NCBI RefSeq assembly: GCF_001457475.1 | Contig: NZ_LN831029.1 | Coordinates: 3,038,001-3,102,000 of the forward strand | Source of the DNA: Achromobacter xylosoxidans | GTDB lineage: Bacteria > Pseudomonadota > Gammaproteobacteria > Burkholderiales > Burkholderiaceae_B | Length of the DNA: 64,000 bases | Reading direction: 5' to 3' | Part shown: one piece after another, positions 1 through 64,000 of the stretch | How the letters are laid out: each line of letters opens with the position of its first letter | Position numbering within the stretch: the stretch's first letter is position 1 | Made by a program: the position numbers and the translations under genes | The notes under the pieces: generated by a model | The model's input: the letters and a program-made list of their open reading frames with translations, nothing else | What the model was told of the DNA's origin: nothing | The model's database searches: none

Positions 1-9
1 GACGTGCCG

Positions 10-1176
10 TCAAGGCGTGGCCGGCCGCAGCCGCAGGCGGGTGATCTCGGAAGGCGCGCCCAGGCGCTTGGGCGGGCCCCAGTAGCCGGTGCCGCGGCTG
101 ATGTAGATCCACATCCCGCCGAGCCGGTGCAGGCCGGCCGTGTAGGGCTGCTGGAACCGCACGAAAAAGCCCCACGGAAAGAACTGGCCGCCGTGCGTGT
201 GGCCCGACAGCTGCAAGGTGTAGCCCAGCGGCGCGGCGGCGGCCGCGCTGCGCGGCTGGTGCGCCAGCAGGATCCTGGCCTGGGCGTCGGGCGGCGCGCC
301 GGCCAGGGCGGCGGCCGGATTGCTGCGCTGCTGCGGGTCGAATGCGCCCGCGTTGTAGTCGGTGACCCCGGCCACCACCACCGGCAGGCCGGCCGGGTGG
401 ATCACGGCATGCTCGTTCATCAGCACCCGCAGGCCCAGGCGGCGGAACTCCGCCACCCAGGGCGCGGCGCCTGAATAATATTCATGGTTGCCGGTCACCA
501 GGTAGGCGCCGAAGGGCGCGCGCAACTGGCCCAGCGGGCTGGCCTGGGCCGCCAGTTGCTCGACACTGCCATCCACCACGTCGCCGGTGATCGCGATCAT
601 GTCCGGCGCCAGTTCGTTGACGGCGTCGACGATGGCCTGCACATAGCGTCGCTTGATGGTCGGGCCGACGTGGATATCGCTGATCTGGGCAATGGTGAAT
701 CCGTCCAGGTCGGCCGGCAGGCCGCGGACGGGCACATCCACCGTCACCACGCGCGCCCGCCGGCGGGCGTTGTAGAAGCCCAGCAGCGTGGCGGCCAGCG
801 CCAGCGCCGCCACCGCCAGCGCGCTGGCGCGCCGCAGCGCGGGCCAGGGCAGGTCCGCGCTGATGGCCAGGCCGGCCAGCCATGTCACCAGCAATGCGGC
901 GTCGCGCAGCACCGTCAGCACGAACAGCGACGAAAACAGGCCCATGGCGATCAGGCCCACCCAGGCGATGCGGTCGCCCCAGGGCGGATGCACCGAGGAA
1001 CGGCCCAGCATCCCCAACGGAATCAGCACGCACGACAGGATCAGCAGCAGGATGGCGGCGGCGGCGCCGGGGCCGTCGAAACCGGCATCGGGGATGAGGC
1101 GGGCGCCCACATAGACGTGGGCCAGCGCGCCCAGGGTCAGGAAGCGCAGGAAAAACGAGGATTGGCGTAGGGACAC
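10..1176 (-). CDS. Membrane-anchored calcineurin-like metallophosphoesterase
   Basis: The 388-residue protein has four or five hydrophobic segments in residues 1-135, followed by a calcineurin-type phosphoesterase domain. All dimetal-site motifs are visible: SDIH (D167, H169), GDVVDG (D199), GNHE (N230, H231), a later AHQP histidine and a terminal GHTHGGQ. This matches the YkuE/YaeI-type family, whose members hydrolyse phosphoesters, in some cases UDP-2,3-diacylglucosamine, at the membrane. The physiological substrate cannot be told from sequence. It stands alone, with a 113-bp gap to the next gene on the same strand. Confidence 0.9.
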   Translation of the reverse strand: MSLRQSSFFLRFLTLGALAHVYVGARLIPDAGFDGPGAAAAILLLILSCVLIPLGMLGRSSVHPPWGDRIAWVGLIAMGLFSSLFVLTVLRDAALLVTWLAGLAISADLPWPALRRASALAVAALALAATLLGFYNARRRARVVTVDVPVRGLPADLDGFTIAQISDIHVGPTIKRRYVQAIVDAVNELAPDMIAITGDVVDGSVEQLAAQASPLGQLRAPFGAYLVTGNHEYYSGAAPWVAEFRRLGLRVLMNEHAVIHPAGLPVVVAGVTDYNAGAFDPQQRSNPAAALAGAPPDAQARILLAHQPRSAAAAAPLGYTLQLSGHTHGGQFFPWGFFVRFQQPYTAGLHRLGGMWIYISRGTGYWGPPKRLGAPSEITRLRLRPATP

Positions 1177-1289
1177 GGGCGGCGGGGCGAGGGCGGGCGC
1201 GCAGGCCCGCCCGGCGATAGCGGGGGAACCGCCATTCTATGCCGTGCGCCCGCGGGCCGGCGCGCCGCGGCCGCGCCCGGCCTCCCGGT

Positions 1290-2498
1290 TCATGCCGGCG
1301 CCAGCAGGCCGGCGTTCATCTCTTCCAGGTGATTGATGCCGAGCATGGCCATGTTGCGGTCCACTTCGGCGCGCAGCAGGCCGATGGCGTGGGCCACGCC
1401 GGCCTGGCCGCCGACCGCGGCGGCATAGTTGAAGGGGCGGCCGACGAACACGAAGCGCGCGCCCAGGGCCAGCGCCTTGAGCACGTCGCCGCCGCGGCGC
1501 ACGCCGCTGTCCATCATCACCGGCATGGCGCCTGCCTCGGCCACCACGCCGGGCAGGGCGCGCAGCGGCGAGATCGCGCCGTCGAGCTGGCGGCCGCCGT
1601 GGTTCGAGACGATGATGCCGTCCGCGCCGTGTTCGCGCGCCAGCCGCGCGTCCTGGGGATGCAGGATGCCCTTGATGATGAGGGTGCCTGGCCATTGGCG
1701 GCGGATGCGCGCCACGTGTTCCCAGCTGAGATGGTCGCGCGCGCTGAAGTCGCGCAGCACCGACGCCGATACGATGGGCGCGCCGCGAGTGGCGAACGAA
1801 TTCTCGAAATGCGGCATGCCGTGAGCCAGCAGCGTGCGCAGGAAGGTGCCGGCCAGCCAGCGCGGCCGGGTCAGGCCGTCCCAGGCCAGCCGCAGGCTGG
1901 GCTTGAGGGGCGTCGAGAATCCGGTGCGCACGTTGTTCTCGCGGTTGGCGGAGACGGGGATGTCCACCGTCAGCACCAGCGTTTCATAGCCGGCGCGGGC
2001 CGCGCGCGCCACCAGCGCGTCGATGCGCGCGGGATCGCCGGGCAGGTAGGCCTGGAACCAGGTGCCGGGCGCCTGCTCGATGACTTCTTCCAGGGGGATC
2101 AGCGCGGTGCCGCTGAGAATGGCGGGAATGCCCTGTTCGCGGGCGGCGCGCGCCAGCACGATATCGCCGCGATAGGCCGACAGTGCGCTGATGCCCATGG
2201 GCGCGATGCCGAATGGCGATTCGTAGCGCTGGCCGAACAGTTCCGTGTGCTGGCTGCGGCCCGACACGTCGACCAGCACCCGCGGCTGGAACGCGTAGCG
2301 GCCGAAGGCGTCGCGATTGGCTTGCAGCGACTGGTTGTCCTCGGCGGCGCCGGCGACGTAGCCGAATATCGGGCGTGGCAGGCGCCGGCGCGCGGCGGCC
2401 TCGAAATCGTCCAGGGACAGCATGCGCGCCAGGGCGCGGGCGGGACGGGGCGTGGCGCGGGTCGCGGACGCGGGGGCGGGCAGGACGCTCGTAGTCAT
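1290..2498 (-). CDS. lldD: FMN-dependent alpha-hydroxy-acid dehydrogenase, probably L-lactate dehydrogenase
   Basis: The 402-residue protein covers the whole family of FMN-dependent (S)-2-hydroxy-acid dehydrogenases. The diagnostic active-site segment SNHGGRQLDG is present with the catalytic base at about H300. An FGYVAGAAEDN segment lies near residue 45, and the flavin phosphate region (DSGVRRGGDVLKALALGA) follows the active site. L-lactate oxidation to pyruvate with electron transfer to the respiratory chain is the usual role; mandelate or glycolate as substrate cannot be excluded. No lactate permease or LldR regulator is adjacent. The N-terminal 25 residues are Ala/Pro-rich and not conserved in the family. 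The start codon lies inside a hairpin that also covers a GGAGG element. Confidence 0.85.
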   Translation of the reverse strand: MTTSVLPAPASATRATPRPARALARMLSLDDFEAAARRRLPRPIFGYVAGAAEDNQSLQANRDAFGRYAFQPRVLVDVSGRSQHTELFGQRYESPFGIAPMGISALSAYRGDIVLARAAREQGIPAILSGTALIPLEEVIEQAPGTWFQAYLPGDPARIDALVARAARAGYETLVLTVDIPVSANRENNVRTGFSTPLKPSLRLAWDGLTRPRWLAGTFLRTLLAHGMPHFENSFATRGAPIVSASVLRDFSARDHLSWEHVARIRRQWPGTLIIKGILHPQDARLAREHGADGIIVSNHGGRQLDGAISPLRALPGVVAEAGAMPVMMDSGVRRGGDVLKALALGARFVFVGRPFNYAAAVGGQAGVAHAIGLLRAEVDRNMAMLGINHLEEMNAGLLAPA

Positions 2499-2522
2499 TG
2501 GAGGAGGCGAAAAACCTCCAAT
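2497..2522 (-). promoter_or_regulatory. Hairpin covering GGAGG and the start codon of the lactate dehydrogenase gene
   Basis: ATTGGAGG (2497-2504) and CCTCCAAT (2515-2522) are a perfect 8-bp inverted repeat around a 10-nt loop. On the minus-strand mRNA one arm holds the GGAGG element and the other reaches the first two bases of the ATG. GGAGG is otherwise 16 nt from the start, longer than usual, so the fold may control translation. Function is inferred. Confidence 0.4.
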
Positions 2523-2618
2523 CTACCCAGCCCGCCTGATCGTATAAAGCGAATAAAACCGCTATTGCCTGTTCACTTTTTCCGGACAACACGGCGCCGC
2601 TGTGCGAACTGCCGCGTT

Positions 2619-2754
2619 CATCGGTTTGCGCGTTCGCGCGAACCGCCGCGCTCATCGGTTTGCGCAGTCGCGCGAACCGACGCGCTCATCGGTTTGCGCA
2701 GTCGCGCGAACCGACGCGCTCATCGGTTTGCGCAGTCGCGCGAACCGCCCCATG
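2619..2754. repeat. Four tandem 34-bp repeats, each a hairpin
   Basis: Four units start at 2619, 2653, 2687 and 2721; units 2 and 3 are identical and units 1 and 4 differ by a few bases. Each contains GGTTTGCGC-AGTC-GCGCGAACC (TT in place of AG in unit 1), a 9-bp stem with one G-T pair and a four-base loop. The period is not a multiple of three and no gene runs through it. The array begins 9 bp after the psd stop codon and lies upstream of the lactate dehydrogenase gene, so it would be transcribed as the psd 3' end. Confidence 0.9.
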
Positions 2755-2763
2755 CCGTCGGTT

Positions 2764-3630
2764 TCAGTCCCGCGGCAGCGCCAGCAATTCACCCATGCGC
2801 ACCGGGCCACGCACCGAGGGCGTGTCGGCCCAGCGGATCCTGCCCGGCCCGAACAGCACGATCGCGGTCGAACCCAGCTTGAAGCGGCCCATCTCGGCGC
2901 CCTTGGCCAGATGGATCGGCGCGCGCGCGGCGTCGTCGTAGCGCACCGCCTTGACGCGGCGCTTGTACGGCGTGACCAGCCCGGCCCACACGGTTTCGAT
3001 CGACGCCACGATCATGGCGCCGACCAGCACCACGGCCATCGGCCCGTGTTCGGTGTCGAACAGGCAGACCACGCGCTCGTTGCGCGCGAACAGGCGCGGC
3101 ACGTTGCGCGCGGTCAGCGGGTTGACCGAGAACAGCCGGCCCGGCACATGGATCATCTCACGCAGCGTGCCGGCCACCGGCATGTGGACGCGGTGGTAGT
3201 CCTTGGGCGACAGGTAGATGGTGGCGAATTCCCCGCCCTGGAAGGGCGCGGCGCGTTCGGCGTCGCCGCCGAGCAGTTCGGTCAGGCCGTAGCTGTGGCC
3301 CTTGGCCTGGAAGATGCGGCCATGTTCGATGGCGCCCATCTGGCTGATGGCGCCATCGGCGGGGCACAGCACGCCGCCGGGCTCGTCATCGAGCGGACGG
3401 GCGTCCGGCTTGAGGGCGCGGGTGAAGAAATCGTTGAAGCAATCGAAGGCCAGCGCGTCTTCCTGCTCGGCTTCGCGCATGTCCACGCCGTACTTGCGTA
3501 CGAAGCGCGAGATCATCCAGTTCTTGATCGCGGGTTCCCGGCAGTCCGAGGCGTAGCCGAAGAGGCGCGACACCAGGTGATGCGGCGCGAGGTATTGGCT
3601 GGCGAGGAAGAGTTGGTCTTTGATCGGCAT
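2764..3630 (-). CDS. psd: Phosphatidylserine decarboxylase proenzyme
   Basis: This enzyme decarboxylates phosphatidylserine to phosphatidylethanolamine at the inner membrane. The 288-residue length fits bacterial PSD-I. The self-cleavage site LGST is at residues 252-255, where S254 would become the pyruvoyl group. PADG (about residue 91) and YHRVHMP (about residue 145) supply the Asp and His of the processing triad. The N-terminus (MPIKDQL...[15 protein letters not shown]) matches the family start. A terminator-like hairpin with a T6 run ends 10 nt before the ATG, which suggests expression is set by readthrough. Confidence 0.95.
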
Positions 3631-3640
3631 CTAGGGCGCT

Positions 3641-3671
3641 AAAAAACGCGTCCCGCGGACAGCGGGACGTG
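3641..3671 (-). terminator. Intrinsic terminator between the ABC-F gene and psd
   Basis: On the minus strand, arms CGTCCCGC (3669-3662) and GCGGGACG (3656-3649) form an 8-bp stem with a 5-nt loop. The stem extends by a G-T and a C-G pair and is followed directly by six T residues (3646-3641). This is a textbook Rho-independent terminator for the upstream yheS-like gene, yet it sits in the psd leader. Confidence 0.8.
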
Positions 3672-3739
3672 GTTGGGGTTGACGCGAATAGGCCTGCGCC
3701 CGGCGTGCAAACGACGCGATTGTAACGCGTTCGTCCCGC
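3649..3739 (-). promoter_or_regulatory. Possible attenuator: mutually exclusive pairing upstream of psd
   Basis: The octamer GCGGGACG occurs twice on the minus strand, at 3739-3732 and again as the 3' arm of the terminator at 3656-3649. Both copies can pair with the single CGTCCCGC at 3669-3662. Pairing with the upstream copy would prevent the terminator. A TACAAT -10-like element at 3726-3721 would start transcripts downstream of the first copy, so the switch would only work on RNA reading in from further upstream. Confidence 0.4.
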
Positions 3740-3780
3740 CAGTGGACCTCCTGTCGGAAGGTGTTTGCGGCGGCGCCCGC

Positions 3781-5415
3781 TCAGGCGGCGGCCTTGGCCG
3801 ACAGCTTGGTCTTGTAGAGCCAGTCCTTGTAGTCGTCCAGGTCGCCGTCGAACGGGCTGAAGCGGCCGTCGGCGACGATGATGAACTGGTCGGTGGTGGC
3901 GCGCAGCAGGTGGCGGTCGTGAGAGACCAGCACCAGCGTGCCTTCGAACTGCGCCAGCGCGGTGGTCAGCGCTTCGCGGGTTTCCAGGTCCAGGTGGTTG
4001 GTGGGTTCATCGAGCAGCAGCAGATTGGGGCGCTGCCAGACGATCAGCGCCAGCGCCAGGCGCGCCTTCTCGCCGCCGGAGAAGGGCGCGATCGAGCTGG
4101 TGGCCATGGCGCCGTTGAAATTGAAGCTGCCCAGGAAGTTGCGCAGTTCCTGTTCGCGCACCGTGGGCGCGATCTTGGTCATGTGCCACAGCGGCGATTC
4201 GTCGTGGCGCAGCATCTCGACCTGGTGCTGGGCGAAGTAGCCGATCGACAGGCCCTTGTTGAACTGCGTCTCGCCGGCCAGCGACTGCAACTCGCCGGCG
4301 ATGGTCTTGATGAAGGTCGACTTGCCGGCGCCGTTGATGCCCAGCAGGCCCAGGCGCTGGCCCGCCTGCAATGAAAAGTCGATGCCCGACACGATGATGC
4401 TGTCGGAGGTGACGCCGCTGTCCTCGTCGGTGTTGCGGTAGCCGGCGCTGACCTTGTCCATCGTCAACAGCGGATTGGGCGCGCGCAGCGGCTCGCGGAA
4501 CTCGAACGAGAACTCGGCCGCGGCGCGCAGCGGCGCCACTTCTTCCATGCGGGCCAGCGCCTTGATGCGGCTCTGCGCCTGGCGCGCCTTGCTGGCCTGG
4601 GCCTTGAAGCGGTCGATGAAGGATTGCAGGTGCGCGCGCTGGCGCATCTGCTTTTCGATCATGCCCTGCGCCAGTTCCAGTTGAGCCGCGCGCTGGCGCT
4701 CGAACGACGAGTAGTTGCCCGAGTAGCGCTTGAGCTTGCGTTCGTCGATGTGGACGATGACGTTGACCACGCCGTCCAGGAAGTCGCGGTCGTGCGAGAT
4801 GACGATGAGCGTGCCCGGATAGCGCTTGAGCCAATCCTCCAGCCAGATGATGGCGTCCAGGTCCAGGTGGTTGGTGGGCTCGTCCAGCAGCAGCAGGTCG
4901 GACGGGCACATCAACGCCTGCGCCAGGTTCAGCCGCATGCGCCAGCCGCCGGAGAAGCTGGTGAGCGGCAGCTGCATCTGCGCCTGCGTGAAGCCCAGGC
5001 CGGTCAGCAATTGCTCGGCGCGCGAGTGCACCGTGTAGGCATCGGCGTCGGCCAGCGCGGCGTAGATATCGGCCATGCGCAGGCCGTTCTCGGCGCTCTC
5101 GGGCTCCGCTTCCAGCGCGGCCAGCTCGGCTTCGAGCCTGCGCAGCGTGACGTCGCCGTCGATGGCGTATTCGATGGCGGGACGGTCCAGCGCGGGCGTT
5201 TCCTGCGCCACGTAGGCCATGCGCCAGCTGGCGGGATAATCGAGGTCGCCCTGGTCGGCGTGCAGCGTGCCGCGCAGCAGGCCGAACAGGCTCGACTTGC
5301 CGGCGCCGTTGGCGCCGATCAGGCCGATCTTGTCGCCGGGGTTGAGCAGCAGGTCGACCTTGTCGAACAAGGGCTTGACGCCGCGCATCAGTGAAACTTG
5401 TTGGAAGCGGATCAT
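3781..5415 (-). CDS. yheS: ABC-F family ATPase (YheS-like ribosome-associated factor)
   Basis: The protein has two ABC ATPase domains with no membrane segments. Each has a Walker A (GANGAGKS and GINGAGKS), a signature (SFSGGWRMR and PFSGGEKAR) and a Walker B (LLLLDEPTNHLD, twice). The charged linker between them (about residues 240-320 from this start) corresponds to the P-site tRNA-interaction motif of ABC-F proteins, which act on the ribosome rather than in transport. I take the ATG at 5415 (MIRFQQVSLMRG) because it matches family N-termini. The upstream 50 in-frame residues are Pro/Ala-rich and unlike the family. No clear ribosome-binding site is seen. Transcription probably ends at the hairpin before psd. 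Confidence 0.92.
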   Translation of the reverse strand: MIRFQQVSLMRGVKPLFDKVDLLLNPGDKIGLIGANGAGKSSLFGLLRGTLHADQGDLDYPASWRMAYVAQETPALDRPAIEYAIDGDVTLRRLEAELAALEAEPESAENGLRMADIYAALADADAYTVHSRAEQLLTGLGFTQAQMQLPLTSFSGGWRMRLNLAQALMCPSDLLLLDEPTNHLDLDAIIWLEDWLKRYPGTLIVISHDRDFLDGVVNVIVHIDERKLKRYSGNYSSFERQRAAQLELAQGMIEKQMRQRAHLQSFIDRFKAQASKARQAQSRIKALARMEEVAPLRAAAEFSFEFREPLRAPNPLLTMDKVSAGYRNTDEDSGVTSDSIIVSGIDFSLQAGQRLGLLGINGAGKSTFIKTIAGELQSLAGETQFNKGLSIGYFAQHQVEMLRHDESPLWHMTKIAPTVREQELRNFLGSFNFNGAMATSSIAPFSGGEKARLALALIVWQRPNLLLLDEPTNHLDLETREALTTALAQFEGTLVLVSHDRHLLRATTDQFIIVADGRFSPFDGDLDDYKDWLYKTKLSAKAAA

Positions 5416-5619
5416 GAATCGTGTGGCTGGAGGGCGCGCAGGGCGCGCGGCAAGGCTCCCGCCACAAGCTGCGGCGCAAAAAGGGGAACCGTGGAGGAAT
5501 CGCGCCGGCGGCGTGGCAGGGTGGGCCGCGCCAGGCGCGACAGGCGGATGGGGCAGGGCGCCCATCCGATCGCGGCCGCTATTGTAGCTGGCCGCGCGGA
5601 CCGTCGCCCCGCGTGGTGT

Positions 5620-6501
5620 TCAGTCCGGATCCGGTTGGCCGGCGATCGCGGCGGCCAGGGCCAGCAGGCGTTCGGCTTCGCGCGCATGCAGGTTCTCGAC
5701 CAGGGCGCCGTCGACCACCGCCACGCCCCGGCCCGCCGCCCGCGCCGCGTGCCAGGCTTCCAATCGCCTGCGCGCGCTGGCCAGCTCGGCGTCGGTGGGC
5801 GCGAAGGCGGCATTGGCCGCTGCGATCTGCCTGGGGTGGATCAGTGTCTTGCCATCGAACCCCTGGTCGCGCCCCTGCTTGCAGGCGGCGGCCAGGCCGG
5901 CGTCGTCGTCCAGGTCCAGGTGCACGCCATCGAGGACCGCCAGGCCATGGGCCCGCGCCGCCAGCACCGCCAGCGAGCGCGCCAGCAGGGTTTCGTGGCG
6001 TTCCGGGGTATGACGCGCATGCAGGTCCTTGACCAGGTCGGAGGTGCCGACCACGATCGCGGCGAGGCGGGGATGGCCGCCGGCGATGGCGTCGAGGCGC
6101 AGGAATCCCAGCGGCGTTTCCGCCATGGCCCACAGCGGCAAGGTGGCGGGCGCGCCAGCAGCATCCAGGGCGCGCGCCAGCGCATCGAGTTCGGCCGCCG
6201 ATTGCACCTTGGGCAGCAACACCGCGTCGGCGCCGGCGCGCGCGATGGCGCGCGCATCGTCCAGGCCCCACGGCGTATCGAGGGCGTTGATGCGGACCAC
6301 GCATTCGCGCCGCCCGTAGCCGCCGGCGCGCAGGGCGGCCACCACCTGTTGCCGCGCAAGCGCCTTGGCGTCCGGCGCGACCGCGTCCTCGAGGTCGAGG
6401 ATCAGCGCATCGGCGTCGAGGTCGCGGGCCTTGTCCAGGGCGCGCGCATTGGCGCCAGGCATGTAGAGGACGGAACGGCGAGGGCGTGCGGTCAGTGGCA
6501 T
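5620..6501 (-). CDS. CitE-like CoA-ester lyase (HpcH/HpaI aldolase family)
   Basis: This is a TIM-barrel lyase of the CitE family, 293 residues. The RRSVLYMPGANARALDKA start, LDLEDAVAP metal/CoA region, VRINALDT segment, PKVQSAAEL segment and GFDGKTLIHPRQI C-terminal motif are all present. Relatives include citrate lyase beta and malyl- or citramalyl-CoA lyases. Without citrate lyase alpha and gamma neighbours, a stand-alone CoA-ester lyase is more likely than citrate fermentation. It starts 12 bp after a response regulator gene on the same strand, so the two probably share a transcript. Confidence 0.82.
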   Translation of the reverse strand: MPLTARPRRSVLYMPGANARALDKARDLDADALILDLEDAVAPDAKALARQQVVAALRAGGYGRRECVVRINALDTPWGLDDARAIARAGADAVLLPKVQSAAELDALARALDAAGAPATLPLWAMAETPLGFLRLDAIAGGHPRLAAIVVGTSDLVKDLHARHTPERHETLLARSLAVLAARAHGLAVLDGVHLDLDDDAGLAAACKQGRDQGFDGKTLIHPRQIAAANAAFAPTDAELASARRRLEAWHAARAAGRGVAVVDGALVENLHAREAERLLALAAAIAGQPDPD

Positions 6502-6513
6502 GGCGGCGATTGT

Positions 6514-7245
6514 TCAGGACTGGAGGTTGCCAACGATCTGCACAGGCATGGTGCAGACGTAGCCGACGCCATAGACCGTGCGGATGCCCATGTCGGCGCC
6601 CGCCTGCGCCCGCAGTTTGCGGCGCAGGCGGTGCATGTGGGCATCGAGCCGATGCGTGTCGTAGGCTTCGGCGCTGGCGCCCAGGGCCTCGACCAGCCGG
6701 CCGCGCGAAAGCGGCAGCGGGGCGGCCTGGATCAAGGCGCCGATGAGGCGGCTTTCGGTATCGGTGATGTCGACGTGGACGCGCTTGGGCGACACCAGCA
6801 TGCGGCGCGCCGGGTCGAAGCGCCAGATCTCGGCGGAGGGGGCTTCGGGGTCGACGGCCGGCACCACCCGCAGGCGTCGCGACAGCGACACCAGCGTCGC
6901 GCCCAGTTCGGCCAGGTTGACGGGCTTGGTGAGGTAATGGTCAGCGCCCAGGCTCAATCCCGACACCTTGTCTTCGCTCAGCAGGCGGCCGGTCAGCATG
7001 ATGATGCCCATTGACGGATAGGTGGTGCGCAAGTGCGACACCCGCGCCAGGCCATCGCCGTCCGGCAGCATGGCGTCCAGCACCAGGATGCCCGGCGTGA
7101 CGCTCAGCAGCAACTGGTCCAGCTCGGCCAGCGATCCGGCGGTGAGGATGGCTTCGCCCAGGCCGAGGTCGTGGATGAATTCGGCGATGGTGTCGCGCCA
7201 GTCCCCGTGATCGTCGACGATGATGATGGTCACGGCGCCGGACAA
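6514..7245 (-). CDS. Orphan response regulator with OmpR-type winged helix
   Basis: The 243-residue protein has a receiver domain with D11/D12, phosphoacceptor D57 (VLDAMLPDGDG), T85 and K107 (TKPVN). A C-terminal winged-helix domain (about residues 135-235) ends in RTVYGVGYVC, typical of OmpR/PhoB DNA-binding domains. No histidine kinase is adjacent. The start is uncertain: the first codon of this frame is TTG at 7245, with an in-frame GTG at 7233 just before VTIIIVDD, and neither has a convincing ribosome-binding site. It lies upstream of the citE-like gene and may regulate it. Confidence 0.82.
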   Translation of the reverse strand: MSGAVTIIIVDDHGDWRDTIAEFIHDLGLGEAILTAGSLAELDQLLLSVTPGILVLDAMLPDGDGLARVSHLRTTYPSMGIIMLTGRLLSEDKVSGLSLGADHYLTKPVNLAELGATLVSLSRRLRVVPAVDPEAPSAEIWRFDPARRMLVSPKRVHVDITDTESRLIGALIQAAPLPLSRGRLVEALGASAEAYDTHRLDAHMHRLRRKLRAQAGADMGIRTVYGVGYVCTMPVQIVGNLQS

Positions 7246-7610
7246 GCTAGCGGTTGTGCTCGAGGCGCTCCAAGGGCAAACACGCTTTCCGCTCCTTTCA
7301 TGCTACGGCTTCTTATTGGTGTGGGTGAGTCCGCCGGGCGCGGGCGCAGGACCGGAAGGCACGCCAACCGGTGTGGTCCCCTCGAGGCGCTTCGCGGAGA
7401 ATATCATTATCGCCGTTGCGGCGGCGCCGCATATTGCGATGCAACGCGCCCGACGCGGCCGGTCCGGCCGAGGAAATGGGGCTGATCAAAAAATGCGCAG
7501 CCCCTGCCGTGTGGCGGGAACGGCCAGCAGCCGTGCGCGGGCGACTTTTTTATCCACAGAAACTGTGGATAAAAAACAGCGGCTGGAAGTTGTTCACCGC
7601 CAGGGCGCCA
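7246..7610. other. Intergenic region with an inverted pair of DnaA boxes
   Basis: No gene is recognised in these 365 bp. The only clear structure is the palindrome at 7546-7576. The stretch lies between two minus-strand genes and should hold the promoter of the response regulator gene. Confidence 0.6.
7546..7576. promoter_or_regulatory. Two perfect DnaA boxes in inverted orientation
   Basis: TTATCCACA at 7550-7558 and its reverse complement TGTGGATAA at 7564-7572 both match the DnaA-box consensus exactly. They lie within a 14-bp perfect inverted repeat separated by AAA. Each arm carries the T-run on its 5' side, so it does not read as an intrinsic terminator on either strand. DnaA binding is an inference from the consensus. 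Confidence 0.6.
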
Positions 7611-8117
7611 TCACTCGGCGCCCGTTCGCGGGTCCGCCAGGTATTCGACCGGCACGCCCTGCGGCACGCGGCGCACGCGGTCGCGTTCGATGCGGGGCGG
7701 AGCGAATCGCGTCTTGCGCGCGGCCGCATTCTGCAGCAGGACCGACAGCACCGCGCCCTTGTCCTGGATCCATTGGGTCTTGCCGCGCAGCAGCTTCATC
7801 GCATTCTCGGCGGTTCCCAGTTTGTAGGACATGGAGTTGATCTGCACCGCGTTCTTGCCATCGAAAGCAGACTCGTCCTGCTCAGTAATGGCCGCCGCGT
7901 CGAGGTTGTTGCTTTCGTGGTCGACGCGGTAGATGAATTTGATGCCGCTGAACGGGTCGCGCACGACGACGAGCTTGTCCGAGCCCGAGACGTCCGACAG
8001 CATGCCGATGACCGGCGACTCGACCAGCTGGTTGCCCCGTTGCTCTTCGGTGTAGATGAAGATGCTGCGGCGATTGTGCCCGAGCGACGCGGGCGGGGCG
8101 AGGGGAGAACGATCCAT
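7611..8117 (-). CDS. Hypothetical protein, 168 residues
   Basis: I do not recognise the family. The protein is soluble-looking, without signal peptide or membrane segment. The N-terminal 20 residues look disordered. A central mixed alpha/beta section (about 25-125) contains VESPVIGML, KLVVVRDPFSGIKFIYRVD and QINSMSYKLGT. The tail is rich in Arg and Pro. Codon use is like its neighbours. The inverted DnaA boxes lie about 35 bp beyond its stop codon. Confidence 0.6.
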   Translation of the reverse strand: MDRSPLAPPASLGHNRRSIFIYTEEQRGNQLVESPVIGMLSDVSGSDKLVVVRDPFSGIKFIYRVDHESNNLDAAAITEQDESAFDGKNAVQINSMSYKLGTAENAMKLLRGKTQWIQDKGAVLSVLLQNAAARKTRFAPPRIERDRVRRVPQGVPVEYLADPRTGAE

Positions 8118-8239
8118 ACCTGACTTGAGAAGGGCGGGGAGGGGCAGAACCCGTCCCGCGGTACTGCGTTAACGGCCTCGAGTCGCGGGAACTTGAGTGC
8201 CGGCCATGATGAAACCACAAAGAGCGAGCGCCGCGACGT

Positions 8240-8842
8240 TCAGGGCGCGCGCCGCAGGCGCGCCAGCAGGCGCGCTTTGGCGGCGGGCCAGTCGTCGTCG
8301 AGAATGGCGAAATAGACCATGTCGCGGGTGCGTCCGGACTGCGCGATCAGGTGCTTGCGAAACACGCCTTCCTCGACGCCGCCGATGCGCAGGATGGCTT
8401 GCCGCGATTGCACATTGGCCGCCTCCGTCTTGAATACGACGCGTATGATACCAATTGTTTCAAAGGCGTGCTGCAATAAAAGATATTTCGCTTCGGTGTT
8501 GGCGCCGCTGCGCTGGCTGGCGGGTGTCAGCCAGGTGGCGCCGATCTCCAGGCGCCTGTGCGGCAGCGCGATATCCATGTACCGGGTCGTGCCGATGACC
8601 TGGCCGTCGGCGCGGCGGACGATGGCGAACGGCAGGCAGGCGCCCGCCGCCTGGCCCGCCAGGGCGCGTTCGACATAGCGGCGCATGTCCGCGGCCGACG
8701 CCACCGGTTCGGGCTGCAGCCGCCACAGTTCCGGATCGAGGCCGACTTGCGCGAGCGGACCCGCGTGGTCCAGCGTCAGGGGTTCCAGACGCACGATCTG
8801 GCCATCGAGCGTGACCGGTTGAAGGGAAGCGGGGGCGGGCAT
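8240..8842 (-). CDS. GNAT acetyltransferase of the RimJ/RimL type
   Basis: The 200-residue protein begins with a typical LDGQIVRLEPLTLDHAGPL motif. It contains the GNAT core (GTTRYMDI, LEIGATWLTPASQRSGANTEAKYLLLQHAFE, FKTEAANVQSRQAILRIGG) with the acetyl-CoA pyrophosphate loop around QRSGANTEA. RimJ/RimL relatives acetylate protein N-termini or small molecules; the substrate here is unknown. A GGAG element lies 8-9 nt before the ATG. The gene is divergent from the DadA-like gene. Confidence 0.85.
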   Translation of the reverse strand: MPAPASLQPVTLDGQIVRLEPLTLDHAGPLAQVGLDPELWRLQPEPVASAADMRRYVERALAGQAAGACLPFAIVRRADGQVIGTTRYMDIALPHRRLEIGATWLTPASQRSGANTEAKYLLLQHAFETIGIIRVVFKTEAANVQSRQAILRIGGVEEGVFRKHLIAQSGRTRDMVYFAILDDDWPAAKARLLARLRRAP

Positions 8843-8970
8843 GGCGTGGCTCCGTGAGCGCGTCGGGGTCGGGCGCGGACCGTCGTGGCAGGCCTCCCCG
8901 GGGCGACGGATGATTCTACGCCCGCGGTCGTGGCTTGCCGAACCCCTCGCGGCGGCGCAGAATGCCGCGC

Positions 8971-10206
8971 ATGAAAACAGACGTGGTAGTCCTGGGCGCG
9001 GGTATCGTCGGCGTGAGCGCGGCGCTGCATCTGCAGGCGCGCGGCCGCGCGGTGACCCTGCTGGACCGGCGCGGTCCGGGCGAGGAAACCAGCTACGGCA
9101 ATGCCGGGTTGATCGAACGCGCCAGCGTCATTCCCTATGCCTTTCCGCGCGACTGGCGCAGCCTGTTGCGCTATGCCGGCAACCGCCGGCCCGACGTCCG
9201 CTACCATGCGCGCTTCCTGCCGCGCATCGCGCCCTGGCTGCTGCGTTACTGGTGGCATTCCGCGCCGCCCCGGCTGGCGCGGGCGGCCGCCGCCATGCTG
9301 CCGCTGATCGAGCGCAGCGTGGCCGAGCACGACGCGCTCAAGGACGCGGCCGGCATCGGCCGGCTGTTCCGCCGCAATGGCTGGATCGACGGCATGCGGA
9401 CCCAGGCCAGCCTCGATGGCGCGGTCGCCGAGGCCGCCGCGCTGGCGGCCTACGGATTGGATTACGCGGTGCTGGACCGCCAGGGCCTGGCGGCGCTGGA
9501 ACCGTCATTGTCGTCGCGCCTGGTGGGCGCGATCCATTGGCGCGATCCGGTCAATGTATCGGACCCGGGAGCGGTGGCGCGCGGCTACGCGGCCTTGTTC
9601 CAGCAACGCGGCGGCATACTGGCGCGGGGGGATGCGCGCACGCTGGAGTCGGTGTCCGGCGGCTGGCGGGTGCGTGGGGCGACGGGGCCGCTGGAGGCGC
9701 GCGACGTGGTGGTTGCGCTGGGCCCCTGGTCGCCCGATGTATTGCGGCCGCTGGGATATCGCATACCGATGGCGGTCAAGCGCGGCTATCACCAGCATTT
9801 CGCGCTGGAGGGCGGCGCCGCGCTGTCGCGGCCGGTGGCCGATATCGACAGTGGTTTCGTGGTATCGCCCATGACGCTGGGCCTGCGCCTGACCACCGGG
9901 GCCGAGTTCGCGCCGCGCGACGCGGCGCCGACGCCGGTACAGGTGACGCGTACCCGGGCGCTGGCGGCGCAACTGCTGCCGCTGGGCGCCGCGGTGGAGA
10001 AGACGCCCTGGATGGGATGCCGGCCGTGCATGCCGGACATGCGGCCGGTGATCGGCCCGGCGCCGCGCCATCCGGGATTGTGGCTGGCGTTCGGCCATGC
10101 GCACCACGGCTTCACGCTGGGGCCGGTGACCGGCAAGCTGCTGGCCTGCCTGGTGACGGGGCAGGCGCCGGACATGGACCCGGCGCCTTACGCCTTGAAC
10201 CGCTGA
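8971..10206 (+). CDS. FAD-dependent oxidoreductase, D-amino-acid dehydrogenase (DadA-like)
   Basis: This is a DAO-superfamily flavoprotein. The Rossmann FAD motif VVVLGAGIVGVSAALHL is at residues 5-21. ETSYGNAGLI follows near residue 42, as in DadA. The C-terminal FAD-binding segment reads WLAFGHAHHGFTLGPVTGKL. Such enzymes deaminate D-amino acids and pass electrons to the respiratory chain. Start chosen at ATG 8971, where homology begins; an earlier in-frame start adds 12 Arg/Pro-rich residues. It converges on aroG with a 12-bp gap. No dadX racemase is nearby, so the substrate is open. Confidence 0.85.
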   Translation: MKTDVVVLGAGIVGVSAALHLQARGRAVTLLDRRGPGEETSYGNAGLIERASVIPYAFPRDWRSLLRYAGNRRPDVRYHARFLPRIAPWLLRYWWHSAPPRLARAAAAMLPLIERSVAEHDALKDAAGIGRLFRRNGWIDGMRTQASLDGAVAEAAALAAYGLDYAVLDRQGLAALEPSLSSRLVGAIHWRDPVNVSDPGAVARGYAALFQQRGGILARGDARTLESVSGGWRVRGATGPLEARDVVVALGPWSPDVLRPLGYRIPMAVKRGYHQHFALEGGAALSRPVADIDSGFVVSPMTLGLRLTTGAEFAPRDAAPTPVQVTRTRALAAQLLPLGAAVEKTPWMGCRPCMPDMRPVIGPAPRHPGLWLAFGHAHHGFTLGPVTGKLLACLVTGQAPDMDPAPYALNR

Positions 10207-10218
10207 GGCGGCGCCGGT

Positions 10219-11340
10219 TCAGGCGTGGGCGCGGCGCTCGCGCACCGCTTGCGCCAGCAGGTCCAGCACCGGCAGCGTCTGGGCCCAGCCCAGGCAGGCG
10301 TCGGTGATCGACACGCCATGGCGCAACGGCTGGCCCGGCTTGAGATCCTGGCGGCCTTCCTCGAGGTGGCTTTCGATCATCACGCCGGTGATGCGGCGAT
10401 CGCCGCGGCTGAGCTGGGCGGCGATGTCGCGCGCCACGTCGACCTGGCGCAGGTGCGACTTGTTGGAATTGGCGTGCGAGCAATCGATCATGACCTGTTC
10501 GCGTTGGCCGGCGGCGCGCAGCACGGCGCAACAGGCGTCGACGCTGGCCGCATCGTAGTTCGGGCCTTGCTTGCCGCCGCGCAGGATCACGTGGGTGTCC
10601 ACGTTGCCGCGGGTTTCGAAGATGGCGGCCATGCCCATCTTGGTCATGCCCATGAAGGCATGCTTGGCGCTGGCGGCGACGATGGCGTCGGCCGCGATCT
10701 GCACGCCGCCGTCGGTGCCGTTCTTGAACCCCAGCGGGCAGCTCAGGCCGGAGCTGAGCTGGCGATGGCTGGGACTTTCGGTGGTGCGCGCGCCGATGGC
10801 GCCCCAGGCGATCAGGTCGGCGATGTATTGCGGGCTGAGCAGATCGAGGAATTCGGTGGCGATCGGCAGGCCCAGGCCGCTGATGTCCAGCAGCAGCTCG
10901 CGGGCACGGCGCAGGCCTTCGTTGATGCGGAAGCTGCCATCCAGGCGCGGGTCGTTGATGTAGCCCTTCCAGCCGACGGTGGTGCGCGGCTTTTCGAAGT
11001 ACACGCGCATGACGACCAGCAGGTCATCGCGATACTGGTCGGCGGCGGCGCGCAGCTGGCGCGCGTATTCCATGGCCTGGGCGTGGTCGTGGATGGAGCA
11101 GGGGCCGACCACCAGCACCAGGCGGTCGTCGCGGCCGTGAAGCACGTCGGCGATGCGGGCGCGGCTGTCTTCGACCAGCGTCTGGATCTCGGCCGAAACC
11201 GGCAGTTCGTCCTGCAGCAGGGCGGGCGAAATCAACGGCCGCACGGCGCTGATGCGGGTGTCGTCCGTGCGGGTGTTGTCCTGGGTGGCGTCGGCCGTGC
11301 CGACCTCGCGGTCGTGCAGGGGATCGTCAATGCGGGTCAA
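10219..11340 (-). CDS. aroG: 3-deoxy-7-phosphoheptulonate (DAHP) synthase, AroG type
   Basis: This enzyme catalyses the first step of the shikimate pathway, condensing phosphoenolpyruvate with erythrose 4-phosphate. Family motifs are present: LVVGPCSIHD, VMRVYFEKPRTTVGWKG, GARTTESPSHRQL, GFKNGTDG, HVILRGG and DCSHANSNK. I prefer a TTG start at 11340 (LTRIDDPLHDRE), because GGAG lies 7-8 nt upstream and family similarity begins about there. An ATG at 11421 would add 27 unconserved residues. Feedback specificity (Phe, Tyr or Trp) cannot be read safely. Confidence 0.93.
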   Translation of the reverse strand: MTRIDDPLHDREVGTADATQDNTRTDDTRISAVRPLISPALLQDELPVSAEIQTLVEDSRARIADVLHGRDDRLVLVVGPCSIHDHAQAMEYARQLRAAADQYRDDLLVVMRVYFEKPRTTVGWKGYINDPRLDGSFRINEGLRRARELLLDISGLGLPIATEFLDLLSPQYIADLIAWGAIGARTTESPSHRQLSSGLSCPLGFKNGTDGGVQIAADAIVAASAKHAFMGMTKMGMAAIFETRGNVDTHVILRGGKQGPNYDAASVDACCAVLRAAGQREQVMIDCSHANSNKSHLRQVDVARDIAAQLSRGDRRITGVMIESHLEEGRQDLKPGQPLRHGVSITDACLGWAQTLPVLDLLAQAVRERRAHA

Positions 11341-11494
11341 GGGAAGCTCCGTGCCATAGATGCGGAAAAGAGCGTCATTATCGCACCGGCGGGCTTCGTC
11401 CGTCCGGGCTATGTCCCCCACGGTCTAGGCCGATCGGCGGCCGCGGGGGCGCAATAGGACCTAGCCCGTCGTCGCCGGCGCTACAGTCGCGGAA

Positions 11495-11519
11495 GATGCC
11501 GTAGCATGGAGGGACCATG
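11495..11519 (+). promoter_or_regulatory. Leader motif shared with the gene at 30316
   Basis: The 15-mer ATGCCGTAGCATGGA (11496-11510) followed by GGACCAT recurs at 30267-30290 with one gap and few mismatches. In both places it ends about 25 nt before a start codon. A shared promoter or operator is inferred. Confidence 0.35.
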
Positions 11520-11542
11520 CCGACATCCCGAGGACGTGCGCG

Positions 11543-12769
11543 ATGCCCAAGACCGACGCCGGTGCCAACCGACGGATCCTTCTGGTGGAAGACCACCCCG
11601 TGGAGCGGGCCTATCTGCAGAATATGCTGCTGGCGCTGGGCTATCGCCGGGTCGCGGGCGTGGGCAGCAGCACCGAAGCCGTCAGCGCGCTGGCGCGCCA
11701 GGCCTACGACGTGGTGATCAGCGACATCGTCATGGGCGAAGGTGACGGCACGCGCCTGCCGACCGAGTTGCGCCAGCTGGTCGACGGAGGCCGGCTCAAG
11801 AGCATGCCGCCCATCATCTGGATCAGCAGCCTGTCGGACGAACTGCTGCAGTCGCACGTGCGGCTGGCGCTGCAGGGCGGCTGCCCGTCGTCGCTGGCGC
11901 TGTCCAAGCCGGTCTCGCGCAACGCCATGCAGCATGCCGTCAAAATGGCCCTGCACAGCATCGAACACGGCACGACGGCTTCGCCGCGCCAGACGGCCGT
12001 GCGGCGCGATGAAATCGAGGCCGAACTGGGCCATGCGCTGAGTTCGGGCGAGGGCATGAGCGTGGTGCTGCAGCCGCAGGTCGACCTGGACAGCGGTCGC
12101 GCCGTCGCGGCCGAAGCGCTGTCGCGCTGGACCCATCCATCGTTGGGCGCCATTCCCGCCGTTGACTTCGTGCCGGCCGCGCACCGGCTGGGGCTGGACC
12201 AGACCCTGTTCAACCGCGTTGCCGATTGCGTGGTCGAGGTGCAGGTGGCGATGCACGCGGAGGGAATCGCGGTGCCGATCGCGATCAACGCATCGGCCTC
12301 GACGCTGTGCGCGCCCGGCCTGCCGGACGCGCTGGAAACGCGCGTGACGCAGGCCGGCCTGCCGACCCGCCTGGTCAAGGTGGAGCTTACCGAGGACGAG
12401 CCGGTCACCGACTGGTTGACGCTGTCGTCGGCGCTGAACCTGCTGCGGGTGCGCGGCTTCGAGCTGGCGATGGACGACTTTGGCGCCGGCATTGCGTCGA
12501 TGCGGCTGTTTTCGGCCATGCCGTTCACGGAACTGAAGATCGACCGCGATTTCATCGTCCACATGCACCGCGAGCCGGCGTCGCGCGCGGTGGTGGCGGC
12601 CGCCATCGAAATGGGGCGCGTCCTGGGGCGCCGGGTGGTGGCCGAAGGGGTCGAGCAGGAGCGCGACATCCAGTTGCTGCGCGAACTCGGTTGCAAGGTG
12701 GCGCAGGGCTATGGGATTTCGGTGCCGCTGCCGCCGGACGATTTCATCGCGTTCTGCCGCCGGCGATGA
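11543..12769 (+). CDS. Response regulator with EAL (c-di-GMP phosphodiesterase) output
   Basis: The receiver domain (about 10-130) has acidic residues near the N-terminus (VEDHP) and an ISDIVMGEGDG phosphoacceptor loop. The EAL domain (about 150-400) has every catalytic element I can check: AEALSRW, IAINASAST, VELTEDEP, MDDFGAG, ELKIDRDF, VAEGVE and AQGYG. It should therefore hydrolyse c-di-GMP when activated by a kinase not located here. A GAGGA element precedes the ATG. The EAL part closely resembles the EAL-only protein at 38.6-39.5 kb, suggesting paralogues. Confidence 0.9.
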   Translation: MPKTDAGANRRILLVEDHPVERAYLQNMLLALGYRRVAGVGSSTEAVSALARQAYDVVISDIVMGEGDGTRLPTELRQLVDGGRLKSMPPIIWISSLSDELLQSHVRLALQGGCPSSLALSKPVSRNAMQHAVKMALHSIEHGTTASPRQTAVRRDEIEAELGHALSSGEGMSVVLQPQVDLDSGRAVAAEALSRWTHPSLGAIPAVDFVPAAHRLGLDQTLFNRVADCVVEVQVAMHAEGIAVPIAINASASTLCAPGLPDALETRVTQAGLPTRLVKVELTEDEPVTDWLTLSSALNLLRVRGFELAMDDFGAGIASMRLFSAMPFTELKIDRDFIVHMHREPASRAVVAAAIEMGRVLGRRVVAEGVEQERDIQLLRELGCKVAQGYGISVPLPPDDFIAFCRRR

Positions 12770-12802
12770 GCGCCCCGGCGGCAGCCGCGAAGACGGTCGT
12801 CG

Positions 12803-14449
12803 TCAGAGGCCGGCCACGTCGATGTCGCCCGGATGATCGACCGAGAACTTGAACACCACGTCGCGCGACTTGCCCGGTTCCATTTCCCAGTTCCAGACCA
12901 GCACGCCGTCGTCTTCGCGCTTGATGTCGCGTTCGGCGGGCGACAGCAGCTTGACTTCGATCTTCTCGTTGCGCGAGATCGGCAGGCGATCCTTGAAGGT
13001 GACCTGTTCCTTGGTGGCCTTGTTGTTCTTGACGGTGATCTTGTACTCGTAGGTCACGCGCTTGCCGTTGCCGGAAAAACCGGTGCTTTCGGTGAAGCGA
13101 TTGACCAACTGGCGCTTGATCGAGATGCCGTCGTCGGCGCCCAGCGCCAGTTCGAGTTTCTCGCCCGGCATCACCGTCTTCATGGAAGAGGCGGCGACGA
13201 AGGCGTCATCCAGGAAGGTATTGAGCGTGCCCGCCAGGAACGGGTAGTCGGTGCCGTTGCTGGCCAGGGCGGTCAGGAAGGCCGCCTCGCGCAGCGCCGG
13301 CGTGGATTGGTATTGCAGCGTGGCGGGCAGCTTGGCGGTGGTGATGGCGACGCGCTGCACGCTGTTGTCCGACGGCAGCGTGGCCGGGGCGCGGATCTGG
13401 AACGACGCGCTGGTGGCCTCCGACTGTACCGCGGCGGTCGAATCCTTGACGTCTTCCAGCGCATACGCTGCCTCGTCAGCGGCCATCTCGGCACTGGCCT
13501 TGGGGCTCATGCGCGCGCGAGATTCGTTGCGCATGACCGGCGCGGGGGCCGTCGCCGGCATCGGCCTGACAGGTTGCGGCGGCGCCGCCACGTCGATGAT
13601 CCACGGATTCAGCTTGGGCGCGCCGCCGCCCAGGGCTGGTTGCGCGGTCGACAGCGTCAGCTTGACGTTGTTCCAGTCCTCGCCGGTGTTCTGCCGGATG
13701 ACGCCGAAATAACCCAGGTCGACGCTGCGGTCGGCCGGGCGCAGGCGCGCGTCGTAGGCAGGCGTCCAGCGGGCCCCGGCGACTGCGTAGGAGACGTTCA
13801 GGTCGAGCTTGCCGGCGCGCGCCAGGTTGACGCGCAGCGTGACGGTCTTGGTGCGGCGGTTGATCTGGCCCTGCAGCTGGCCCAATTCGCCTTGGGCGGC
13901 GGACAACTGGCGCTCCAGGTCCTCGCGTTGCTCGGCGACACGACGCAGGCCGGCCAGCACGCGGTTGAGCGTGTCGGCGCTGAGCGACTGGATCGCCTTC
14001 AGTTCATCCAGGGTCGGACGCGGACCCTCCTTGGCCGGTTCGGTGGCGCCCCGTTGCATCATCGCCACCAGTTCGCGCTGGTTCTCCAGCACCGCCGCCT
14101 CGTCGTCGAGCGCGGCCTGCTGGCCCTCGATCTTGCGGATCTGATCTTCCAGCTGCTTGACGCGGTCGTTGGGCGTATCGGCCTGGAAGGCGTCGCGCAC
14201 CCGCACGTCCAGCAGGGTGGCCTGGCCGGTGCTCTTGGCGGACACCTGCAGCGAGTTTTCCTGCAGGCTGGCCGGCAGCTTTTCCAGCACCAGCTCGTGC
14301 TCGCCGGCCGGCAGGTCGCTGCTGGCGGCGCGGGTGACCACGGCGCGGTCCTGGTAGACCGTGACGGCGCCGATGGAGGAGGCCAGTCCGGCCGCCGCGG
14401 CCAGACCGGGAAGCGTGGCAAGGGCCACAGCCAGGAGAGTACGTTGCAC
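12803..14449 (-). CDS. Secreted DUF4139 domain protein (mucoidy-inhibitor MuiA-like)
   Basis: I place the start at GTG 14449, giving a clean signal peptide (VQRTLLAVALATLPGLAAAAG, cleavage after AAA) with AGGTG upstream; the longer frame adds 40 Arg/Pro residues. The mature part has an N-terminal DUF4140-like beta domain (GAVTVYQDRAVVTR), a long coiled coil (about 100-210, with VKQLEDQIRKIEGQQ), and the C-terminal DUF4139 domain ending NWEMEPGKSRDVVFKFSVDHP. The family is periplasmic or outer-membrane associated and of unknown mechanism. It converges on the REC-EAL gene with only 33 bp between stops. Confidence 0.82.
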   Translation of the reverse strand: MQRTLLAVALATLPGLAAAAGLASSIGAVTVYQDRAVVTRAASSDLPAGEHELVLEKLPASLQENSLQVSAKSTGQATLLDVRVRDAFQADTPNDRVKQLEDQIRKIEGQQAALDDEAAVLENQRELVAMMQRGATEPAKEGPRPTLDELKAIQSLSADTLNRVLAGLRRVAEQREDLERQLSAAQGELGQLQGQINRRTKTVTLRVNLARAGKLDLNVSYAVAGARWTPAYDARLRPADRSVDLGYFGVIRQNTGEDWNNVKLTLSTAQPALGGGAPKLNPWIIDVAAPPQPVRPMPATAPAPVMRNESRARMSPKASAEMAADEAAYALEDVKDSTAAVQSEATSASFQIRAPATLPSDNSVQRVAITTAKLPATLQYQSTPALREAAFLTALASNGTDYPFLAGTLNTFLDDAFVAASSMKTVMPGEKLELALGADDGISIKRQLVNRFTESTGFSGNGKRVTYEYKITVKNNKATKEQVTFKDRLPISRNEKIEVKLLSPAERDIKREDDGVLVWNWEMEPGKSRDVVFKFSVDHPGDIDVAGL

Positions 14450-14587
14450 GTGTGCACCTATGGGCGGGTTGCGCCGGCCGGGCCCCGCCAGGGGGCCTCT
14501 GCGGCGATAGCGCGACAATTTACAGGGCGCCGCGCCGCCGGGGTTTACAGGAGGTGACAAAGGCGACAAGGCGATACCGGGCGGGTT

Positions 14588-15496
14588 TCACGCTGGCGCC
14601 GCGTGTTCCGGGTGGGCCAGCCCCCGCAGCATCTGGACCGCGTTGCGCGCGGCGATGGAGCGGTCGTGGCGGCGGTAGGCCATGTCCAGCAAGGCATGCG
14701 GCGCATCGCCCTTGATCGGCCGGTACTCGATGCCTTGCGCGCCCATGTGGCGCATGGCCGCCGGCACGATCGAGATGCCCACGCCCGCCGCCACCAGGCT
14801 GACGATGGACGCCATCTGCGGCGCCTCCTGGATCACGCGGGGCGTGAAGCCGGCGCGCAGGCAGGCGCCCTGGATGGCATCGTACAGGCCGGCGCCGATC
14901 GGGCGCGGATAGAGCACGAAATCCTGGTCCGCGAGGGCGGCGATGGGCACGCTGCGCTTGCGGCTGAGCGGATGGCCGGGAGGCAGGGCGATCAACATCG
15001 GTTCGTCCAGCACGCGCTCGGATTCGAACTCCGGGTCAAGCACGTAGGGCGGCCGCACGAATGCCACGTCCACGGCGTTCTCGCGCAGGCCGCGCAGCAG
15101 GCTGATGGTGTTGCTTTCCGTGAGGCTGATGCGCACGTCGGGATAGCGGTCGCGGAACGCCCGGATGGCGCGCGGCAGATAGGGATGGAACACGGCCGAG
15201 GCCGTGAATCCGACGGTGATGGCGCCATGCTCGCCCCGTCCGAGGCGGCGCGCCGTGTCGATGGCGCGGTCGGCGCTGGCCAGGATGGCGCGCGCGTCTT
15301 CCAGGAATTGGGCGCCGGCCTCGGTCAGTTCGACGCCGCGCGGCAGGCGCAGGAACAGCGGCGTGCCGATCTCGCGCTCCAGTTGCTGGATCTGCTGGCT
15401 CAGCGGCGGCTGGCCGATACCCAGCCGCGCGGCGGCGCGGGTGAAGTGCAGCTCGTCGGCGACCACGGTGAAATAGCGCAGGTGTCTCAGTTCCAT
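14588..15496 (-). CDS. LysR-family transcriptional regulator
   Basis: The N-terminal helix-turn-helix (MELRHLRYFTVVADELHFTRAAARLGIGQPPLSQQI) is classic LysR of the CatR/BenM subgroup. A periplasmic-binding-fold effector domain follows (about residues 90-295). It is divergent from an MFS transporter gene across about 100 bp, the usual arrangement when a LysR protein controls its neighbour. The AT-rich gap contains ATATATTGGACATAT-like sequence that could hold the T-N11-A box. The effector is unknown. Confidence 0.9.
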   Translation of the reverse strand: MELRHLRYFTVVADELHFTRAAARLGIGQPPLSQQIQQLEREIGTPLFLRLPRGVELTEAGAQFLEDARAILASADRAIDTARRLGRGEHGAITVGFTASAVFHPYLPRAIRAFRDRYPDVRISLTESNTISLLRGLRENAVDVAFVRPPYVLDPEFESERVLDEPMLIALPPGHPLSRKRSVPIAALADQDFVLYPRPIGAGLYDAIQGACLRAGFTPRVIQEAPQMASIVSLVAAGVGISIVPAAMRHMGAQGIEYRPIKGDAPHALLDMAYRRHDRSIAARNAVQMLRGLAHPEHAAPA

Positions 15497-15600
15497 CGTT
15501 ATTAAATATAGCGAGTGCCGGTTTCATATATTGGACATATGCAGGGGAAAAGTCTACTTTGATCGCACGGGCCGTTGCCCGGTGTTTTTCGAGAATCCCG

Positions 15601-16890
15601 ATGTCCACTGCTTCCGCCGCTTCCGCCTCCGCCCCTGGCGCCGCGTCCCCCGCGCCGCAGCCCGATTACCTGGCGCGCGGCACGCCGGCCCTGCGGCGCG
15701 CCCAATGGGCGCTGTTCGCGGCCGGTTTTTCGACCTTTTCGCTGCTGTATTGCGTGCAGCCGCTGATGCCGCTGTTCACGCAGGCCTTTGGCGTGTCCCC
15801 GGCCGAGAGCAGCCTGGTGCTGTCGCTCTGTACCGGCCTGCTGGCCATCGCCATCTTCCTGGTCGGCCTGTTTTCCCAGGCGTTGCCGCGCAAGCGGATC
15901 ATGGCGCTGTCGCTGCTGGCCTCGGCCATCCTGGGCACGGCGGCGGCGATCGCGCCCGACTGGCACAGCCTGCTGGCGTTGCGCGCCCTGCAAGGCGTGG
16001 CGATGGGCGGGGTGCCGGCGGTGGCCATGGCCTACCTGGCCGAGGAAGTCGAACCCGACACGCTGGGTTTCGCGATGGGGCTGTACATCAGCGGCAGCGC
16101 CTTCGGCGGGCTCTCCGGCCGCGTCATCACCGGCCTGGTGTCGGATCATTTCGGATGGCGCGCGGCCTTGGGCACGCTGGGGCTGCTGGGCGTGGTGGCG
16201 GCCGTGCTGTTCATCTGGCTGCTGCCGGCCTCGCGGCGCTTCACGCCGCGGCGCCCGCGCGGCTGGGCCGGCGTGGCCGGCGACGTGCGCGCCGGCATCG
16301 GCGCGCATCTGCGCAACGGCCCGCTATGCGGCCTGTTCGCCATGGGCGGCCTGTTGATGGGCGCGTTCGTCACGGTCTACAACTATGTCGGCTTCCGCCT
16401 GCTGGCGCCGCCGTTTTCGCTGAGCCAGACGTTCATCGGCTTCATTTTCGTGGTGTACCTGGTCGGCATTTTCGCTTCCACCTATTTCGGCCGCCTGGCC
16501 GATCGCCATGGACGCGGCGCCATGCTGGCGGCCGCGACCGGCCTGGCGCTGGCGGGCCTGCTGCTGACCCTGTCGGATGCCTTGCCGCTGCTGATCGCGG
16601 GCATCGTGGTGTTCACCTTCGGATTCTTCGCCGCGCATGCGGTGGCCAGCGGTTGGGTCGGCCAGATGTCGCGCGGCTACAAGGCCTTGGCGGCTTCGCT
16701 GTACCTGCTGGTGTATTACGTCGGCTCCAGTGTGCTGGGTTCGCTGGGCGGACATTTCTGGACCGATGGCCGTTGGCCGGGCGTGGCCGCCATGGCGGGC
16801 GGCCTGCTGGCGTTGGCATTGGTCATCAGCGCGGCGCTGTACTGGCGCACGGCGCCTCGGCCGCCAGCGTCGCGTCCATGCCCTGACTGA
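15601..16890 (+). CDS. MFS transporter (YnfM/arabinose-efflux-like)
   Basis: Twelve predicted transmembrane segments in about 430 residues, with MFS hallmarks after TM2-3 (PRKRIMALSLLASA) and a second-half copy (FGRLADRHGRGAMLAA). The family includes inner-membrane efflux carriers such as YnfM. Start taken at ATG 15601 (MSTASAAS); a TTG at 15559 in frame is less likely. The divergent LysR gene probably regulates it. Its last 65 bp overlap the 3' end of the convergent flhD-like gene. Confidence 0.88.
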   Translation: MSTASAASASAPGAASPAPQPDYLARGTPALRRAQWALFAAGFSTFSLLYCVQPLMPLFTQAFGVSPAESSLVLSLCTGLLAIAIFLVGLFSQALPRKRIMALSLLASAILGTAAAIAPDWHSLLALRALQGVAMGGVPAVAMAYLAEEVEPDTLGFAMGLYISGSAFGGLSGRVITGLVSDHFGWRAALGTLGLLGVVAAVLFIWLLPASRRFTPRRPRGWAGVAGDVRAGIGAHLRNGPLCGLFAMGGLLMGAFVTVYNYVGFRLLAPPFSLSQTFIGFIFVVYLVGIFASTYFGRLADRHGRGAMLAAATGLALAGLLLTLSDALPLLIAGIVVFTFGFFAAHAVASGWVGQMSRGYKALAASLYLLVYYVGSSVLGSLGGHFWTDGRWPGVAAMAGGLLALALVISAALYWRTAPRPPASRPCPD

Positions 16891-17125
16891 GGGCCGCCAG
16901 CAACAGGTGCGGTTCGAGGCTCAACTGGGCGAGCACCACGCTGCATCGGGACAGGCGGGCGAGGTCTTGCGGCCCCAGGGCGGCCAGCCACTGGCAGGCC
17001 TGGACCGACATCTGCATGCCCGCCAGCGCCGGCAGGTTGCCGGTGCGCGCCATCCGCTGCAACAGCAGCAGATACATGAGATTGGTTTCGTGGATGTCGC
17101 GCAGAAGTTCGGCGGATCTCGGCAT
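16826..17125 (-). CDS. flhD: FlhD-like transcriptional regulator
   Basis: The first 85 residues resemble FlhD: SAELLRDIHETNLMYLLLLQRMA corresponds to the E. coli [21 protein letters not shown] region, followed by similar helices. FlhD works with FlhC as a heteromeric activator of flagellar class II genes. No flhC or flagellar gene is in the window, so this is an orphan paralogue or a separated copy. The cysteine that bridges FlhD dimers in E. coli appears displaced. GAGGGG precedes the ATG. The 3' end overlaps the convergent MFS gene by 65 bp. Confidence 0.75.
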   Translation of the reverse strand: MPRSAELLRDIHETNLMYLLLLQRMARTGNLPALAGMQMSVQACQWLAALGPQDLARLSRCSVVLAQLSLEPHLLLAALSQGMDATLAAEAPCASTAPR

Positions 17126-17426
17126 CGGGTGCCCCTCACTTCATTGAGTCCGCGGCCAGGCGGCCGCGGCCGGGAACAGACAAGGCGCGAGCGTCCTGGA
17201 GGGGCGTCTGATCAAGCCGGCGGGCTTGCGTGCCGCGGGCTTGTGTGCCGGTATGGTCCGTTGATCATATTTAAGCGGTCCGGGGCCGTCAGTAATGGAT
17301 TTCCCGCAGCAGGGCGGGGGATATCGTTATATCGGTAAACAGACGCATTCTCATTTATAATGCCTCGCATGTCGACGGCGCCGCCCACGCGGATGCCATG
17401 TTGCCCGCCATTCCGAGAGGCCTCCG
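17126..17426. other. Divergent promoter region between flhD-like and DUF2325 genes
   Basis: A perfect TATAAT at 17356-17361 lies 65 nt before the DUF2325 start codon, but no good -35 element is seen at 16-18 bp. The stretch is more AT-rich than its surroundings. No gene is recognised in it. Confidence 0.5.
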
Positions 17427-18140
17427 ATGACCCTAGCTTTCCAGGCGCCCAATTCGCTGCACCGCGAACACGCGGCCTTGCTCGTCGCCTACGGCCAGGC
17501 CCAGGCGCGCTGCAGCCGCCTGCTGAGCGCCCAGGCGCAGCGCATCCAATGCCTGGAAGCCGAGGTCTTCAAGCTGCGCGCGGCGGTGATCCAGCGCGAT
17601 ACGGCGCTGGCCTGGGCGCGGGAAGATCGCGCCGCGCTCGAGGGCGCGATCCCCGGGCTGCCCCGGCGCGTGGCGCTGGCGCGGCGCGTGGCGCAATTGA
17701 TGGAGCGGGTGCAGAACCTGATGCGCGAGCGCCTGGCCTGGCAGGACCGTGCCGCCCAGGCGCGCGCCCATCCGCTCGATTCCGCGGCGGAGCCGACGGT
17801 GCCCGCCGCGGTCATTGCCGCGGCCACGCTGCGCGAAAAATCCGTGCTGTGCGTGGGCGAGGATGCCATGGCCCTGATGTTGACGCGAAAGGTGGTGGAA
17901 ATGGCTGGCGGGCGCTACCTGGGCCATTGCGGCGGTGAAAGCACCGATGGCGACACCCTCGAAGCCAGCCTGGTGGCGGCGGACCTGGTCATCTGCCAGA
18001 CAGGTTGCGTCAGCCACGGCGCCTATTGGCGCGTGAAGGACCACTGCACCCGCACCGGCAAGCAATGCGTGCTGGTCGACAAGCCCGAGGCGCTGACGGC
18101 GCTGGGGCTGGCGCGCGAAAGCGCCGAATCGCCGCGCTGA
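17427..18140 (+). CDS. DUF2325 domain protein with N-terminal coiled coil
   Basis: Residues 15-120 are helical and coiled-coil-like (QRIQCLEAEVFKLRAAVIQRD). The C-terminal domain (about 140-230) matches DUF2325: VLCVGEDAM, YLGHCGGES, DLVICQTGCVSHGAYWRVKDHC and QCVLVDKP. Conserved Cys and His residues suggest metal or redox chemistry, but the family function is not established. AGAGG precedes the ATG. It is divergent from flhD-like. Confidence 0.8.
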   Translation: MTLAFQAPNSLHREHAALLVAYGQAQARCSRLLSAQAQRIQCLEAEVFKLRAAVIQRDTALAWAREDRAALEGAIPGLPRRVALARRVAQLMERVQNLMRERLAWQDRAAQARAHPLDSAAEPTVPAAVIAAATLREKSVLCVGEDAMALMLTRKVVEMAGGRYLGHCGGESTDGDTLEASLVAADLVICQTGCVSHGAYWRVKDHCTRTGKQCVLVDKPEALTALGLARESAESPR

Positions 18141-18244
18141 GTCCCCCCCTGGGTCCTGCTATATCGCCGTAATGCCGCGTTACCTAGGGTTGCGGCTGTT
18201 GCGGCGTGCTCGCAATACAGTCTGGAAACCCTGCAGGAGATTCC

Positions 18245-21200
18245 ATGCTGACCCAGCGAGACCGCGTATCCCATCCCTGGACCGACACGCTCGCGCGGCT
18301 CGAGGACGAGCGCGTCATGCTGCAACGCATTGCCGCCGGCGTGCCGCTGGCCGAGGTGCTGGGGCACATGCTGCACGCCATCGAGGCCCAATCCAGCGTT
18401 GAACTGCGCGCCTCGATCGCGCTGGTCGACGAAACCGGCGCATTCCTGCGCCATGGCGCCGCGCCCAGCCTGCCGGCGGCGTTCAATGCCGCGATCGATC
18501 CGGCGCCGATCGGGCCGCAGATGGCCTCGTGGGGCGCGGCCGCGCATTGCGGCTGTCCGGTGTACGTCGAGGACATCGCCACCCACCCGGCCTGGGCGCG
18601 GTGGCGCTCGCTGGCGCTGGCGCACGGGCTGAGGGCGTGCTGGTCCACGCCCATCAAGGCGGCGGATGGGCATCTGCTCGGCGTGTTTTCGAACTACTAC
18701 ATGGCGCCGCGCTCTCCCACGGCCGATGATATCGACGCCATCGCCGTGGTCACGCGCAGCGCCGCGCTGGCGATCGAGCGGCACTTGACCGAGACCGCGC
18801 TGCGCCGCAGCGGCGAACGCTGGCGCGCCATGTTCGAGGGCATGCAGGAGGCGTTCTTCCTGAGCGAGGCGCTGCGCGACGCGCAAGGCCGTATCGTCGA
18901 TTTCCGTTTTATCGAGGTCAACCCGGCATTCGAGCGTCAAAGCGGCATGAAGGAAGGCGATACGCTCGGCCATACGCTGCGCGAGATGATTCCCGGCGTG
19001 CCGGACCAGATCCTGGACACGTTTGCGCAGGTGGTCGAAAGTGGCGTGCCCGCGCAGTTCGAGTTCGCCGTGCCCGCGCCGCGCCAGGCCTGGTACGAGG
19101 CGCGCGCGCGGCGCCAGGGCGATAACCAGATGATGGCGCTGTTCCTGGATGTCACCGCGCGCAAGGCCGCCGAGGCGGAGCTGTGGGAAGGCCAGCACCG
19201 CAAGAATTTCATGCTGGGGCTGGGCGACCGCATGCGCGAACTGCAGCAGCAGTCGGCGATCGAGCAGCTTGCCTGCGAAAGCCTGGGCCAGCACCTTGCG
19301 CTTGGCCTGGTGGCGGTGGTGGACTGGCCGGGGGAGGGGACCGAACCGGTGCTCTCGACCGAATGGCGGCCGCTGACGGCCCGCGACGCGATGCAGGCGG
19401 GGGCGGACGCCACGCTCCTGGACGAGCGCTTGTGCGAGGCGCTGCGCGGCGGGCGCACCGCTTTCATGGAACCGCTGCTGGCCCAGCCCGATGGAGATAT
19501 CGTGCCGTCCGCCATCGTGGTGCCGATGGGCCGCTGGGGGCGCCAGGGCGGCGCGCTGGTGGCCCGGCCGGCGCCCGGCGCCCATCTGCGGCGCGGCGAT
19601 ATCACCTGCATCGAGGAGGTGGCCGAGCGCCTCTGCGGCGCGGTCGAGCGGTCGCAGTACGCCCGCATGCTGGAGCAGCGCGTCGAGCATGCCATCGCCG
19701 AGCGCGATCGCATCTGGCGCCTGTCGCCGGAATTGCTCGCGGTGATCGACAGCCAGGGGCGCTATGCCAGCGTGAATCCCGCGGTGCGATCGATCCTGGG
19801 GTGGACCCCGGAACAATTCCTGGCGATGGGATTGCGCCAGCAGATCCATCCGGACGATTACGAGGCCACGCGCGCGGCGCTGGCGCAGGCCCGGCACGCG
19901 CCGGCATCGCAGGGGGTGCGGCACCTGGAGAATCGCATCCTCAAGCGCGACGGCAGCTACGCCTGGATCACCTGGAGCATGTCCTGGGCGCAGGACAGCC
20001 TGTACATGGCGGGCCGTGACGACACCGACCTGAAATCGCAGGCCGAGACGCTGCTGGAAACCGAGAATGCGTTGCGCCAGGCGCAGAAGATGGAGGCGGT
20101 GGGCCGGCTCACCGGCGGCATCGCGCACGATTTCAATAACATGCTGCAGGGGATCACCGGCGCGCTGTATCTGATCCAGCGCAAGCTGGCGGCGGGCACG
20201 CCGGAGCAGGCGACGCGGTTTGTCGGCGTGGCGATGGACTCGGCCAACCGCGCGGCCCATCTGACCCAGCGCCTGCTGGCGTTTTCGCGGCGCCAGCCGA
20301 TCGATCCCCAGCCATTCGCGGTGGCCGCCACGCTGCAGTCGATGGTGGACCTGTTCCATCGCTATACCGGCGAGGCCGTGTCACTGGTCTTCGACCTGGA
20401 ACCCGGCCTGTGGCCGGTGCGCTGCGATCGCAACCAGTTCGAGAGCGCGGTGCTGAACCTGGTGATCAACGCCTGCGACGCGATGCCTGACGGCGGCACA
20501 TTGACGGTGTCGGGCTCGAACACACAGCTGGACGCAAGCTTCCTGCTGCCCTATCCGGGCATACCGCCCGGGGCGTTCGTCGAGCTGCGGGTGACCGACG
20601 TGGGCTGTGGCATGACGCCGGACGTGCTGGCGCATGCCTTCGATCCCTTCTTCACCACCAAGCCGCTGGGGCAGGGCACGGGCCTGGGCCTGTCGATGAT
20701 CTACGGCTTCGCCAAGCAGGCGGGGGGCATCGTGACCCTGGAAAGCCAGGTGGGCGCCGGCACCTCGGTCAGCATTTTCCTGCCGCGCTTCGAAGGCGTC
20801 ACGATCGCGCCGGCCGCGTTGGCGCCCACGGCCGGGCCCGTGGCCGGCGGAGCGCGCCAGGCGGTGGTCATGGTGGTGGAGGACGAGGCCAATGTGCGCG
20901 AAATGGTCTGCGAATGCCTGGCCGAGCTCGGCATGCGGGTATTGGCGGCGGAAGACGGCGACACGGGCCTGGAACGGCTGCGCGCCCATGCCGATATCGA
21001 CCTGTTGATCTCCGACGTGGGGCTGCCCGGCCTGAATGGCCGCCAACTGGCCGACGCCGCGCGCGCCACGCATCCGGGCCTGAAAGTGCTGTTGATGACG
21101 GGCTATGCGGAAAGCGCCGCGCGGGGCTCGGGCTTCCTTGACACCGGCATGGAGCTGATCGTCAAGCCGTTCGCGCTGGATGCGCTGGCGCAGCGGGTGC

Positions 21201-21259
21201 AACGCATGCTGGAATCCTCCGGCGCGCATACCGATAGCGCACGCCTGCCGACGCGATGA
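18245..21259 (+). CDS. Hybrid sensor histidine kinase with GAF and PAS domains and a receiver
   Basis: The cytoplasmic-looking protein of about 1004 residues starts at ATG 18245, preceded by AGGAGA. In order: a GAF domain (about 15-175), PAS (about 190-305), a second GAF-like region (about 320-490), PAS (about 500-610), HisKA with GGIAHDFNN (phosphoacceptor H628), HATPase with VLNLVINACDAM (about 735) and GQGTGLGLSM (about 810), and a receiver with D924 (LLISDVGLPGLNG). No membrane segment is evident, so an internal signal is sensed. The receiver may act as phosphate sink or relay. No DNA-binding partner is fused; the NtrC-type regulator at 24.6 kb is a plausible but unproven partner. Confidence 0.92.
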   Translation: MLTQRDRVSHPWTDTLARLEDERVMLQRIAAGVPLAEVLGHMLHAIEAQSSVELRASIALVDETGAFLRHGAAPSLPAAFNAAIDPAPIGPQMASWGAAAHCGCPVYVEDIATHPAWARWRSLALAHGLRACWSTPIKAADGHLLGVFSNYYMAPRSPTADDIDAIAVVTRSAALAIERHLTETALRRSGERWRAMFEGMQEAFFLSEALRDAQGRIVDFRFIEVNPAFERQSGMKEGDTLGHTLREMIPGVPDQILDTFAQVVESGVPAQFEFAVPAPRQAWYEARARRQGDNQMMALFLDVTARKAAEAELWEGQHRKNFMLGLGDRMRELQQQSAIEQLACESLGQHLALGLVAVVDWPGEGTEPVLSTEWRPLTARDAMQAGADATLLDERLCEALRGGRTAFMEPLLAQPDGDIVPSAIVVPMGRWGRQGGALVARPAPGAHLRRGDITCIEEVAERLCGAVERSQYARMLEQRVEHAIAERDRIWRLSPELLAVIDSQGRYASVNPAVRSILGWTPEQFLAMGLRQQIHPDDYEATRAALAQARHAPASQGVRHLENRILKRDGSYAWITWSMSWAQDSLYMAGRDDTDLKSQAETLLETENALRQAQKMEAVGRLTGGIAHDFNNMLQGITGALYLIQRKLAAGTPEQATRFVGVAMDSANRAAHLTQRLLAFSRRQPIDPQPFAVAATLQSMVDLFHRYTGEAVSLVFDLEPGLWPVRCDRNQFESAVLNLVINACDAMPDGGTLTVSGSNTQLDASFLLPYPGIPPGAFVELRVTDVGCGMTPDVLAHAFDPFFTTKPLGQGTGLGLSMIYGFAKQAGGIVTLESQVGAGTSVSIFLPRFEGVTIAPAALAPTAGPVAGGARQAVVMVVEDEANVREMVCECLAELGMRVLAAEDGDTGLERLRAHADIDLLISDVGLPGLNGRQLADAARATHPGLKVLLMTGYAESAARGSGFLDTGMELIVKPFALDALAQRVQRMLESSGAHTDSARLPTR

Positions 21260-21349
21260 CCGGGTTGCATGTGCGGGGGGCATGACGAGGTTTCAAGCGG
21301 CGGTAAAAATTGCCGCTGGCGCAACGCCGTCCGCGGGCGGTGGGCCACG

Positions 21350-21363
21350 GGAATGGGGATTGC
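21350..21363 (+). promoter_or_regulatory. Weak sigma-54 (-24/-12) promoter candidate
   Basis: GGAATGGGGATTGC keeps GG and GC with 10 bp between and matches 8 of the 10 fixed consensus positions (GGCACG-N4-TTGC). It ends 36 nt before the start codon of the secreted-protein gene. It is weaker than the eight motifs downstream. Confidence 0.4.
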
Positions 21364-21399
21364 TATAGGAACAGGGCAACCTGACCAAGGAGTGAACCC

Positions 21400-21753
21400 A
21401 TGAAAATCCGTGCGTTGACCTATGCCGTCGTCGTGGCCGCCAGTCTGGGCGGCTCCTCCGCCTGGGCGCAATCCGCCAGCCCCACGGCGCCATCCACCAC
21501 CCCGAATGACGGCACCGCCGTGCAACCGAACCGGCCGGTGCCGCCGGGCCAGGCCGCCCCGGCGCCGAACGCCACGCCGAGCACGCAGAGCATGCCGCCC
21601 AATGTGGACAAGCGGGGTACCACGCCGTCCTCGGACAAGCGCAGCGGCGAAATGCCGAACCGCAATAGCGAGGCCAATGACAATGTGCCGCGCACCCCAG
21701 CGGCGGGCGCCACGCCGCCTCCGGGCTATCCCAACACCGGCGGCAGCAAGTAG
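21400..21753 (+). CDS. Small secreted Pro/Asn-rich protein
   Basis: The 117-residue protein has a clear signal peptide (MKIRALTYAVVVAASLGGSSAWA, cleavage after AWA). The rest is low-complexity and rich in Pro, Thr, Asn and Ser, with no Cys and no fold I recognise. AAGGAG precedes the ATG at good spacing. It lies between the hybrid kinase and rpoN (convergent), and a weak -24/-12 motif precedes it. Confidence 0.75.
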   Translation: MKIRALTYAVVVAASLGGSSAWAQSASPTAPSTTPNDGTAVQPNRPVPPGQAAPAPNATPSTQSMPPNVDKRGTTPSSDKRSGEMPNRNSEANDNVPRTPAAGATPPPGYPNTGGSK

Positions 21754-21806
21754 ATGTGGCGGCGGCCCGCGCGTCCGCCGGGGCGCGCGGGCCGTGTCGG
21801 CCCTGG

Positions 21807-21848
21807 ACGCCACGCGGGGAGCGATCCTGATCGCTCCCCGCGTGGCGT
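21807..21848. terminator. Bidirectional terminator hairpin, 20-bp perfect palindrome
   Basis: The perfect inverted repeat has 20-bp arms (21807-21826 and 21829-21848) around CT, in the gap between two convergent genes. Only a short T-run follows on the plus strand. Termination of both the secreted-protein gene and rpoN is likely. Confidence 0.7.
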
Positions 21849-21866
21849 TTCAACACGACAAGACGG

Positions 21867-23318
21867 TCAATGGGCGCGTCGCAATTCAGCGGGAGGAAGG
21901 CGCAATTGGCCACGATACTTCGACACGGTGCGGCGTGCCAGGACGATGCCGTTGGCGGCCAGTTGCTGGGCCAGGGCGACGTCGGACAAGGGCATGGCGG
22001 GGTCTTCGGCCTCGATCAGTTCCTTGATCAGCGCGCGCACCGCGGCGGCCGAGCAGGTCCCGCCCGAGTCGGTGGCCAGCTCACGCGAGAAGAAATGGCG
22101 GAACTCGAAGACGCCGCGGGGCGTCACCATGTACTTGCTGACCGTGGCGCGTGACACCGTGGATTCATGCATGTCGAGGTCATCCGCCACTTCCTTCAGC
22201 ATCAACGGCCGCAGCGCCACTTCCCCGTATTCGAAGAAGGTCTGCTGACGCTTGACGATGGCCTCGGCGACACGCTGTATGGTGGTGTAGCGCTGCTCCA
22301 CATTGCGCACCAGCCAGCGGGCCTCCTGCAGTTCCTGCGCCATGGGGCTGCGGTCGTCCAGCCGGGCCCGCCGGAACAGGTCGGCATAGACCTGGTGCAG
22401 GCGGGCCTGCGGCATCGCGCTGCGATTGGGCACGACGCGCCAGCGCGAGCGCCATTTGTCGACGAACACGTCCGGCACCACATAGACCGGCGCCTGCCCG
22501 TCATAGCGGCGACCCGGCTTGGGGTCCAGATTGCGGATGAGCGCGCAGGCCTCGCGCAACGCGTCGTCGGAGCAGTTCAGCGCCCGCCGCAAGCCGGCGA
22601 CGTCGTTCTTGGCGAGCCGGTCGATCTGCCCGCGCACGATATCCAGCGCCAGTCTGCGCAGCGACGCGTCGATGCCGGGCGCGGCTTCCAGTTGCAGCGC
22701 CAGGCACTCCGGCAGATCGCGCGCGGCCAGGCCCGGCACATCCAGTTGCTGCACCAGGCGCAGCGCCGCCAGCCATTCGCTGTCATCCGGCGGGGGGGTG
22801 AAATCGGCGTTCAGGGCATTGCACAGGTTCGCGGTCGGCGTGCGCAGATAACCGTCCTCGTCGAGCGCATCGATGATGAATTCGGCCAGCAACCGGTCGC
22901 GCGGCCCGAGCCGGTAGTTGCCCAGCTCCAGCGACAGCTTTTCGCGCATCGACACGGGCGCGCTGGCCCACTGGCTGAGGTCGTGGTCTTCGCCGTCGCC
23001 ACGGGAAGGAACGGGATAGTCGCCCGCGTATTCGGGCGTGGTGGCGGCAGGTTCCAGGGTGACCTGCGTGGTCTCGCCCGCTGGTGTTTCGGGTTCGGAC
23101 GGATCGCCGACGGGTGGCGCGGTGGGTTCAGTGGCGTCCTGCGCCGGGTCCGGCACTTGCTCCTCGACTTCCTCGAGAAACGGATTGCTCGCCAGTGCCA
23201 ACTCGACGGCGGTGGTGAATTCGAGCGCCGACATCTGCAGCAGCTTGACGGACTGCTGCAACCGGGGAGCCAGCGTCATCTGCTGGCGCAGGCGCAATTC
23301 TTGCATCGGGTGTCCCAA
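21867..23318 (-). CDS. rpoN: RNA polymerase sigma-54 factor, likely an accessory paralogue
   Basis: Region I begins MQELRLRQQMTLAPRLQQSVKLLQ, the activator-interacting Leu/Gln-rich region. An acidic region II (about 50-120) and the core-binding and DNA-binding regions follow. The C-terminal RpoN box that reads the -24 element is ARRTVSKYRG; the usual sequence ends KYRE, so the last residue is changed. The usual neighbours of the housekeeping gene (lptB upstream, hpf and ptsN downstream) are absent; instead two sigma-54 activators follow. I favour a TTG start at 23318 with AGGAGAG well spaced before it; ATG 23306, four codons later, has no close ribosome-binding site. Confidence 0.93.
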   Translation of the reverse strand: MGHPMQELRLRQQMTLAPRLQQSVKLLQMSALEFTTAVELALASNPFLEEVEEQVPDPAQDATEPTAPPVGDPSEPETPAGETTQVTLEPAATTPEYAGDYPVPSRGDGEDHDLSQWASAPVSMREKLSLELGNYRLGPRDRLLAEFIIDALDEDGYLRTPTANLCNALNADFTPPPDDSEWLAALRLVQQLDVPGLAARDLPECLALQLEAAPGIDASLRRLALDIVRGQIDRLAKNDVAGLRRALNCSDDALREACALIRNLDPKPGRRYDGQAPVYVVPDVFVDKWRSRWRVVPNRSAMPQARLHQVYADLFRRARLDDRSPMAQELQEARWLVRNVEQRYTTIQRVAEAIVKRQQTFFEYGEVALRPLMLKEVADDLDMHESTVSRATVSKYMVTPRGVFEFRHFFSRELATDSGGTCSAAAVRALIKELIEAEDPAMPLSDVALAQQLAANGIVLARRTVSKYRGQLRLPPAELRRAH

Positions 23319-23520
23319 GAAACTCTCCTGCAACGCGGGCCGCCGGAAGGGCGGCGCATTCCTGGAACGATGCAATAATCATGCCAAGCCGCCCAGCGGG
23401 CGGGAGCGCGGCTTGCGGCGCCTGCGGCGCCGGCCGGGTTTACAACAAGACGGTAAATATTGCGCCCGGGCTGGGGACGGAGCGATCCCGTCGCCGCCGC
23501 CGCGCGCGCCGGTACGCCGC

Positions 23521-24471
23521 TCAGGCGCCGCCCACATCCTTTTCGTAGACGTCCAGGCGGTTGTATAGCGTCTTCAGGCTGACACCCAGGGTTTCGGCCG
23601 TCAGGCGTTTGTCGCCGCCGTGATGGGCCAGGGTGGCGAGAATGAAGTCGCGCTGCGCGTTGCCCAGGGCGGTGCCCACCGGGAAGCTCAGGGCGCCGTC
23701 CTTGAACTCGGCGTGGGGCGCGGCGCGCGCGCGCGGCAATTCCGCGTCCAGTTCCTCGTCGCACAGGATGTAGGCGCGCTGCACGGCGTTGCGCAGTTCG
23801 CGCACATTGCCCGGCCATTCGTGCCGGCCGATGGCCTGCAGCATCCGTGGCGAAAATGTCTTGCTGGTGCCGTGGCGGGCGTTCAGTTCATTCAGAAAGT
23901 GTCGCGCCAGCGTCACCGCGTCGCCATCGCGCTCGCGCAGCGGGGGCACGCGCAGGGGGATCACCAGCAGCCGATGCAGGAAGTCCTGCCGCAGGCGGCC
24001 GTCGGCCACCGAGGCCGCCGGATCGCGATTGCTCGCGCACAGGATGCGCGCATTGGCCCGCAGCAGGTCGGTGCCGCCCACGCGCTGGTAAGTGCCGGTT
24101 TCCAGGACGCGCAGGAAATGCACCTGCATGTCGGGCGGCATTTCGGTCACTTCATCCAGGAACAGGGTGCCGCCGCTGGCCGATTCGAAGTAGCCGGCGT
24201 TCTGCGCCACGGCGCCGGTGAAACTGCCTTTTTCGTGGCCGAACAATTCGGCATGCGCCAGCGAACCGCTGATGGCGCCGCAGTTGACGGCGATGAAGGG
24301 ATGGTCGCGGCGCTCGCTGGCTTCGTGGATGGCGCGCGCCACCACTTCCTTGCCGGCGCCGCTTTCACCGACGATGAAGACGCTGGCGTCAGTTTCGGCC
24401 GCCAGGCGTACCTGGGTGGCCAGCTTCTGCATCACGGGGGACAGGCCGGAAACGTTCATGATGCCATCCAT
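23521..24471 (-). CDS. Sigma-54-dependent activator lacking a receiver domain
   Basis: From ATG 24471 the protein has 316 residues, consisting almost entirely of an AAA+ domain plus a Fis-type helix-turn-helix. Walker A GESGAGKE is at 35-42, the sigma-54 contact loop reads GSFTGA at 82-87 (usual GAFTGA), Walker B GGTLFLDE is at about 100-107, and the C-terminal helix-turn-helix is TAETLGVSLKTLYNRL. Like PspF it has no N-terminal sensory domain, so it may be constitutive or controlled by another protein. No ribosome-binding site is clear; an in-frame ATG lies at 24459. It is divergent from the NtrC-type gene. Confidence 0.9.
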   Translation of the reverse strand: MDGIMNVSGLSPVMQKLATQVRLAAETDASVFIVGESGAGKEVVARAIHEASERRDHPFIAVNCGAISGSLAHAELFGHEKGSFTGAVAQNAGYFESASGGTLFLDEVTEMPPDMQVHFLRVLETGTYQRVGGTDLLRANARILCASNRDPAASVADGRLRQDFLHRLLVIPLRVPPLRERDGDAVTLARHFLNELNARHGTSKTFSPRMLQAIGRHEWPGNVRELRNAVQRAYILCDEELDAELPRARAAPHAEFKDGALSFPVGTALGNAQRDFILATLAHHGGDKRLTAETLGVSLKTLYNRLDVYEKDVGGA

Positions 24472-24636
24472 GGTAGTGGGCGCTACGCGCCAGCGATGCG
24501 ACCAGTTGCAAGTAATCGAAAACTTTAGTGGATCGTATCGAATATTTACGTCACGCCGCCGCAGCTTCGCTATGCTCGAACGTGGCCGCAGCGGCGCCAG
24601 GCGCCATTGCCCGGGCCCCAGGTTACAGGAGACGCC

Positions 24637-26007
24637 ATGCCACACCTGCTGATCGTCGATGACGACGATGCCATTCGTGAAACCCTGGCCGAACTCGGTC
24701 GCGACAGCGGGTTCACGGTGGCGCTGGCCGCCAGTGTCAAGGACGCGCTGATCCAGCTCGAGCGCCAGGCGCCCGATCTGGTGCTGACCGACGTGCGCCT
24801 GCCTGGCGGCAGCGGCATGGACATCTTCAAGAATGTGGCGGTGGCCAGCGCCGAGGTCGTGGTGATGACGGGGCACGGCACCGTCGACAATGCCGTCCAG
24901 GCCCTGCGGCTCGGCGCCACCGACTATCTCGTCAAGCCGATCTGCATGGAGCGGCTGAACGGCATCCTGGCGCGCATCATGTCCAATACCGGCCGCGAAC
25001 TGCCGGGCACGCCGTTCGAGGCGCCCGGCCGTTTCGGCAAGATGTACGGCAGCTCGGCGCCGATGCGCGAGCTGTATCGCCAGATCGGCCGGGTCGCGCC
25101 CACCGGCGTCACGGTGTTGCTGGTCGGCGAGAGCGGCACGGGCAAGGAACTGGCCGCCCATGCCATCCACGAATTGAGCACGCGGCGCCAACGGCCGTTC
25201 ATCGCGGTCAACTGCGGCGCGATTTCGCCGCACCTGATCGAAAGCGAAATGTTCGGCCACGAGCGCGGCAGCTTCACCGGCGCGGACCGCCAGCACAAGG
25301 GGTATTTCGAGCGCGCCGATGGCGGCACGCTGTTCCTGGACGAAGTCACGGAGATGCCGCTCGACCTGCAGGTCAAGCTGTTGCGGGTGCTTGAAACCGG
25401 CCAGTTCATGCGGGTCGGAACCAATCGCGAAATCGGTTGCGATATCCGCATCGTCGCCGCCACCAATCGCAACCCCGAACAGGCGGTACAGGAAGGCAAG
25501 CTGCGCGAGGACCTGTATTACCGCCTGAACGTATTCCCCCTGGAACTGCCGCCGCTGCGCGAGCGCGGCGAGGACATCCTGTTGCTGGCCGATCGCTTCC
25601 TGCAGGCGCAGAACGAGGAGACCGGCCGCTCCAAGGCGTTTTCGGCGCGTGCCGCGGCGGCGCTGTCGCAATACGAATGGCCCGGCAATGTGCGCGAATT
25701 GAAGAACTTCGTGCGCCGCGCCTTCATCATGGCGGAAGGCGACGAACTCGATGCCGACCTGCTGGCGCCGCAGGTGTCGCCCAGCGGCGACGTGGCAGGC
25801 GGGCAGGTCAGCGTGCCGGTCGGGGAGACGTTGGCGGAAGCGGACCGTCGCCTGATCCTGGCCACGCTCGAGCGCTGCAAGGGCGTCAAGAAGCAGGCGG
25901 CGGCCGTGCTGGGCATCAGCCCGAAGACGCTCTACAACCGGCTCGAGGAGTATGCGGCGGCGGGCTACACGCTGCCCGGCGAGGCGCCGGCGGAAGGCGC
26001 GCGCTGA
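24637..26007 (+). CDS. NtrC-family response regulator (sigma-54 activator)
   Basis: The start at ATG 24637 has AGGAGA upstream. The 456-residue protein has a receiver domain with D52 (LTDVRLPGGSG) and K100, an AAA+ domain with Walker A GESGTGKE, contact loop GSFTGA, Walker B GGTLFLDE and EWPGNVRELKN, and a Fis-type helix-turn-helix near the C-terminus (AAAVLGISPKTLYNRL). It should activate sigma-54 promoters when phosphorylated. No kinase is adjacent; the hybrid kinase 3.4 kb upstream is a candidate. The AAA+ parts of this and the divergent activator are alike, including the Ser in the contact loop. Confidence 0.93.
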   Translation: MPHLLIVDDDDAIRETLAELGRDSGFTVALAASVKDALIQLERQAPDLVLTDVRLPGGSGMDIFKNVAVASAEVVVMTGHGTVDNAVQALRLGATDYLVKPICMERLNGILARIMSNTGRELPGTPFEAPGRFGKMYGSSAPMRELYRQIGRVAPTGVTVLLVGESGTGKELAAHAIHELSTRRQRPFIAVNCGAISPHLIESEMFGHERGSFTGADRQHKGYFERADGGTLFLDEVTEMPLDLQVKLLRVLETGQFMRVGTNREIGCDIRIVAATNRNPEQAVQEGKLREDLYYRLNVFPLELPPLRERGEDILLLADRFLQAQNEETGRSKAFSARAAAALSQYEWPGNVRELKNFVRRAFIMAEGDELDADLLAPQVSPSGDVAGGQVSVPVGETLAEADRRLILATLERCKGVKKQAAAVLGISPKTLYNRLEEYAAAGYTLPGEAPAEGAR

Positions 26008-26041
26008 GGCCGCCTTCCGCCTCGTATCCCGCCGCTTCCCG

Positions 26042-26440
26042 TCACTTGCCGTGGCGGGTCTTCAGGTCGGCCAGGCAGGTGTCCTTGGCATTGCCGGACA
26101 TTGCATCGCATTTTTCCTTGCCGACCTTGTAGTCGGCCTCGTTGCGCGCCTTGGCCGCGTCATGATTGGCTTCAGCCTTTTCCTTGCCGGCCTTGGCGTC
26201 GGCCCTGGCCTTGTCGCGAGTGGCCTGCGCCTGCTGCTCGCAGACGTCCTTCTGGTTGCCCTTCATCGCGTCGCACTGTTTCTTGTCCATCTTGTATTGA
26301 TTGTCGATCTGTTCGTTGCTGCGCACGGCGGAGGAGGCGCCCGAGGCGGTCTGCGCGGCCGCGGGCAGGGCCAGCGCGGACAGGCCCAGCGCCGCGGCCG
26401 GAATGAGCGTCAGGGACAGGCGGATCTTGGACAGATTCAT
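26042..26440 (-). CDS. Secreted protein with two Cys-pair repeats
   Basis: The signal peptide (MNLSKIRLSLTLIPAAALGL...LPAAAQ) is followed by a Lys/Ala-rich helical mature part. Two copies of K-x-C-D-A-M-x-G-N-x-K-D-x-C occur (KKQCDAMKGNQKDVC and KEKCDAMSGNAKDTC), so four Cys could make two disulfides in the periplasm. GGAGCC lies before the ATG at 26440. A near-perfect -24/-12 promoter lies 61 bp upstream. Function unknown. Confidence 0.8.
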   Translation of the reverse strand: MNLSKIRLSLTLIPAAALGLSALALPAAAQTASGASSAVRSNEQIDNQYKMDKKQCDAMKGNQKDVCEQQAQATRDKARADAKAGKEKAEANHDAAKARNEADYKVGKEKCDAMSGNAKDTCLADLKTRHGK

Positions 26441-26500
26441 GGATGGCTCCTTCGGATGGGAATAGGGCGGGCCGGAAAATGGGCCGCCGTGCGCGGGTGA

Positions 26501-26515
26501 GCAAGCGGCGTGCCC
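26501..26515 (-). promoter_or_regulatory. Sigma-54 promoter for the Cys-repeat protein
   Basis: Read on the minus strand: GGGCACGCCGCTTGC, an exact GGCACG-N4-TTGC match with GG and GC 10 bp apart. The start codon lies about 60 bp downstream. It is back-to-back with the plus-strand motif at 26526. Confidence 0.8.
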
Positions 26516-26525
26516 GCCGCCGCCC

Positions 26526-26540
26526 AGGCACGCCACTTGC
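26526..26540 (+). promoter_or_regulatory. Sigma-54 promoter for the small hydrophilic protein
   Basis: AGGCACGCCACTTGC matches GGCACG-N4-TTGC exactly. The start codon is 57 bp after the motif ends. Only 10 bp separate it from the opposing motif. Confidence 0.8.
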
Positions 26541-26596
26541 AGCGCAACTGCCCGACAGGGTGCCGTCCGCGGCATCCGCGACATCGGGAGATAGCC

Positions 26597-27007
26597 ATGA
26601 GCAAAACCACCACCGCCCAGCCGACCAGCCACCGCAACCAGGACGGCGCGACGGGCGCCGCGAGCCATTCCGGGGACATCGACGCCGGCAAAGCCAACAC
26701 GCCGCAGGACGACACGGCGGCGGCTCACCGCAGCGGCCAGTTCGGGGCGGACCAACCCGGGCGCGATACGCCGGCGGCTCCTCGCCGCGCGGACAAGCAT
26801 CCCCATCCGAAGGGGGCCGAGTATGAAGAAGGCGGCCAGTATCCCGGCACCCGCAAGCCCGAGGCGGCCAGTATCCCGGCACCCGCAAGCCCGGCGCGGG
26901 GCGGTGAGCGCGGCGCGGGCACGGCCGACGACCTTCAGGCCTCGTCGGCGGCGAGCCGGAACAGCAACACCACGCAATGCAGCGCGGCCAAGCCGACCAG
27001 GCCGTAG
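26597..27007 (+). CDS. Small hydrophilic protein, frameshifted by a 32-bp tandem duplication
   Basis: GGGAG precedes ATG 26597. The 136-residue product is disordered and rich in Gln, Thr, Asp, Gly and Ala. At 26829-26892 a 32-bp unit is duplicated; because 32 is not a multiple of three, the frame changes after the first copy. Removing one copy gives an ending PGTRKPGAGR and a stop at 26905-26907. As it stands the frame runs on to 27007 and overlaps the 3' end of the opposite-strand DUF378 gene by 73 bp. The original protein was probably about 92 residues. Confidence 0.7.
   Translation: MSKTTTAQPTSHRNQDGATGAASHSGDIDAGKANTPQDDTAAAHRSGQFGADQPGRDTPAAPRRADKHPHPKGAEYEEGGQYPGTRKPEAASIPAPASPARGGERGAGTADDLQASSAASRNSNTTQCSAAKPTRP
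26829..26892. repeat. 32-bp tandem duplication inside a coding gene
   Basis: Copies at 26829-26860 and 26861-26892 differ at one base. The second copy shifts the reading frame of the small hydrophilic protein. It looks recent, since the copies have hardly diverged. Confidence 0.9.
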
Positions 27008-27219
27008 GCCACGCGGCCGGCCAGCGGCCAGGGCAGCATGCGCGCGAACACATCCAGGTTGACGGCCGCGATCAGGCCGCAGTTCAACCCGCCGGCCACC
27101 AGCGTGACCAGGGCGGTCCAATCCAGCGGCCGCAGGCCGTGGCGGTCGCGGGCGCTGCCGGCAACGTTGTCGCCGTTCGTGGCAAAAGCGAGATCGTCGT
27201 CGTCGCCATAGGTTTGCAT
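26935..27219 (-). CDS. DUF378 family small membrane protein
   Basis: The 94-residue protein has an acidic N-terminus, then LDWTALVTLVAGGLNCGLIAAVNLDV and a second hydrophobic segment (RVAYGLVGLAALHCVVLLFRLA), giving two membrane helices as in DUF378. GGAG precedes the ATG. Function unknown; relatives occur near stress genes. Its promoter is a -24/-12 element 128 bp upstream. Confidence 0.8.
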   Translation of the reverse strand: MQTYGDDDDLAFATNGDNVAGSARDRHGLRPLDWTALVTLVAGGLNCGLIAAVNLDVFARMLPWPLAGRVAYGLVGLAALHCVVLLFRLAADEA

Positions 27220-27346
27220 GTCGCACTCCGATGCCAGCGGCATGCGGGTCATGCGCCGCCGGCGGTGGTGCCGCTTCGCGGCGCGGGATGGCTTGCGCGC
27301 CGCAACCGCGGCCGGCAACCACCACGCTTTCCCCGGTGGCGATGCA

Positions 27347-27361
27347 GCAAGCGGCGTGCCG
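27347..27361 (-). promoter_or_regulatory. Sigma-54 promoter for the DUF378 gene
   Basis: Minus strand reads CGGCACGCCGCTTGC, an exact GGCACG-N4-TTGC match. It is back-to-back with the motif at 27373, 11 bp away, repeating the arrangement seen at 26501/26526. Confidence 0.8.
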
Positions 27362-27372
27362 CGTACCCGGCC

Positions 27373-27387
27373 GGGCATGCCAATTGC
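27373..27387 (+). promoter_or_regulatory. Sigma-54 promoter for the 27437-28696 operon
   Basis: GGGCATGCCAATTGC matches GGCAYG-N4-TTGC, with T instead of C at one position. The start codon is 50 bp after the motif ends. Confidence 0.75.
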
Positions 27388-27436
27388 TGCCGGCAGGGCA
27401 TGGCCCACGACGGGTCCGAGCCGATAGGAGATTGCC

Positions 27437-28030
27437 ATGTCCCTGATTGTTGCCGCGCGCTTCCAGACGTTCGACGAGGCGACCGAGGCGGCGCAGCGCC
27501 TGCGTCTCGAAGGATTCTCCGAGGACGAGCTGCACACGTTCTACATCAACACGGCGGGCGAGCATGCGCGCTTTCCGCTGGGCGGGGATCGCGTCGCGGA
27601 TCCGGATGCCCGCGGCGCGCACCTGGGCGCGCTGGCGGGCGCCGCGGTGCTGGGGTTGCTGCTGGCGTTGGCCGGCGGCCTGGTGGCCCTGTGGTCGGGC
27701 GCCGCGACGCTGGTGGTGATCGTGGCGGCCGGCGCGGGAGCCTATATCGGCGCCCTGGCCGGCGCGTTGCGGGTGGCGGGCAAGAACCGCCGGCGCCCGG
27801 CAAGGACTGCGCCCGAACCCGCCGAGGCGCATCCGGCCCTGCGACAGGCCGGGGTGATGCTGGCGTTGCCCGTGTCCCCGGAGCGCGAAGCCCTGGCGCG
27901 GCGGGTACTGCGCGAGGCGGGAGGGCACGATATCGAACGCGCCCAGGGCCGCTGGCAGGACGGCAAGTGGCAGGACTTCGATCCCCTGAAGCCGCCGCGC
28001 CACGTCGAGGCGCCGTCGGTGGCGCCATGA
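27437..28030 (+). CDS. Membrane protein with glycine-rich hairpin
   Basis: Residues 1-40 (SLIVAARFQTFDEATEAAQRLRLEGFSEDELHTFYI) resemble a compact stress-protein N-terminal domain. Residues 60-110 are Gly/Ala-rich and form two membrane helices (GALAGAAVLGLLLALAGGLVAL and VIVAAGAGAYIGALAGAL). The C-terminal part (about 135-175) looks like a second small alpha/beta domain. I cannot name a characterised family. AGGAG precedes the ATG. It is first in an operon with the DUF4142 gene, 27 bp downstream. Confidence 0.75.
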   Translation: MSLIVAARFQTFDEATEAAQRLRLEGFSEDELHTFYINTAGEHARFPLGGDRVADPDARGAHLGALAGAAVLGLLLALAGGLVALWSGAATLVVIVAAGAGAYIGALAGALRVAGKNRRRPARTAPEPAEAHPALRQAGVMLALPVSPEREALARRVLREAGGHDIERAQGRWQDGKWQDFDPLKPPRHVEAPSVAP

Positions 28031-28057
28031 GCCGCCGATGGCGGCAAGGAGACGCAG

Positions 28058-28696
28058 ATGAATCACAGAACCCTGCTGCAAGCGCTGCTTGCCGCTTGCC
28101 TGTTCATGCTGCTGGCCGCGCCCCTGGCTGCCCGCGCCGCGCAGTTGTCGCCGGCGGACAGCCACTTCCTGCAGGCGGCCGCGGCCGCCGATGCCTTTCA
28201 GCTGCAGGCGGCGCGCCTGGCCAGCGAACGCGCGGCCAGCACCGAAGTGCGGGCCTTCGCCGAGAAGATGCGCTCGAGCTACCAGGAACGGGATGCCAGC
28301 CTGCGGCAACTGGCGCGAGCGAAGCGGATCACGCTGCCGGCCAAGGCGGAGCCCGGCGATCAGCGCGCGCTGGAAGCGATGGCCGGCAAGACCGGAGAAG
28401 CGTTCGACAGCCTTTATATCGAGCAGGTAGCGCTGCTGGCCCATGAGAAGAGCGAGCGTCTGTATCGCACCGCGGCCGAGCAAAGCGCCGATGCCCAGGT
28501 GCGTGATTTCGCCCTGCGCCATCAGCCGGTGCTGGCCGACCAGCTTGCGCTGGCGCGCGCGCTCAAGCGGGATCCGGCGGCACGTCCGGACGCGGCGGCG
28601 CCGCCTGCCCGACAGGGCGAACCCCCGCCGGTGTCGCCGGCCGAGCGCAGCGCGCCCGCCTCGGTGGCCCCGGAGACGGTGGCGCCACAGAAATAG
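28058..28696 (+). CDS. Periplasmic DUF4142 protein
   Basis: A signal peptide (MNHRTLLQALLAACLFMLLAAPLAARA) is followed by the helical DUF4142 domain (about 28-165): LSPADSHFLQAAAAADAFQLQAARLASERAAS, then AFAEKMRSSYQERDASLRQLA, then a C-terminal helix pair. The fold is ferritin-like in this family, but no metal ligands are obvious and the function is unknown. The tail is Pro/Ala-rich. AAGGAG lies before the ATG. Confidence 0.85.
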   Translation: MNHRTLLQALLAACLFMLLAAPLAARAAQLSPADSHFLQAAAAADAFQLQAARLASERAASTEVRAFAEKMRSSYQERDASLRQLARAKRITLPAKAEPGDQRALEAMAGKTGEAFDSLYIEQVALLAHEKSERLYRTAAEQSADAQVRDFALRHQPVLADQLALARALKRDPAARPDAAAPPARQGEPPPVSPAERSAPASVAPETVAPQK

Positions 28697-28727
28697 GCCA
28701 GTCCGCAGGCGCAGGCTGGCCGCGGCC

Positions 28728-29615
28728 TCAGTCGCCCGCGCTGCCCGTGATGGGAAGCACGATGCCGGTGATGTAGCTGGAGCAGGCCGGCGCCGCCAGG
28801 AACACATAGGCGGGCGAGATTTCCTCGGGCTGGGCCGGCCGGCCCAGTTCCGTGTCCTGGCCGAAAGACGGGATTTCGTCGGCGTCGCGGTCGGCGGGGT
28901 TCAACGGCGTCCAGACCGGTCCCGGCGCCACCGCATTGACGCGGATGCCCTGGCTGGTCAGGTTCGACGCCAGCGAGCGGGTGAATGCATGAATGGCGCC
29001 CTTGCTGGTGGAGTAGTCCAGCAGGCCGCCGCTGCCGCGCAGGCCGGTGACCGAGCCGGTGTTGATGATGGCGGCGCCCGCGCGCAGATGGGGCAGGATC
29101 GCGCGCGCCATGTAGAAATAGCCGTAGATGTTGGTGCGCAGGGTCTTGTCCCACTTTTCGTCGCTGATGGCCGACAGCCCTTCGTCGTGCTGTTGGTACG
29201 CGGCGTTGTTCACCAGCACGTCGAGCCGGCCAAAGGCTTGCGCCGCCTGTTCCACGGCCCGGTCGCAGAAAGCCGATTCGCGCACGTCGCCGGCGATCAG
29301 CAGGCAGCGCCGGCCTTCGGCCTGCACCGCGCGCTCGGTTTCGCGGGCGTCCTCGTGTTCGTTGAGATAGACGATGGCGACGTCCGCGCCTTCGCGCGCG
29401 AACAGCACGCTGACCGCGCGGCCGATGCCCGAATCGCCGCCGGTGACGATGGCCGCCATGCCGGCCAGTTTGCCGCTGCCCTGGTAGCCGGGCGCCAGAT
29501 ACTGCGGCCGCAGCGCCATGCGCGCTTCTTCGCCAGGCTTGGGCAGGTGCTGGGCCGGCATGGGCGGCGTCGGATGGGGTCGCGAGCCAGGCGCGGCGTC
29601 GTCGGATTGCGTCAT
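28728..29615 (-). CDS. SDR-family NAD(P)-dependent oxidoreductase (YghA-like)
   Basis: The 295-residue protein has a Pro-rich N-terminal extension typical of stress-associated SDRs (about 1-48). The cofactor motif TGGDSGIGRAV, NNAA, catalytic Ser (NTGSVTG) and YSTSK (Tyr/Lys) follow, with substrate-loop motif APGPVWTPLNP. Relatives include E. coli YghA and Bacillus general stress protein 39. The substrate is unknown. GGGAG precedes the ATG at 29615, and a -24/-12 motif lies 50 bp upstream. Confidence 0.9.
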   Translation of the reverse strand: MTQSDDAAPGSRPHPTPPMPAQHLPKPGEEARMALRPQYLAPGYQGSGKLAGMAAIVTGGDSGIGRAVSVLFAREGADVAIVYLNEHEDARETERAVQAEGRRCLLIAGDVRESAFCDRAVEQAAQAFGRLDVLVNNAAYQQHDEGLSAISDEKWDKTLRTNIYGYFYMARAILPHLRAGAAIINTGSVTGLRGSGGLLDYSTSKGAIHAFTRSLASNLTSQGIRVNAVAPGPVWTPLNPADRDADEIPSFGQDTELGRPAQPEEISPAYVFLAAPACSSYITGIVLPITGSAGD

Positions 29616-29664
29616 GCGGATCTCCCTGGATGGCGGGCGCCGGTGCGCCCTCGGGCCATCCCGA

Positions 29665-29679
29665 GCAACTGCCATGCCC
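29665..29679 (-). promoter_or_regulatory. Sigma-54 promoter for the SDR gene
   Basis: Minus strand reads GGGCATGGCAGTTGC, matching GGCAYG-N4-TTGC. It lies 50 bp before the SDR start codon and beyond the 3' end of the DUF883 gene. Confidence 0.75.
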
Positions 29680-29716
29680 GCGCGCGCCGGCGGCGCGCGC
29701 GGGCGACCCGCCTGCC

Positions 29717-30055
29717 TTACTGGCGTCCCACCACCACGCCGAACAGGAATGCCGCGCCGGCCACCAGGCCGATCGCCTGCCAGGGACGCGCATGGATGTA
29801 CTGCTCGGTGCAGTCGATGGTCTCGCGCACCATGTCCTGGGCGCTGTCGGAGGCGTTGCGCAGGCTGTGGCGGGTATCGCGCAACTGCTCGGCCAGCCGC
29901 GCCTTCAGGGCCTCCAGGTCGGTGGCCGAGGCGTCGCTGAGGGTGGCCTCGAGATCGTCGATCCAGCTTTCGGGGTGACGGCGGCGGCGCGCGCCGCGGT
30001 CGTCGGGGCCGTTCTCGGGAAAGTCCGAGGGCGCGGGGGTATGGTTGTTGGCCAT
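29717..30055 (-). CDS. DUF883/ElaB-YqjD-type inner-membrane protein
   Basis: The 112-residue protein has a charged N-terminus, a long amphipathic helix (about 33-85), and a C-terminal membrane helix (IGLVAGAAFLFGVVVG) preceded by the IHARPWQA motif typical of ElaB/YqjD. Members are tail-anchored and bind ribosomes in stationary phase in E. coli. AGGAG precedes the ATG. No good -24/-12 element is seen before this gene. Confidence 0.88.
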   Translation of the reverse strand: MANNHTPAPSDFPENGPDDRGARRRRHPESWIDDLEATLSDASATDLEALKARLAEQLRDTRHSLRNASDSAQDMVRETIDCTEQYIHARPWQAIGLVAGAAFLFGVVVGRQ

Positions 30056-30266
30056 GGGAAGCTCCTGGAGTCTGCGTTGGCGAAAACATGGCCGCGTTCC
30101 GTCGCGGGCGCGGCGCATGGAGAAAAGGCTGGCATGTATCGGCCCCGTAGGGATCTTGCATTGCATCTCGTTGTGAATGTTCGTTTTACCGTGAACCGGC
30201 GCTCCTGCGGGTCCTGCCACATCCGCTTGCAATTTGAGCCGTGCGCGCATGCTGTCCAGGTGGCGC

Positions 30267-30290
30267 ATGCCGTAGCATGGATCGGACCAT
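30267..30290 (+). promoter_or_regulatory. Leader motif shared with the REC-EAL gene
   Basis: ATGCCGTAGCATGGA followed by TCGGACCAT, nearly the same as 11496-11518. It ends 25 nt before the start codon at 30316. Its core has ATGC and GCAT half-sites. A shared promoter is inferred. Confidence 0.35.
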
Positions 30291-30315
30291 AGCGGATTTA
30301 TCGGGAGCGTTTCGC

Positions 30316-30594
30316 ATGACTTCATCCAAGACCTCCACGCCATCATCATCGCCTGGCAAGCCCCGCGCCGAACGGCAGGCGCGCAGCGGCGCCGCGGCTG
30401 CGGCTTCAGGCAAGGTATTGCCGCCGCAGTCGCCGGTCGACGTGCCGCGCCAGCCCCCCAGGCCTGACGCGGCCACCCCGGACGAAGCCGCCCGCGACGG
30501 CCGCCGGGTGGCCGACGACCAGACCGAATCCAACTGGGCCGACAACGCCCAGCCGCAACCGCGCGCCAAGAACGCCCGCTCGTCGATTCTCTGA
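30316..30594 (+). CDS. Small disordered hydrophilic protein
   Basis: The 92-residue product starts at ATG 30316 with GGGAG upstream. It is rich in Ser, Pro, Ala, Arg and Asp and has no predicted fold. It resembles in composition the small proteins at 26597, 32410 and 39647. The stop codon lies within a 12-bp perfect terminator stem. Confidence 0.65.
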   Translation: MTSSKTSTPSSSPGKPRAERQARSGAAAAASGKVLPPQSPVDVPRQPPRPDAATPDEAARDGRRVADDQTESNWADNAQPQPRAKNARSSIL

Positions 30595-30619
30595 GCGACC
30601 CCGGCCAGGGGTCGCTCAG
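30591..30619. terminator. Bidirectional terminator overlapping two stop codons
   Basis: CTGAGCGACCCC and GGGGTCGCTCAG form a perfect 12-bp stem with loop GGCCA. The stem includes the stop codon of the plus-strand small protein and that of the minus-strand topoisomerase. There is no long T-run. Confidence 0.65.
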
Positions 30620-31647
30620 GCGTCCCGCAGGAAGGCCAGCAGCCGCCGCTCGTCGGCATTCAGGCCGCGCGGCCGCGCGGGCGCGGCGGCGCGCGGCGGC
30701 AGTCGCCCCGCCAGGTATTCCTCGATGATCGATGGATGCACGTAGCAGGCGCGACAGACCGCCGGCGTATTGGCCAGCCGTCGCGATACCTGCTTGATGA
30801 CGTCCACCACTGCCTGCCGCGCCTGCCGTTCATCGACCCAGGGGCAGGCCTGCAGCGCCGCGAAGGCCAGCACGGAACCCGCCCAGGTCCGGTAGTGCTT
30901 GGCGCTGAAATCGGCGGCGCCGGCTTCCCTCAGATAGGCATTGACCGCCTCCGAATCGATGCCATGGGCCTCGCCGGTTTCGTCCAGGTACTGGAACAAT
31001 TGCTGGCCGGGGATCTCCAGGCAGCGCTTGGCCACCCGGGCGATGCGCCGGTCTCTTACCGTCACGTCATGCGCCACGCCGCTCTTGCCGCGGAATCGGA
31101 AGCGCAGGCGGTCGCCACTGACGCTGGCGTGGCGTCGCGTCAGGGTGGTCAGGCCGTAGGAGCGATTGGCGCGCGCATATTCACGCGTGCCGATGCGGAT
31201 CAGGGTGTCGTCCAGCAGGCGCACCACCGCGGCGATCACTTTGGCCCGAGGCAGGCCCGGCATCAGCAAGTCGTGCTGCACCCGGCGCCGGATGCGGGGC
31301 AGCTGCAGGCCGAACGCGCCCAGGCTCTGGTATTTGTCGGCGTCGCGCAACCGTGCCCAGGCGGGGTGGTAGCGATATTGCTTGCGGCCACGCGCATCGC
31401 GTCCGGTCGCCTGCAGATGGCCATGCGGCAATGGGCAGATCCAGACATCTTCGTACGCCGGCGGGATCGCCAGGGCGCGGATGCGCGCCAATTCGGCCGC
31501 GCGGGTGATGCGCCTGCCATGCGTATCCAGGTAATGGAAGGTCGCGCCGTTGACCCGCACCCGGGAATAGCCGGGCCCGGTGTCGTCCATATAGACCAGC
31601 GCGTCATCGGCGCCGCGCTCGGGCGGCGCGGGGCTGCGGTTTGCCAT
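30616..31647 (-). CDS. Type IB DNA topoisomerase
   Basis: This is a bacterial homologue of eukaryotic/poxvirus topoisomerase IB, 343 residues. The N-terminal DNA-binding domain (about 1-100) includes IPPAYEDVWICP and GRKQYRYHPAW. The catalytic domain has RIGTREYARANRSYGLTTL, FRGKSGV, DFSAKHYRTWAGS and the tyrosine motif NTPAVCRACYVHP with catalytic Y302. It relaxes supercoils through a 3'-phosphotyrosine intermediate. Such genes are accessory in bacteria and often sit among stress genes, as here. A -24/-12 element is only 31 bp from the start codon. Confidence 0.93.
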   Translation of the reverse strand: MANRSPAPPERGADDALVYMDDTGPGYSRVRVNGATFHYLDTHGRRITRAAELARIRALAIPPAYEDVWICPLPHGHLQATGRDARGRKQYRYHPAWARLRDADKYQSLGAFGLQLPRIRRRVQHDLLMPGLPRAKVIAAVVRLLDDTLIRIGTREYARANRSYGLTTLTRRHASVSGDRLRFRFRGKSGVAHDVTVRDRRIARVAKRCLEIPGQQLFQYLDETGEAHGIDSEAVNAYLREAGAADFSAKHYRTWAGSVLAFAALQACPWVDERQARQAVVDVIKQVSRRLANTPAVCRACYVHPSIIEEYLAGRLPPRAAAPARPRGLNADERRLLAFLRDA

Positions 31648-31677
31648 GGGCCCTCCTGCAGGTGGCGCCGGCCTGGA

Positions 31678-31692
31678 GCAAGCCGCGTGCCC
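31678..31692 (-). promoter_or_regulatory. Sigma-54 promoter for the topoisomerase IB gene
   Basis: Minus strand reads GGGCACGCGGCTTGC, an exact GGCACG-N4-TTGC match, 31 bp before the start codon. It is divergent from the motif at 31729, 36 bp away. Confidence 0.8.
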
Positions 31693-31728
31693 GGCCCGCC
31701 GCGGGGCCGCGGCAAGTCACTGGCGAAC

Positions 31729-31743
31729 GGGCACGCCGCTTGC
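31729..31743 (+). promoter_or_regulatory. Sigma-54 promoter for the DJ-1/PfpI gene
   Basis: GGGCACGCCGCTTGC, identical to the minus-strand motif at 26501-26515. It ends 34 nt before the start codon at 31778. Confidence 0.8.
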
Positions 31744-31777
31744 TGAGGGATGTCTTGCCGCAAACCGGGAGTATTGA

Positions 31778-32332
31778 ATGACACAGACACTACAGGACTT
31801 CAACGTCGCCATTCTGGTGATGGACGGATTTGAAGAGGTGGAGCTGACCGACCCGCGCGACGCCTTGCGCGCGCAGGGAGCGCGCACCGTCATCGTGTCG
31901 GCGCGGCACGGCGACGTGCAGGGCATGCGCCACCACGACAAGGGCGAGCGCGTCCAGGTGGACCTGACGTTCGCGCAAGCGCGCGCGGAAGCGGACCGGT
32001 TCGATGCCGTGCTGCTGCCGGGCGGCGTGGTCAACGCCGACGAAATCCGCCTGCATCCCGACGCGCGCGAGCTGGTGCGCGCCCTGCACGAGGCCGGCAA
32101 GCCCGTGGCGGTGATCTGCCATGGCGCCTGGCTGCTGATTTCGGCGGGCCTGGTCAAGGACCGCAAGATGACCAGCTGGCCGTCGCTGGCCGACGACCTG
32201 CGCAATGCCGGTGCGCAATGGGTGGATGAGGAAGTGGTGGTGGATGGCCGCTGGATCAGCAGCCGCAAGCCGGACGACATCCCCGCATTCAATCGGGAAC
32301 TGCTGCGCGTTTTTGCGCTGGCGCGCCCCTGA
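31778..32332 (+). CDS. DJ-1/PfpI family protein (YhbO-like)
   Basis: The 184-residue protein has VAILVMDGFEEVEL (conserved Glu at 19 or 20) and the nucleophile elbow AVICHGAWLLISAG (C114, H115). It ends in the family pattern WISSRKPDDIPAFNREL. Members such as YhbO protect proteins or DNA from glycation and oxidative stress; protease activity is disputed. GGGAG precedes the ATG. Two small genes follow on the same strand within 290 bp and may be cotranscribed. Confidence 0.92.
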   Translation: MTQTLQDFNVAILVMDGFEEVELTDPRDALRAQGARTVIVSARHGDVQGMRHHDKGERVQVDLTFAQARAEADRFDAVLLPGGVVNADEIRLHPDARELVRALHEAGKPVAVICHGAWLLISAGLVKDRKMTSWPSLADDLRNAGAQWVDEEVVVDGRWISSRKPDDIPAFNRELLRVFALARP

Positions 32333-32409
32333 GCGCCAGCGTGTCCAGAGGGGAGCGGACCGGGAACCGCCCGGCCGCGCGACCCGCAGCGTATTTACAG
32401 GAGAGCGCC

Positions 32410-32574
32410 ATGCCAGACCATCTGTATTTGCACGTTCCGCCGAAGCCGGAGCCGATTCCGCCAGGCTCGCCGCCGGGCGACCTGCCGGTCGATCCGGACA
32501 CCGATGAGCCCGAGGTCGACCTGCCGCCGCTTGAACCGCCGCCCGCCCGGGACAAGACCGCCACGGTCCACTGA
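32410..32574 (+). CDS. Small Pro/Asp-rich protein, 54 residues
   Basis: CAGGAGAG lies just before ATG 32410. The product starts MPDHLYLHVPPKPEP and is low-complexity with alternating Pro and acidic residues. No fold is recognised. It lies between the DJ-1 gene and a DUF3309 gene on the same strand. Confidence 0.6.
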   Translation: MPDHLYLHVPPKPEPIPPGSPPGDLPVDPDTDEPEVDLPPLEPPPARDKTATVH

Positions 32575-32615
32575 GCGCGCGGGCCGCGCTTGAACCAAGA
32601 ACAAACGGAGCCATC

Positions 32616-32768
32616 ATGTCTACCATTCTGCTGATCGTCCTGATCCTCCTTCTCATCGGTGCCGTGCCCGCGTGGCCGTACAGCCGGGGCTGGGGCTATT
32701 ACCCCAGCGGCCTGCTGGGGATCGTGCTCATTGTGTTGATCGTGCTGCTGCTGACAGGACGCCTGTAG
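32616..32768 (+). CDS. DUF3309 family membrane miniprotein, 50 residues
   Basis: The short reading frame MSTILLIVLILLLIGAVPAW, followed by a Gly/Tyr/Pro segment and a second hydrophobic helix (GLLGIVLIVLIVLLLTG), matches the DUF3309 pattern: two short membrane helices joined by WPYSRGWGYYPSG. CGGAG precedes the ATG at proper spacing. Function unknown. Confidence 0.85.
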   Translation: MSTILLIVLILLLIGAVPAWPYSRGWGYYPSGLLGIVLIVLIVLLLTGRL

Positions 32769-32787
32769 CGCGGCGTCCCGGGCGCGT

Positions 32788-32811
32788 CCGCCCCTGCGGG
32801 AGCAGGGGCGG
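32788..32811. terminator. GC-rich hairpin between convergent genes
   Basis: CCGCCCCTGC and GCAGGGGCGG form a 10-bp perfect stem with loop GGGA, 20 bp after the DUF3309 stop. There is no T-run; it probably terminates or stabilises transcripts. Confidence 0.5.
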
Positions 32812-32870
32812 GCCGCCGCCAACCCGCCCCTGGACGGGCCGTGCGGCGTGCGCGCGGCGCGACGGCCGGC

Positions 32871-34049
32871 TCAGGCTTGCCGCGCCGCGCGTGCGCGCGC
32901 CTGCGCCGCCTGCCGGCCGCGATGCTGCAGCCGCCGGCGGCTGATCCAGATGATCACCCCGGTCGCGAAGAACAGCAGCGGCAGCAGGCCGAGCACCGCC
33001 GTCAGGATGCGGGTCGGCAAGCCGTAGAGGCTGCCTGAGTGCAGCGGGAACATCATCGCCAGGAAGCGTTGCGCGGCCGTGCCTGAAATGGGGTCGGCCG
33101 CCGATACCAGGGCGCCGTTGCGCATGTCGATGAACATGCGCAGGGTGCCGACCGGCTGCCAGTCATCGGCGCGGCGCACGCGCGCCTGGTAGACGCCGCG
33201 CGCCGGATCGCGCCGCAGCATCACCAGGGTGGCGTCGGCCGGCGCCAGGCCGCGCGCCCGGGTCGCGGCGCCGTCCCAGCCGATCTCCGGTTCGGCCGGA
33301 CCCAGCGCCGGCAGAACGGCGGCGCGCGCATCCACCGGCACCGTGGCCACGCTGGCGACCAGTTGCCGGCCCAGTTGCGGCAGGCCCAGGAAAAACCCGG
33401 TGCCCGCCACCACCAGCAGGAATAGCGCGGCTATCAGCCCGGCGGCGCGATGCAGTTCGTAGCTGGTGCGAAAGGCGCCGACGCCGCGCGTCACGGTCAC
33501 CGAGCGACGCCAGTGCCCGGGCCGGGGCCACGCCAGATAGATGCCGGCCGCCAACAGCGCCAGCCATGCCAGCGCCAGCCAACCCAGGATTTCGCGGCCG
33601 GTCTTGCCTTGCAACAGCGTCATGTGCCAGCGCAGCAGCAATGGCATCACATGGGACCGGTCCAGCGCGACCGCATCGCGGTTGCGGCTGGCCAGCAACT
33701 GGCCGGAGCAGGCGTCCACGCCTGCCTCGTTGTCCGCGGTCGCGTCGTGCCTGAATTGCACTCGATAGCTGTCGCCCGCGGCCTGGGGCAGGGTGATGGC
33801 GCCGATCTCGGCGCCGGGCCAGGCTCGCTGGACCGCGCCGGCGGCGGCCGAAGGGGGCTGCGCGGTGTTGCAGGCGCCGGCCGTGTTGCGCAGCATGCGG
33901 GCATTCAACCATCCATCCAATTCATGATCGAAGGCCAGCAGGCTGCCGCTCAGGCCCGCCAGGACCAGCACCACGCCCAGGACCAGGCCCGTCCACCGGT
34001 GCAGGAATGACACGGCGGTGCGCAGGGATTTTCGGAGCTTGGCTTTCAT
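32871..34049 (-). CDS. PepSY-associated TM helix protein
   Basis: From ATG 34049 the protein has 392 residues. It has a first membrane helix with the family motif LHRWTGLVLGVVLVLAGLSGSLLAFDHELD, then a periplasmic PepSY-like region. Helices at about 175 (GREILGWLALAWLALLAAGIYLAWPRP) and 215-245 follow, and a last helix at about 350-375 precedes an Arg-rich tail. Such proteins accompany siderophore or heme uptake and may reduce ferric iron, but no receptor is adjacent. The ATG choice removes 30 unconserved residues. Confidence 0.85.
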   Translation of the reverse strand: MKAKLRKSLRTAVSFLHRWTGLVLGVVLVLAGLSGSLLAFDHELDGWLNARMLRNTAGACNTAQPPSAAAGAVQRAWPGAEIGAITLPQAAGDSYRVQFRHDATADNEAGVDACSGQLLASRNRDAVALDRSHVMPLLLRWHMTLLQGKTGREILGWLALAWLALLAAGIYLAWPRPGHWRRSVTVTRGVGAFRTSYELHRAAGLIAALFLLVVAGTGFFLGLPQLGRQLVASVATVPVDARAAVLPALGPAEPEIGWDGAATRARGLAPADATLVMLRRDPARGVYQARVRRADDWQPVGTLRMFIDMRNGALVSAADPISGTAAQRFLAMMFPLHSGSLYGLPTRILTAVLGLLPLLFFATGVIIWISRRRLQHRGRQAAQARARAARQA

Positions 34050-34159
34050 GGCGCGGTCGATGGCGGGGGAGGCGGGTGGCGCGCAATTGTACCGAGGCGT
34101 AAGATCTGCCGGCGCTTTTTGGCGCCATCGAGTTTTCACTGCCTCCCTCCTGTAGCGAC

Positions 34160-35107
34160 ATGAAGATCCCCTTGTTGATATTGATAGACAGCGTGCACGA
34201 TTTCCTGCCCGCGATCGAAGACCGTGGCTTTCGCTGCATCCTCGCCACCACGCCAGAGGAACGTGCCCGCGCCATTCGTGACCATGCGGACGAGATCCGG
34301 GTCGTGCTGACCCGCGGGGCCACCGGCTTTCGCGTCGACGAGATGGCGGCGCTGCCCCGGCTGTCGTTGATCTGTTCGCTGGGCGTCGGCTTCGAGAACA
34401 TCGACCTGGCCGCCGCTCGCGCGCGCGGGGTGCAGGTCACGCACGGTCCCGGCGCCAACGCCACCTCGGTGGCCGACCATGCCATGGCCCTGCTGCTGGG
34501 CGTGGCGCGGCACCTCCCGCAGGCCGACGCCTGGGTGCGCCAGGGACACTGGAGCGGGTTCATGGGACCGCAGGTATCGGGCAAGCGCCTGGGCATCCTG
34601 GGCCTGGGCAGCATCGGCCTGGAAATCGCCCGGCGCGGCGCCAATGGCTTCGGCATGACGGTGGGGTATTACAGCCGGCGGGCGCGGCCCGATTGCGGTT
34701 ATGCGTACTACGACAGCCCGAGGGCGCTGGCCGAGGCCAGCGATTTTCTGGTGGTCGCCACGCCCGGCGGCGCCGAAACGCGCCACCTGGTGGACGCCGC
34801 GGTGCTCGACGCGCTCGGGCCGCAAGGCTATCTGGTGAACATCGCCCGCGGTAGCGTGGTCGATACCGATGCGCTGATCGCCGCGCTGGCCGGCCGCCGT
34901 ATCGCCGGCGCCGGATTGGACGTGGTGGAAGGCGAGCCGGTGGTGCCGCCGGCGCTGCTGGCGCTGGACAACGTGGTGTTGACGCCGCACAGCGCCGGAC
35001 GTTCGCCCGAGGCGGTGTCGGCGACGGTGGCCCTGTTCCTGGAAAATGCCGGCGCGCATTTCGCCGGCCAGGCCGTGCTGACGCCGGTGCCCCCGCCTCG
35101 CGGCTGA
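34160..35107 (+). CDS. D-2-hydroxyacid dehydrogenase
   Basis: A 315-residue member of the D-isomer-specific 2-hydroxyacid dehydrogenase family. The NAD(P)-binding motif is GILGLGSIGLEIARRG. The catalytic triad is visible: Arg in NIARGSVVDTDAL, Glu in DVVEGEP and His in LTPHSAGRSP. The substrate could be glyoxylate, hydroxypyruvate or another 2-keto acid. It faces away from the PepSY gene across 110 bp. Confidence 0.9.
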   Translation: MKIPLLILIDSVHDFLPAIEDRGFRCILATTPEERARAIRDHADEIRVVLTRGATGFRVDEMAALPRLSLICSLGVGFENIDLAAARARGVQVTHGPGANATSVADHAMALLLGVARHLPQADAWVRQGHWSGFMGPQVSGKRLGILGLGSIGLEIARRGANGFGMTVGYYSRRARPDCGYAYYDSPRALAEASDFLVVATPGGAETRHLVDAAVLDALGPQGYLVNIARGSVVDTDALIAALAGRRIAGAGLDVVEGEPVVPPALLALDNVVLTPHSAGRSPEAVSATVALFLENAGAHFAGQAVLTPVPPPRG

Positions 35108-35132
35108 CGCGGCGCGGGCGCGCGGCCCGGGA

Positions 35133-35969
35133 TCAATGCGAGAACATGATCGGCACGGTCATGCTCTTGAGGATCGACGCGGTGGCGCCGCCCATCGCCC
35201 ATTCGCGGAATTTGCTGTGGCCGTAGGCGCCCATGACGACCAGGTCGGCGCTGTAGTCGGCCGCCGCGTTCAGGATGGTGCCGCCCACGCCCACGCCCTT
35301 GATGTCGCGGCGCGCGTGATCCGGAGCCGGCATGCCCTGGGCGATGCAATAGGTGGCCAGGTCCTCGAACGGCACCGCTTCCTCCTTGCGGGTGGCGGCG
35401 CCTTCGTCCATGGTCAGCACCACCAGATGCGCGGCCAGGCGCAGCAGCGGCGCGGCATCGGCCAGCGCCCGCGCGGCCTCGCGGCTGCCGTCCCAGCAAT
35501 ACAGGACGCGATCGCCGATCACGGGGAAGTCGCCGCTGGACGGCACCACCAGCACCGGCCGGCCGGCGGCCAGCAGCGTTTGCTCGACGAATTCGTTTTC
35601 GTGCGCGGCCTCGATGTCCTCGCGGTTCTGCTGGCTGACGACCAGCAGATCGCTGGTGCGGCCAAGCAGCGCCACGCTGGCGCTGGGCGAACTGGCGCCG
35701 GCGCGCACCACGGCCGGCACGTCGGCCGCGGCGGCGGCTTCGAGGAAGGCGTTCTGCACCGCGCCGCGATTCTGCGCCTGCAGGTCACGCATCACATCGA
35801 GGGTCCGCGACATCATCACGGATTCACCGTAGTAATACTGCAGGGGCGCGGAACTGGCGTAGATGCCGACCAATTCGGCCTTGTGGCGCCTGGCCAGGGC
35901 CAGGGCCACCGCGGTGCGGCGGGGGCAATCGAATCCGTGGTCCAGGTGGACGGAAATGCGGCGGTACAT
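35133..35969 (-). CDS. Universal stress protein (UspA family, tandem-length)
   Basis: From ATG 35969, with AAAAGGAGG just upstream, the protein has 278 residues, about twice a single Usp domain. The N-terminal half starts YRRISVHLDHG. The C-terminal half ends with the ATP-binding pattern GTILNAAADYSADLVVMGAYGHSKFREWAMGGATASIL. Binding of nucleotides under stress is the family role. It lies on the strand opposite the dehydrogenase gene and converges with it. Confidence 0.9.
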   Translation of the reverse strand: MYRRISVHLDHGFDCPRRTAVALALARRHKAELVGIYASSAPLQYYYGESVMMSRTLDVMRDLQAQNRGAVQNAFLEAAAAADVPAVVRAGASSPSASVALLGRTSDLLVVSQQNREDIEAAHENEFVEQTLLAAGRPVLVVPSSGDFPVIGDRVLYCWDGSREAARALADAAPLLRLAAHLVVLTMDEGAATRKEEAVPFEDLATYCIAQGMPAPDHARRDIKGVGVGGTILNAAADYSADLVVMGAYGHSKFREWAMGGATASILKSMTVPIMFSH

Positions 35970-36096
35970 GGCGGCCTCCTTTTGAGTGCGGTAGGCCTCC
36001 ATCGTTGCGCGTTCCCGCGCCAACGCCCTTGATGGGCGTCAACCGGTCCGCAGTTTGCAAGCGTTGCCGCAACCCGCGGGCGCGGCGGCGCCGGGA

Positions 36097-38220
36097 TCAG
36101 GCCTGCTGCACCCGGTCGCGCAGTTGCCGCACCTGGCGCGCCTGCTGCGCGATGCGTTCGAGCGGCCCGGCCAATGTGGGCGCGGCCGCGGCCACCGCGG
36201 CGGGCAAGGCCAGCTGGCGGATGGCGACGGCCGGTTCGGGTTCCTGCGGATGCAGCGCATGCGCCAGCGCCAGGCCGTAGTCGCGCAGGGCCGGCGCGGC
36301 AGGGCTGTCCGGGGGCAGCGGCGGCTGGATCTCCAGCACCGTGCCGGCCGCGGTCACCCGGCGCATCGCGTTCAACAGATTGACGGCGGTATCCACCTTG
36401 CGGTCGCGATGCACGGGATTCTGTTGCAGCCGCTGCAAGGACGCCTCGGCGTTGTCCGCCGACAGGCAGGCCTGGCGGCGCAGGCCCACAATGTCGCCGG
36501 CCGCCCCGGCGCCGCTCTTGGCGCGGATCAGCGCCAGCGCGTAGGCGGCATGGTGTTCCAGCGCGCGGCTGAGCGCGCCCGCCAGTTGGCGGGGTTCCTT
36601 TTCGGGCCATACCAGGAAACCGACCAGCAGCGCCAGCACCCCGCCCAGGACACTGTTGAAGGCCCGCAGCGCCGCCAGCATCGGTTCGTAGATGTCCGGT
36701 TGCTGGATGTGGCTGACCAGCACGAACTGCGAGGTCAGGAAGAACGTGAACAAGGCATAGTGGACAGTGCGCGCGGCGAAGGTGCCGAGCGCGATCGGCA
36801 GCACCGCCAATGCCACCGACAGCGGCGTGCTTAGCAGCAGTCCCAGCAGCGACGCGCCGATGGCGCCGGCCACGCTGCCGATCACCCGTTCGAGCGTGCG
36901 GCGCCAGGTGCCGGCGAAATAGGGTTGCAGGATGAACACCAGCGTCAGCGACATCCAATAGCCGTGATTGACCTCGAAGGTCCTGGACAGCGCCACCGCG
37001 ATGGTGGCGCCGATGCCCACGCGCAAGGCATGACGAAACGCGTCGGACTCGAAACGCAGGTTCTGCCGCAGGCTGCGCCACGCCAGCCGGGCCGGCGTGG
37101 CCGCGCGCGCCGCCGGCGCGGGCGCGACCGGGGCCCCGTCCCGCTCGAACAGCGCCTGCGCGATCGACTGGGCGGTCTGTTGCAGGCGGTCCAGGACCGG
37201 CACCATGGTCGCCAGGTCGGGGGCATGGGCCATGGCGGCTCCACGCAGCTCGTGCAGGCCGGCGCCGAAGTGGGCCAGCCGTTCGCGCAGGCATTCGGCC
37301 TGGCGCGCGTCGCCGACGTCCGAGGTGCTGGCGATGGCGTTGGCGACGCTGGCGTAGCGATGGAAGGCGTGCGACAGGTGGGCGCCGGCGGCGCGGCCGA
37401 GCCAGCGCGGCGCGTTCGACTCCAGCAGGTCGGCGGCGGCCACCAGGGCGATGAAGCTGTCTTCGGCGCTGTCGAGCAGATAGAACAATTGCTGGGCGCG
37501 GGTGCGCCGCGACGGGCGCGCATCCTGCACCTCGCGGATGCGCACGCGCGCCGCTTCCAGCGCGGCCCGCAGTGCGCTGCGCTGGGGCCGGGTGACCGCG
37601 CTCCAGGCTTGCGGACCGGCGGCCGGCGCCAGGCCCGAATACATGCGGGCCAGCGCGTCGGCGAAATCGGCCAGGCCACGATAACAGTGCGCGACCGCGT
37701 GGGTCGCGTCCTTCCAGGGACGGCGGCGCCACACCAGCGCGGTCATCAGGATCGCCCACAGCGCGCCGGCCACGAAGAACAAGGTGTACGACAGGCTGGC
37801 GGCAAGCGTGGGCGCGGGCAGTTCAGCCGCCACCACGAAGCCGGCCGACAGCAGGGTGCCGACAATGGCGGCCGCCGGCCCAAGCACGCGCAGCAGGCCG
37901 CCGAAGGTGCAGCAGGCGAAGGTCAAGGGCAACAACAGCCACAGATGACCGGCGCTGGCGCTGGCCAGGAAGCAGAACAACGCCCCGATCAGGCCCAGCG
38001 CCAGCATCGAGCCGGCGCGCTGGCGCAAGGGCCCGCCAGGATCGCCGAAGCAGGCCCAGAACGCGGCGATGGCGGTCCAGCCCAGCCGCGGCTCGTGCGC
38101 GAGCACGGCCAGGATCACGGGCGCGGCGCTGATGGCGGCGGCTTGCAGGGCATCCAGCCAGAGGACGTGGCGCAGCGAAAGGCGCCAACGGGATAGCAGG
38201 GTAGTCACGCGGGAAACCAC
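36097..38220 (-). CDS. FUSC-family inner-membrane transporter (YccS/AaeB-like)
   Basis: The 707-residue protein has two blocks of membrane helices (about 25-165 and 400-530), each followed by a large cytoplasmic helical domain. This is the FUSC/YccS layout. The second block contains GYWMSLTLVFILQPYFAGTWRRTLERVIGSVAGA, a conserved FUSC motif. Relatives export aromatic acids or fusaric acid. No membrane-fusion partner is adjacent, which favours the YccS type. Confidence 0.88.
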   Translation of the reverse strand: MVSRVTTLLSRWRLSLRHVLWLDALQAAAISAAPVILAVLAHEPRLGWTAIAAFWACFGDPGGPLRQRAGSMLALGLIGALFCFLASASAGHLWLLLPLTFACCTFGGLLRVLGPAAAIVGTLLSAGFVVAAELPAPTLAASLSYTLFFVAGALWAILMTALVWRRRPWKDATHAVAHCYRGLADFADALARMYSGLAPAAGPQAWSAVTRPQRSALRAALEAARVRIREVQDARPSRRTRAQQLFYLLDSAEDSFIALVAAADLLESNAPRWLGRAAGAHLSHAFHRYASVANAIASTSDVGDARQAECLRERLAHFGAGLHELRGAAMAHAPDLATMVPVLDRLQQTAQSIAQALFERDGAPVAPAPAARAATPARLAWRSLRQNLRFESDAFRHALRVGIGATIAVALSRTFEVNHGYWMSLTLVFILQPYFAGTWRRTLERVIGSVAGAIGASLLGLLLSTPLSVALAVLPIALGTFAARTVHYALFTFFLTSQFVLVSHIQQPDIYEPMLAALRAFNSVLGGVLALLVGFLVWPEKEPRQLAGALSRALEHHAAYALALIRAKSGAGAAGDIVGLRRQACLSADNAEASLQRLQQNPVHRDRKVDTAVNLLNAMRRVTAAGTVLEIQPPLPPDSPAAPALRDYGLALAHALHPQEPEPAVAIRQLALPAAVAAAAPTLAGPLERIAQQARQVRQLRDRVQQA

Positions 38221-38563
38221 GAATGGACGATAGTCCGCAATGGCGGAAAAGGCGCAACGCTACCATGTCGACAAGGCGAAATCGCAAAGAAATATTCGAG
38301 CGTCCGAATAATGCGATTTTCATGAATCCTTCGCCTTGAATACTACTGGTTACATATATGTGACTTTGGCGCCGCACAGGCGCAGAATTGCCTGGAGTAA
38401 ATGCGCAAAATCGCATAAAAAAACATTGGCGATCGAATACGCTGGGTAGTACACGAGCCGGTAAGCATATTCCTGCAGGCCGAATGTGAATACTCATGTC
38501 CAATGCGCCCCGTTATGCGCCCGGACAGCGCAGGTCATATTCCGGGGTGCTTCAGGAGCGAAC
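38221..38563. promoter_or_regulatory. AT-rich regulatory region with nested palindromes before an EAL gene
   Basis: No gene is seen. At 38273-38337, AAGGCGAA...TTCGCCTT encloses ATCGCA...TGCGAT and TATTCG...CGAATA, a nested hairpin about 65 nt long. At 38349-38364, GTTACATATATGTGAC is a 16-bp palindrome with one mismatched pair. AAATCGCA occurs at 38279, inverted at 38312 and again at 38408. The base composition is clearly lower in GC than the flanks. CAGGAG before the ATG at 38564 is the ribosome-binding site. Confidence 0.55.
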
Positions 38564-39469
38564 ATGACGCCAACCGACGAGGCTTCCACAAGCTCGGTGG
38601 TGAGCGACCAGGAAGTCGCCGCCATGATTTCAGGCAAAGACGGCCTGCGGGTGTTGCTGCAACCGCAGGTCGACCTGCTGACCGGCCGCATCGTTTCGGC
38701 CGAGGCGCTGGCGCGCTGGCAGCATCCCAAGCTGGGCATCGTGATGCCCGCCGAGTTCGTGCCCGCCGTCAACCGGCTCGGGCTTGACAGGACGCTGTTC
38801 GAGCGGGTCGCGCAGCGCGTCATCGACATGTTGCAGACCATGCGGCGCGCCGGCATGGCGGTTCCCATTGCAATCAATGCCCCGGCGTCGACGCTGTCGG
38901 ACGAGCGCGCGGTCGAATTCCTGCTGGGCCGCATCCATGCCGCCGAACTGCCGGCTTCGCTGCTGCGGGTCGAGTTGACCGAAGACCAGCCCATCAAGGA
39001 ACTGGAGGCGTTGCGTGCGACCCTGGAAAAGCTGGAACAGGCCGGTTGCGAGGTCAGCCTGGACGATTTCGGCACCGGCCACGCCTCCCTGAAACTGCTG
39101 TCGGCCATTCCGTTGTCCGAGGTCAAGATCGACCAGTATTTCGTCACCCGGATGCGGCGCAGCGCGGTGGCGTTCGAGGTGCTGCGCACGGCCGCGGAAC
39201 TGGCCACGCGGATGGGCTGGCGGGTGGTGGCCGAGGGCGTCGAGAACGTTGCCGACATTCCCGCCCTGCGGGCTGCCGGCTGCCGCTACGGGCAGGGCTA
39301 CGCCCTGGGCCGGCCGATGCCGCTGGATGACCTGATGACGCGGTTGCGTGTCCAGCGCGACCGAGGCGAACCGCTGGCCGCGCCCGCCACCTATGCCTCG
39401 GCCTGGCTGGACGCCTTCGATCCGCAGGACGCCGAGGCCGGCCTGCCGGCGCACGTCACCACGCAATAA
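38564..39469 (+). CDS. EAL-domain c-di-GMP phosphodiesterase
   Basis: The 301-residue protein is almost only an EAL domain. The motifs SAEALARW, IAINAPAST, VELTEDQP, LDDFGTG, EVKIDQYF, VAEGVEN and GQGYALGRPMP are all present, so it should be catalytic. The start at ATG 38564 has CAGGAG; a longer frame from 38486 lacks support. It is closely similar to the EAL part of the REC-EAL protein at 11.5-12.8 kb but has no receiver. An elaborate upstream region suggests transcriptional control. Confidence 0.92.
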   Translation: MTPTDEASTSSVVSDQEVAAMISGKDGLRVLLQPQVDLLTGRIVSAEALARWQHPKLGIVMPAEFVPAVNRLGLDRTLFERVAQRVIDMLQTMRRAGMAVPIAINAPASTLSDERAVEFLLGRIHAAELPASLLRVELTEDQPIKELEALRATLEKLEQAGCEVSLDDFGTGHASLKLLSAIPLSEVKIDQYFVTRMRRSAVAFEVLRTAAELATRMGWRVVAEGVENVADIPALRAAGCRYGQGYALGRPMPLDDLMTRLRVQRDRGEPLAAPATYASAWLDAFDPQDAEAGLPAHVTTQ

Positions 39470-39586
39470 GGCCGCGGCAGTCGCGCCGCGTCCGGTCTTT
39501 CCCGCGCCTGCGCGCCGTGCCGCCTTTTCTGCCCACTGCCGCCAAAATTCCCCACAGCCGCTGACGGCGCAAGGGGCGGGGGGGCC

Positions 39587-39601
39587 GGGCACGCCAGTTG
39601 C
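39587..39601 (+). promoter_or_regulatory. Sigma-54 promoter for the Gln-rich miniprotein
   Basis: GGGCACGCCAGTTGC matches GGCACG-N4-TTGC exactly and ends 45 nt before the start codon at 39647. It lies outside the main cluster, 8 kb from the nearest other motif. Confidence 0.8.
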
Positions 39602-39646
39602 TGGCAAGTCCCTGGCGGAATGGTTCCGCCTCTCAGGAGACTTGCG

Positions 39647-39829
39647 ATGGCAAACCCCAATCAGCCCGACCAGCAAAAGCAGCAGCAAAAGCAGCAATCC
39701 CAGGAAAATCCGCAGCACCGCGACCGTTCTCAGGGGCAGCAGCCTGGCGGCCAGCAGGTGGACAAGGACCGTGGCCAGGGCCAACAGCCGGGCCAGCAGG
39801 GCGGCCAGCGTTCGCAGACGCAGCGTTGA
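39647..39829 (+). CDS. Gln/Gly-rich disordered miniprotein, 60 residues
   Basis: CAGGAGA precedes ATG 39647. The product is mostly Gln, Gly, Asp, Arg and Pro (MANPNQPDQQKQQQKQQ...), hydrophilic and without fold, in the style of desiccation- or stress-induced hydrophilins. The composition and the -24/-12 promoter link it to the small proteins at 26-32 kb. Confidence 0.7.
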   Translation: MANPNQPDQQKQQQKQQSQENPQHRDRSQGQQPGGQQVDKDRGQGQQPGQQGGQRSQTQR

Positions 39830-40156
39830 CACCCTGAACCCGGGTATACCGGTTTTTGCGGAACAAGCCTGGCACAGGCCGGTGCGCCCACCGGCGCACT
39901 CGAGTCGTGACGATGCCCGCGCAACCCGTGCTGCGCGGGCATCGTCTTGTCCGCGAGCACCGTGCCGCCGGCGGCGCATCGCGCCTCTGGCGGCGGCACG
40001 GCGCCGCGCCGCCCTGGATGGTCCACGCATACCGGTGATGCCATCCGCCTTGCGCCATGCGCGGCCCGTCGTTAAGGTGCCAGGGCAGGGCCGCTCCAAG
40101 GCCCGCCGCCACGCGATCGCGCAGCGGCCATCGACAGAACGAGACACTCCATCGCC
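39830..40156. other. Intergenic region with two hairpins
   Basis: No gene is recognised. It holds the terminator at 39909-39946 and a second hairpin with arms CCGTGCCGCC (39960-39969) and GGCGGCACGG (39992-40001). The remainder should hold the promoter of the AsmA-like gene, but no clear element is visible. Confidence 0.5.
39909..39946 (+). terminator. 15-bp stem terminator-like hairpin
   Basis: GACGATGCCCGCGCA and its perfect complement TGCGCGGGCATCGTC flank an 8-nt loop, followed by TTGT. It is 79 bp after the miniprotein stop. Confidence 0.65.
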
Positions 40157-41254
40157 ATGAATGCCGCCACGCCGCGCCGCCGCTCGCTCCTGGGCAAGGT
40201 CCTCGTCATCCTCCTGGCGGCCGCCGTGCTGCTGGCCGTGCTGGCCTGGGTCGGCACCCGGGTGGCGGAGCGGCGCATCGCCGGCCTGCTGGGGCCGCGC
40301 GCGCAGGTTGGCGAGGTGCGGCTGGGCTTCAACGAGGTGGTGTTGACGGACGTGAGGATTGCCGGCGCCGCGGGCATGGCGCCAGCCAGCGCGCGGCGGG
40401 TGGTGGCGGAACCCGAATGGCGCTCGCTGCTGGGGCAGGTCGCCGTCTTTCGCCGCATCACCGTGCAAGGTTTCGATTTTGCGGTGCTGCGCGGCGCCGA
40501 CGGCGACATGCAGATTTCGCCGGCGTTGCAGGCCGCCCTGCGTGAAGGTCACGGCGGCGACGCCGCGGCGCGGGGCCGGCGGCCGCTGCGGGCCGATGCC
40601 GTCATCCTGGAGGAAGGCCGGCTGGATTTCATCGACGCCGCCGTTGCCACGCCGCCGCATCGCATTGCCTTCGACCACGTCTCGGCGCGCCTGCAACCGC
40701 TGGTGTTGCCCGCCAACGACCAGCGCAGCGACATCACGTTCCAGGGCGCGGTGCGCGACAACCGCGGCGGCGCGTCCACGGTGCAGGCCAACGGCACATT
40801 GACGCTCGGCGGCAGCGATGCCGACATCACGGTGGCGGTGCGCAACATGGACGTCCGTCACGCCGCGCCATACCTGGCCGGCAACGGCGCGGGATCGCTG
40901 TCCGGCGGCGCGATGGACCTGGACATGCGCACCACCATCGCCCGGCGCCAACTGGAGGCGTCGGGCGTGGTGGCGCTGCGCGACCTGGCATTCAGCGGCG
41001 ACGGTTCGCTGTTTTCGTTGCCGCGCAAAGCCGTGCTGGCGGCGCTGGAGAATCGCAAGGGAGTCCTGCGTATGGAATTCAAGCTTTCCGGCAGCCTGGA
41101 CAACCCCAAGTTTTCGGCCTCGCGCGGGTTCGCCGCGCAGATCGCGAGCGGCTTCGGCCGCGCCATCGGCGTGGGGGCCGAAGGCGCGGCCGGGGGCGTT
41201 GCCGGCGCGGTGAAAGACCTGGGCGACGCGATTTCCGACCTGTTCACCCAATGA
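40157..41254 (+). CDS. AsmA-like/DUF748 periplasmic protein
   Basis: One N-terminal membrane helix (LLGKVLVILLAAAVLLAVLAWVGTRVAE) precedes about 320 residues of mainly beta structure (VVLTDVRIAG, ITVQGFDFAVLRG, LEEGRLDFIDAAV, FQGAVRDNRGG), as in AsmA/DUF748 proteins involved in outer-membrane lipid homeostasis. It ends in a Gly/Ala-rich stretch and DLFTQ. The ribosome-binding site is weak. It converges with the TonB receptor gene, whose stop codon follows directly (1 bp between the genes). Confidence 0.75.
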   Translation: MNAATPRRRSLLGKVLVILLAAAVLLAVLAWVGTRVAERRIAGLLGPRAQVGEVRLGFNEVVLTDVRIAGAAGMAPASARRVVAEPEWRSLLGQVAVFRRITVQGFDFAVLRGADGDMQISPALQAALREGHGGDAAARGRRPLRADAVILEEGRLDFIDAAVATPPHRIAFDHVSARLQPLVLPANDQRSDITFQGAVRDNRGGASTVQANGTLTLGGSDADITVAVRNMDVRHAAPYLAGNGAGSLSGGAMDLDMRTTIARRQLEASGVVALRDLAFSGDGSLFSLPRKAVLAALENRKGVLRMEFKLSGSLDNPKFSASRGFAAQIASGFGRAIGVGAEGAAGGVAGAVKDLGDAISDLFTQ

Positions 41255-41255
41255 G

Positions 41256-43433
41256 TCAGAAGCGGTAGTTCGCGCTCAATTCCACCCGGCGGCCTTCGCC
41301 CAGCAGCCACTGCGTCTGGTTGTAGTAGGCCGTCTCGGCGTACTGTCGATCGAACACGTTGAATGCCCGCAACGCCAGGCTCAAGTCGCGGCGCGGTTCC
41401 CATTGCAGGGCCAGGTTGGTGGTGGTGTAGCCGGCCATTTCCAGCCGGTTGGCGGCGTCGGCGTAGCGCTTGCCGACGTAGCGCAGGCCGGCGCTGGCGG
41501 TCCATTGCGGCGCGAATTTCCAGCTGACCCAGGCGTTGGCCACGCGTTGCGGCACGTCGGTCGGCACATTGCCGGCGCGCGACACGGCGACGCCGTTGAC
41601 CGATTCGCTGAAATCGTCATAGCGAGCCCGCAGCACGGCCGCGTTCAGGTCGACACGCCAAGCCGGCGTCAGTTCGACCCCCAGCGTGGCTTCCAGGCCG
41701 CGCGAGGACTGCTTGCCGACCTGGATGCGCAACGCGGGGTCATTGGGATCGCGGCTCACCAGGTGATCCTTGCGGATATGGTAGGCGGCCAGGGTCCACT
41801 GGCCCTTGTCGTCCCAGAACGTCTGCTTCAGGCCGACTTCCACCTGGCGTCCCTTGGACAACTCGAAGTCCTTGTTCGCCGGCGACAGCAACAACAGGCT
41901 GCCGACCGGGTCGGCGGCTTCGGCATACTGGCCGTAGACGGACAGGGTGGGCAGCAGGTCGTAGACCGTGCCGACGCGCCAGCCGACATTGTTGAACGTG
42001 GTGTCGAAGGCGGTCTGGCCGGCCACCAGGTCGCGCCGCTTCAGGTCGATGTGGTCATAGCGCAAGCCCGCCAGCACCGACCAGCCGGGTGTCAGCATCA
42101 GCCGGTCTTCGGCGAACAGGGCGTACTGGTCGGCGGTGTTGCGGTAGCGCGGCGTGGTGCCGGCGAGGTTGATGAAGCGGCCGTGGTCGACATCGTACGG
42201 ATCCACCAGCGAGGTGCCCGAGTACGGCGAATTGTTGGTGTGCTTGAACGAGGCGTGGTTCAGCTCGAATCCGACCGCCACTTTGTTCGCAAGGCCGAAG
42301 AGATGGCCGTCGAAGGCGGCGTCGGTGACCGTGCCGACCTGCTGCTGGTCGTGGCGGATATCGGTGTACGCGCTGCGCTGGATCAGGCCGCTGGCGGGTT
42401 GCCAGGTGTAGTTCTCGGCGTCGCGATAGTCGCGGTCGCTGCCGATGTAGTAGACGCGGCTGCGCACGCGGGCTGCCGGGTTGGGCGACCATTCGGCCTT
42501 CAGCTCGGTGCGGTTGTCGCGGTAGATGATCTTGCTGTCGGCCACGTTGTAGTTCTGGCGCCGCAGGCCGTAGTCGATCCTGCCGTCGATCAGCGGGGTG
42601 CCGAAGTAACGTGTCGGCTCCTGCCAGGCGTAGGCCTGTGTCAGCGTGAAATTCAGGTCGGGCGAGACGTCCAGGCGCAACGCCGCGGTCACGGCGAAAT
42701 CGCGCGAGTCGCCCAGGCTGAGGCCGGAATCGGTATGGTTGCCGCTGATGTCGAGCCGGTACGACCACTTGTCATCGAGCGCGCCGCCACTGCCCAAGCC
42801 CAGGCGCTGCGTGTCGTGGGTGCCGACGGTGGTCTGGATTTCGTTCTCGATCGGGCCGCGGGTCGGCTTCTTGGGAATCACGTTGACCACGCCGCCGATG
42901 GCGCCCTCGCCATACAGCACCGAGGCCGGGCCGCGCAGGACTTCGATGCGGTCGACTGCCCAGGGATCGTAGAGGAAGGTCTGGCCGACGCCGCCGAACT
43001 GGCGCACGCCGTCGTACAACTGCGCAACGGAGTTCGAATCGGTGAAACCGCGCGACGACAGCGACGAGCCGCCGTTGCCGGGATGGCGCATGGCGCTGAG
43101 GCCGGCGGCCTGCGTGATGGCATCGGTGACGGTGACCGCGCCGCGCGCGCGCAGTTGTTCGTTGTCCAGGATTTCGATGCTGGCCGGGGTATCGAAAGGC
43201 CGCAGGCCCAGCAGCGTGCCCGTGCTGGCCGGCTCGAGCAGGGTGGGCGCGGGAGCATCGGCGGACACGGCGATGGCGGGCAGGGTGGCGACGTCGCGCG
43301 GCGTGGACGCAGCGGGGGGTGAAGAAGAGGGAGGCGTGGATTGCGCCTGCGCGACGGGGGCGCAGGCGAGCGTGGCCCAGACGGCCAGGCGCCGTGTCAG
43401 GACGCGCGGCGTCCTGGCGGGGGAATGGAACAT
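41256..43433 (-). CDS. TonB-dependent outer-membrane receptor, siderophore type
   Basis: The 725-residue protein has a signal peptide (MFHSPARTPRVLTRRLAVWATLACAPVAQA). The plug domain contains RPFDTPASIEILD, SSLSSRGFTDSNSVAQLYDGVRQ and RIEVLRGPASVLYGEGAIGGVVNVIPKKP, and a 22-strand barrel ends in ELSANYRF with terminal Phe. There is no N-terminal secretin/TonB signalling domain, so it is a transporter rather than a transducer. The ligand is unknown: ferric siderophore by similarity, though a DUF2946 neighbour raises copper as an alternative. It appears last in a minus-strand run from the ACT-like gene. Confidence 0.92.
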   Translation of the reverse strand: MFHSPARTPRVLTRRLAVWATLACAPVAQAQSTPPSSSPPAASTPRDVATLPAIAVSADAPAPTLLEPASTGTLLGLRPFDTPASIEILDNEQLRARGAVTVTDAITQAAGLSAMRHPGNGGSSLSSRGFTDSNSVAQLYDGVRQFGGVGQTFLYDPWAVDRIEVLRGPASVLYGEGAIGGVVNVIPKKPTRGPIENEIQTTVGTHDTQRLGLGSGGALDDKWSYRLDISGNHTDSGLSLGDSRDFAVTAALRLDVSPDLNFTLTQAYAWQEPTRYFGTPLIDGRIDYGLRRQNYNVADSKIIYRDNRTELKAEWSPNPAARVRSRVYYIGSDRDYRDAENYTWQPASGLIQRSAYTDIRHDQQQVGTVTDAAFDGHLFGLANKVAVGFELNHASFKHTNNSPYSGTSLVDPYDVDHGRFINLAGTTPRYRNTADQYALFAEDRLMLTPGWSVLAGLRYDHIDLKRRDLVAGQTAFDTTFNNVGWRVGTVYDLLPTLSVYGQYAEAADPVGSLLLLSPANKDFELSKGRQVEVGLKQTFWDDKGQWTLAAYHIRKDHLVSRDPNDPALRIQVGKQSSRGLEATLGVELTPAWRVDLNAAVLRARYDDFSESVNGVAVSRAGNVPTDVPQRVANAWVSWKFAPQWTASAGLRYVGKRYADAANRLEMAGYTTTNLALQWEPRRDLSLALRAFNVFDRQYAETAYYNQTQWLLGEGRRVELSANYRF

Positions 43434-43481
43434 GGAATTTCTCGGTAAGCCAATGAAGCCGCGCGTGGCGCGGCGGAGCGA

Positions 43482-43886
43482 TCAGCGGGGTACCGGGAAA
43501 GCGGGCGGGGCGCGGGCGCCCAGTGGCGGGCCGGGCGGGGAACCTTCGGCCACGGCCGGCGGCGCGCGCGCCGCCAGCGGATGGGTCATGAGGGCGCTGG
43601 CCGCGATCAGCGCCGCCGGCGCGGAGGGCAGCGCCACCGCGGCCAGCATGGCGCCCATGGGGCAGGTGGCGGCCTGCGCCGCGTGGCGTTCGTCGGGCGC
43701 GTCGCCGCGCTTGGCGGGGCCGGCCACCCAGACCGGACCGGCGGCCGAGCACAACTGGATCAGCGTGCCGCCGCCCGGCGTCGCGGGCATGAAGCCCGGC
43801 GGCACCAGCGCCTTGAGCGCAAACAGCGCCAGCACCAGCCAAAGGCAGGCGGCGTTGCGGGCAAGGGGCATGAAGCGGGGGCGCAT
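43482..43886 (-). CDS. DUF2946 family protein
   Basis: The 134-residue protein starts MRPRFMPLARNAACLWLVLALFALKALVPPGFMP, a membrane-anchor or signal region typical of DUF2946. A short Cys/His-containing middle (QLCSAAG, ATCPMGA) and a Pro-rich tail follow. DUF2946 genes are often adjacent to TonB-dependent copper receptors. It is 48 bp before the receptor gene and 41 bp after mgtC-like on the same strand. Confidence 0.72.
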   Translation of the reverse strand: MRPRFMPLARNAACLWLVLALFALKALVPPGFMPATPGGGTLIQLCSAAGPVWVAGPAKRGDAPDERHAAQAATCPMGAMLAAVALPSAPAALIAASALMTHPLAARAPPAVAEGSPPGPPLGARAPPAFPVPR

Positions 43887-43927
43887 GGTCGACGCCCATT
43901 CTAGAAGGTTTTGCCGCCGCCCGGGAA

Positions 43928-44641
43928 CTACACGGTGCGGGCGGCCCAGAAGGCGGTGCGCACGCCCGGGGCGGCGGCGATGCGGGCCGTGACGCGGTCC
44001 AGGTCCAGTTCGTCGACCGATGCCTCGCTCAGCGCGGCCTCGATCTCGACCTCGTTCTCGCCGAACTGGTCGATCTTCAGTTCGGACAGGGGCAGTTGCT
44101 CGGCCTCCAGCACGTCCTCTAGCACGGTCATGGCAGCCTGGCGCTGGTCCACGTGCGCGATGACGTGAATCACGGTCGTGACTTCGGTGGTCTGCGCATC
44201 CACCGGCTGGCGGTTGATGTGGCTGACCAGCGGCCGCAGCAACGTGTTGGCGGCCAGCACGAAGGCGGTGGCCGCCAGCGCCTCCAGGATCAGCGAGGCG
44301 CCGGCGCAGGCGCCGATGGCGGCCGAACCCCATAGCGTGGCGGCGGTGTTCAGGCCGCGGATGCTGCCGCCTTCGCGCATGATGGCGCCGGCGCCCAGGA
44401 ATCCCACGCCGGACACGACGTAGGAAATCACCCGCGCGCCGCCGTCGGGACCGCCGACGCGAAAGGCCATGTCGACAAAGATCGCGGCGCCCACCGCCAC
44501 CAGCGCATTGGTGCGCAGGCCCGCGGTGCGTTGGCGGTACTGCCGCTCGAAACCGACGATGGAGCCCAGCACGAATGCCGTCGCCAGGCTGATCAGGGTA
44601 TTGGCCAGCGTCAGCAGCTGGATGTTTTCGAAGTTCTTCAT
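43928..44641 (-). CDS. mgtC: MgtC/SapB family membrane protein
   Basis: The 237-residue protein has four or five membrane helices with family motifs LGSIVGFERQYRQRTAGLRTNALVAVGAAIFV and VVSGVGFLGAGAIMREGGSIRGLNTAATLW. A C-terminal ACT-like domain (about 155-237, with EVTTVIHVIAHVD) follows. MgtC proteins inhibit the F-type ATP synthase and support growth at low magnesium and inside macrophages in pathogens. The 35-residue hydrophobic peptide gene and the ACT-like gene lie directly upstream. Confidence 0.92.
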   Translation of the reverse strand: MKNFENIQLLTLANTLISLATAFVLGSIVGFERQYRQRTAGLRTNALVAVGAAIFVDMAFRVGGPDGGARVISYVVSGVGFLGAGAIMREGGSIRGLNTAATLWGSAAIGACAGASLILEALAATAFVLAANTLLRPLVSHINRQPVDAQTTEVTTVIHVIAHVDQRQAAMTVLEDVLEAEQLPLSELKIDQFGENEVEIEAALSEASVDELDLDRVTARIAAAPGVRTAFWAARTV

Positions 44642-44685
44642 GTTGTTGTTCTCGGATTCGGCAGGTCGCGTCGTATCGGACCGGG

Positions 44686-44793
44686 TCAGGGCAATTGCCA
44701 GACGGAGGCCAGCGTCAGCCCGAAGGCCACCAGCCACAGCAGCAGCAATGCAACCACCCGGGCAACGAGGAGGCATTTGTACGGGTCTTTCAT
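44686..44793 (-). CDS. 35-residue membrane peptide upstream of mgtC
   Basis: ATG 44793 is preceded by GGAAAGGAG at ideal spacing, which argues for real translation. The product is MKDPYKCLLVARVV followed by one hydrophobic helix ending LASVWQLP. It lies 20 bp after the ACT-like gene and 44 bp before mgtC. The C-terminal pattern recalls the MgtR peptide of Salmonella, a 30-residue regulator of MgtC; the likeness is short and homology is unproven. Confidence 0.65.
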   Translation of the reverse strand: MKDPYKCLLVARVVALLLLWLVAFGLTLASVWQLP

Positions 44794-44813
44794 GACAGTC
44801 TCCTTTCCATGGC

Positions 44814-45185
44814 TCAGGCGGGCAGCACGGCAATGCGGGCGCCGTCCTCGTTTTCCCAATGCACCCGGCGCACGTCGGGGCTCTGGCCCAGCCGCAGGGC
44901 GACGGCGCTGAGCAGGCCGCGCAATTGCGGCGGGCACTGCAGCGTGACCGTGGTGCTGGCGAGCTGGCCGGCCTCCTGGCGCGAGATGCGTACGTTCAGC
45001 ACGCGCAGGTCGAGCGCCTGCAGTTCGAAGTACAGCTGCTTGCGCAGGGCGTTGAGCGTGTCGGCGACGCTGACGATGGTGAACTGGTAGGTGGGGGTGG
45101 CGGCGCGCGCGGCCGGGGCCGCCGGCGTCATGCCGCGCACGGCGGCGCCGCCATCCAGGAAGGGAAGGAATTTCTTGATGCGCAT
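44814..45185 (-). CDS. Stand-alone ACT-like domain protein of the MgtC operon
   Basis: From ATG 45185 (GGAG upstream) the product has 123 residues. The N-terminal 30 are Ala/Pro-rich. The remainder (YQFTIVSVADTLNALRKQLYFELQALDLRVLNVRIS, then VTLQCPPQLRGLLSAVALRLGQSPDVRRVHWEN) has the alpha/beta pattern of the ACT-like domain fused at the C-terminus of many MgtC proteins, including the one two genes downstream. It is probably the first gene of the operon. Its role is unknown; a regulatory partner for MgtC is an inference. Confidence 0.65.
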   Translation of the reverse strand: MRIKKFLPFLDGGAAVRGMTPAAPAARAATPTYQFTIVSVADTLNALRKQLYFELQALDLRVLNVRISRQEAGQLASTTVTLQCPPQLRGLLSAVALRLGQSPDVRRVHWENEDGARIAVLPA

Positions 45186-45609
45186 GGTCGTCTCCAGGGG
45201 GAGTACGGTGGAAGGTCCACATGCATGCGCCGCCAGCCGGTCGCGGCGCGGGCGCGACAAGGCCCGCGATTCGCGTCGGCAAGCTGATGGGGGAGAGGGC
45301 CGGGGCCGGTCGATGCGCGCGCGAGCGGGCTGGTGTCCGGGCCGGATGGCCTTGTCCTGGCTTTACGCAGGACTCGGCAGAAAACTCTGCGGATCCTGCG
45401 TCAAGCGGCGCAAGCAGTCGTGTATCGACTACATCCGTCGTTGTCCACAATGATCTCGGGGTGGTTGAAGGTGCCGCAATTATAAGAACGGATAAGGGAA
45501 AACACCAAGGGAAAATTCCTGTTCGACACGTCGGCGGCGGCGCGCGCGCCGCAAGCGGCGCGGCAATGGGCCGGCTGCTTGCCCGGGCCCGCCGCGCACC
45601 GCGATGGCT
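45186..45609 (-). promoter_or_regulatory. Promoter and long leader of the MgtC operon; no gene in 424 bp
   Basis: On the minus strand a perfect TATAAT (45484-45479) with TTGGTG 18 bp upstream forms a promoter candidate. From there about 290 nt of leader precede the ACT-like start codon. The leader contains a nested hairpin: CGCAGGA/TCCTGCG (45366-45372 and 45394-45400) outside GCAGA/TCTGC (45377-45381 and 45386-45390). Salmonella mgtC also has a long regulatory leader. Nothing else is recognised; the stretch from about 45510 to the cytochrome gene is plain GC-rich sequence. Confidence 0.5.
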
Positions 45610-46512
45610 TCAGCGCGTGCCGGCGTAATACTGGCCCAGCGCCTCGACCTCGCTGTCGGTCAGGCGTTGCGCGAACGCCCGCATCACCCCGACGTCGTCG
45701 TTCTGTCGCGATCCGTTGCGAAAGGCGTTGATCTGGTCTGCGAAGTATTCCTTGGACTGGCCTGCCAGCCGGGGCAGCAGCGGGCCTTCGCCCAGGCCGC
45801 GCAGGCCATGGCAATTGGCGCAGGCGGGCAGGGCGCGGGTGCCGTCGCCAACCTGGTCCAGCTTGCGCGCCGCTTCGCCGCCGGCTTCGCCCACGTGCAG
45901 TGGCGGCCCGGCCAGGCTGCCGTAGTAGGCCGCCAACTGGCCGATCTCCTGCTCGCTCAACCCTTGGGCGATAGTGTTCATCAGCGGTTGCTTGCGCGTG
46001 CCCTGGCGGAAATCGGCCAATTGCTTGGCAATGTACTCGGCGGTCAGTCCCGCGAGATTGGGGAAGATGCCGCCGCTGGGGGTGATGCCGGCCTGGCCGT
46101 GGCAGGCGACACAGGCCTGCACGCCGGCGGCCGGCTTGCCGGCGGCGGCCAGTTGCTTGCCCTGTTCCGGGTCGGCGCCGCGCAGATAGCCTTCCCAGAC
46201 CGGCCGTGACGCGCTGAAGTCCAGCGCGCCGCGGCCGGGCACCGGCGCGGGCGCGGCTGGCGTTGCCGCGGCGGAGGCGGGCGGGGTGGCGCCGGCCGCG
46301 GCGCGGGGGGCCTGTGTCGGCGCCGCTGTCGATGGTGATGGCGATGGCGATGCGGCCGGCGCCGCCGCCGCGGGGGCCTGGACGGCGCTGGCCCGGATGG
46401 GGCCCTCGCCGCCAGTGCCGAACATCTGGTGCAGGGTGGCGACCAGCGTGATGGCGGGCACGCCCACCATCAGCGCCACCGCGATCAGGATGCCGTTGCG
46501 ATGTTCGATCAT
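45610..46512 (-). CDS. Diheme cytochrome c subunit of a GMC dehydrogenase
   Basis: The 300-residue protein has an N-terminal membrane anchor (GILIAVALMVGVPAITLVATLHQMF), a long Pro/Ala/Ser linker (about 45-90), and two c-type heme domains with CVACH and CANCH, as in cytochrome c4. Distal Met ligands are likely in QPLMNTI and VGVMRAF. Its ATG overlaps the stop of the GMC gene by 4 bp (ATGA), so the two are translationally coupled. It should pass electrons from the flavin subunit to the respiratory chain. Confidence 0.9.
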   Translation of the reverse strand: MIEHRNGILIAVALMVGVPAITLVATLHQMFGTGGEGPIRASAVQAPAAAAPAASPSPSPSTAAPTQAPRAAAGATPPASAAATPAAPAPVPGRGALDFSASRPVWEGYLRGADPEQGKQLAAAGKPAAGVQACVACHGQAGITPSGGIFPNLAGLTAEYIAKQLADFRQGTRKQPLMNTIAQGLSEQEIGQLAAYYGSLAGPPLHVGEAGGEAARKLDQVGDGTRALPACANCHGLRGLGEGPLLPRLAGQSKEYFADQINAFRNGSRQNDDVGVMRAFAQRLTDSEVEALGQYYAGTR

Positions 46513-48281
46513 GATGACACCAGCCGCCCTGGCGAACGCAGATAGTCCGCCTTGATTTTCTCGACGATCCAGTAGGCGGTGGCGCCTACCGTGCCCGTGG
46601 GGTTGTAGCCCGAATTCTGCGGAAACAAGGCTGCGCCCGTGACGAAGACGTTCGGCACGTCCCAGGATTGGCCGTAGCGGTTGACCACGCTGGTGGCCGG
46701 GTCGTTGCCCATCGCGGCGCCGCCGGTCAGATGGGTGGACTGGTACGCCGTGGCGGAGAACGGCCGCTTGCGAGGACCGGGCTCGGTGCGCGTGACGCCC
46801 TTCATGGCGCGGCCGATCTCGTCGCCGCGCTCGGTCAGGAACGCCGACATGCGGATGTCGTTGTCGGGAAAGTCGTAGGTGACGCGCAGGAGCGGCAGGC
46901 CCCAGGCGTCCTTGTAGGTCGGATCCAGGCTCAGGTAGCCGCCGCGCCACGGCTGGGCCGAGCCGGTGATGGTGATGTTGGCGGCGTGGTTGTAGTAGCG
47001 CTTGACCGCCTTCTTCCATTCGGCGCCCCAGGCCGGGGTGCCTTTGGGCGTGGGGTGAAAGCCGATGGGCGCGCCGCTGACCACCTGGATCTGCAGATAG
47101 CCGCCGCCGACAAAGCCATGCGGGCCATGATCGAAGTTGTCGGCGCTGAAGTCGTCCATGGTGACGGCCACGGCGCCCGCGCCCATGAACGGATTGATGT
47201 TCACCGACTCGTCGAAGAACAGGTTCACGCCCGAGGTGGTCTGGTGGGTGTAGTTGCGCCCCACCACACCCTTGTCCGTGACCGGATCGTAGGGCTGGCC
47301 GATGCCGGACAGCAGCAGCAGGCGCACGTTGTTGATGCCGAAGGCGCACAGCACCACGATCTCGGCCGGCTGGAAGATCTCGGCGCCGGCCGCGTCCACG
47401 TAGGTCACGCCGCGGGCGCGCTTCTTGTCGGGCGTCAGTTCGACCCGCAGCACGTGGGCCCCGGTGCGGATCTCGAAGGTCGGCAGCTTCAGCGCCACCG
47501 GCAGGATACAGACCTGCGGCGAAGCCTTGGCGAAATGTTCGCAGCCGAAGTTGGAGCAGAAGCCGCAATACACACAGGCGCTCATGTGCAGCCCCTCGCT
47601 GTTCACGTAGGGCCGGGTACAGAGCGCCGACGGCTGCACATAGGGGTGATAGCCGAGCTGTCTGGCGGCCTCGCCGAACAGCGCCGGCGCGTACGGCACT
47701 TTCATCGGCGGGTTGGGGTAGGGCCGCGAACGCCAGGGCTCGAACGGGTTGCCGCCTTCCTGCTTCTGCCCCTTGATGTTGCCAGCCTGGCCGGAAGCGC
47801 CGATCAGGTAGTCATAGCGGTCGAAATAGGGTTCCAGTTCGTCATAGGTGAGCGGCCAGTCCTGGCAGGTCAGTTCGGGATCGAAGATCTTCGCGCCGTA
47901 GCGTTCGGTGTAGTGGCTGCGCAGACGGAAATCGGTGGGATCGAAGCGGTAATAGGCGCCGGACCAATGGTTGCCGGCGCCACCCAGGTGGGTGCCGGGA
48001 TAGGCGAATTGCCAGCGGCGCATCGGCAGCGCCTTCTGGTCGGTGTTGTTGCGGAAGGTGAAGGTCTCGGTCGCCGCGTTCTGGTGCAGTTCGTGGCGCC
48101 GCGTGTACTTCAGTTCGTCATGGACGTAGGGGCCCTGGAAGTCGGGCGAGGGCCAGCGCGCCTCGCCGCGCTCGAGCACCACCACGCGCTGGCCGACGGC
48201 CGCCAGCTCCTTGCCGATGATGGCGCCGGTCCAGCCGCCGCCGACGATCGCCACATCCACCGCGGGCAGCGTCTTAGCCAT
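46509..48281 (-). CDS. GMC-family FAD dehydrogenase, large subunit (gluconate/sugar dehydrogenase type)
   Basis: The 590-residue flavoprotein has the FAD motif VAIVGGGWTGAIIGKEL at about 10-26. GTHLGGAGNHWSG follows near residue 95. A cysteine cluster (C-x2-C-x2-C-x4-C in SACVYCGFCSNFGCE) resembles the iron-sulfur motif of membrane FAD-glucose and gluconate dehydrogenases. A GMC C-terminal domain ends HLTGGAAMGNDPATSVVN and PTGTVGATAYW. With the small Tat-exported subunit and the diheme cytochrome it forms a three-part periplasmic sugar or polyol dehydrogenase. It overlaps both neighbours by 4-8 bp. Confidence 0.92.
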   Translation of the reverse strand: MAKTLPAVDVAIVGGGWTGAIIGKELAAVGQRVVVLERGEARWPSPDFQGPYVHDELKYTRRHELHQNAATETFTFRNNTDQKALPMRRWQFAYPGTHLGGAGNHWSGAYYRFDPTDFRLRSHYTERYGAKIFDPELTCQDWPLTYDELEPYFDRYDYLIGASGQAGNIKGQKQEGGNPFEPWRSRPYPNPPMKVPYAPALFGEAARQLGYHPYVQPSALCTRPYVNSEGLHMSACVYCGFCSNFGCEHFAKASPQVCILPVALKLPTFEIRTGAHVLRVELTPDKKRARGVTYVDAAGAEIFQPAEIVVLCAFGINNVRLLLLSGIGQPYDPVTDKGVVGRNYTHQTTSGVNLFFDESVNINPFMGAGAVAVTMDDFSADNFDHGPHGFVGGGYLQIQVVSGAPIGFHPTPKGTPAWGAEWKKAVKRYYNHAANITITGSAQPWRGGYLSLDPTYKDAWGLPLLRVTYDFPDNDIRMSAFLTERGDEIGRAMKGVTRTEPGPRKRPFSATAYQSTHLTGGAAMGNDPATSVVNRYGQSWDVPNVFVTGAALFPQNSGYNPTGTVGATAYWIVEKIKADYLRSPGRLVSS

Positions 48282-49008
48282 GGCCGTCTCCCGGTTTGCC
48301 CATGTGGCCGCGCGCGTTGGCGATGGAGACGGGCCTGCCGGCCCAGATCACGCCATGGCGCTCGATGTCGTTGGAAAATGACGCATAGGCGCCTGGAAAG
48401 CCCACCAGCTTCCAGCCCACCATGTCGACATTGCCGCCGTACAAGGGGTCGGAGAAGAAGCCTTCGATGGTGGCGTCCAGCAGCGCCTGGAAGAACACGT
48501 CCGATGGCAGCGGTGAAAAGTCGGGCTTGCCGGCCTGCATGTCATGCAGCCAGGCGTCCTGGCGCGCGGCGTCCAGTTCGGCATAGGGCTTGCCGTCCTG
48601 CCTGCGGGTGGCGGCGTCCAGCGCGGCCAGGCCGCGCCGGAACATCTCGGCGGGCGTGAACGACAGCTGGTAGCCTTGTTCGGGGGTGCCGCTTTCGAAC
48701 GGCCCCTGGCGATAGAACTGCTCGCCCGCGCCCCAGGCGCCCGCCAACTGGCCGTCCAGGAACTGGGTCACGCCGGCTTCCTTGGCGCCCGGGCCGAGCT
48801 CGTCCGCCGGAATCAGGCGCGCGGCGATCGCGTCCATGGCAGCGGCTTCCTGCGCATTGAAGAACTTGAGCGTGCGGTTCGGCGGTTCGGCGGCGGGCGG
48901 GGAGGGCTCGGGCGCGGCCTGGGGCCGCGGGGCCCACGCGGCGCCGGGCAGGCCCACGGCCAGGGCCTTGAGCAATCCGCGCCGTCCGGAAACTGGTTGG
49001 TCGTCCAT
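48274..49008 (-). CDS. Gluconate 2-dehydrogenase subunit 3 family protein (small subunit)
   Basis: From ATG 49008 (GGAG upstream) the product has 244 residues. A Tat-type signal (GRRGLLKALAVGLPGAAWA) leads into the subunit-3 domain: LKFFNAQEAAAMDAIAARLIPADE and DVFFQALLDATIEGFFSDPLYGGNVDMVGWKLVGFPG. This subunit escorts the folded flavoprotein through the Tat system. It is the first gene of the three-gene operon and overlaps the next by 8 bp. Confidence 0.9.
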   Translation of the reverse strand: MDDQPVSGRRGLLKALAVGLPGAAWAPRPQAAPEPSPPAAEPPNRTLKFFNAQEAAAMDAIAARLIPADELGPGAKEAGVTQFLDGQLAGAWGAGEQFYRQGPFESGTPEQGYQLSFTPAEMFRRGLAALDAATRRQDGKPYAELDAARQDAWLHDMQAGKPDFSPLPSDVFFQALLDATIEGFFSDPLYGGNVDMVGWKLVGFPGAYASFSNDIERHGVIWAGRPVSIANARGHMGKPGDGHG

Positions 49009-49593
49009 GCATCGCTCCAGCGGCGGAGCCGGCGTCCGGCGAGGCTTGCCCTGCGGCGCTGCGGCCCGCGAGGCAACGACCTCCGGAGCGTTCGGCTCCC
49101 GAGTGAAAGGGATCCCGCGACAGCATATGTGTTCGTGTGCTGAGTTTGTCACTGATTTGGGGGCCGCGACAACTGGCGCATCCGGGCCAACCCGGGTTTT
49201 TCTTCTCTTTACATTTCAGCTAATATTCAGGTTCCTGAAAGAATGAGAGCGCGGCGGAACATGCGGCCCGCGTTTGCCACGGCAAGCAAGGACGGTTTCG
49301 CCATCTATGACCGACGACCCGCCTCCTAGTACGGCGCCGCTCACGCAGCGGCGCCCGGTTTCTCCTCCCTGCCGACTTCCGGCATCCGGCCGTTGCTGGC
49401 CGACTCCCCATGATTGCGCGACGGCGCCGACGCCACGCATAGGCGGACGCGCGCCGCCGGGCCGCCTCTTGCCCGCGATTCCCGGACGGGCCGCGGGCCC
49501 TGATCCCTTGCTTTCCCGTCCGTCCCTGCCGACGGCTTGCGGGCTGCCGGGCGCCCACGCCCGCCCGCCCCGAATTTTCTTTGTGGAACGTTG
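49009..49593. other. Intergenic region between the dehydrogenase operon and terC-like gene
   Basis: No gene is recognised in 585 bp between divergent genes. TTCAGG-TT-CCTGAA at 49226-49239 is a small palindrome in an AT-richer patch that could be an operator. A 9-bp hairpin GGCGCCGCT/AGCGGCGCC lies at 49333-49355. I looked for a yybP-ykoY manganese riboswitch, common before TerC-type genes, and could not see its core. Confidence 0.5.
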
Positions 49594-51177
49594 ATGATTT
49601 TCGACTGGATGTCCGACCCGACCGCCTGGCTTGGCCTGGCGACGCTGGTCATTCTTGAAATCGTGCTGGGTATCGACAACCTGGTGTTCATCGCCATCCT
49701 GGCCGACAAACTGCCGCCGGCGCAGCGCAACCGCGCCCGCATGATCGGCCTGACGCTGGCCATGGTGATGCGCCTGGGCCTGCTGGCCAGCATCGCGTGG
49801 GTGGTGACGCTGACCGCGCCGCTGTTCACGGTGCTGGGCGCCGAGATCTCCGGGCGCGACCTGATTCTGATCCTGGGCGGCCTGTTCCTGCTGTTCAAGG
49901 GCACCATGGAACTGCATGAACGGGTCGAGGGCGGCAGCGCTCACGATTCCGGCCAGAAGCCGCAGCACGCGGTGTTCTGGCAGGTGATCCTGCAGATCGT
50001 GGTGCTGGACGCGGTGTTCTCGCTGGACTCGGTGATCACCGCGGTCGGCATGGTGCAGGACCTGAGCATCATGATGATCGCGGTGGTGGTGGCGATGGCC
50101 GTCATGATGCTGGCCAGCCGTCCGCTGATGGGCTTTGTCGCCCGCCATCCGACCGTGGTGATCCTGTGCCTGGGCCTGCTGCTGATGATCGGCTTCAGCC
50201 TGGTGGCCGAGGGCCTGGGCTTCCATGTGCCCAAGGGCTACCTGTACGCCGCGATCGGCTTCTCGATCCTCATCGAGCTGTGCAACCAGCTGGCGCGCCG
50301 CAACCGCGCCAAGGGCACGCACGCCCTGGGACGGCGCCAGCGCACCGCGCAGGCGGTGCTGCGGCTGTTGCGCGCCGGCCGTGGCGGCCACGTGCCGCAG
50401 CAGGCTGACGAAGTGGTGGCGCTGGTGGACAGCGTCGGCGAGGAACCGGCGTTCGCGCCGGAGGAAAGCTCGATGATCGAACGCGTGCTGGCCATCGGCG
50501 CGCACGACGTGCGCGCCATCATGGTGGCGCGGGGCGACATGGTCTGGCTGGATGTCGCCGACACACCCGACCATATCGTGCGCAAGTTCGCCTCGGGCCA
50601 CTCGCGCCTGCCGCTGTGCGCCGGTGATCCGGCCAACGTGCTGGGCGTGCTGCACTTCAAGGACCTGCTGGCGCTGCTGCGCAACCCCGGCCCCATCGAC
50701 CTGGTGGAACTGGCGCGCGAGCCGCGCTACGTGATGGAAACCACGCCGGTGCTCAAGGTGCTGGACGAACTGCGGGCGTCGCGCGACCACATGCTGATCG
50801 TTGTGGACGAGCACGGCGTGTGCGAAGGGCTGGTGACGCCGATGGACGTGCTGACCGCGGTGGCGGGCGAGCTTCCGGAACATGCCGAGGCGCCGCCGGA
50901 GGCGCTGCAACTGTCGGACGGATCATGGCTGCTCGATGGCCGGCTGGCGCTGGCCGAGGCGGCGCGGCTGCTGGACGCGGCGGAACTGGCCGATGACGCC
51001 GATGACGCCACGCTGGCCGGCCTGCTGCTGAGGGCGGAGGGGCGTATCCCGGAAACCGGCGATGTGGTCGCATGGCGCGATTGGCGCTTCGAGGTCACGC
51101 GCCGCGACGGCCTGCGCATCGACCAGGTCCATGCGCGCAAGGCGACCGACGCCACCGCCGCTACCGGCGCGGCCTGA
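49594..51177 (+). CDS. TerC-family membrane protein with CBS and CorC_HlyC domains (YoaE-like)
   Basis: From ATG 49594 the protein has 527 residues. Seven membrane helices occupy about 1-240, with the TerC signatures [14 protein letters not shown] and [19 protein letters not shown] pair follows (about 300-425, with [16 protein letters not shown] and [23 protein letters not shown]). A CorC_HlyC transporter-associated domain ends the protein (about 435-515). E. coli YoaE/YegH share this layout. A role in metal (manganese) export or stress is likely by family. Confidence 0.92.
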
Positions 51178-51215
51178 TCGCGGCCTGCCGCCGCCTGTGG
51201 TTTACACGCGCGCTG

Positions 51216-51240
51216 CGGGAATGCCGTGGCGGCATTCCCG
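51216..51240 (+). terminator. 11-bp stem terminator after the TerC-CBS gene
   Basis: CGGGAATGCCG and CGGCATTCCCG form a perfect stem with loop TGG, 38 bp after the stop codon, followed by TATTCTC. The T-run is weak. Confidence 0.65.
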
Positions 51241-51456
51241 TATTCTCACGGCGACGGGCGGCCACGCATTCGTTTCAACCCGGGTGGGCGACGGCGTGAT
51301 TGATCGCACTATTGGTCAATTCAAAAGATTATGAGAATATTGTCGAAAATTTCGGCCCGCTAATAATAAGTTTTCATTCAGCAAGGGCCGAATAAATCGG
51401 CGGCACCAGCAGCGAATTTGTCTTTGCACGATGAACCATTCAATGGGGAACGAAGC

Positions 51457-51702
51457 ATGGGCACGATGTTGTTTGCGGGCAGAACAAGGGGACGGCCAGG
51501 CTTTCTGGCCTTGATCGGCGCCTGCGCGCCATTATGTCTCGGCGCCCAGGCCTGGGCGCAATCGGCGGACGACGCAAACCAGAGCAATAATCCGCTCAAT
51601 CTCGCTCCTTCGCTCAATTTCCAGAATCACGACACGCCCAGGCTGTTCGGCGGCAGCGCGCATCCCCTTCAATACCCAGCGGGAGTCGCAGCATGTCGAT
51701 AG
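51457..51702 (+). CDS. Small exported peptide overlapping an outer-membrane channel gene
   Basis: The ATG at 51457 follows GGGGAA. The 81-residue product has a signal-like N-terminus (FLALIGACAPLCLGAQAWAQ). A mature part follows with NNPLNLAPSLNFQNHDTPRL, a pattern I associate with small proteins encoded before outer-membrane channel genes. The last 10 bp overlap the start of the next gene, whose ribosome-binding site lies inside this gene, so translation is probably coupled. Function unknown. Confidence 0.65.
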   Translation: MGTMLFAGRTRGRPGFLALIGACAPLCLGAQAWAQSADDANQSNNPLNLAPSLNFQNHDTPRLFGGSAHPLQYPAGVAACR

Positions 51703-52673
51703 TGTCGCGTCATCGCAGTTCGCGCTCTTGCGGCGTTTCGTTGCTGGCTGCGGCGCTGCTGGCCGTGCCCTTCACGGCGCATGCCACTGAAGGCGCGCTG
51801 GGGCGACAGGTGACGGGCACCAGCGTGCAGCCCAATGCCGGCATCGTGTCGCCCGAGCCCATCTGGGCGGTGAACTTCGCCGAGATCTACCTGGACGGCA
51901 AGGTCGGCGGCGGCCGCGACGTGCCCTTGGGCAAGCGCGTGTCGGCCGACGTGGAGGGCAAGGTGGCGTTCACGCTGGCCACCTTGCTCAAGACCTGGGA
52001 CACCGGGCCGGGCCGCTGGAACTTCGCGTCCAGCGTCACATTGCCCTATGTCTGGACCAAGGTGAACGCGCGGGCTTCCGGGCCGCTGGGCCGCAGCACG
52101 GGCGAGAGCGATACCGCGTCCAACCTGTTCGACCTGTATTTCTCGCCGATCATCGCCGGCTACCACTTTTCGGAAACCTCGCACATGGCGCTGAGCCTGA
52201 ACGTGTGGGCGCCCACTGGCAAGTACGATGCCAACGCCCTGGCCAATCCCAGCCTGAACAACTGGACCTTCATCCCGCAGGTGGCCTATACCCATATCTT
52301 CCCGCAGTCGGGCTTGCAGCTCGACACGGTCGCCAGCGTGCAGTTCTACACCCGCAACAACGATACCGACTACCGCAACGCGCCGATCTTCGGCATAGAC
52401 GTGATGGGGCGCAAGACCTTTTCGAACGGGCTGGCCGTGGGGCTGGTGCTGGGCACGCAGCAGCAGCTGGGCAGCGACAGCGGGCCGACGGCGGATCGCC
52501 TGAACGGCTTCAAGGGCCGCGACTGGGCGCTCGGCCCGGTCATCACCTACGACCGCAAACTGGCCGACAAACGATCGCTGTCGCTCGGGCTGCGCTGGGT
52601 GCCGACCATCAGCAGCACCAATCGCCTGGACAGCAGCAGCACCTTCATGGCCTCGGCCACGCTGGTGTTCTGA
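51693..52673 (+). CDS. Outer-membrane channel of the phenol-degradation MetA-like family
   Basis: The 326-residue protein has a signal peptide (VSLLAAALLAVPFTAHA), then a beta-barrel-like sequence with alternating hydrophobic strands ending in SATLVF with terminal Phe. The family is linked to uptake of aromatic or hydrophobic compounds. Motifs include NFAEIYLDGKVGGGRDVPLG and SLNVWAPTGKYDANALANPSLNNWTF. GGGAG lies 7 nt before the ATG. No catabolic genes are next to it. Confidence 0.82.
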   Translation: MSIVSRHRSSRSCGVSLLAAALLAVPFTAHATEGALGRQVTGTSVQPNAGIVSPEPIWAVNFAEIYLDGKVGGGRDVPLGKRVSADVEGKVAFTLATLLKTWDTGPGRWNFASSVTLPYVWTKVNARASGPLGRSTGESDTASNLFDLYFSPIIAGYHFSETSHMALSLNVWAPTGKYDANALANPSLNNWTFIPQVAYTHIFPQSGLQLDTVASVQFYTRNNDTDYRNAPIFGIDVMGRKTFSNGLAVGLVLGTQQQLGSDSGPTADRLNGFKGRDWALGPVITYDRKLADKRSLSLGLRWVPTISSTNRLDSSSTFMASATLVF

Positions 52674-52726
52674 TACGGGCCATGCAGCCTTGGGCGCCGT
52701 TCGCCGGGGCGGCGGGGAAGCGGCGA

Positions 52727-54040
52727 TCAATCCGCCGTCACCGGCGCCGACAGCCACCGCAGGACAAAACGCGCGCCGCCCAGGGGGCTGTCCTGCACCT
52801 CGATCGTGCCCTGGTGGCTGGCGGCGACGCGCTTGACGATGGCCAGGCCCAGGCCGGCGCCGCCGGTGCCGCGGTCGCGGCTTTCGTCCAGGCGGATGAA
52901 GGGTTCGAAGATGCGCCCGCGGTGTTCAAGCGGGATGCCCGGGCCGTCGTCGTCCACCACCAATTCGTAGCCCCCGGCGGGGCAGCTGGTGAGCGCGATC
53001 TCGATGCGCCCGCTGGCGTAGCGCACCGCGTTCTGCACCAGGTTCAGCAGCGCGCGGCTCATGTAGCGCGGATGTAGCTGGACATGGGCCGGCAGGCCAT
53101 CGCGCACGTGGCAGCGCACCCCGCGCGCGTCGGCCTGGTGCGCGACCTGGGCCAGCGCTTCGCCCAGCCAGTCGCGCACGTCCACCGTTTCCTGGGTGAC
53201 GACGTCTTCGGCGGGGCGCTCCAGCCGCGCGTACACCAGCAGTTCGCCCACCATCGCCTCGAGCTCGCCGATGTCGGTGCGCATGTCGTGCAGGATCTGG
53301 TCGCGCTTGGGCAGGAATTTTTCCTGGCCGAGCATGTCGACCTCGAAAGACAACCGCGCCAGCGGCGTGCGCAGTTCATGCGAAACCGCGTTGGTCAGGC
53401 TGCGCTGGTTTTCCACCAGCGCGGCGATGCGCTCGGCCATCTGGTTGAAACTCTCGCCGACGTGCCGGATACCGGAGAAATGCGAAAGCCGCACCCGTAC
53501 CGCCAGGTCGCCCTGGCCCATGCGCAGCGTGGCGTTGCGCAGGGCATCCAGGTCGCGCCAGACCGGCAGCGCCCACAACAGCAGCAGCACCATCGCCAGC
53601 ACCATGCAGAGCGCCAGCCAGGCGCCCCAGGTGATCCATTTTTCCAGCGACGGTTCGCCCGGCAGGCGCATTTCGAGCCATTGGCGCGGCTCGCCGGGCA
53701 GGGGCGCCAGATAGGTGTTGTACTCGTCGCGCATGATGAAGCCGCGCGTGGCCAAGTCCTGCCGTTCCTTCTCGGTGGTCTCGATCCGTTCCGGCGTCAC
53801 CAGCTTGAGCTCCAGCCCGTAATGGGGCCGCAGCGAATCGCGGATGAAGGCGGCGCGCGATTCGGGTTCGATCGGGTCCAGCTCCTTGTGCAGCGCATAC
53901 ATCTGGCCGCGCACCGCCTGGTAGGAGAGGTCGGCGCTGACCGAATCGAGCAGGTATTCCAGGCTGCGGTTCACGAGCTGGGAGGCGGCGATATAGGCAA
54001 TGGCGGCGACCACGAATATACGGATCGTGAACTTGAGCAT
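52727..54040 (-). CDS. Orphan sensor histidine kinase, RstB-like
   Basis: From ATG 54040 (AGGAA upstream) the product has 437 residues. Two membrane helices (about 7-20 and 140-160) enclose a periplasmic region of about 115 residues. HAMP, HisKA with SHELRTPLARL and HATPase with LLNLVQNAVRYASG, DDDGPGIP and GTGGAGLGLAIV follow. The HAMP/HisKA part is RstB-like. No response regulator gene is adjacent on either side, which is unusual for this family. Confidence 0.9.
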   Translation of the reverse strand: MLKFTIRIFVVAAIAYIAASQLVNRSLEYLLDSVSADLSYQAVRGQMYALHKELDPIEPESRAAFIRDSLRPHYGLELKLVTPERIETTEKERQDLATRGFIMRDEYNTYLAPLPGEPRQWLEMRLPGEPSLEKWITWGAWLALCMVLAMVLLLLWALPVWRDLDALRNATLRMGQGDLAVRVRLSHFSGIRHVGESFNQMAERIAALVENQRSLTNAVSHELRTPLARLSFEVDMLGQEKFLPKRDQILHDMRTDIGELEAMVGELLVYARLERPAEDVVTQETVDVRDWLGEALAQVAHQADARGVRCHVRDGLPAHVQLHPRYMSRALLNLVQNAVRYASGRIEIALTSCPAGGYELVVDDDGPGIPLEHRGRIFEPFIRLDESRDRGTGGAGLGLAIVKRVAASHQGTIEVQDSPLGGARFVLRWLSAPVTAD

Positions 54041-54247
54041 GCTGTGATTCCTGTGGGGCGCGAGGGCCGCACATCTGCCGTCCGGGCGCATCGAGTTCCA
54101 TCGCGGTGGGCTGCGGAATGCTACCGAAGGCGGCTATCGCAATCCGCCCGCATTTGTATGGAAATTGTGAAAATTCATGTAGTGATCCGGACACGGCGGC
54201 GGGTGGACGATTGAAACGATGACGCCGCCCGGCTATAAGCTTGAATC

Positions 54248-55558
54248 ATGGAGACCCGCCATCCCGGGGGGCTTCAACCGTGTCAGAGTGCCGCCCCGAT
54301 GCCGCCGCAGCCGCCTTTTCATGATGAACACGTCGCCAGCAAGACGGCGGCCAGCGAAGCCGTCCCGGCCGGACGGGGCTCCTGTATGGAGGTCTTCCTG
54401 GCTTTCCTGCGCCTGGGCTTGACGGCTTTTGGCGGTCCGGTGGCGCATCTGGCCTATTTCCGCGAGGAATTCGTCGACCGCCGCCGCTGGCTCGACGATT
54501 ACGCTTTTTCCGATCTGGTGGCGCTTTGCCAGTTCCTGCCGGGGCCGGCCAGCAGCCAGGTCGGCATGGCCCTGGGCCTGAAGCGGGCGGGGTGGGCGGG
54601 CATGCTGGCCGCCTGGCTGGCGTTCACGCTGCCGTCGGCGTTGGCGATGATCCTGCTGGGCCTGGGGTTGGCGCGGTTTGGCGGCCTGGCGGGCCTGCCG
54701 GCGGTGCACGGCCTGAAAGTGGCGGCGGTGGCCGTCATCGCCCAGGCCGTATGGGGCATGGGCCGATCGCTCTGCCCCGATCGTCCGCGCGCCGGGTTGG
54801 CGATGGTGACCGCGCTGATGACGCTGGCGCTGCCGTCGACGCTGGGGCAGATCGGCGCCATCGCGCTGGGCGCCGTCGCCGGCGCCGCCCTGTTGCAGGT
54901 GCCGCCGCGGCCCCTCCTGGCCAACCGGACCCAGGGCGCGTCGCGCCTCGGCGGCTACGTCTGTCTGGCCCTGTTCATCCTGTTGCTGGTGGCGCTGCCG
55001 TTGTGGGCCGACCTGTCGGGCGCGCCGCTGGCGGCCCAACTGGCGGGGTTCTACCGTGCCGGCGCCCTGGTGTTCGGCGGCGGCCATGTCGTCCTGCCGC
55101 TGCTGCAGACGGCGGCGGTGGGCGGCGGCATGGTGCCGGACGCGGATTTCCTGGCCGGCTACGGCGTCGCGCAGGCCGTGCCCGGCCCCTTGTTCACCTT
55201 TGCCGCCTTTCTTGGCTCGGCCTCGGCCGGCCCCTTGTCGGGCTGGGCCGGCGGCCTGGCGATGCTGGTGGCCATCTTCCTGCCGGGCGCGTTGCTGGTG
55301 GCGGCGGCCTTGCCGTTCTGGGAAAGCCTGCGGCGACGGCCGGGCGTGCGCAACATGGTGGCGGGCGTGAACGCCGCGGTGGTCGGTATCCTGCTGTCGG
55401 CGCTGTATGACCCGGTATGGACCAGCGCGATCCGCGGCAAGTGGGATTTCGCGCTGGCGCTGGCGCTGTTCGGCCTGCTGGTCTATGCGCGCTGGTCGCC
55501 GTTGTGGGTGGTGCTGGCCGCGGCCGCGGGCGGTTGGGCGCTGGGCTGGCTGGCCTGA
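54248..55558 (+). CDS. chrA: Chromate transporter ChrA
   Basis: The protein consists of two CHR domains in tandem (about 45-210 and 240-430). Signatures FLRLGLTAFGGPVAHLAYFREEFV and FYRAGALVFGGGHVVLPLL start each domain, with QFLPGPASSQVGMALG and QAVPGPLFTFAAFLG further on. About ten membrane helices. It exports chromate and confers resistance in the family. The start is uncertain: ATGs at 54299 and 54386 are also in frame, and no good ribosome-binding site separates them. No chrB regulator is adjacent. Confidence 0.92.
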   Translation: METRHPGGLQPCQSAAPMPPQPPFHDEHVASKTAASEAVPAGRGSCMEVFLAFLRLGLTAFGGPVAHLAYFREEFVDRRRWLDDYAFSDLVALCQFLPGPASSQVGMALGLKRAGWAGMLAAWLAFTLPSALAMILLGLGLARFGGLAGLPAVHGLKVAAVAVIAQAVWGMGRSLCPDRPRAGLAMVTALMTLALPSTLGQIGAIALGAVAGAALLQVPPRPLLANRTQGASRLGGYVCLALFILLLVALPLWADLSGAPLAAQLAGFYRAGALVFGGGHVVLPLLQTAAVGGGMVPDADFLAGYGVAQAVPGPLFTFAAFLGSASAGPLSGWAGGLAMLVAIFLPGALLVAAALPFWESLRRRPGVRNMVAGVNAAVVGILLSALYDPVWTSAIRGKWDFALALALFGLLVYARWSPLWVVLAAAAGGWALGWLA

Positions 55559-55639
55559 CGGCCAGCGGCCGCGAGGATACTGCGCGCGCCGGCGGCGCGA
55601 CGCCGCGCCCGCCGTGGCGCGCCCGCGGCGGCTGGCAGC

Positions 55640-56467
55640 CTATTGGCGCCAGCGCGGCGCGCGCTTCTGCAGGAAGGCGTCGATGCCTTCACCCGCGTCT
55701 TCCTCCATCATGTTGCGGGCCATGACCTCGGCGGCGTATTCGTAGGCTTCGGCCTGCGGCATCTGGCGCTGGGCGTAGAACATGCGCTTGCCGTAGCGGA
55801 TGGCCGCGGGGCTCTTGGCCACGATGACGTCAACCAGGGCCTGGACCCTCGCATCCAGCTCCTGCGCGGGCGCGACGTCGTTCAGCAGGCCCCAGTCGCG
55901 CGCCTGCTCGGCGTCGATGAAGCGCGCCGTGACCAGCATCTCGAAAGCGCGTTTGGCGGCGATGTTGCGGCTCAGGGCCACGGCCGGCGTCGAGCAGAAC
56001 AGGCCGGCGTTGATGCCCGACACGGCGAATCGCGCCGTGTCCTCGGCCACCGCCAGGTCGCAGCTGGCGACCAGTTGGCAGCCCGCCGCGGTGGCCACGC
56101 CGCGGACCTTGGCGATTACCGGCACCGGCAGGGCCTGCAGGCCCTGCATCACGCCGCTGCATTTGCGGAACAGGGCCAGGTAGTAATCGAACGACGGCTG
56201 GCTGCGCATCTCGCGCAGATCGTGTCCGGCGCAAAAGGCGCGGCCGGCCGACTCCAGCACCACGCAACGCAGGTCCGGCGCGCGCGCCAGCGCATCGATG
56301 GCGGCGCGCAGCGCGTCCAGCAGGCCTTCGGACAGCGCATTGAACTGCGCCGGCCGGTTCAGGCGCAGCGTGGCGACGCCGTCCCGCAGCGTGTGCGACA
56401 GCAAGGGGTCTGGCGACGTGGCGGGGGCGGTTGCGGGCCGTGCAGGCGTCGAAAGCTCGGATGGCAT
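55640..56467 (-). CDS. Enoyl-CoA hydratase/isomerase (crotonase) family protein
   Basis: From ATG 56467 (AGGAGA upstream) the product has 275 residues. Crotonase motifs LNRPAQFNALSEGLLDAL, AFCAGHDLREM (oxyanion hole) and VRGVATAAGCQLVASCDLAVAED are present. The sequence looks closest to the ECHDC3-type subgroup, in which the usual catalytic Glu pair is not conserved, so the reaction is uncertain. It is the next gene after a LysR gene on the same strand, 70 bp downstream. Confidence 0.87.
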   Translation of the reverse strand: MPSELSTPARPATAPATSPDPLLSHTLRDGVATLRLNRPAQFNALSEGLLDALRAAIDALARAPDLRCVVLESAGRAFCAGHDLREMRSQPSFDYYLALFRKCSGVMQGLQALPVPVIAKVRGVATAAGCQLVASCDLAVAEDTARFAVSGINAGLFCSTPAVALSRNIAAKRAFEMLVTARFIDAEQARDWGLLNDVAPAQELDARVQALVDVIVAKSPAAIRYGKRMFYAQRQMPQAEAYEYAAEVMARNMMEEDAGEGIDAFLQKRAPRWRQ

Positions 56468-56537
56468 GACATCTCCTGGAGAGAGGGATATGCCGATAGT
56501 AGGCCAAAGCGAGCGGGCGGCGCCGCGTCGGCATGCG

Positions 56538-57440
56538 TCAGGCGAGCGCGGCGCCGAGCTGCGCGCGCAGCCACGCCAGGCCGGCATCGGCATCGGCGCG
56601 TTCATGCCAGATCATTTCGAAGGCCAGGGGCGCGATAGGAAACGGCGCCGCGCCGACCGCCAATCCCGGCGGGACCGGGTCGACCGTGCGGCGCGCCACC
56701 GTCAGCAGCAGATCGGTGCCGGCCAGCATGGCAGGCGCCGCGGTCCAGTGCGGCAGGCGCACCGCCACACGGCGCGCGTGGCCGAGGCGGGCCAACGCGG
56801 CATCGACCTCGGCGGCGCGCTGGTCCGGTCCGGCCGCGACCAGCACGTGCGGCCGCGCCAGATACGCCTGCAAGGTCGACGGCACGCCCTGGCCGGCATC
56901 GGCGGCGCAGACGAAATCCTCCAGGAACAGCACCGCGCGGCGGATGTCGGCCGGTGTTTCGCCAAACACCGACAGCGCGAGGTCCAGCTGGCCATCGGCC
57001 ACGCCGGCGATCATGCCGCTGCGGCTGGCATAGCTGATTTCCAGGTCGATGCCCGGCGCCTCGCGCCGCATGTGGCGCAACAGCGGCGGCAGCGCCACGC
57101 GCGCGCCGTAGTCCGACATGGCCAGACGAAACGCGCGCCGGCTCGCCGCCGGCTCGAACACCGCGCCCGCCAGTAGCCGGCGCACCTGCGCCAGCACATC
57201 GCGCAGCGGCGCCTCCAGCGCCAGCGCGTGGGCCGTGGGGCGCAAGCCGCCCCGGGTGCGATGGAACAGGGGGTCGCCCAGCAACACCCGCAGGCGCGCC
57301 AGCGCGTGGCTCATGGCCGGCTGGCTCATTGGCAGCCGGGCGGCGGCGCGGGTGAGGTGGCGTTCATGCAGCAGGGCATCCAGCACCACCAGCAGGTTCA
57401 GGTCGATTGCCCTTAGATTATTCGTGATGTGCATATCCAA
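56538..57440 (-). CDS. LysR-family transcriptional regulator
   Basis: The helix-turn-helix is LNLLVVLDALLHERHLTRAAARLPMSQPAMSHALARLR (about 14-51), of the NodD/NahR/LinR-like subgroup, followed by FHRTRGGLRPT. The effector domain runs from about 95 to 295. It is divergent from the YdcZ-like transporter gene across 89 bp of AT-rich sequence and probably controls it. Two ATGs near the start (57440 and 57434) are possible. Confidence 0.9.
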   Translation of the reverse strand: MDMHITNNLRAIDLNLLVVLDALLHERHLTRAAARLPMSQPAMSHALARLRVLLGDPLFHRTRGGLRPTAHALALEAPLRDVLAQVRRLLAGAVFEPAASRRAFRLAMSDYGARVALPPLLRHMRREAPGIDLEISYASRSGMIAGVADGQLDLALSVFGETPADIRRAVLFLEDFVCAADAGQGVPSTLQAYLARPHVLVAAGPDQRAAEVDAALARLGHARRVAVRLPHWTAAPAMLAGTDLLLTVARRTVDPVPPGLAVGAAPFPIAPLAFEMIWHERADADAGLAWLRAQLGAALA

Positions 57441-57529
57441 AAGACGAATATCGAATTGGATTCAATGGTTGATGAATATGAGAATAGCGCCATTCCCATT
57501 CCCCATTCATCCATTACCGGAGTCCGGCC

Positions 57530-58003
57530 ATGAATTTCTCGACCGCCTACGTCATTCCTGCCGCCGTCCTGGCCGGCGCGCTGGTGCCGATCCAGGCCGG
57601 CGCCAACGCCGCCCTGGGGCGCCATTTGGGCCATCCCTTGTGGGCCACCATGGTGTCATTGGCGGTCAGCGCTGTCGCGGCCATGGTGGTGATGGCGCTG
57701 CTGCGGGTGCCCGCGCCCAGTTTCGGCGAGATCGGCCGGCTGCCGTGGTGGGGCTGGACCGGCGGGCTGTCGGGCGTGTTCTACATCACGGCCGCACTGA
57801 TGCTGGCGCCGCGTCTGGGCGCGGGCGCGTTCCTGGCGGCGGTGATCGCGGGCCAGATGCTGGCGGCGCTGCTGCTGGATCGCTATGCGCTGGTGGGCTT
57901 CGTGGGCAGCGCGCTCAATCCCGGGCGCCTGGCCGGCGCCGCGCTGATCGCGGGCGGCGCCTTGCTGATGCATCTGTCGAACGCGCCGCGCGCCGCGGCC
58001 TGA
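57530..58003 (+). CDS. YdcZ/DUF606 family membrane transporter (DMT superfamily)
   Basis: The 157-residue protein has five membrane helices. Family features are AAVLAGALVPIQAGANAALGRHLGHPLWATMVSLAVSA and PWWGWTGGLSGVFYI. Members are DMT-type carriers of unknown substrate, working as dimers or pairs. CGGAG precedes the ATG. Divergent from a LysR gene and convergent with a Bcr-type exporter. Confidence 0.88.
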   Translation: MNFSTAYVIPAAVLAGALVPIQAGANAALGRHLGHPLWATMVSLAVSAVAAMVVMALLRVPAPSFGEIGRLPWWGWTGGLSGVFYITAALMLAPRLGAGAFLAAVIAGQMLAALLLDRYALVGFVGSALNPGRLAGAALIAGGALLMHLSNAPRAAA

Positions 58004-58034
58004 GGCGGGGCGCCGGAGCGCGCCGACGGTGGCG

Positions 58035-59240
58035 TCAGCGCCCCGCGCCCGCGCGGCGTGCCATCAGGCCCGACAGGCACAGCAGCGGCGCCACGATCAG
58101 CACGCCGATCAGTCCCATCGCCGCCTGCGGCGCGACGCCGTGGTCGAGCAGGGCGGTGGCGATGACGGCCGAACCGCTCATCTGGAACAGCCCGTAGACG
58201 GCGGCGGCGGTGCCGGCGCGGTCGGCGAAGGGTTCCAGCGCCAGGCTCAGGGCCGAACCGAGCGCCAGCGAGAAACCGACGGTCAGCACCGCCACCGGCA
58301 GCATGAAGATCCAGGCGGCCGAGGGCGCCCAGCGCCACGCGGCCAGGTGCATCAGCGCCGCCAGCAGCAGCGCGGCCATGCCGACCCGCAGCATGGCATG
58401 GCGGCCGAAACGCGCGATGAATACCGGCGCCAGGAAGAACGCCGCGATATTGATGGCGGCATTGCCGCCGAACCAGGCCGAGAAGCCCAGCTCGGAATAG
58501 CCCAGCTGCTGCACCAGCACCACCGGCGCGGCCGATACGAATACCAGGATCATCGCCATGCCGGCCATGCCGAAGACGGCGAAGTACAGGAAGCGGCCGC
58601 TGGTGATGATGGGCGCATAGCGGCGCAGGCTGTACAGCGGCGCGCGGCCGGCCGGCGGCGCGGTCCGCGTTTCGTCGAAGCGCCAGGCCAGCAGCAGGGC
58701 CAGCGCCAGCGCGAACAGCACCATGAAGACGAACGTGCTGCGCCAGCCCAGGTGCACGGCCAGGGCGCCGCCCAGCATCGGCGCCAGCGCCGGCACCGTG
58801 CAAAGGGCGCCGTTGAGGTAACTGTAGACACGCGCGCCGACAGCGGGACTGAACCGGTCGCGCACCGCCGCGAACGCCACCAGCGAGGCCGAGCAGGCGC
58901 CCAGGCCCTGGATCACGCGGGCGGCATAGAACAATTCCAGCGAGGTGGCGGCCGCGCCCAGCGCCGATCCCAGCAGGTAGGCAAGCGCGCCGCCCAGCGC
59001 CACCGGCCGCCGGCCGTAGCGGTCGGCCAGCGGGCCGATGAGGACCTGGCCGACGCCGACCGCGAAAATGAAGAGGGTGATGCTGGCCTGCAGCGCGCTG
59101 ATCGGCTGCTCGAAGCCGGCCGCCATGGCCGGCAGCGAGGGCAGGTAGATGTCGATGCCCATGGGCGTCAGCGTGACCAGCCCCATCAGGAGGCCGATCA
59201 GCCAGGATTGGCGGCGGGCGGCGGGTAATGCAGACTTCAT
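58035..59240 (-). CDS. Bcr/CflA-type multidrug efflux MFS transporter
   Basis: From ATG 59240 the product has 401 residues with twelve membrane helices. The subfamily motif TPMGIDIYLPSLPAMA is in TM1, followed by LIGPLADRYGRRPV and ARVIQGLGACSASLVAFAAVRD. These proton antiporters export bicyclomycin, sulfonamides or chloramphenicol in relatives. Earlier in-frame starts add unconserved sequence. Confidence 0.9.
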   Translation of the reverse strand: MKSALPAARRQSWLIGLLMGLVTLTPMGIDIYLPSLPAMAAGFEQPISALQASITLFIFAVGVGQVLIGPLADRYGRRPVALGGALAYLLGSALGAAATSLELFYAARVIQGLGACSASLVAFAAVRDRFSPAVGARVYSYLNGALCTVPALAPMLGGALAVHLGWRSTFVFMVLFALALALLLAWRFDETRTAPPAGRAPLYSLRRYAPIITSGRFLYFAVFGMAGMAMILVFVSAAPVVLVQQLGYSELGFSAWFGGNAAINIAAFFLAPVFIARFGRHAMLRVGMAALLLAALMHLAAWRWAPSAAWIFMLPVAVLTVGFSLALGSALSLALEPFADRAGTAAAVYGLFQMSGSAVIATALLDHGVAPQAAMGLIGVLIVAPLLCLSGLMARRAGAGR

Positions 59241-59396
59241 GGCAGGCTCGGGGCGCGTTGCACGCCCGGGAAAACCCGACATTATCCACCAGCCTGCGTC
59301 CACCCTGAAAGCCGCCCCGCCTGGGGGCCGGGCGAAGGCCGCCCAGGCGTTGGCAAACGCGCGGCGGCATCGGGCTGGCGTAGAATGATCCGCGCC

Positions 59397-59717
59397 ATGA
59401 CTACCGCCGCCACCCGTCCCCGCATCGTCATCCTCTATTGCACGCAGTGCCAATGGCTGTTGCGCGCCGGCTGGATGGCGCAGGAACTGTTGTCCACCTT
59501 CGCCACCGACCTGGGCGAAGTGGCGCTGCAGCCCGGCACCGGCGGCGTGTTTCAGATCACTTATGACGGCGAACTGCTCTGGGACCGCAAGCGCGATGGC
59601 GGCTTTCCCGAGGCCAAGGTGCTCAAGCAACGTGTGCGCGACCGCCTCGATCCGGGTCGGCCGCTGGGCCATATCGACGGCCATCGCGCCGCGCCCGAAG
59701 ATCCGTCCGGGGCGTAA
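59397..59717 (+). CDS. SelT/SelW/SelH-like thioredoxin-fold protein
   Basis: The 106-residue protein has the redox motif CTQC (C15, C18) directly after the first beta strand (RIVILYCTQCQWLLRAGWMAQELLSTF), where eukaryotic homologues carry selenocysteine. PGTGGVFQITYDGELLWDRKRDGGFPEAKVLKQRVRD completes the Rdx family fold. A role in redox protection is inferred from the family. Divergent from the Bcr-type gene. Confidence 0.9.
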   Translation: MTTAATRPRIVILYCTQCQWLLRAGWMAQELLSTFATDLGEVALQPGTGGVFQITYDGELLWDRKRDGGFPEAKVLKQRVRDRLDPGRPLGHIDGHRAAPEDPSGA

Positions 59718-59795
59718 GCGCGGGCGCGGCGCGAGTCGCGCCTCTGCAAATGGGACAGCCGCCCCGGGGGCGGCCGTCCATCGGCGCGGCGTGGC

Positions 59796-61325
59796 TCAGG
59801 CCGCCGAACCGGATTGCCGCAGGGCCGCCTGCATCCTGTTCTTGTGGCGCACGGCCGATACCAGCAGCAGGGCGATCAGCATCACGCAGGCCAGCACGAA
59901 GCCCAGGCTGATCGGACGCGTCACGAAGATCGCCAGGTCGCCGCGCGACAGCAGCAGGGCGCGGCGGAAGTTCTCTTCCACCATCGGCCCGAGCACGAAG
60001 CCCAGCAGCAGCGGCGCCGGTTCGAAACGCAACCGTATCAACGCATAACCGGCCGCGCCGAACAGCGTCACCATGCCCACGTCGAACAGGTTGTTGTTGG
60101 TGCTGTAGACGCCGACGCAGACGAAGAACAGCGCCGCCGGGAACAGGTAGCGGAACGGCACGGTCAACAGGCGCACCCACATGCCGATCAGCGGCAGGTT
60201 GAGCAACAGCAGCAGCACGTTGCCGACCCAGAAGCTGGCGATCAGCCCCCAGAACATGTCGGCGTGCTCGACCATCATCTGCGGTCCGGGCTGGATGCCG
60301 TGGATGATCAATGCGCCCAGCATCAATGCCATCACCGGGTCGCCGGGGATGCCCAGGCTCATGGTGGGGATGAAGCTGGTCTGGGTCGAGGCGCTGGTGG
60401 CGGCCTCGGGGCCGGCGATGCCCTCGATGGCGCCGCGGCCGAAGCGGCGCGGCTCGCGCGCCACTTTCTTTTCCACCGCGTACGAGATGAACGAGGCGAT
60501 GGTCGGGCCGGTGCCCGGCAGGATGCCGAATGCCGCGCCGATGGCGGTGCCGCGCACCAGCGCGCCGCGCGACTGCTTGATGTCGCCGGCTTCCGGCCGC
60601 ATCGACTTCATGCTGACCTTGGTGCTGGTGACCTTGGTGTCGCCGCCGATCTGGTTGATGTTCTTGAGGAAGTCCGCCACGCCGAACAGGCCCATGGCCA
60701 GCGCCACGATCTGCAGGCCGTCGCTCAGTTCGAGGATGCCGAAGTGAAAGCGCATGGTGCCGGTGTTGACGTCGGTGCCGATCACGCCGAGCAACAGGCC
60801 GACCACCACCATCGCCACGCCCTTGATCGCCGAGCCCTTGGCCAGCGTGGCGCCGGCCAGCAGGCCCAGCATCATCATCGAGAAGTACTCGGCCGGGCCG
60901 AACTTGAAGGCCACGTCGACCAGCAGCGGCGAGAACAGGATCATCGCCAGGATGCCGACGGAGGCACCGCAGAACGACGAGAACATCAGCATGAACAGCG
61001 CCGAGCCGGCCTTGCCGTTGCGCGCCAGCGGATTGCCGTCCAGGCAGGCCACCGCGTGCGAGGCGGTGCCCGGCAGGTTCAGCATGATGGAGGTGATGCC
61101 GCCGCCATACTGCGAGCCGTAGTAGATGCCCGACAGCATCACCAGCGCCGCGGTCGGCGTCATGGTGTAGGTCAGCGGCAGCAGGATCGAGATGGCGGCC
61201 AGCACGCCCATGCCCGGCAGCACGCCGATCAGGTTGCCCATGAACACGCCGAACACGGCCCACAACAGGTTGTCGAGCGCGAACGCCACCGAGAACCCGT
61301 GCATCAGGTTATTGAGGATTTCCAT
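59796..61325 (-). CDS. tctA: Tripartite tricarboxylate transporter, large membrane subunit TctA
   Basis: The 509-residue protein has about 11-12 membrane helices with TctA signatures: GMGVLAAISILLPLTYTMTPTAALVMLSGIYYGSQYGGGITSIMLNLPGTASHAVAC and GTGPTIASFISYAVEKKVAREPRRFGRGAIEGIAGPEAATSA. It works with TctB and a periplasmic TctC/Bug protein in citrate or other carboxylate uptake. It begins 3 bp after tctB. No tctC is next to it. Confidence 0.95.
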   Translation of the reverse strand: MEILNNLMHGFSVAFALDNLLWAVFGVFMGNLIGVLPGMGVLAAISILLPLTYTMTPTAALVMLSGIYYGSQYGGGITSIMLNLPGTASHAVACLDGNPLARNGKAGSALFMLMFSSFCGASVGILAMILFSPLLVDVAFKFGPAEYFSMMMLGLLAGATLAKGSAIKGVAMVVVGLLLGVIGTDVNTGTMRFHFGILELSDGLQIVALAMGLFGVADFLKNINQIGGDTKVTSTKVSMKSMRPEAGDIKQSRGALVRGTAIGAAFGILPGTGPTIASFISYAVEKKVAREPRRFGRGAIEGIAGPEAATSASTQTSFIPTMSLGIPGDPVMALMLGALIIHGIQPGPQMMVEHADMFWGLIASFWVGNVLLLLLNLPLIGMWVRLLTVPFRYLFPAALFFVCVGVYSTNNNLFDVGMVTLFGAAGYALIRLRFEPAPLLLGFVLGPMVEENFRRALLLSRGDLAIFVTRPISLGFVLACVMLIALLLVSAVRHKNRMQAALRQSGSAA

Positions 61326-61328
61326 GGC

Positions 61329-61799
61329 TCAACCCCAGCGGAACAGCGGGAACTGCAGCTGCAGCGCCCACGAGAACACCGCGACGCCGAGCAGCGTCAC
61401 GCCTACCGCCAGCAGCGCCGCGCTGCGCACGGTGTGCTGGCGGTCGCCCATGGCCGAGATGAAGACCAGCGCGAACGTAGCGGGCACCAGGCCGCCGAAT
61501 TTGCCGATCAGGATGAAAGCCATCAGGCCGCCGATGATGCAGCCCCAGCCGCGCCATTCCGGCGGGGGGATGTCCTCGGCGTCCTCTTCCGCCGCCAGGG
61601 GCGAATAGGCCGTGCGCGCGATGACCAGCCCCAGCAGGACCAGCAGCACGCCGAGGATGGCGGGGAACATGCCCGGGCCCATGCGGGCCAGGCTGCCGAT
61701 GGTGTACGTGGATGCCTGCGCGATGGCGCCCAGGCCGAGCACGATCATCGTGCCCGCGGCCCACGCCTCGCGCTTGATGACGCTGCGTTTGGATTGCAT
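61329..61799 (-). CDS. tctB: Tripartite tricarboxylate transporter, small membrane subunit TctB
   Basis: The 156-residue protein has four membrane helices: REAWAAGTMIVLGLGAIAQA, MGPGMFPAILGVLLVLLGLVIA, WGCIIGGLMAFILIGKFGGLVPATFALVFISA and the C-terminal one. The acidic loop EEDAEDIPPPEWRG is typical of TctB. GGGAGGAAGG precedes the ATG at 61799. First gene of a tctBA operon; a Bug-type binding protein must come from elsewhere. Confidence 0.92.
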   Translation of the reverse strand: MQSKRSVIKREAWAAGTMIVLGLGAIAQASTYTIGSLARMGPGMFPAILGVLLVLLGLVIARTAYSPLAAEEDAEDIPPPEWRGWGCIIGGLMAFILIGKFGGLVPATFALVFISAMGDRQHTVRSAALLAVGVTLLGVAVFSWALQLQFPLFRWG

Positions 61800-62177
61800 T
61801 GGATTCCTTCCTCCCTTTGTTGTGGCTTTCTTCCGAGACTGACTTGGATCTGAAAAAAAGCTGACATTCCAATGAATGCGGGAGTCTAAAAATCCAAACT
61901 TCCGTTCACCTTTCAGGAAACGGAAAAAATTGCGGCGCCCCGGCGAGGCCACCGGCAAAACGCGGGAAATCCCTAGGCGGTTGCGGGATCCAAAGGCGCC
62001 GCAAATGCCGCCGGCGCGCGCGTCGACTGCCTTTCAAAGCTCCACACAATGGGTCAAATGCGTGAAATCCGGGTTGGCCACACTGTGCGGACCCGAGGGG
62101 CGGTGCGGGCGGTTTCGCCGCCACCCGCCATGCCGTCCCCCGGGCTCCCCGTGTGATTGCCCCGGAGTCCAAGCGCG
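61800..62177. other. Divergent promoter region between tctBA and the T2SS genes
   Basis: No gene is recognised in 378 bp. The tctB-proximal third is AT-rich and contains CCGTT...AACGG half-sites around 61920. The rest is GC-rich. Promoters for both directions should lie here, but no strong consensus is visible. Confidence 0.5.
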
Positions 62178-62639
62178 ATGAAAGCAGGCCGGTTCATGAC
62201 GGATAGGCAGTACCCGCCCAGGCGCCGGCAGCGTGGTTTCACGCTGATCGAGATCATGGTGGTGATCGTCATCATGGGTATCCTGGCGGCGCTGATCGTG
62301 CCGCGGCTGCTGGACCGGCCCGACCAGGCGCGCGCGGTGGCGGCGCGCCAGGACATCAGCGCGCTGATGCAGGCGCTCAAGCTGTACCGGCTCGACAACG
62401 GCAGTTACCCCAATACCGAGCAGGGCCTGCGCGCCCTGGTCGAACGACCGGCTTCGGGGCCGGGCGCCTCGAGCGCCTGGCGCGCCTACTTGGACCGCCT
62501 GCCGAATGACCCCTGGGGCCACCCGTATCAATACCTGAACCCCGGCACCCGGGGCGAGATCGACGTGTTTTCGCTGGGCGCGGACGGCAAGCCGGATGGA
62601 GACGCGGGCAATGCCGACATCGGTTCCTGGCAGCTGTGA
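62178..62639 (+). CDS. gspG: Type II secretion major pseudopilin GspG
   Basis: The product has a prepilin leader ending RRRQRG, cleaved before FTLIEIMVVIVIMGILAALIVPRLL with the conserved Glu at +5. The C-terminal part has YPNTEQGLRALVE, DPWGHPYQYLNPG and the calcium-binding-type tail FSLGADGKPDGDAGNADIGSW. CGGAG lies before ATG 62178; ATG 62196 is also possible. It overlaps gspK by 29 bp, so no H, I or J gene lies between them. Confidence 0.95.
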   Translation: MKAGRFMTDRQYPPRRRQRGFTLIEIMVVIVIMGILAALIVPRLLDRPDQARAVAARQDISALMQALKLYRLDNGSYPNTEQGLRALVERPASGPGASSAWRAYLDRLPNDPWGHPYQYLNPGTRGEIDVFSLGADGKPDGDAGNADIGSWQL

Positions 62640-63606
62640 CCGGCAGCGCGGCATGGCGGTGATCAGCGCCTTGCTGGTGGTGGCGGCGGTGACGATGATC
62701 GTCGCGTCGTTGCTGCAGCGCCAGGACACTTTCCTGCGCGCGGTGCAGGCGGCGCAGACGCGCGCCCAGGCCCAGGCCGTGCTCGAAGCCGGGCTGGGCC
62801 TGGCGCGCCAGTTGCTGCGGGAGGACAGCCGGCGCCAGGCCGCGACACGCGCCGATGGCGACTGGGCCGCGCCCATCATCGACACGCGTCTGCAACCGCC
62901 CGGCCGCGATACCGCCTTCGTCGGCCGGCTGGAGGACGAGCAGGGCAAGTTCAACCTGCGCAACCTGGTGTTCGAAGGACGGCTGCACCAGGACGGCGTG
63001 GAGGAACTGCTGCGCCTGTGCGCCCTGGTTGGCGTGGCGCCCGAGGTGGGCATGGCCATCGCCCAGCGCATGCTCGATTCGCAGCCGGGGGCGGCGTCGG
63101 GCGCGGTGCTGCCGGCGCCGCGCGGCCTGGAGGAGCTTGCCGGCGTGGCGGGCGTGGACGCGGCGGTGCTGGCGCGGCTGCGGCGCCATGTGACGGTGCT
63201 GCCGCGCGTCACCCTGGTCAACGTCAACACCGCCAGCGCCGAAGTCATCGCGGCGCGCGTGCCGGGCATGTCGCTGGAGCAGGCCAGGGCCATGGTGGCG
63301 CAGCGCGACGGCGGCCTCTGGTTCGTCAACCAGGGCGACTTCGCCAATCGCCTGGCCAGCGCCAGCGGCGCCGGACAGGCCGCGGGCGCCGATACAGGCA
63401 ACAACGCAAGCGGCAACGCCAGCAACAACGCCCGCGGCGACACCCCCGTGGCGGCGCCGCAAGCGCCGCGCGTGGCGGTGGCCAGCGGTTGGTTCACCTT
63501 GACCGGCGCGGCCCGGCTGGGCGGCGCGATCCTGCCGTTGAAGGCGCTGCTGGCGCGCACCAGCGACGGCGCCTCGCGCATCGTCTGGTCGCGGGAAGGC
63601 GCGTGA
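62611..63606 (+). CDS. gspK: Type II secretion minor pseudopilin GspK
   Basis: The leader ends RQRG before MAVISALLVVAAVTMIVASLL; position +5 is not Glu, as is normal for GspK. The large helical domain follows (FVGRLEDEQGKFNLRNLV, NVNTASAEVIAARVPGMSLEQA, WFVNQGDFA). An Asn/Gly/Ala-rich insert lies near residues 255-275. GspK caps the pseudopilus tip. GGAGA precedes ATG 62611; a start at 62596 is possible. Its stop overlaps the gspL start. Confidence 0.93.
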   Translation: MPTSVPGSCDRQRGMAVISALLVVAAVTMIVASLLQRQDTFLRAVQAAQTRAQAQAVLEAGLGLARQLLREDSRRQAATRADGDWAAPIIDTRLQPPGRDTAFVGRLEDEQGKFNLRNLVFEGRLHQDGVEELLRLCALVGVAPEVGMAIAQRMLDSQPGAASGAVLPAPRGLEELAGVAGVDAAVLARLRRHVTVLPRVTLVNVNTASAEVIAARVPGMSLEQARAMVAQRDGGLWFVNQGDFANRLASASGAGQAAGADTGNNASGNASNNARGDTPVAAPQAPRVAVASGWFTLTGAARLGGAILPLKALLARTSDGASRIVWSREGA

Positions 63607-64000
63607 TGGCCTCGATCCGCGTGCTGTTGCCGCCATTGCGCATTCTCGCGGCCGATACGCCGCTGCCCCTGGCGGTGCAAGAGAAGGCCGGCTGGCGCCG
63701 CCAGGCGCCCCTGGCCCTGGCGGAACTGGGGCGGCGCTGGCCGGGCGCGCGCGTCACCGTTTTCCTGCATCCCGAAGACCTCACGCTGACGTCGGTGTCG
63801 TTGCCGCCGCTGACGCGGGCCCGCTTGCGGATCGCGGTGGAAGGCGCGATCGAACCGCTGGCGCTGGGGGAACCCGACACCTTGCGCATCGGCCACGGCG
63901 CCCGCGACGCCGATGGGTGGGTCGCCGTGGCCTGGGTCGACGCCCAGGCGGCCGCGGATGCGCAGTCGTTGCTCTCCGCCAACGGATTGTCGCTGGCGGC
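63606..64000 (+). CDS. gspL: Type II secretion protein GspL, partial (cut by window end)
   Basis: ATG 63606 shares its A with the gspK stop codon. The 131 residues seen begin MASIRVLLPPLRILAADTPL and include FLHPEDLTLTSVSLPPLTRARLR and AVEGAIEPLALGEPDTL, matching the actin-like cytoplasmic domain of GspL. The frame is open to the window edge. GspL anchors the secretion ATPase GspE to the inner membrane. Confidence 0.85.
   Translation, partial: MASIRVLLPPLRILAADTPLPLAVQEKAGWRRQAPLALAELGRRWPGARVTVFLHPEDLTLTSVSLPPLTRARLRIAVEGAIEPLALGEPDTLRIGHGARDADGWVAVAWVDAQAAADAQSLLSANGLSLA

Follow-up and report, generated by a model that had tools for sequence, protein, structure and literature searches.

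The window (the whole stretch of 64,000 nucleotides of Achromobacter xylosoxidans DNA that was analysed) contains a gene for a sigma-54 factor, rpoN2, two genes for sigma-54 activators and a group of genes preceded by −24/−12 elements. Achromobacter is an opportunist that also lives in soil, and sigma-54 is known above all from the control of nitrogen genes. The original prediction had placed an accessory sigma-54 gene and two of its activators beside the island of targets, and both parts were borne out: the rpoN gene at 21867–23306 is a second copy, the other lying at 155 kb, and both adjoining activator genes are supported by Pfam. The targets had also been called stress-type genes, and their Pfam families agree with that description. 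The features are listed below, with the elements sorted by the base at −26, just before the −24 GG (T-26 or non-T-26).

18245–21259, + strand: hybrid GAF/PAS histidine kinase with a receiver (Pfam); a weak candidate for signal input
21867–23306, − strand: rpoN2, accessory sigma-54 factor of 479 aa; second of two PF04552 loci in the genome
23372–23385, − strand: rpoN2's own −24/−12 element with T at −26, 65 bp before the ATG; sequence TGGCATGATTATTGCA
23521–24471, − strand: sigma-54 activator without an N-terminal sensory domain, 316 aa, GSFTGA loop, Fis-type HTH (Pfam); conserved beside rpoN2
24637–26007, + strand: response-regulator sigma-54 activator, 456 aa, GSFTGA loop, Fis-type HTH (Pfam); conserved beside rpoN2
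26042–26440, − strand: 132-aa secreted-type Cys-repeat protein, predicted target; no Pfam family
26501–26514, − strand: non-T-26 element, left of divergent pair A, 60 bp before the Cys-repeat gene; largely conserved in 25 aligned sequences
26527–26540, + strand: non-T-26 element, right of pair A, 56 bp before the miniprotein gene at 26597; no conservation of it was seen in the alignment
26597–27007, + strand: hydrophilic miniprotein, predicted target; an ORF with similar sequences at related loci, missed by the codon-usage caller
26935–27219, − strand: DUF378 protein (Pfam), predicted target
27347–27360, − strand: non-T-26 element, left of divergent pair B, 127 bp before the DUF378 gene; conserved block in 18 aligned sequences
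27374–27387, + strand: non-T-26 element, right of pair B, 49 bp before the 27437 operon; conserved block in 18 aligned sequences
27437–28696, + strand: two-gene operon, predicted target; a 197-aa protein (no family over cut-off) and a DUF4142 protein
28728–29561, − strand: short-chain dehydrogenase (SDR; Pfam), predicted target
29665–29678, − strand: non-T-26 element, 103 bp upstream of the SDR start
30616–31647, − strand: DNA topoisomerase IB (Pfam), predicted target
31678–31691, − strand: non-T-26 element, left of divergent pair C, 30 bp before the topoisomerase IB gene; partly conserved in 5 aligned sequences
31730–31743, + strand: non-T-26 element, right of pair C, 34 bp before the DJ-1/PfpI gene; conserved in 5 aligned sequences
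31778–32332, + strand: DJ-1/PfpI protein (Pfam), predicted target
39588–39601, + strand: non-T-26 element, 45 bp upstream of the start of the 60-aa miniprotein gene
39647–39829, + strand: 60-aa hydrophilic miniprotein, predicted target; no Pfam family

Each of the eight elements predicted for the island was recovered at its place and on its strand. In coordinate order they lie 60, 56, 127, 49, 103, 30, 34 and 45 bp from the start codons (the 56 bp for the miniprotein, whose ATG is at 26597, being a hand count from the ORF), and this range of 30–127 bp confirmed the promoter-like spacing. With GG and GC 10 bp apart, GGCAYG-N4-TTGC has the form of a sigma-54 promoter; the constancy of that spacing, which the original prediction had stressed, is true but built into the pattern and is hence no independent evidence. 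The whole window contains nine exact matches, compared with a mean of 1.14 in dinucleotide shuffles and nine or more in 0 of 100 shuffles. With one mismatch tolerated the window gave 20 matches, fewer than the 26 in shuffles, so that the signal resides in the exact motif. The genome scan bore out the expected enrichment, with eight sites in 13.1 kb against 0.154 expected from the genome mean (Poisson 7e-12). The ninth match, at 23372–23385 on the − strand, had not been noted before; it alone among the nine has T at −26. A fit to the canonical consensus had been claimed for the island elements as well, and this failed at −26, where none of the eight has T; the absence of this T is the informative point about them.

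The back-to-back elements of pairs A, B and C are 12, 13 and 38 bp apart (26501–26540, 27347–27387 and 31678–31743), gaps which leave no usual room for an enhancer between them. An enhancer search around 32 non-T-26 sites gave no convincing activator site; GC-rich dyads reached 10 sites, compared with at most 7 in shuffles, and were rejected as enhancer candidates as they look like base composition.

We then considered the whole genome, a single contig of 6.81 Mb, using the reversed pattern as a control and calling genes outside the window with our own codon-usage caller rather than a standard program. The exact pattern occurred 80 times and the reversed pattern 12 times. Of these 80 sites, 22 lie within genes and 58 are intergenic, the latter comprising 17 with T at −26 and 41 without. 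The two classes also differed at −10, where T was present in 15/17 T-26 sites but in only 4/41 non-T-26 sites (P=1.5e-8), whereas −11 was mostly T in both (14/17 and 28/41 respectively). The T-26 sites stand largely before nitrogen and carbon genes, plus rpoN2; the ten of the 17 targets that were Pfam-scanned include P-II, glutamine synthetase, an NMT1-like binding protein, allophanate hydrolase, a molybdopterin oxidoreductase and a dicarboxylate symporter.

The island had been described as local, a view that did not hold: only eight of the 41 non-T-26 sites are in the window island, nine are in a second island at 4.64–4.68 Mb and 24 are scattered elsewhere. The second island contains genes for PIG-L, MscS, a low-affinity iron permease, an EEP nuclease, Ku, LigD and CinA, together with GlgA and an alpha-glucan operon, from which GlgB and two more proteins of the alpha-amylase family were scanned. 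It also carries a kinase gene followed by that of a response-regulator activator, a possible third activator, behind a C-26 element (L061:2332-5009, − strand). Among the scattered targets are Mn catalase, a TPP enzyme, DUF883 and DUF3182 proteins. Other non-T-26 sites precede genes that do not look stress-related (an ABC transporter, an aldehyde dehydrogenase, a CysG-like protein and a solute-binding protein, all named by eye), and these may be background. One non-T-26 element precedes a DUF892-like frame, also named by eye (L059:10438-10560, − strand), of just 40 aa and perhaps broken or miscalled.

RpoN2 keeps the activator-interacting (PF00309), core-binding (PF04963) and DNA-binding (PF04552) domains, all over cut-off. 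Its RpoN box reads ARRTVSKYRG instead of the canonical ARRTVAKYRE, and we counted it as a variant box because the three domains, like the remainder of the box, are preserved. The altered residue, which aligns with A459 of the comparison sigma-54, was S or T (ARRTV[S/T]KYR) in 61/61 RpoN2 rows, near-identical loci included, and A (ARRTVAKYRE) in 34/34 RpoN1-type rows; S or T was likewise found in all of the best 120 homologues of RpoN2. Two region I positions, F30 and F43, also separated RpoN2 fully from the RpoN1-type rows. Among the named genomes scanned, A. insuavis, A. dolens and A. ruhlandii have the nearest rpoN2 genes (86%).

The two activator genes adjoin rpoN2 in 30 of 31 Achromobacter, Bordetella and Pigmentiphaga loci, the remaining locus beginning 147 bp before rpoN2. 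In 20 loci of further genera, both were present in 11, one-gene-like matches in two and none nearby in seven. Their loop was GSFTGA in 84/84 matches to a search pattern that demands HE ahead of the loop. The genome has twelve PF00158 matches, nine of them strong, and six of the seven other strong activators could be read, showing GAFTGA, GAYTGA or GAFSGA loops. The hybrid kinase was present in 27/31 of the named loci and in only 2/20 of those from other genera.

The element before rpoN2 itself was found in exact form at a like position in 45/52 upstream regions, that of the window included. It had T at −26 in 22/29 cases in the 31 named loci and in 15/15 in the 20 loci of further genera, and since rpoN2's own site thus usually belongs to the T-26 class, a cascade from RpoN1 to rpoN2 is suggested. 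Six Achromobacter loci near the window and L098 have G or A at −26 of this promoter, which counts against a universal cascade. Two loci of genus g9 (L157 and L158) retain rpoN2 and the activators with no exact element within 260 bp before rpoN2; all four of their sites have A at −26, perhaps a further shift of the code.

To relate the site classes to the sigma factors, 121 genomes of the host's family were grouped, among the matches listed, into 55 with RpoN2 (at least 53% identity to the window protein), 48 with a more distant match only (RpoN1-only) and 18 with none; motif counts and presence lists were transcribed manually before the statistics. G-26 sites (GGGCAYGN4TTGCT) averaged 7.24, 1.06 and 0.89 in the three groups respectively among the matches listed, with 0.60, 0.67 and 0.39 for the reversed control, and T-26 sites averaged 6.13, 6.04 and 1.22. 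These means indicate that T-26 sites track RpoN generally and G-26 sites track RpoN2. The G-26 excess in RpoN2 genomes over RpoN1-only genomes had P=1.5e-14 when genomes were compared and P=4.7e-7 when genus means were; it ran in the same direction in all five genera that hold both kinds, although 15 of the 55 RpoN2 genomes had merely one to three G-26 sites. C-26 sites likewise tracked RpoN2 (6.4 vs 1.5), with a higher reversed control (1.9 vs 0.9). We rejected a code restricted to G at −26 as being too narrow, and the class is best worded as non-T at −26 because C-26 sites follow RpoN2 as well. On these sequence comparisons, promoter discrimination between the sigma-54 paralogues is apparent.

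The loci themselves gave a similar picture. Around 45 rpoN genes (860 kb) there were 180 sites and one reversed match; only five of the 180 came from the 14 loci whose matches are more distant and RpoN1-like. Apart from the rpoN2 promoters, the −26 base in the 31 named loci (L072-L102) was G in 99, A in 29, C in 13 and T in 5 of 146 sites, and T occurred in 5/41 such sites in the 20 loci of further genera. We read 30 of the 59 G-26 sites of five other genera: seven precede orthologues of predicted targets, namely DUF378, a nucleotidyltransferase (1441809), DUF883, MscS, EEP nuclease, GlgA and a TPP enzyme. Downstream of the other 23 sites, 15 ORFs were scanned and included glycine-zipper, PRC-barrel, hemerythrin, Ysc84 and DUF6496 proteins; the Pfam scan of these 15 gave no match for three and a sub-cut-off match alone for one.

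Taken together, the two site classes, their differing gene content, the co-occurrence of non-T-26 sites with RpoN2, the altered box and the usually linked GSFTGA activators support a reading that we consider probable: the island would encode a specialised RpoN2 which, with its own activators, transcribes a genome-wide stress-survival set from −24/−12 promoters lacking T at −26. An unlikely alternative is that RpoN1 reads both classes, the difference between them being due to activators or base composition, with RpoN2 redundant. Both genomic rpoN genes do exceed the Pfam cut-off, the 69% G+C of the window makes G or C at −26 common by chance, and in Bradyrhizobium sp. DOA9 both RpoN proteins are reported to have bound most of the promoters tested in gel shifts (PMC13207237). 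Against this, G-26 sites in RpoN1-only genomes are close to the control in number (1.06 vs 0.67), and T-26 sites are as numerous there as in the others; moreover, C falls below A at −26 in L072-L102, whereas the in-gene background of the genome is C 11, G 6, T 4 and A 1 of 22. It is very unlikely that RpoN2 is an antagonist which occupies promoters without productive transcription, a possibility raised for the RpoN2 of Ralstonia solanacearum (PMC4676750), as the window protein retains its activator-interacting domain and usually adjoins two activators, and the sites lie at promoter distance before genes. Least probable is a site for another, palindrome-binding regulator, since the three divergent pairs do form inverted repeats but single sites occur (29665 and 39588), on which ground a transcription-factor palindrome was rejected, GG-N10-GC is the sigma-54 form and abundance tracks RpoN2 across genomes.

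With a specialised RpoN2 as the preferred reading, the system might work as follows. The box change would cause the shift at −26, which is to G, then A, in Achromobacter islands and also to C elsewhere; a point against this reading is that RpoN1 can presumably bind related sites. Linkage and the GSFTGA loops suggest that the neighbouring activators are the cognate ones of RpoN2, whose holoenzyme would sit on non-T-26 promoters until one or both of them act. The signal would enter via the response regulator and in Achromobacter perhaps also via the neighbouring hybrid kinase. Genes for the envelope, DNA repair, reserve sugar and redox protection would then be co-expressed, often from back-to-back promoter pairs. 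RpoN1 would likely make rpoN2 from its T-26 promoter, completing a cascade, and to judge by gene content the regulon may serve a family that lacks RpoS as its general stress response.

Related factors occur in Burkholderia, where the second RpoN, on the third replicon, has 46–48% identity to the window protein and in a quick tree (with long branches and without Burkholderia RpoN1) groups with it, apart from Alcaligenaceae RpoN1 (98 SH-aLRT). The island of B. multivorans holds DUF892, PRC-barrel, CBS, Ku and LigD genes and one for a type 1 glutamine amidotransferase that reads as PfpI-like. Clade, the Ku, LigD and DUF892 genes and C-26 sites are shared features. C was found at −26 in 4/6 exact sites of the B. 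multivorans locus (T in 2/6) and in 7/7 of the B. cenocepacia locus, which was without annotation. The 550-kb replicon of B. multivorans had 29 sites against four reversed, and the contrast was weaker for the B. cenocepacia replicon (33 vs 10). Nineteen of the 29 form a cluster of sigma-54-like elements within 94 kb around the second rpoN (L224; NZ_CP020399.1, ~244-338 kb). In 82/120 rows, the box of same-clade relatives, most of them under the names Paraburkholderia or Caballeronia, still has A (ARRTVAKYRH). The idea that the change from A to S/T in the box explains everything was therefore rejected, most rows near the Burkholderia protein retaining A.

Specialised sigma-54 paralogues are already known from Cereibacter (Rhodobacter) sphaeroides, whose RpoN1, RpoN2 and RpoN3 are reported to be split by a promoter base and by cognate activators (PMC11999139). 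The base that tells them apart lies at −11 in that species, where nif, flagella and xrpA make up the regulons (PMC11999139), compared with −26 and a predicted stress regulon here; discrimination of the Cereibacter type at −11 was not found in our site classes. The RpoN2 of R. solanacearum (Rsp1671) is reported not to be interchangeable with RpoN1 and, compared by description, resembles the window in being a second sigma-54 factor with two GSFTGA activators nearby by locus tag (Rsp1667 and Rsp1668) (PMC4676750). This 2015 paper leaves the role of RpoN2 open and calls the reason for two RpoN proteins an "intriguing question" (PMC4676750). The closest hint found in print is the RpoNp of Bradyrhizobium sp. 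DOA9, another second sigma-54 with a stress link, for which adaptation to stress and a change from TGG to CGG before the −24 GG are reported (PMC13207237). As described there, DOA9 differs in being an Alphaproteobacterium, in that its sites were derived from the differential genes of mutants and in that its gel shifts showed shared binding (PMC13207237). Among the matches listed in the open-licence literature, we found no paper on the regulon proposed here. The parts that appear to be new, as read from sequence, are the shift of the code at −26, the variant RpoN box and the stress regulon along with its breadth.

RpoS exceeded the family cut-off in 0/121 genomes of the host's family and in 27/60 genomes of the order, three of the 60 being from the host's family. 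The absence of RpoS over cut-off from the 121 genomes makes a stand-in role for RpoN2 attractive. The RpoS general stress regulon of Pseudomonas has similar kinds of target, although RpoS is a sigma-70-type factor and RpoN2 a sigma-54 factor. Burkholderia, unlike the host's family, is reported to have RpoS (PMC2194791). The simple idea that RpoN2 replaces RpoS is weakened by the RpoS of 27/60 order genomes and by Burkholderia having both factors; RpoN2 did not arise solely as a replacement, because RpoN2-type factors occur in RpoS-bearing Burkholderia.

We tentatively propose, as a possibility somewhat short of an even chance, that Burkholderiales may possess an old, separate stress system of RpoN2 and GSFTGA activators that runs parallel to RpoN1 by way of the −26 change, and that in RpoS-less Alcaligenaceae it may be the main general stress response, triggered in a cascade by the nitrogen-type sigma-54. 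If true, this would provide a candidate master stress regulator for a family that lacks RpoS and a proposed role for the second rpoN of Burkholderia and Ralstonia. It would also be a naturally occurring case in which to test how a single promoter base and a single helix separate two sigma-54 factors within the same cell.
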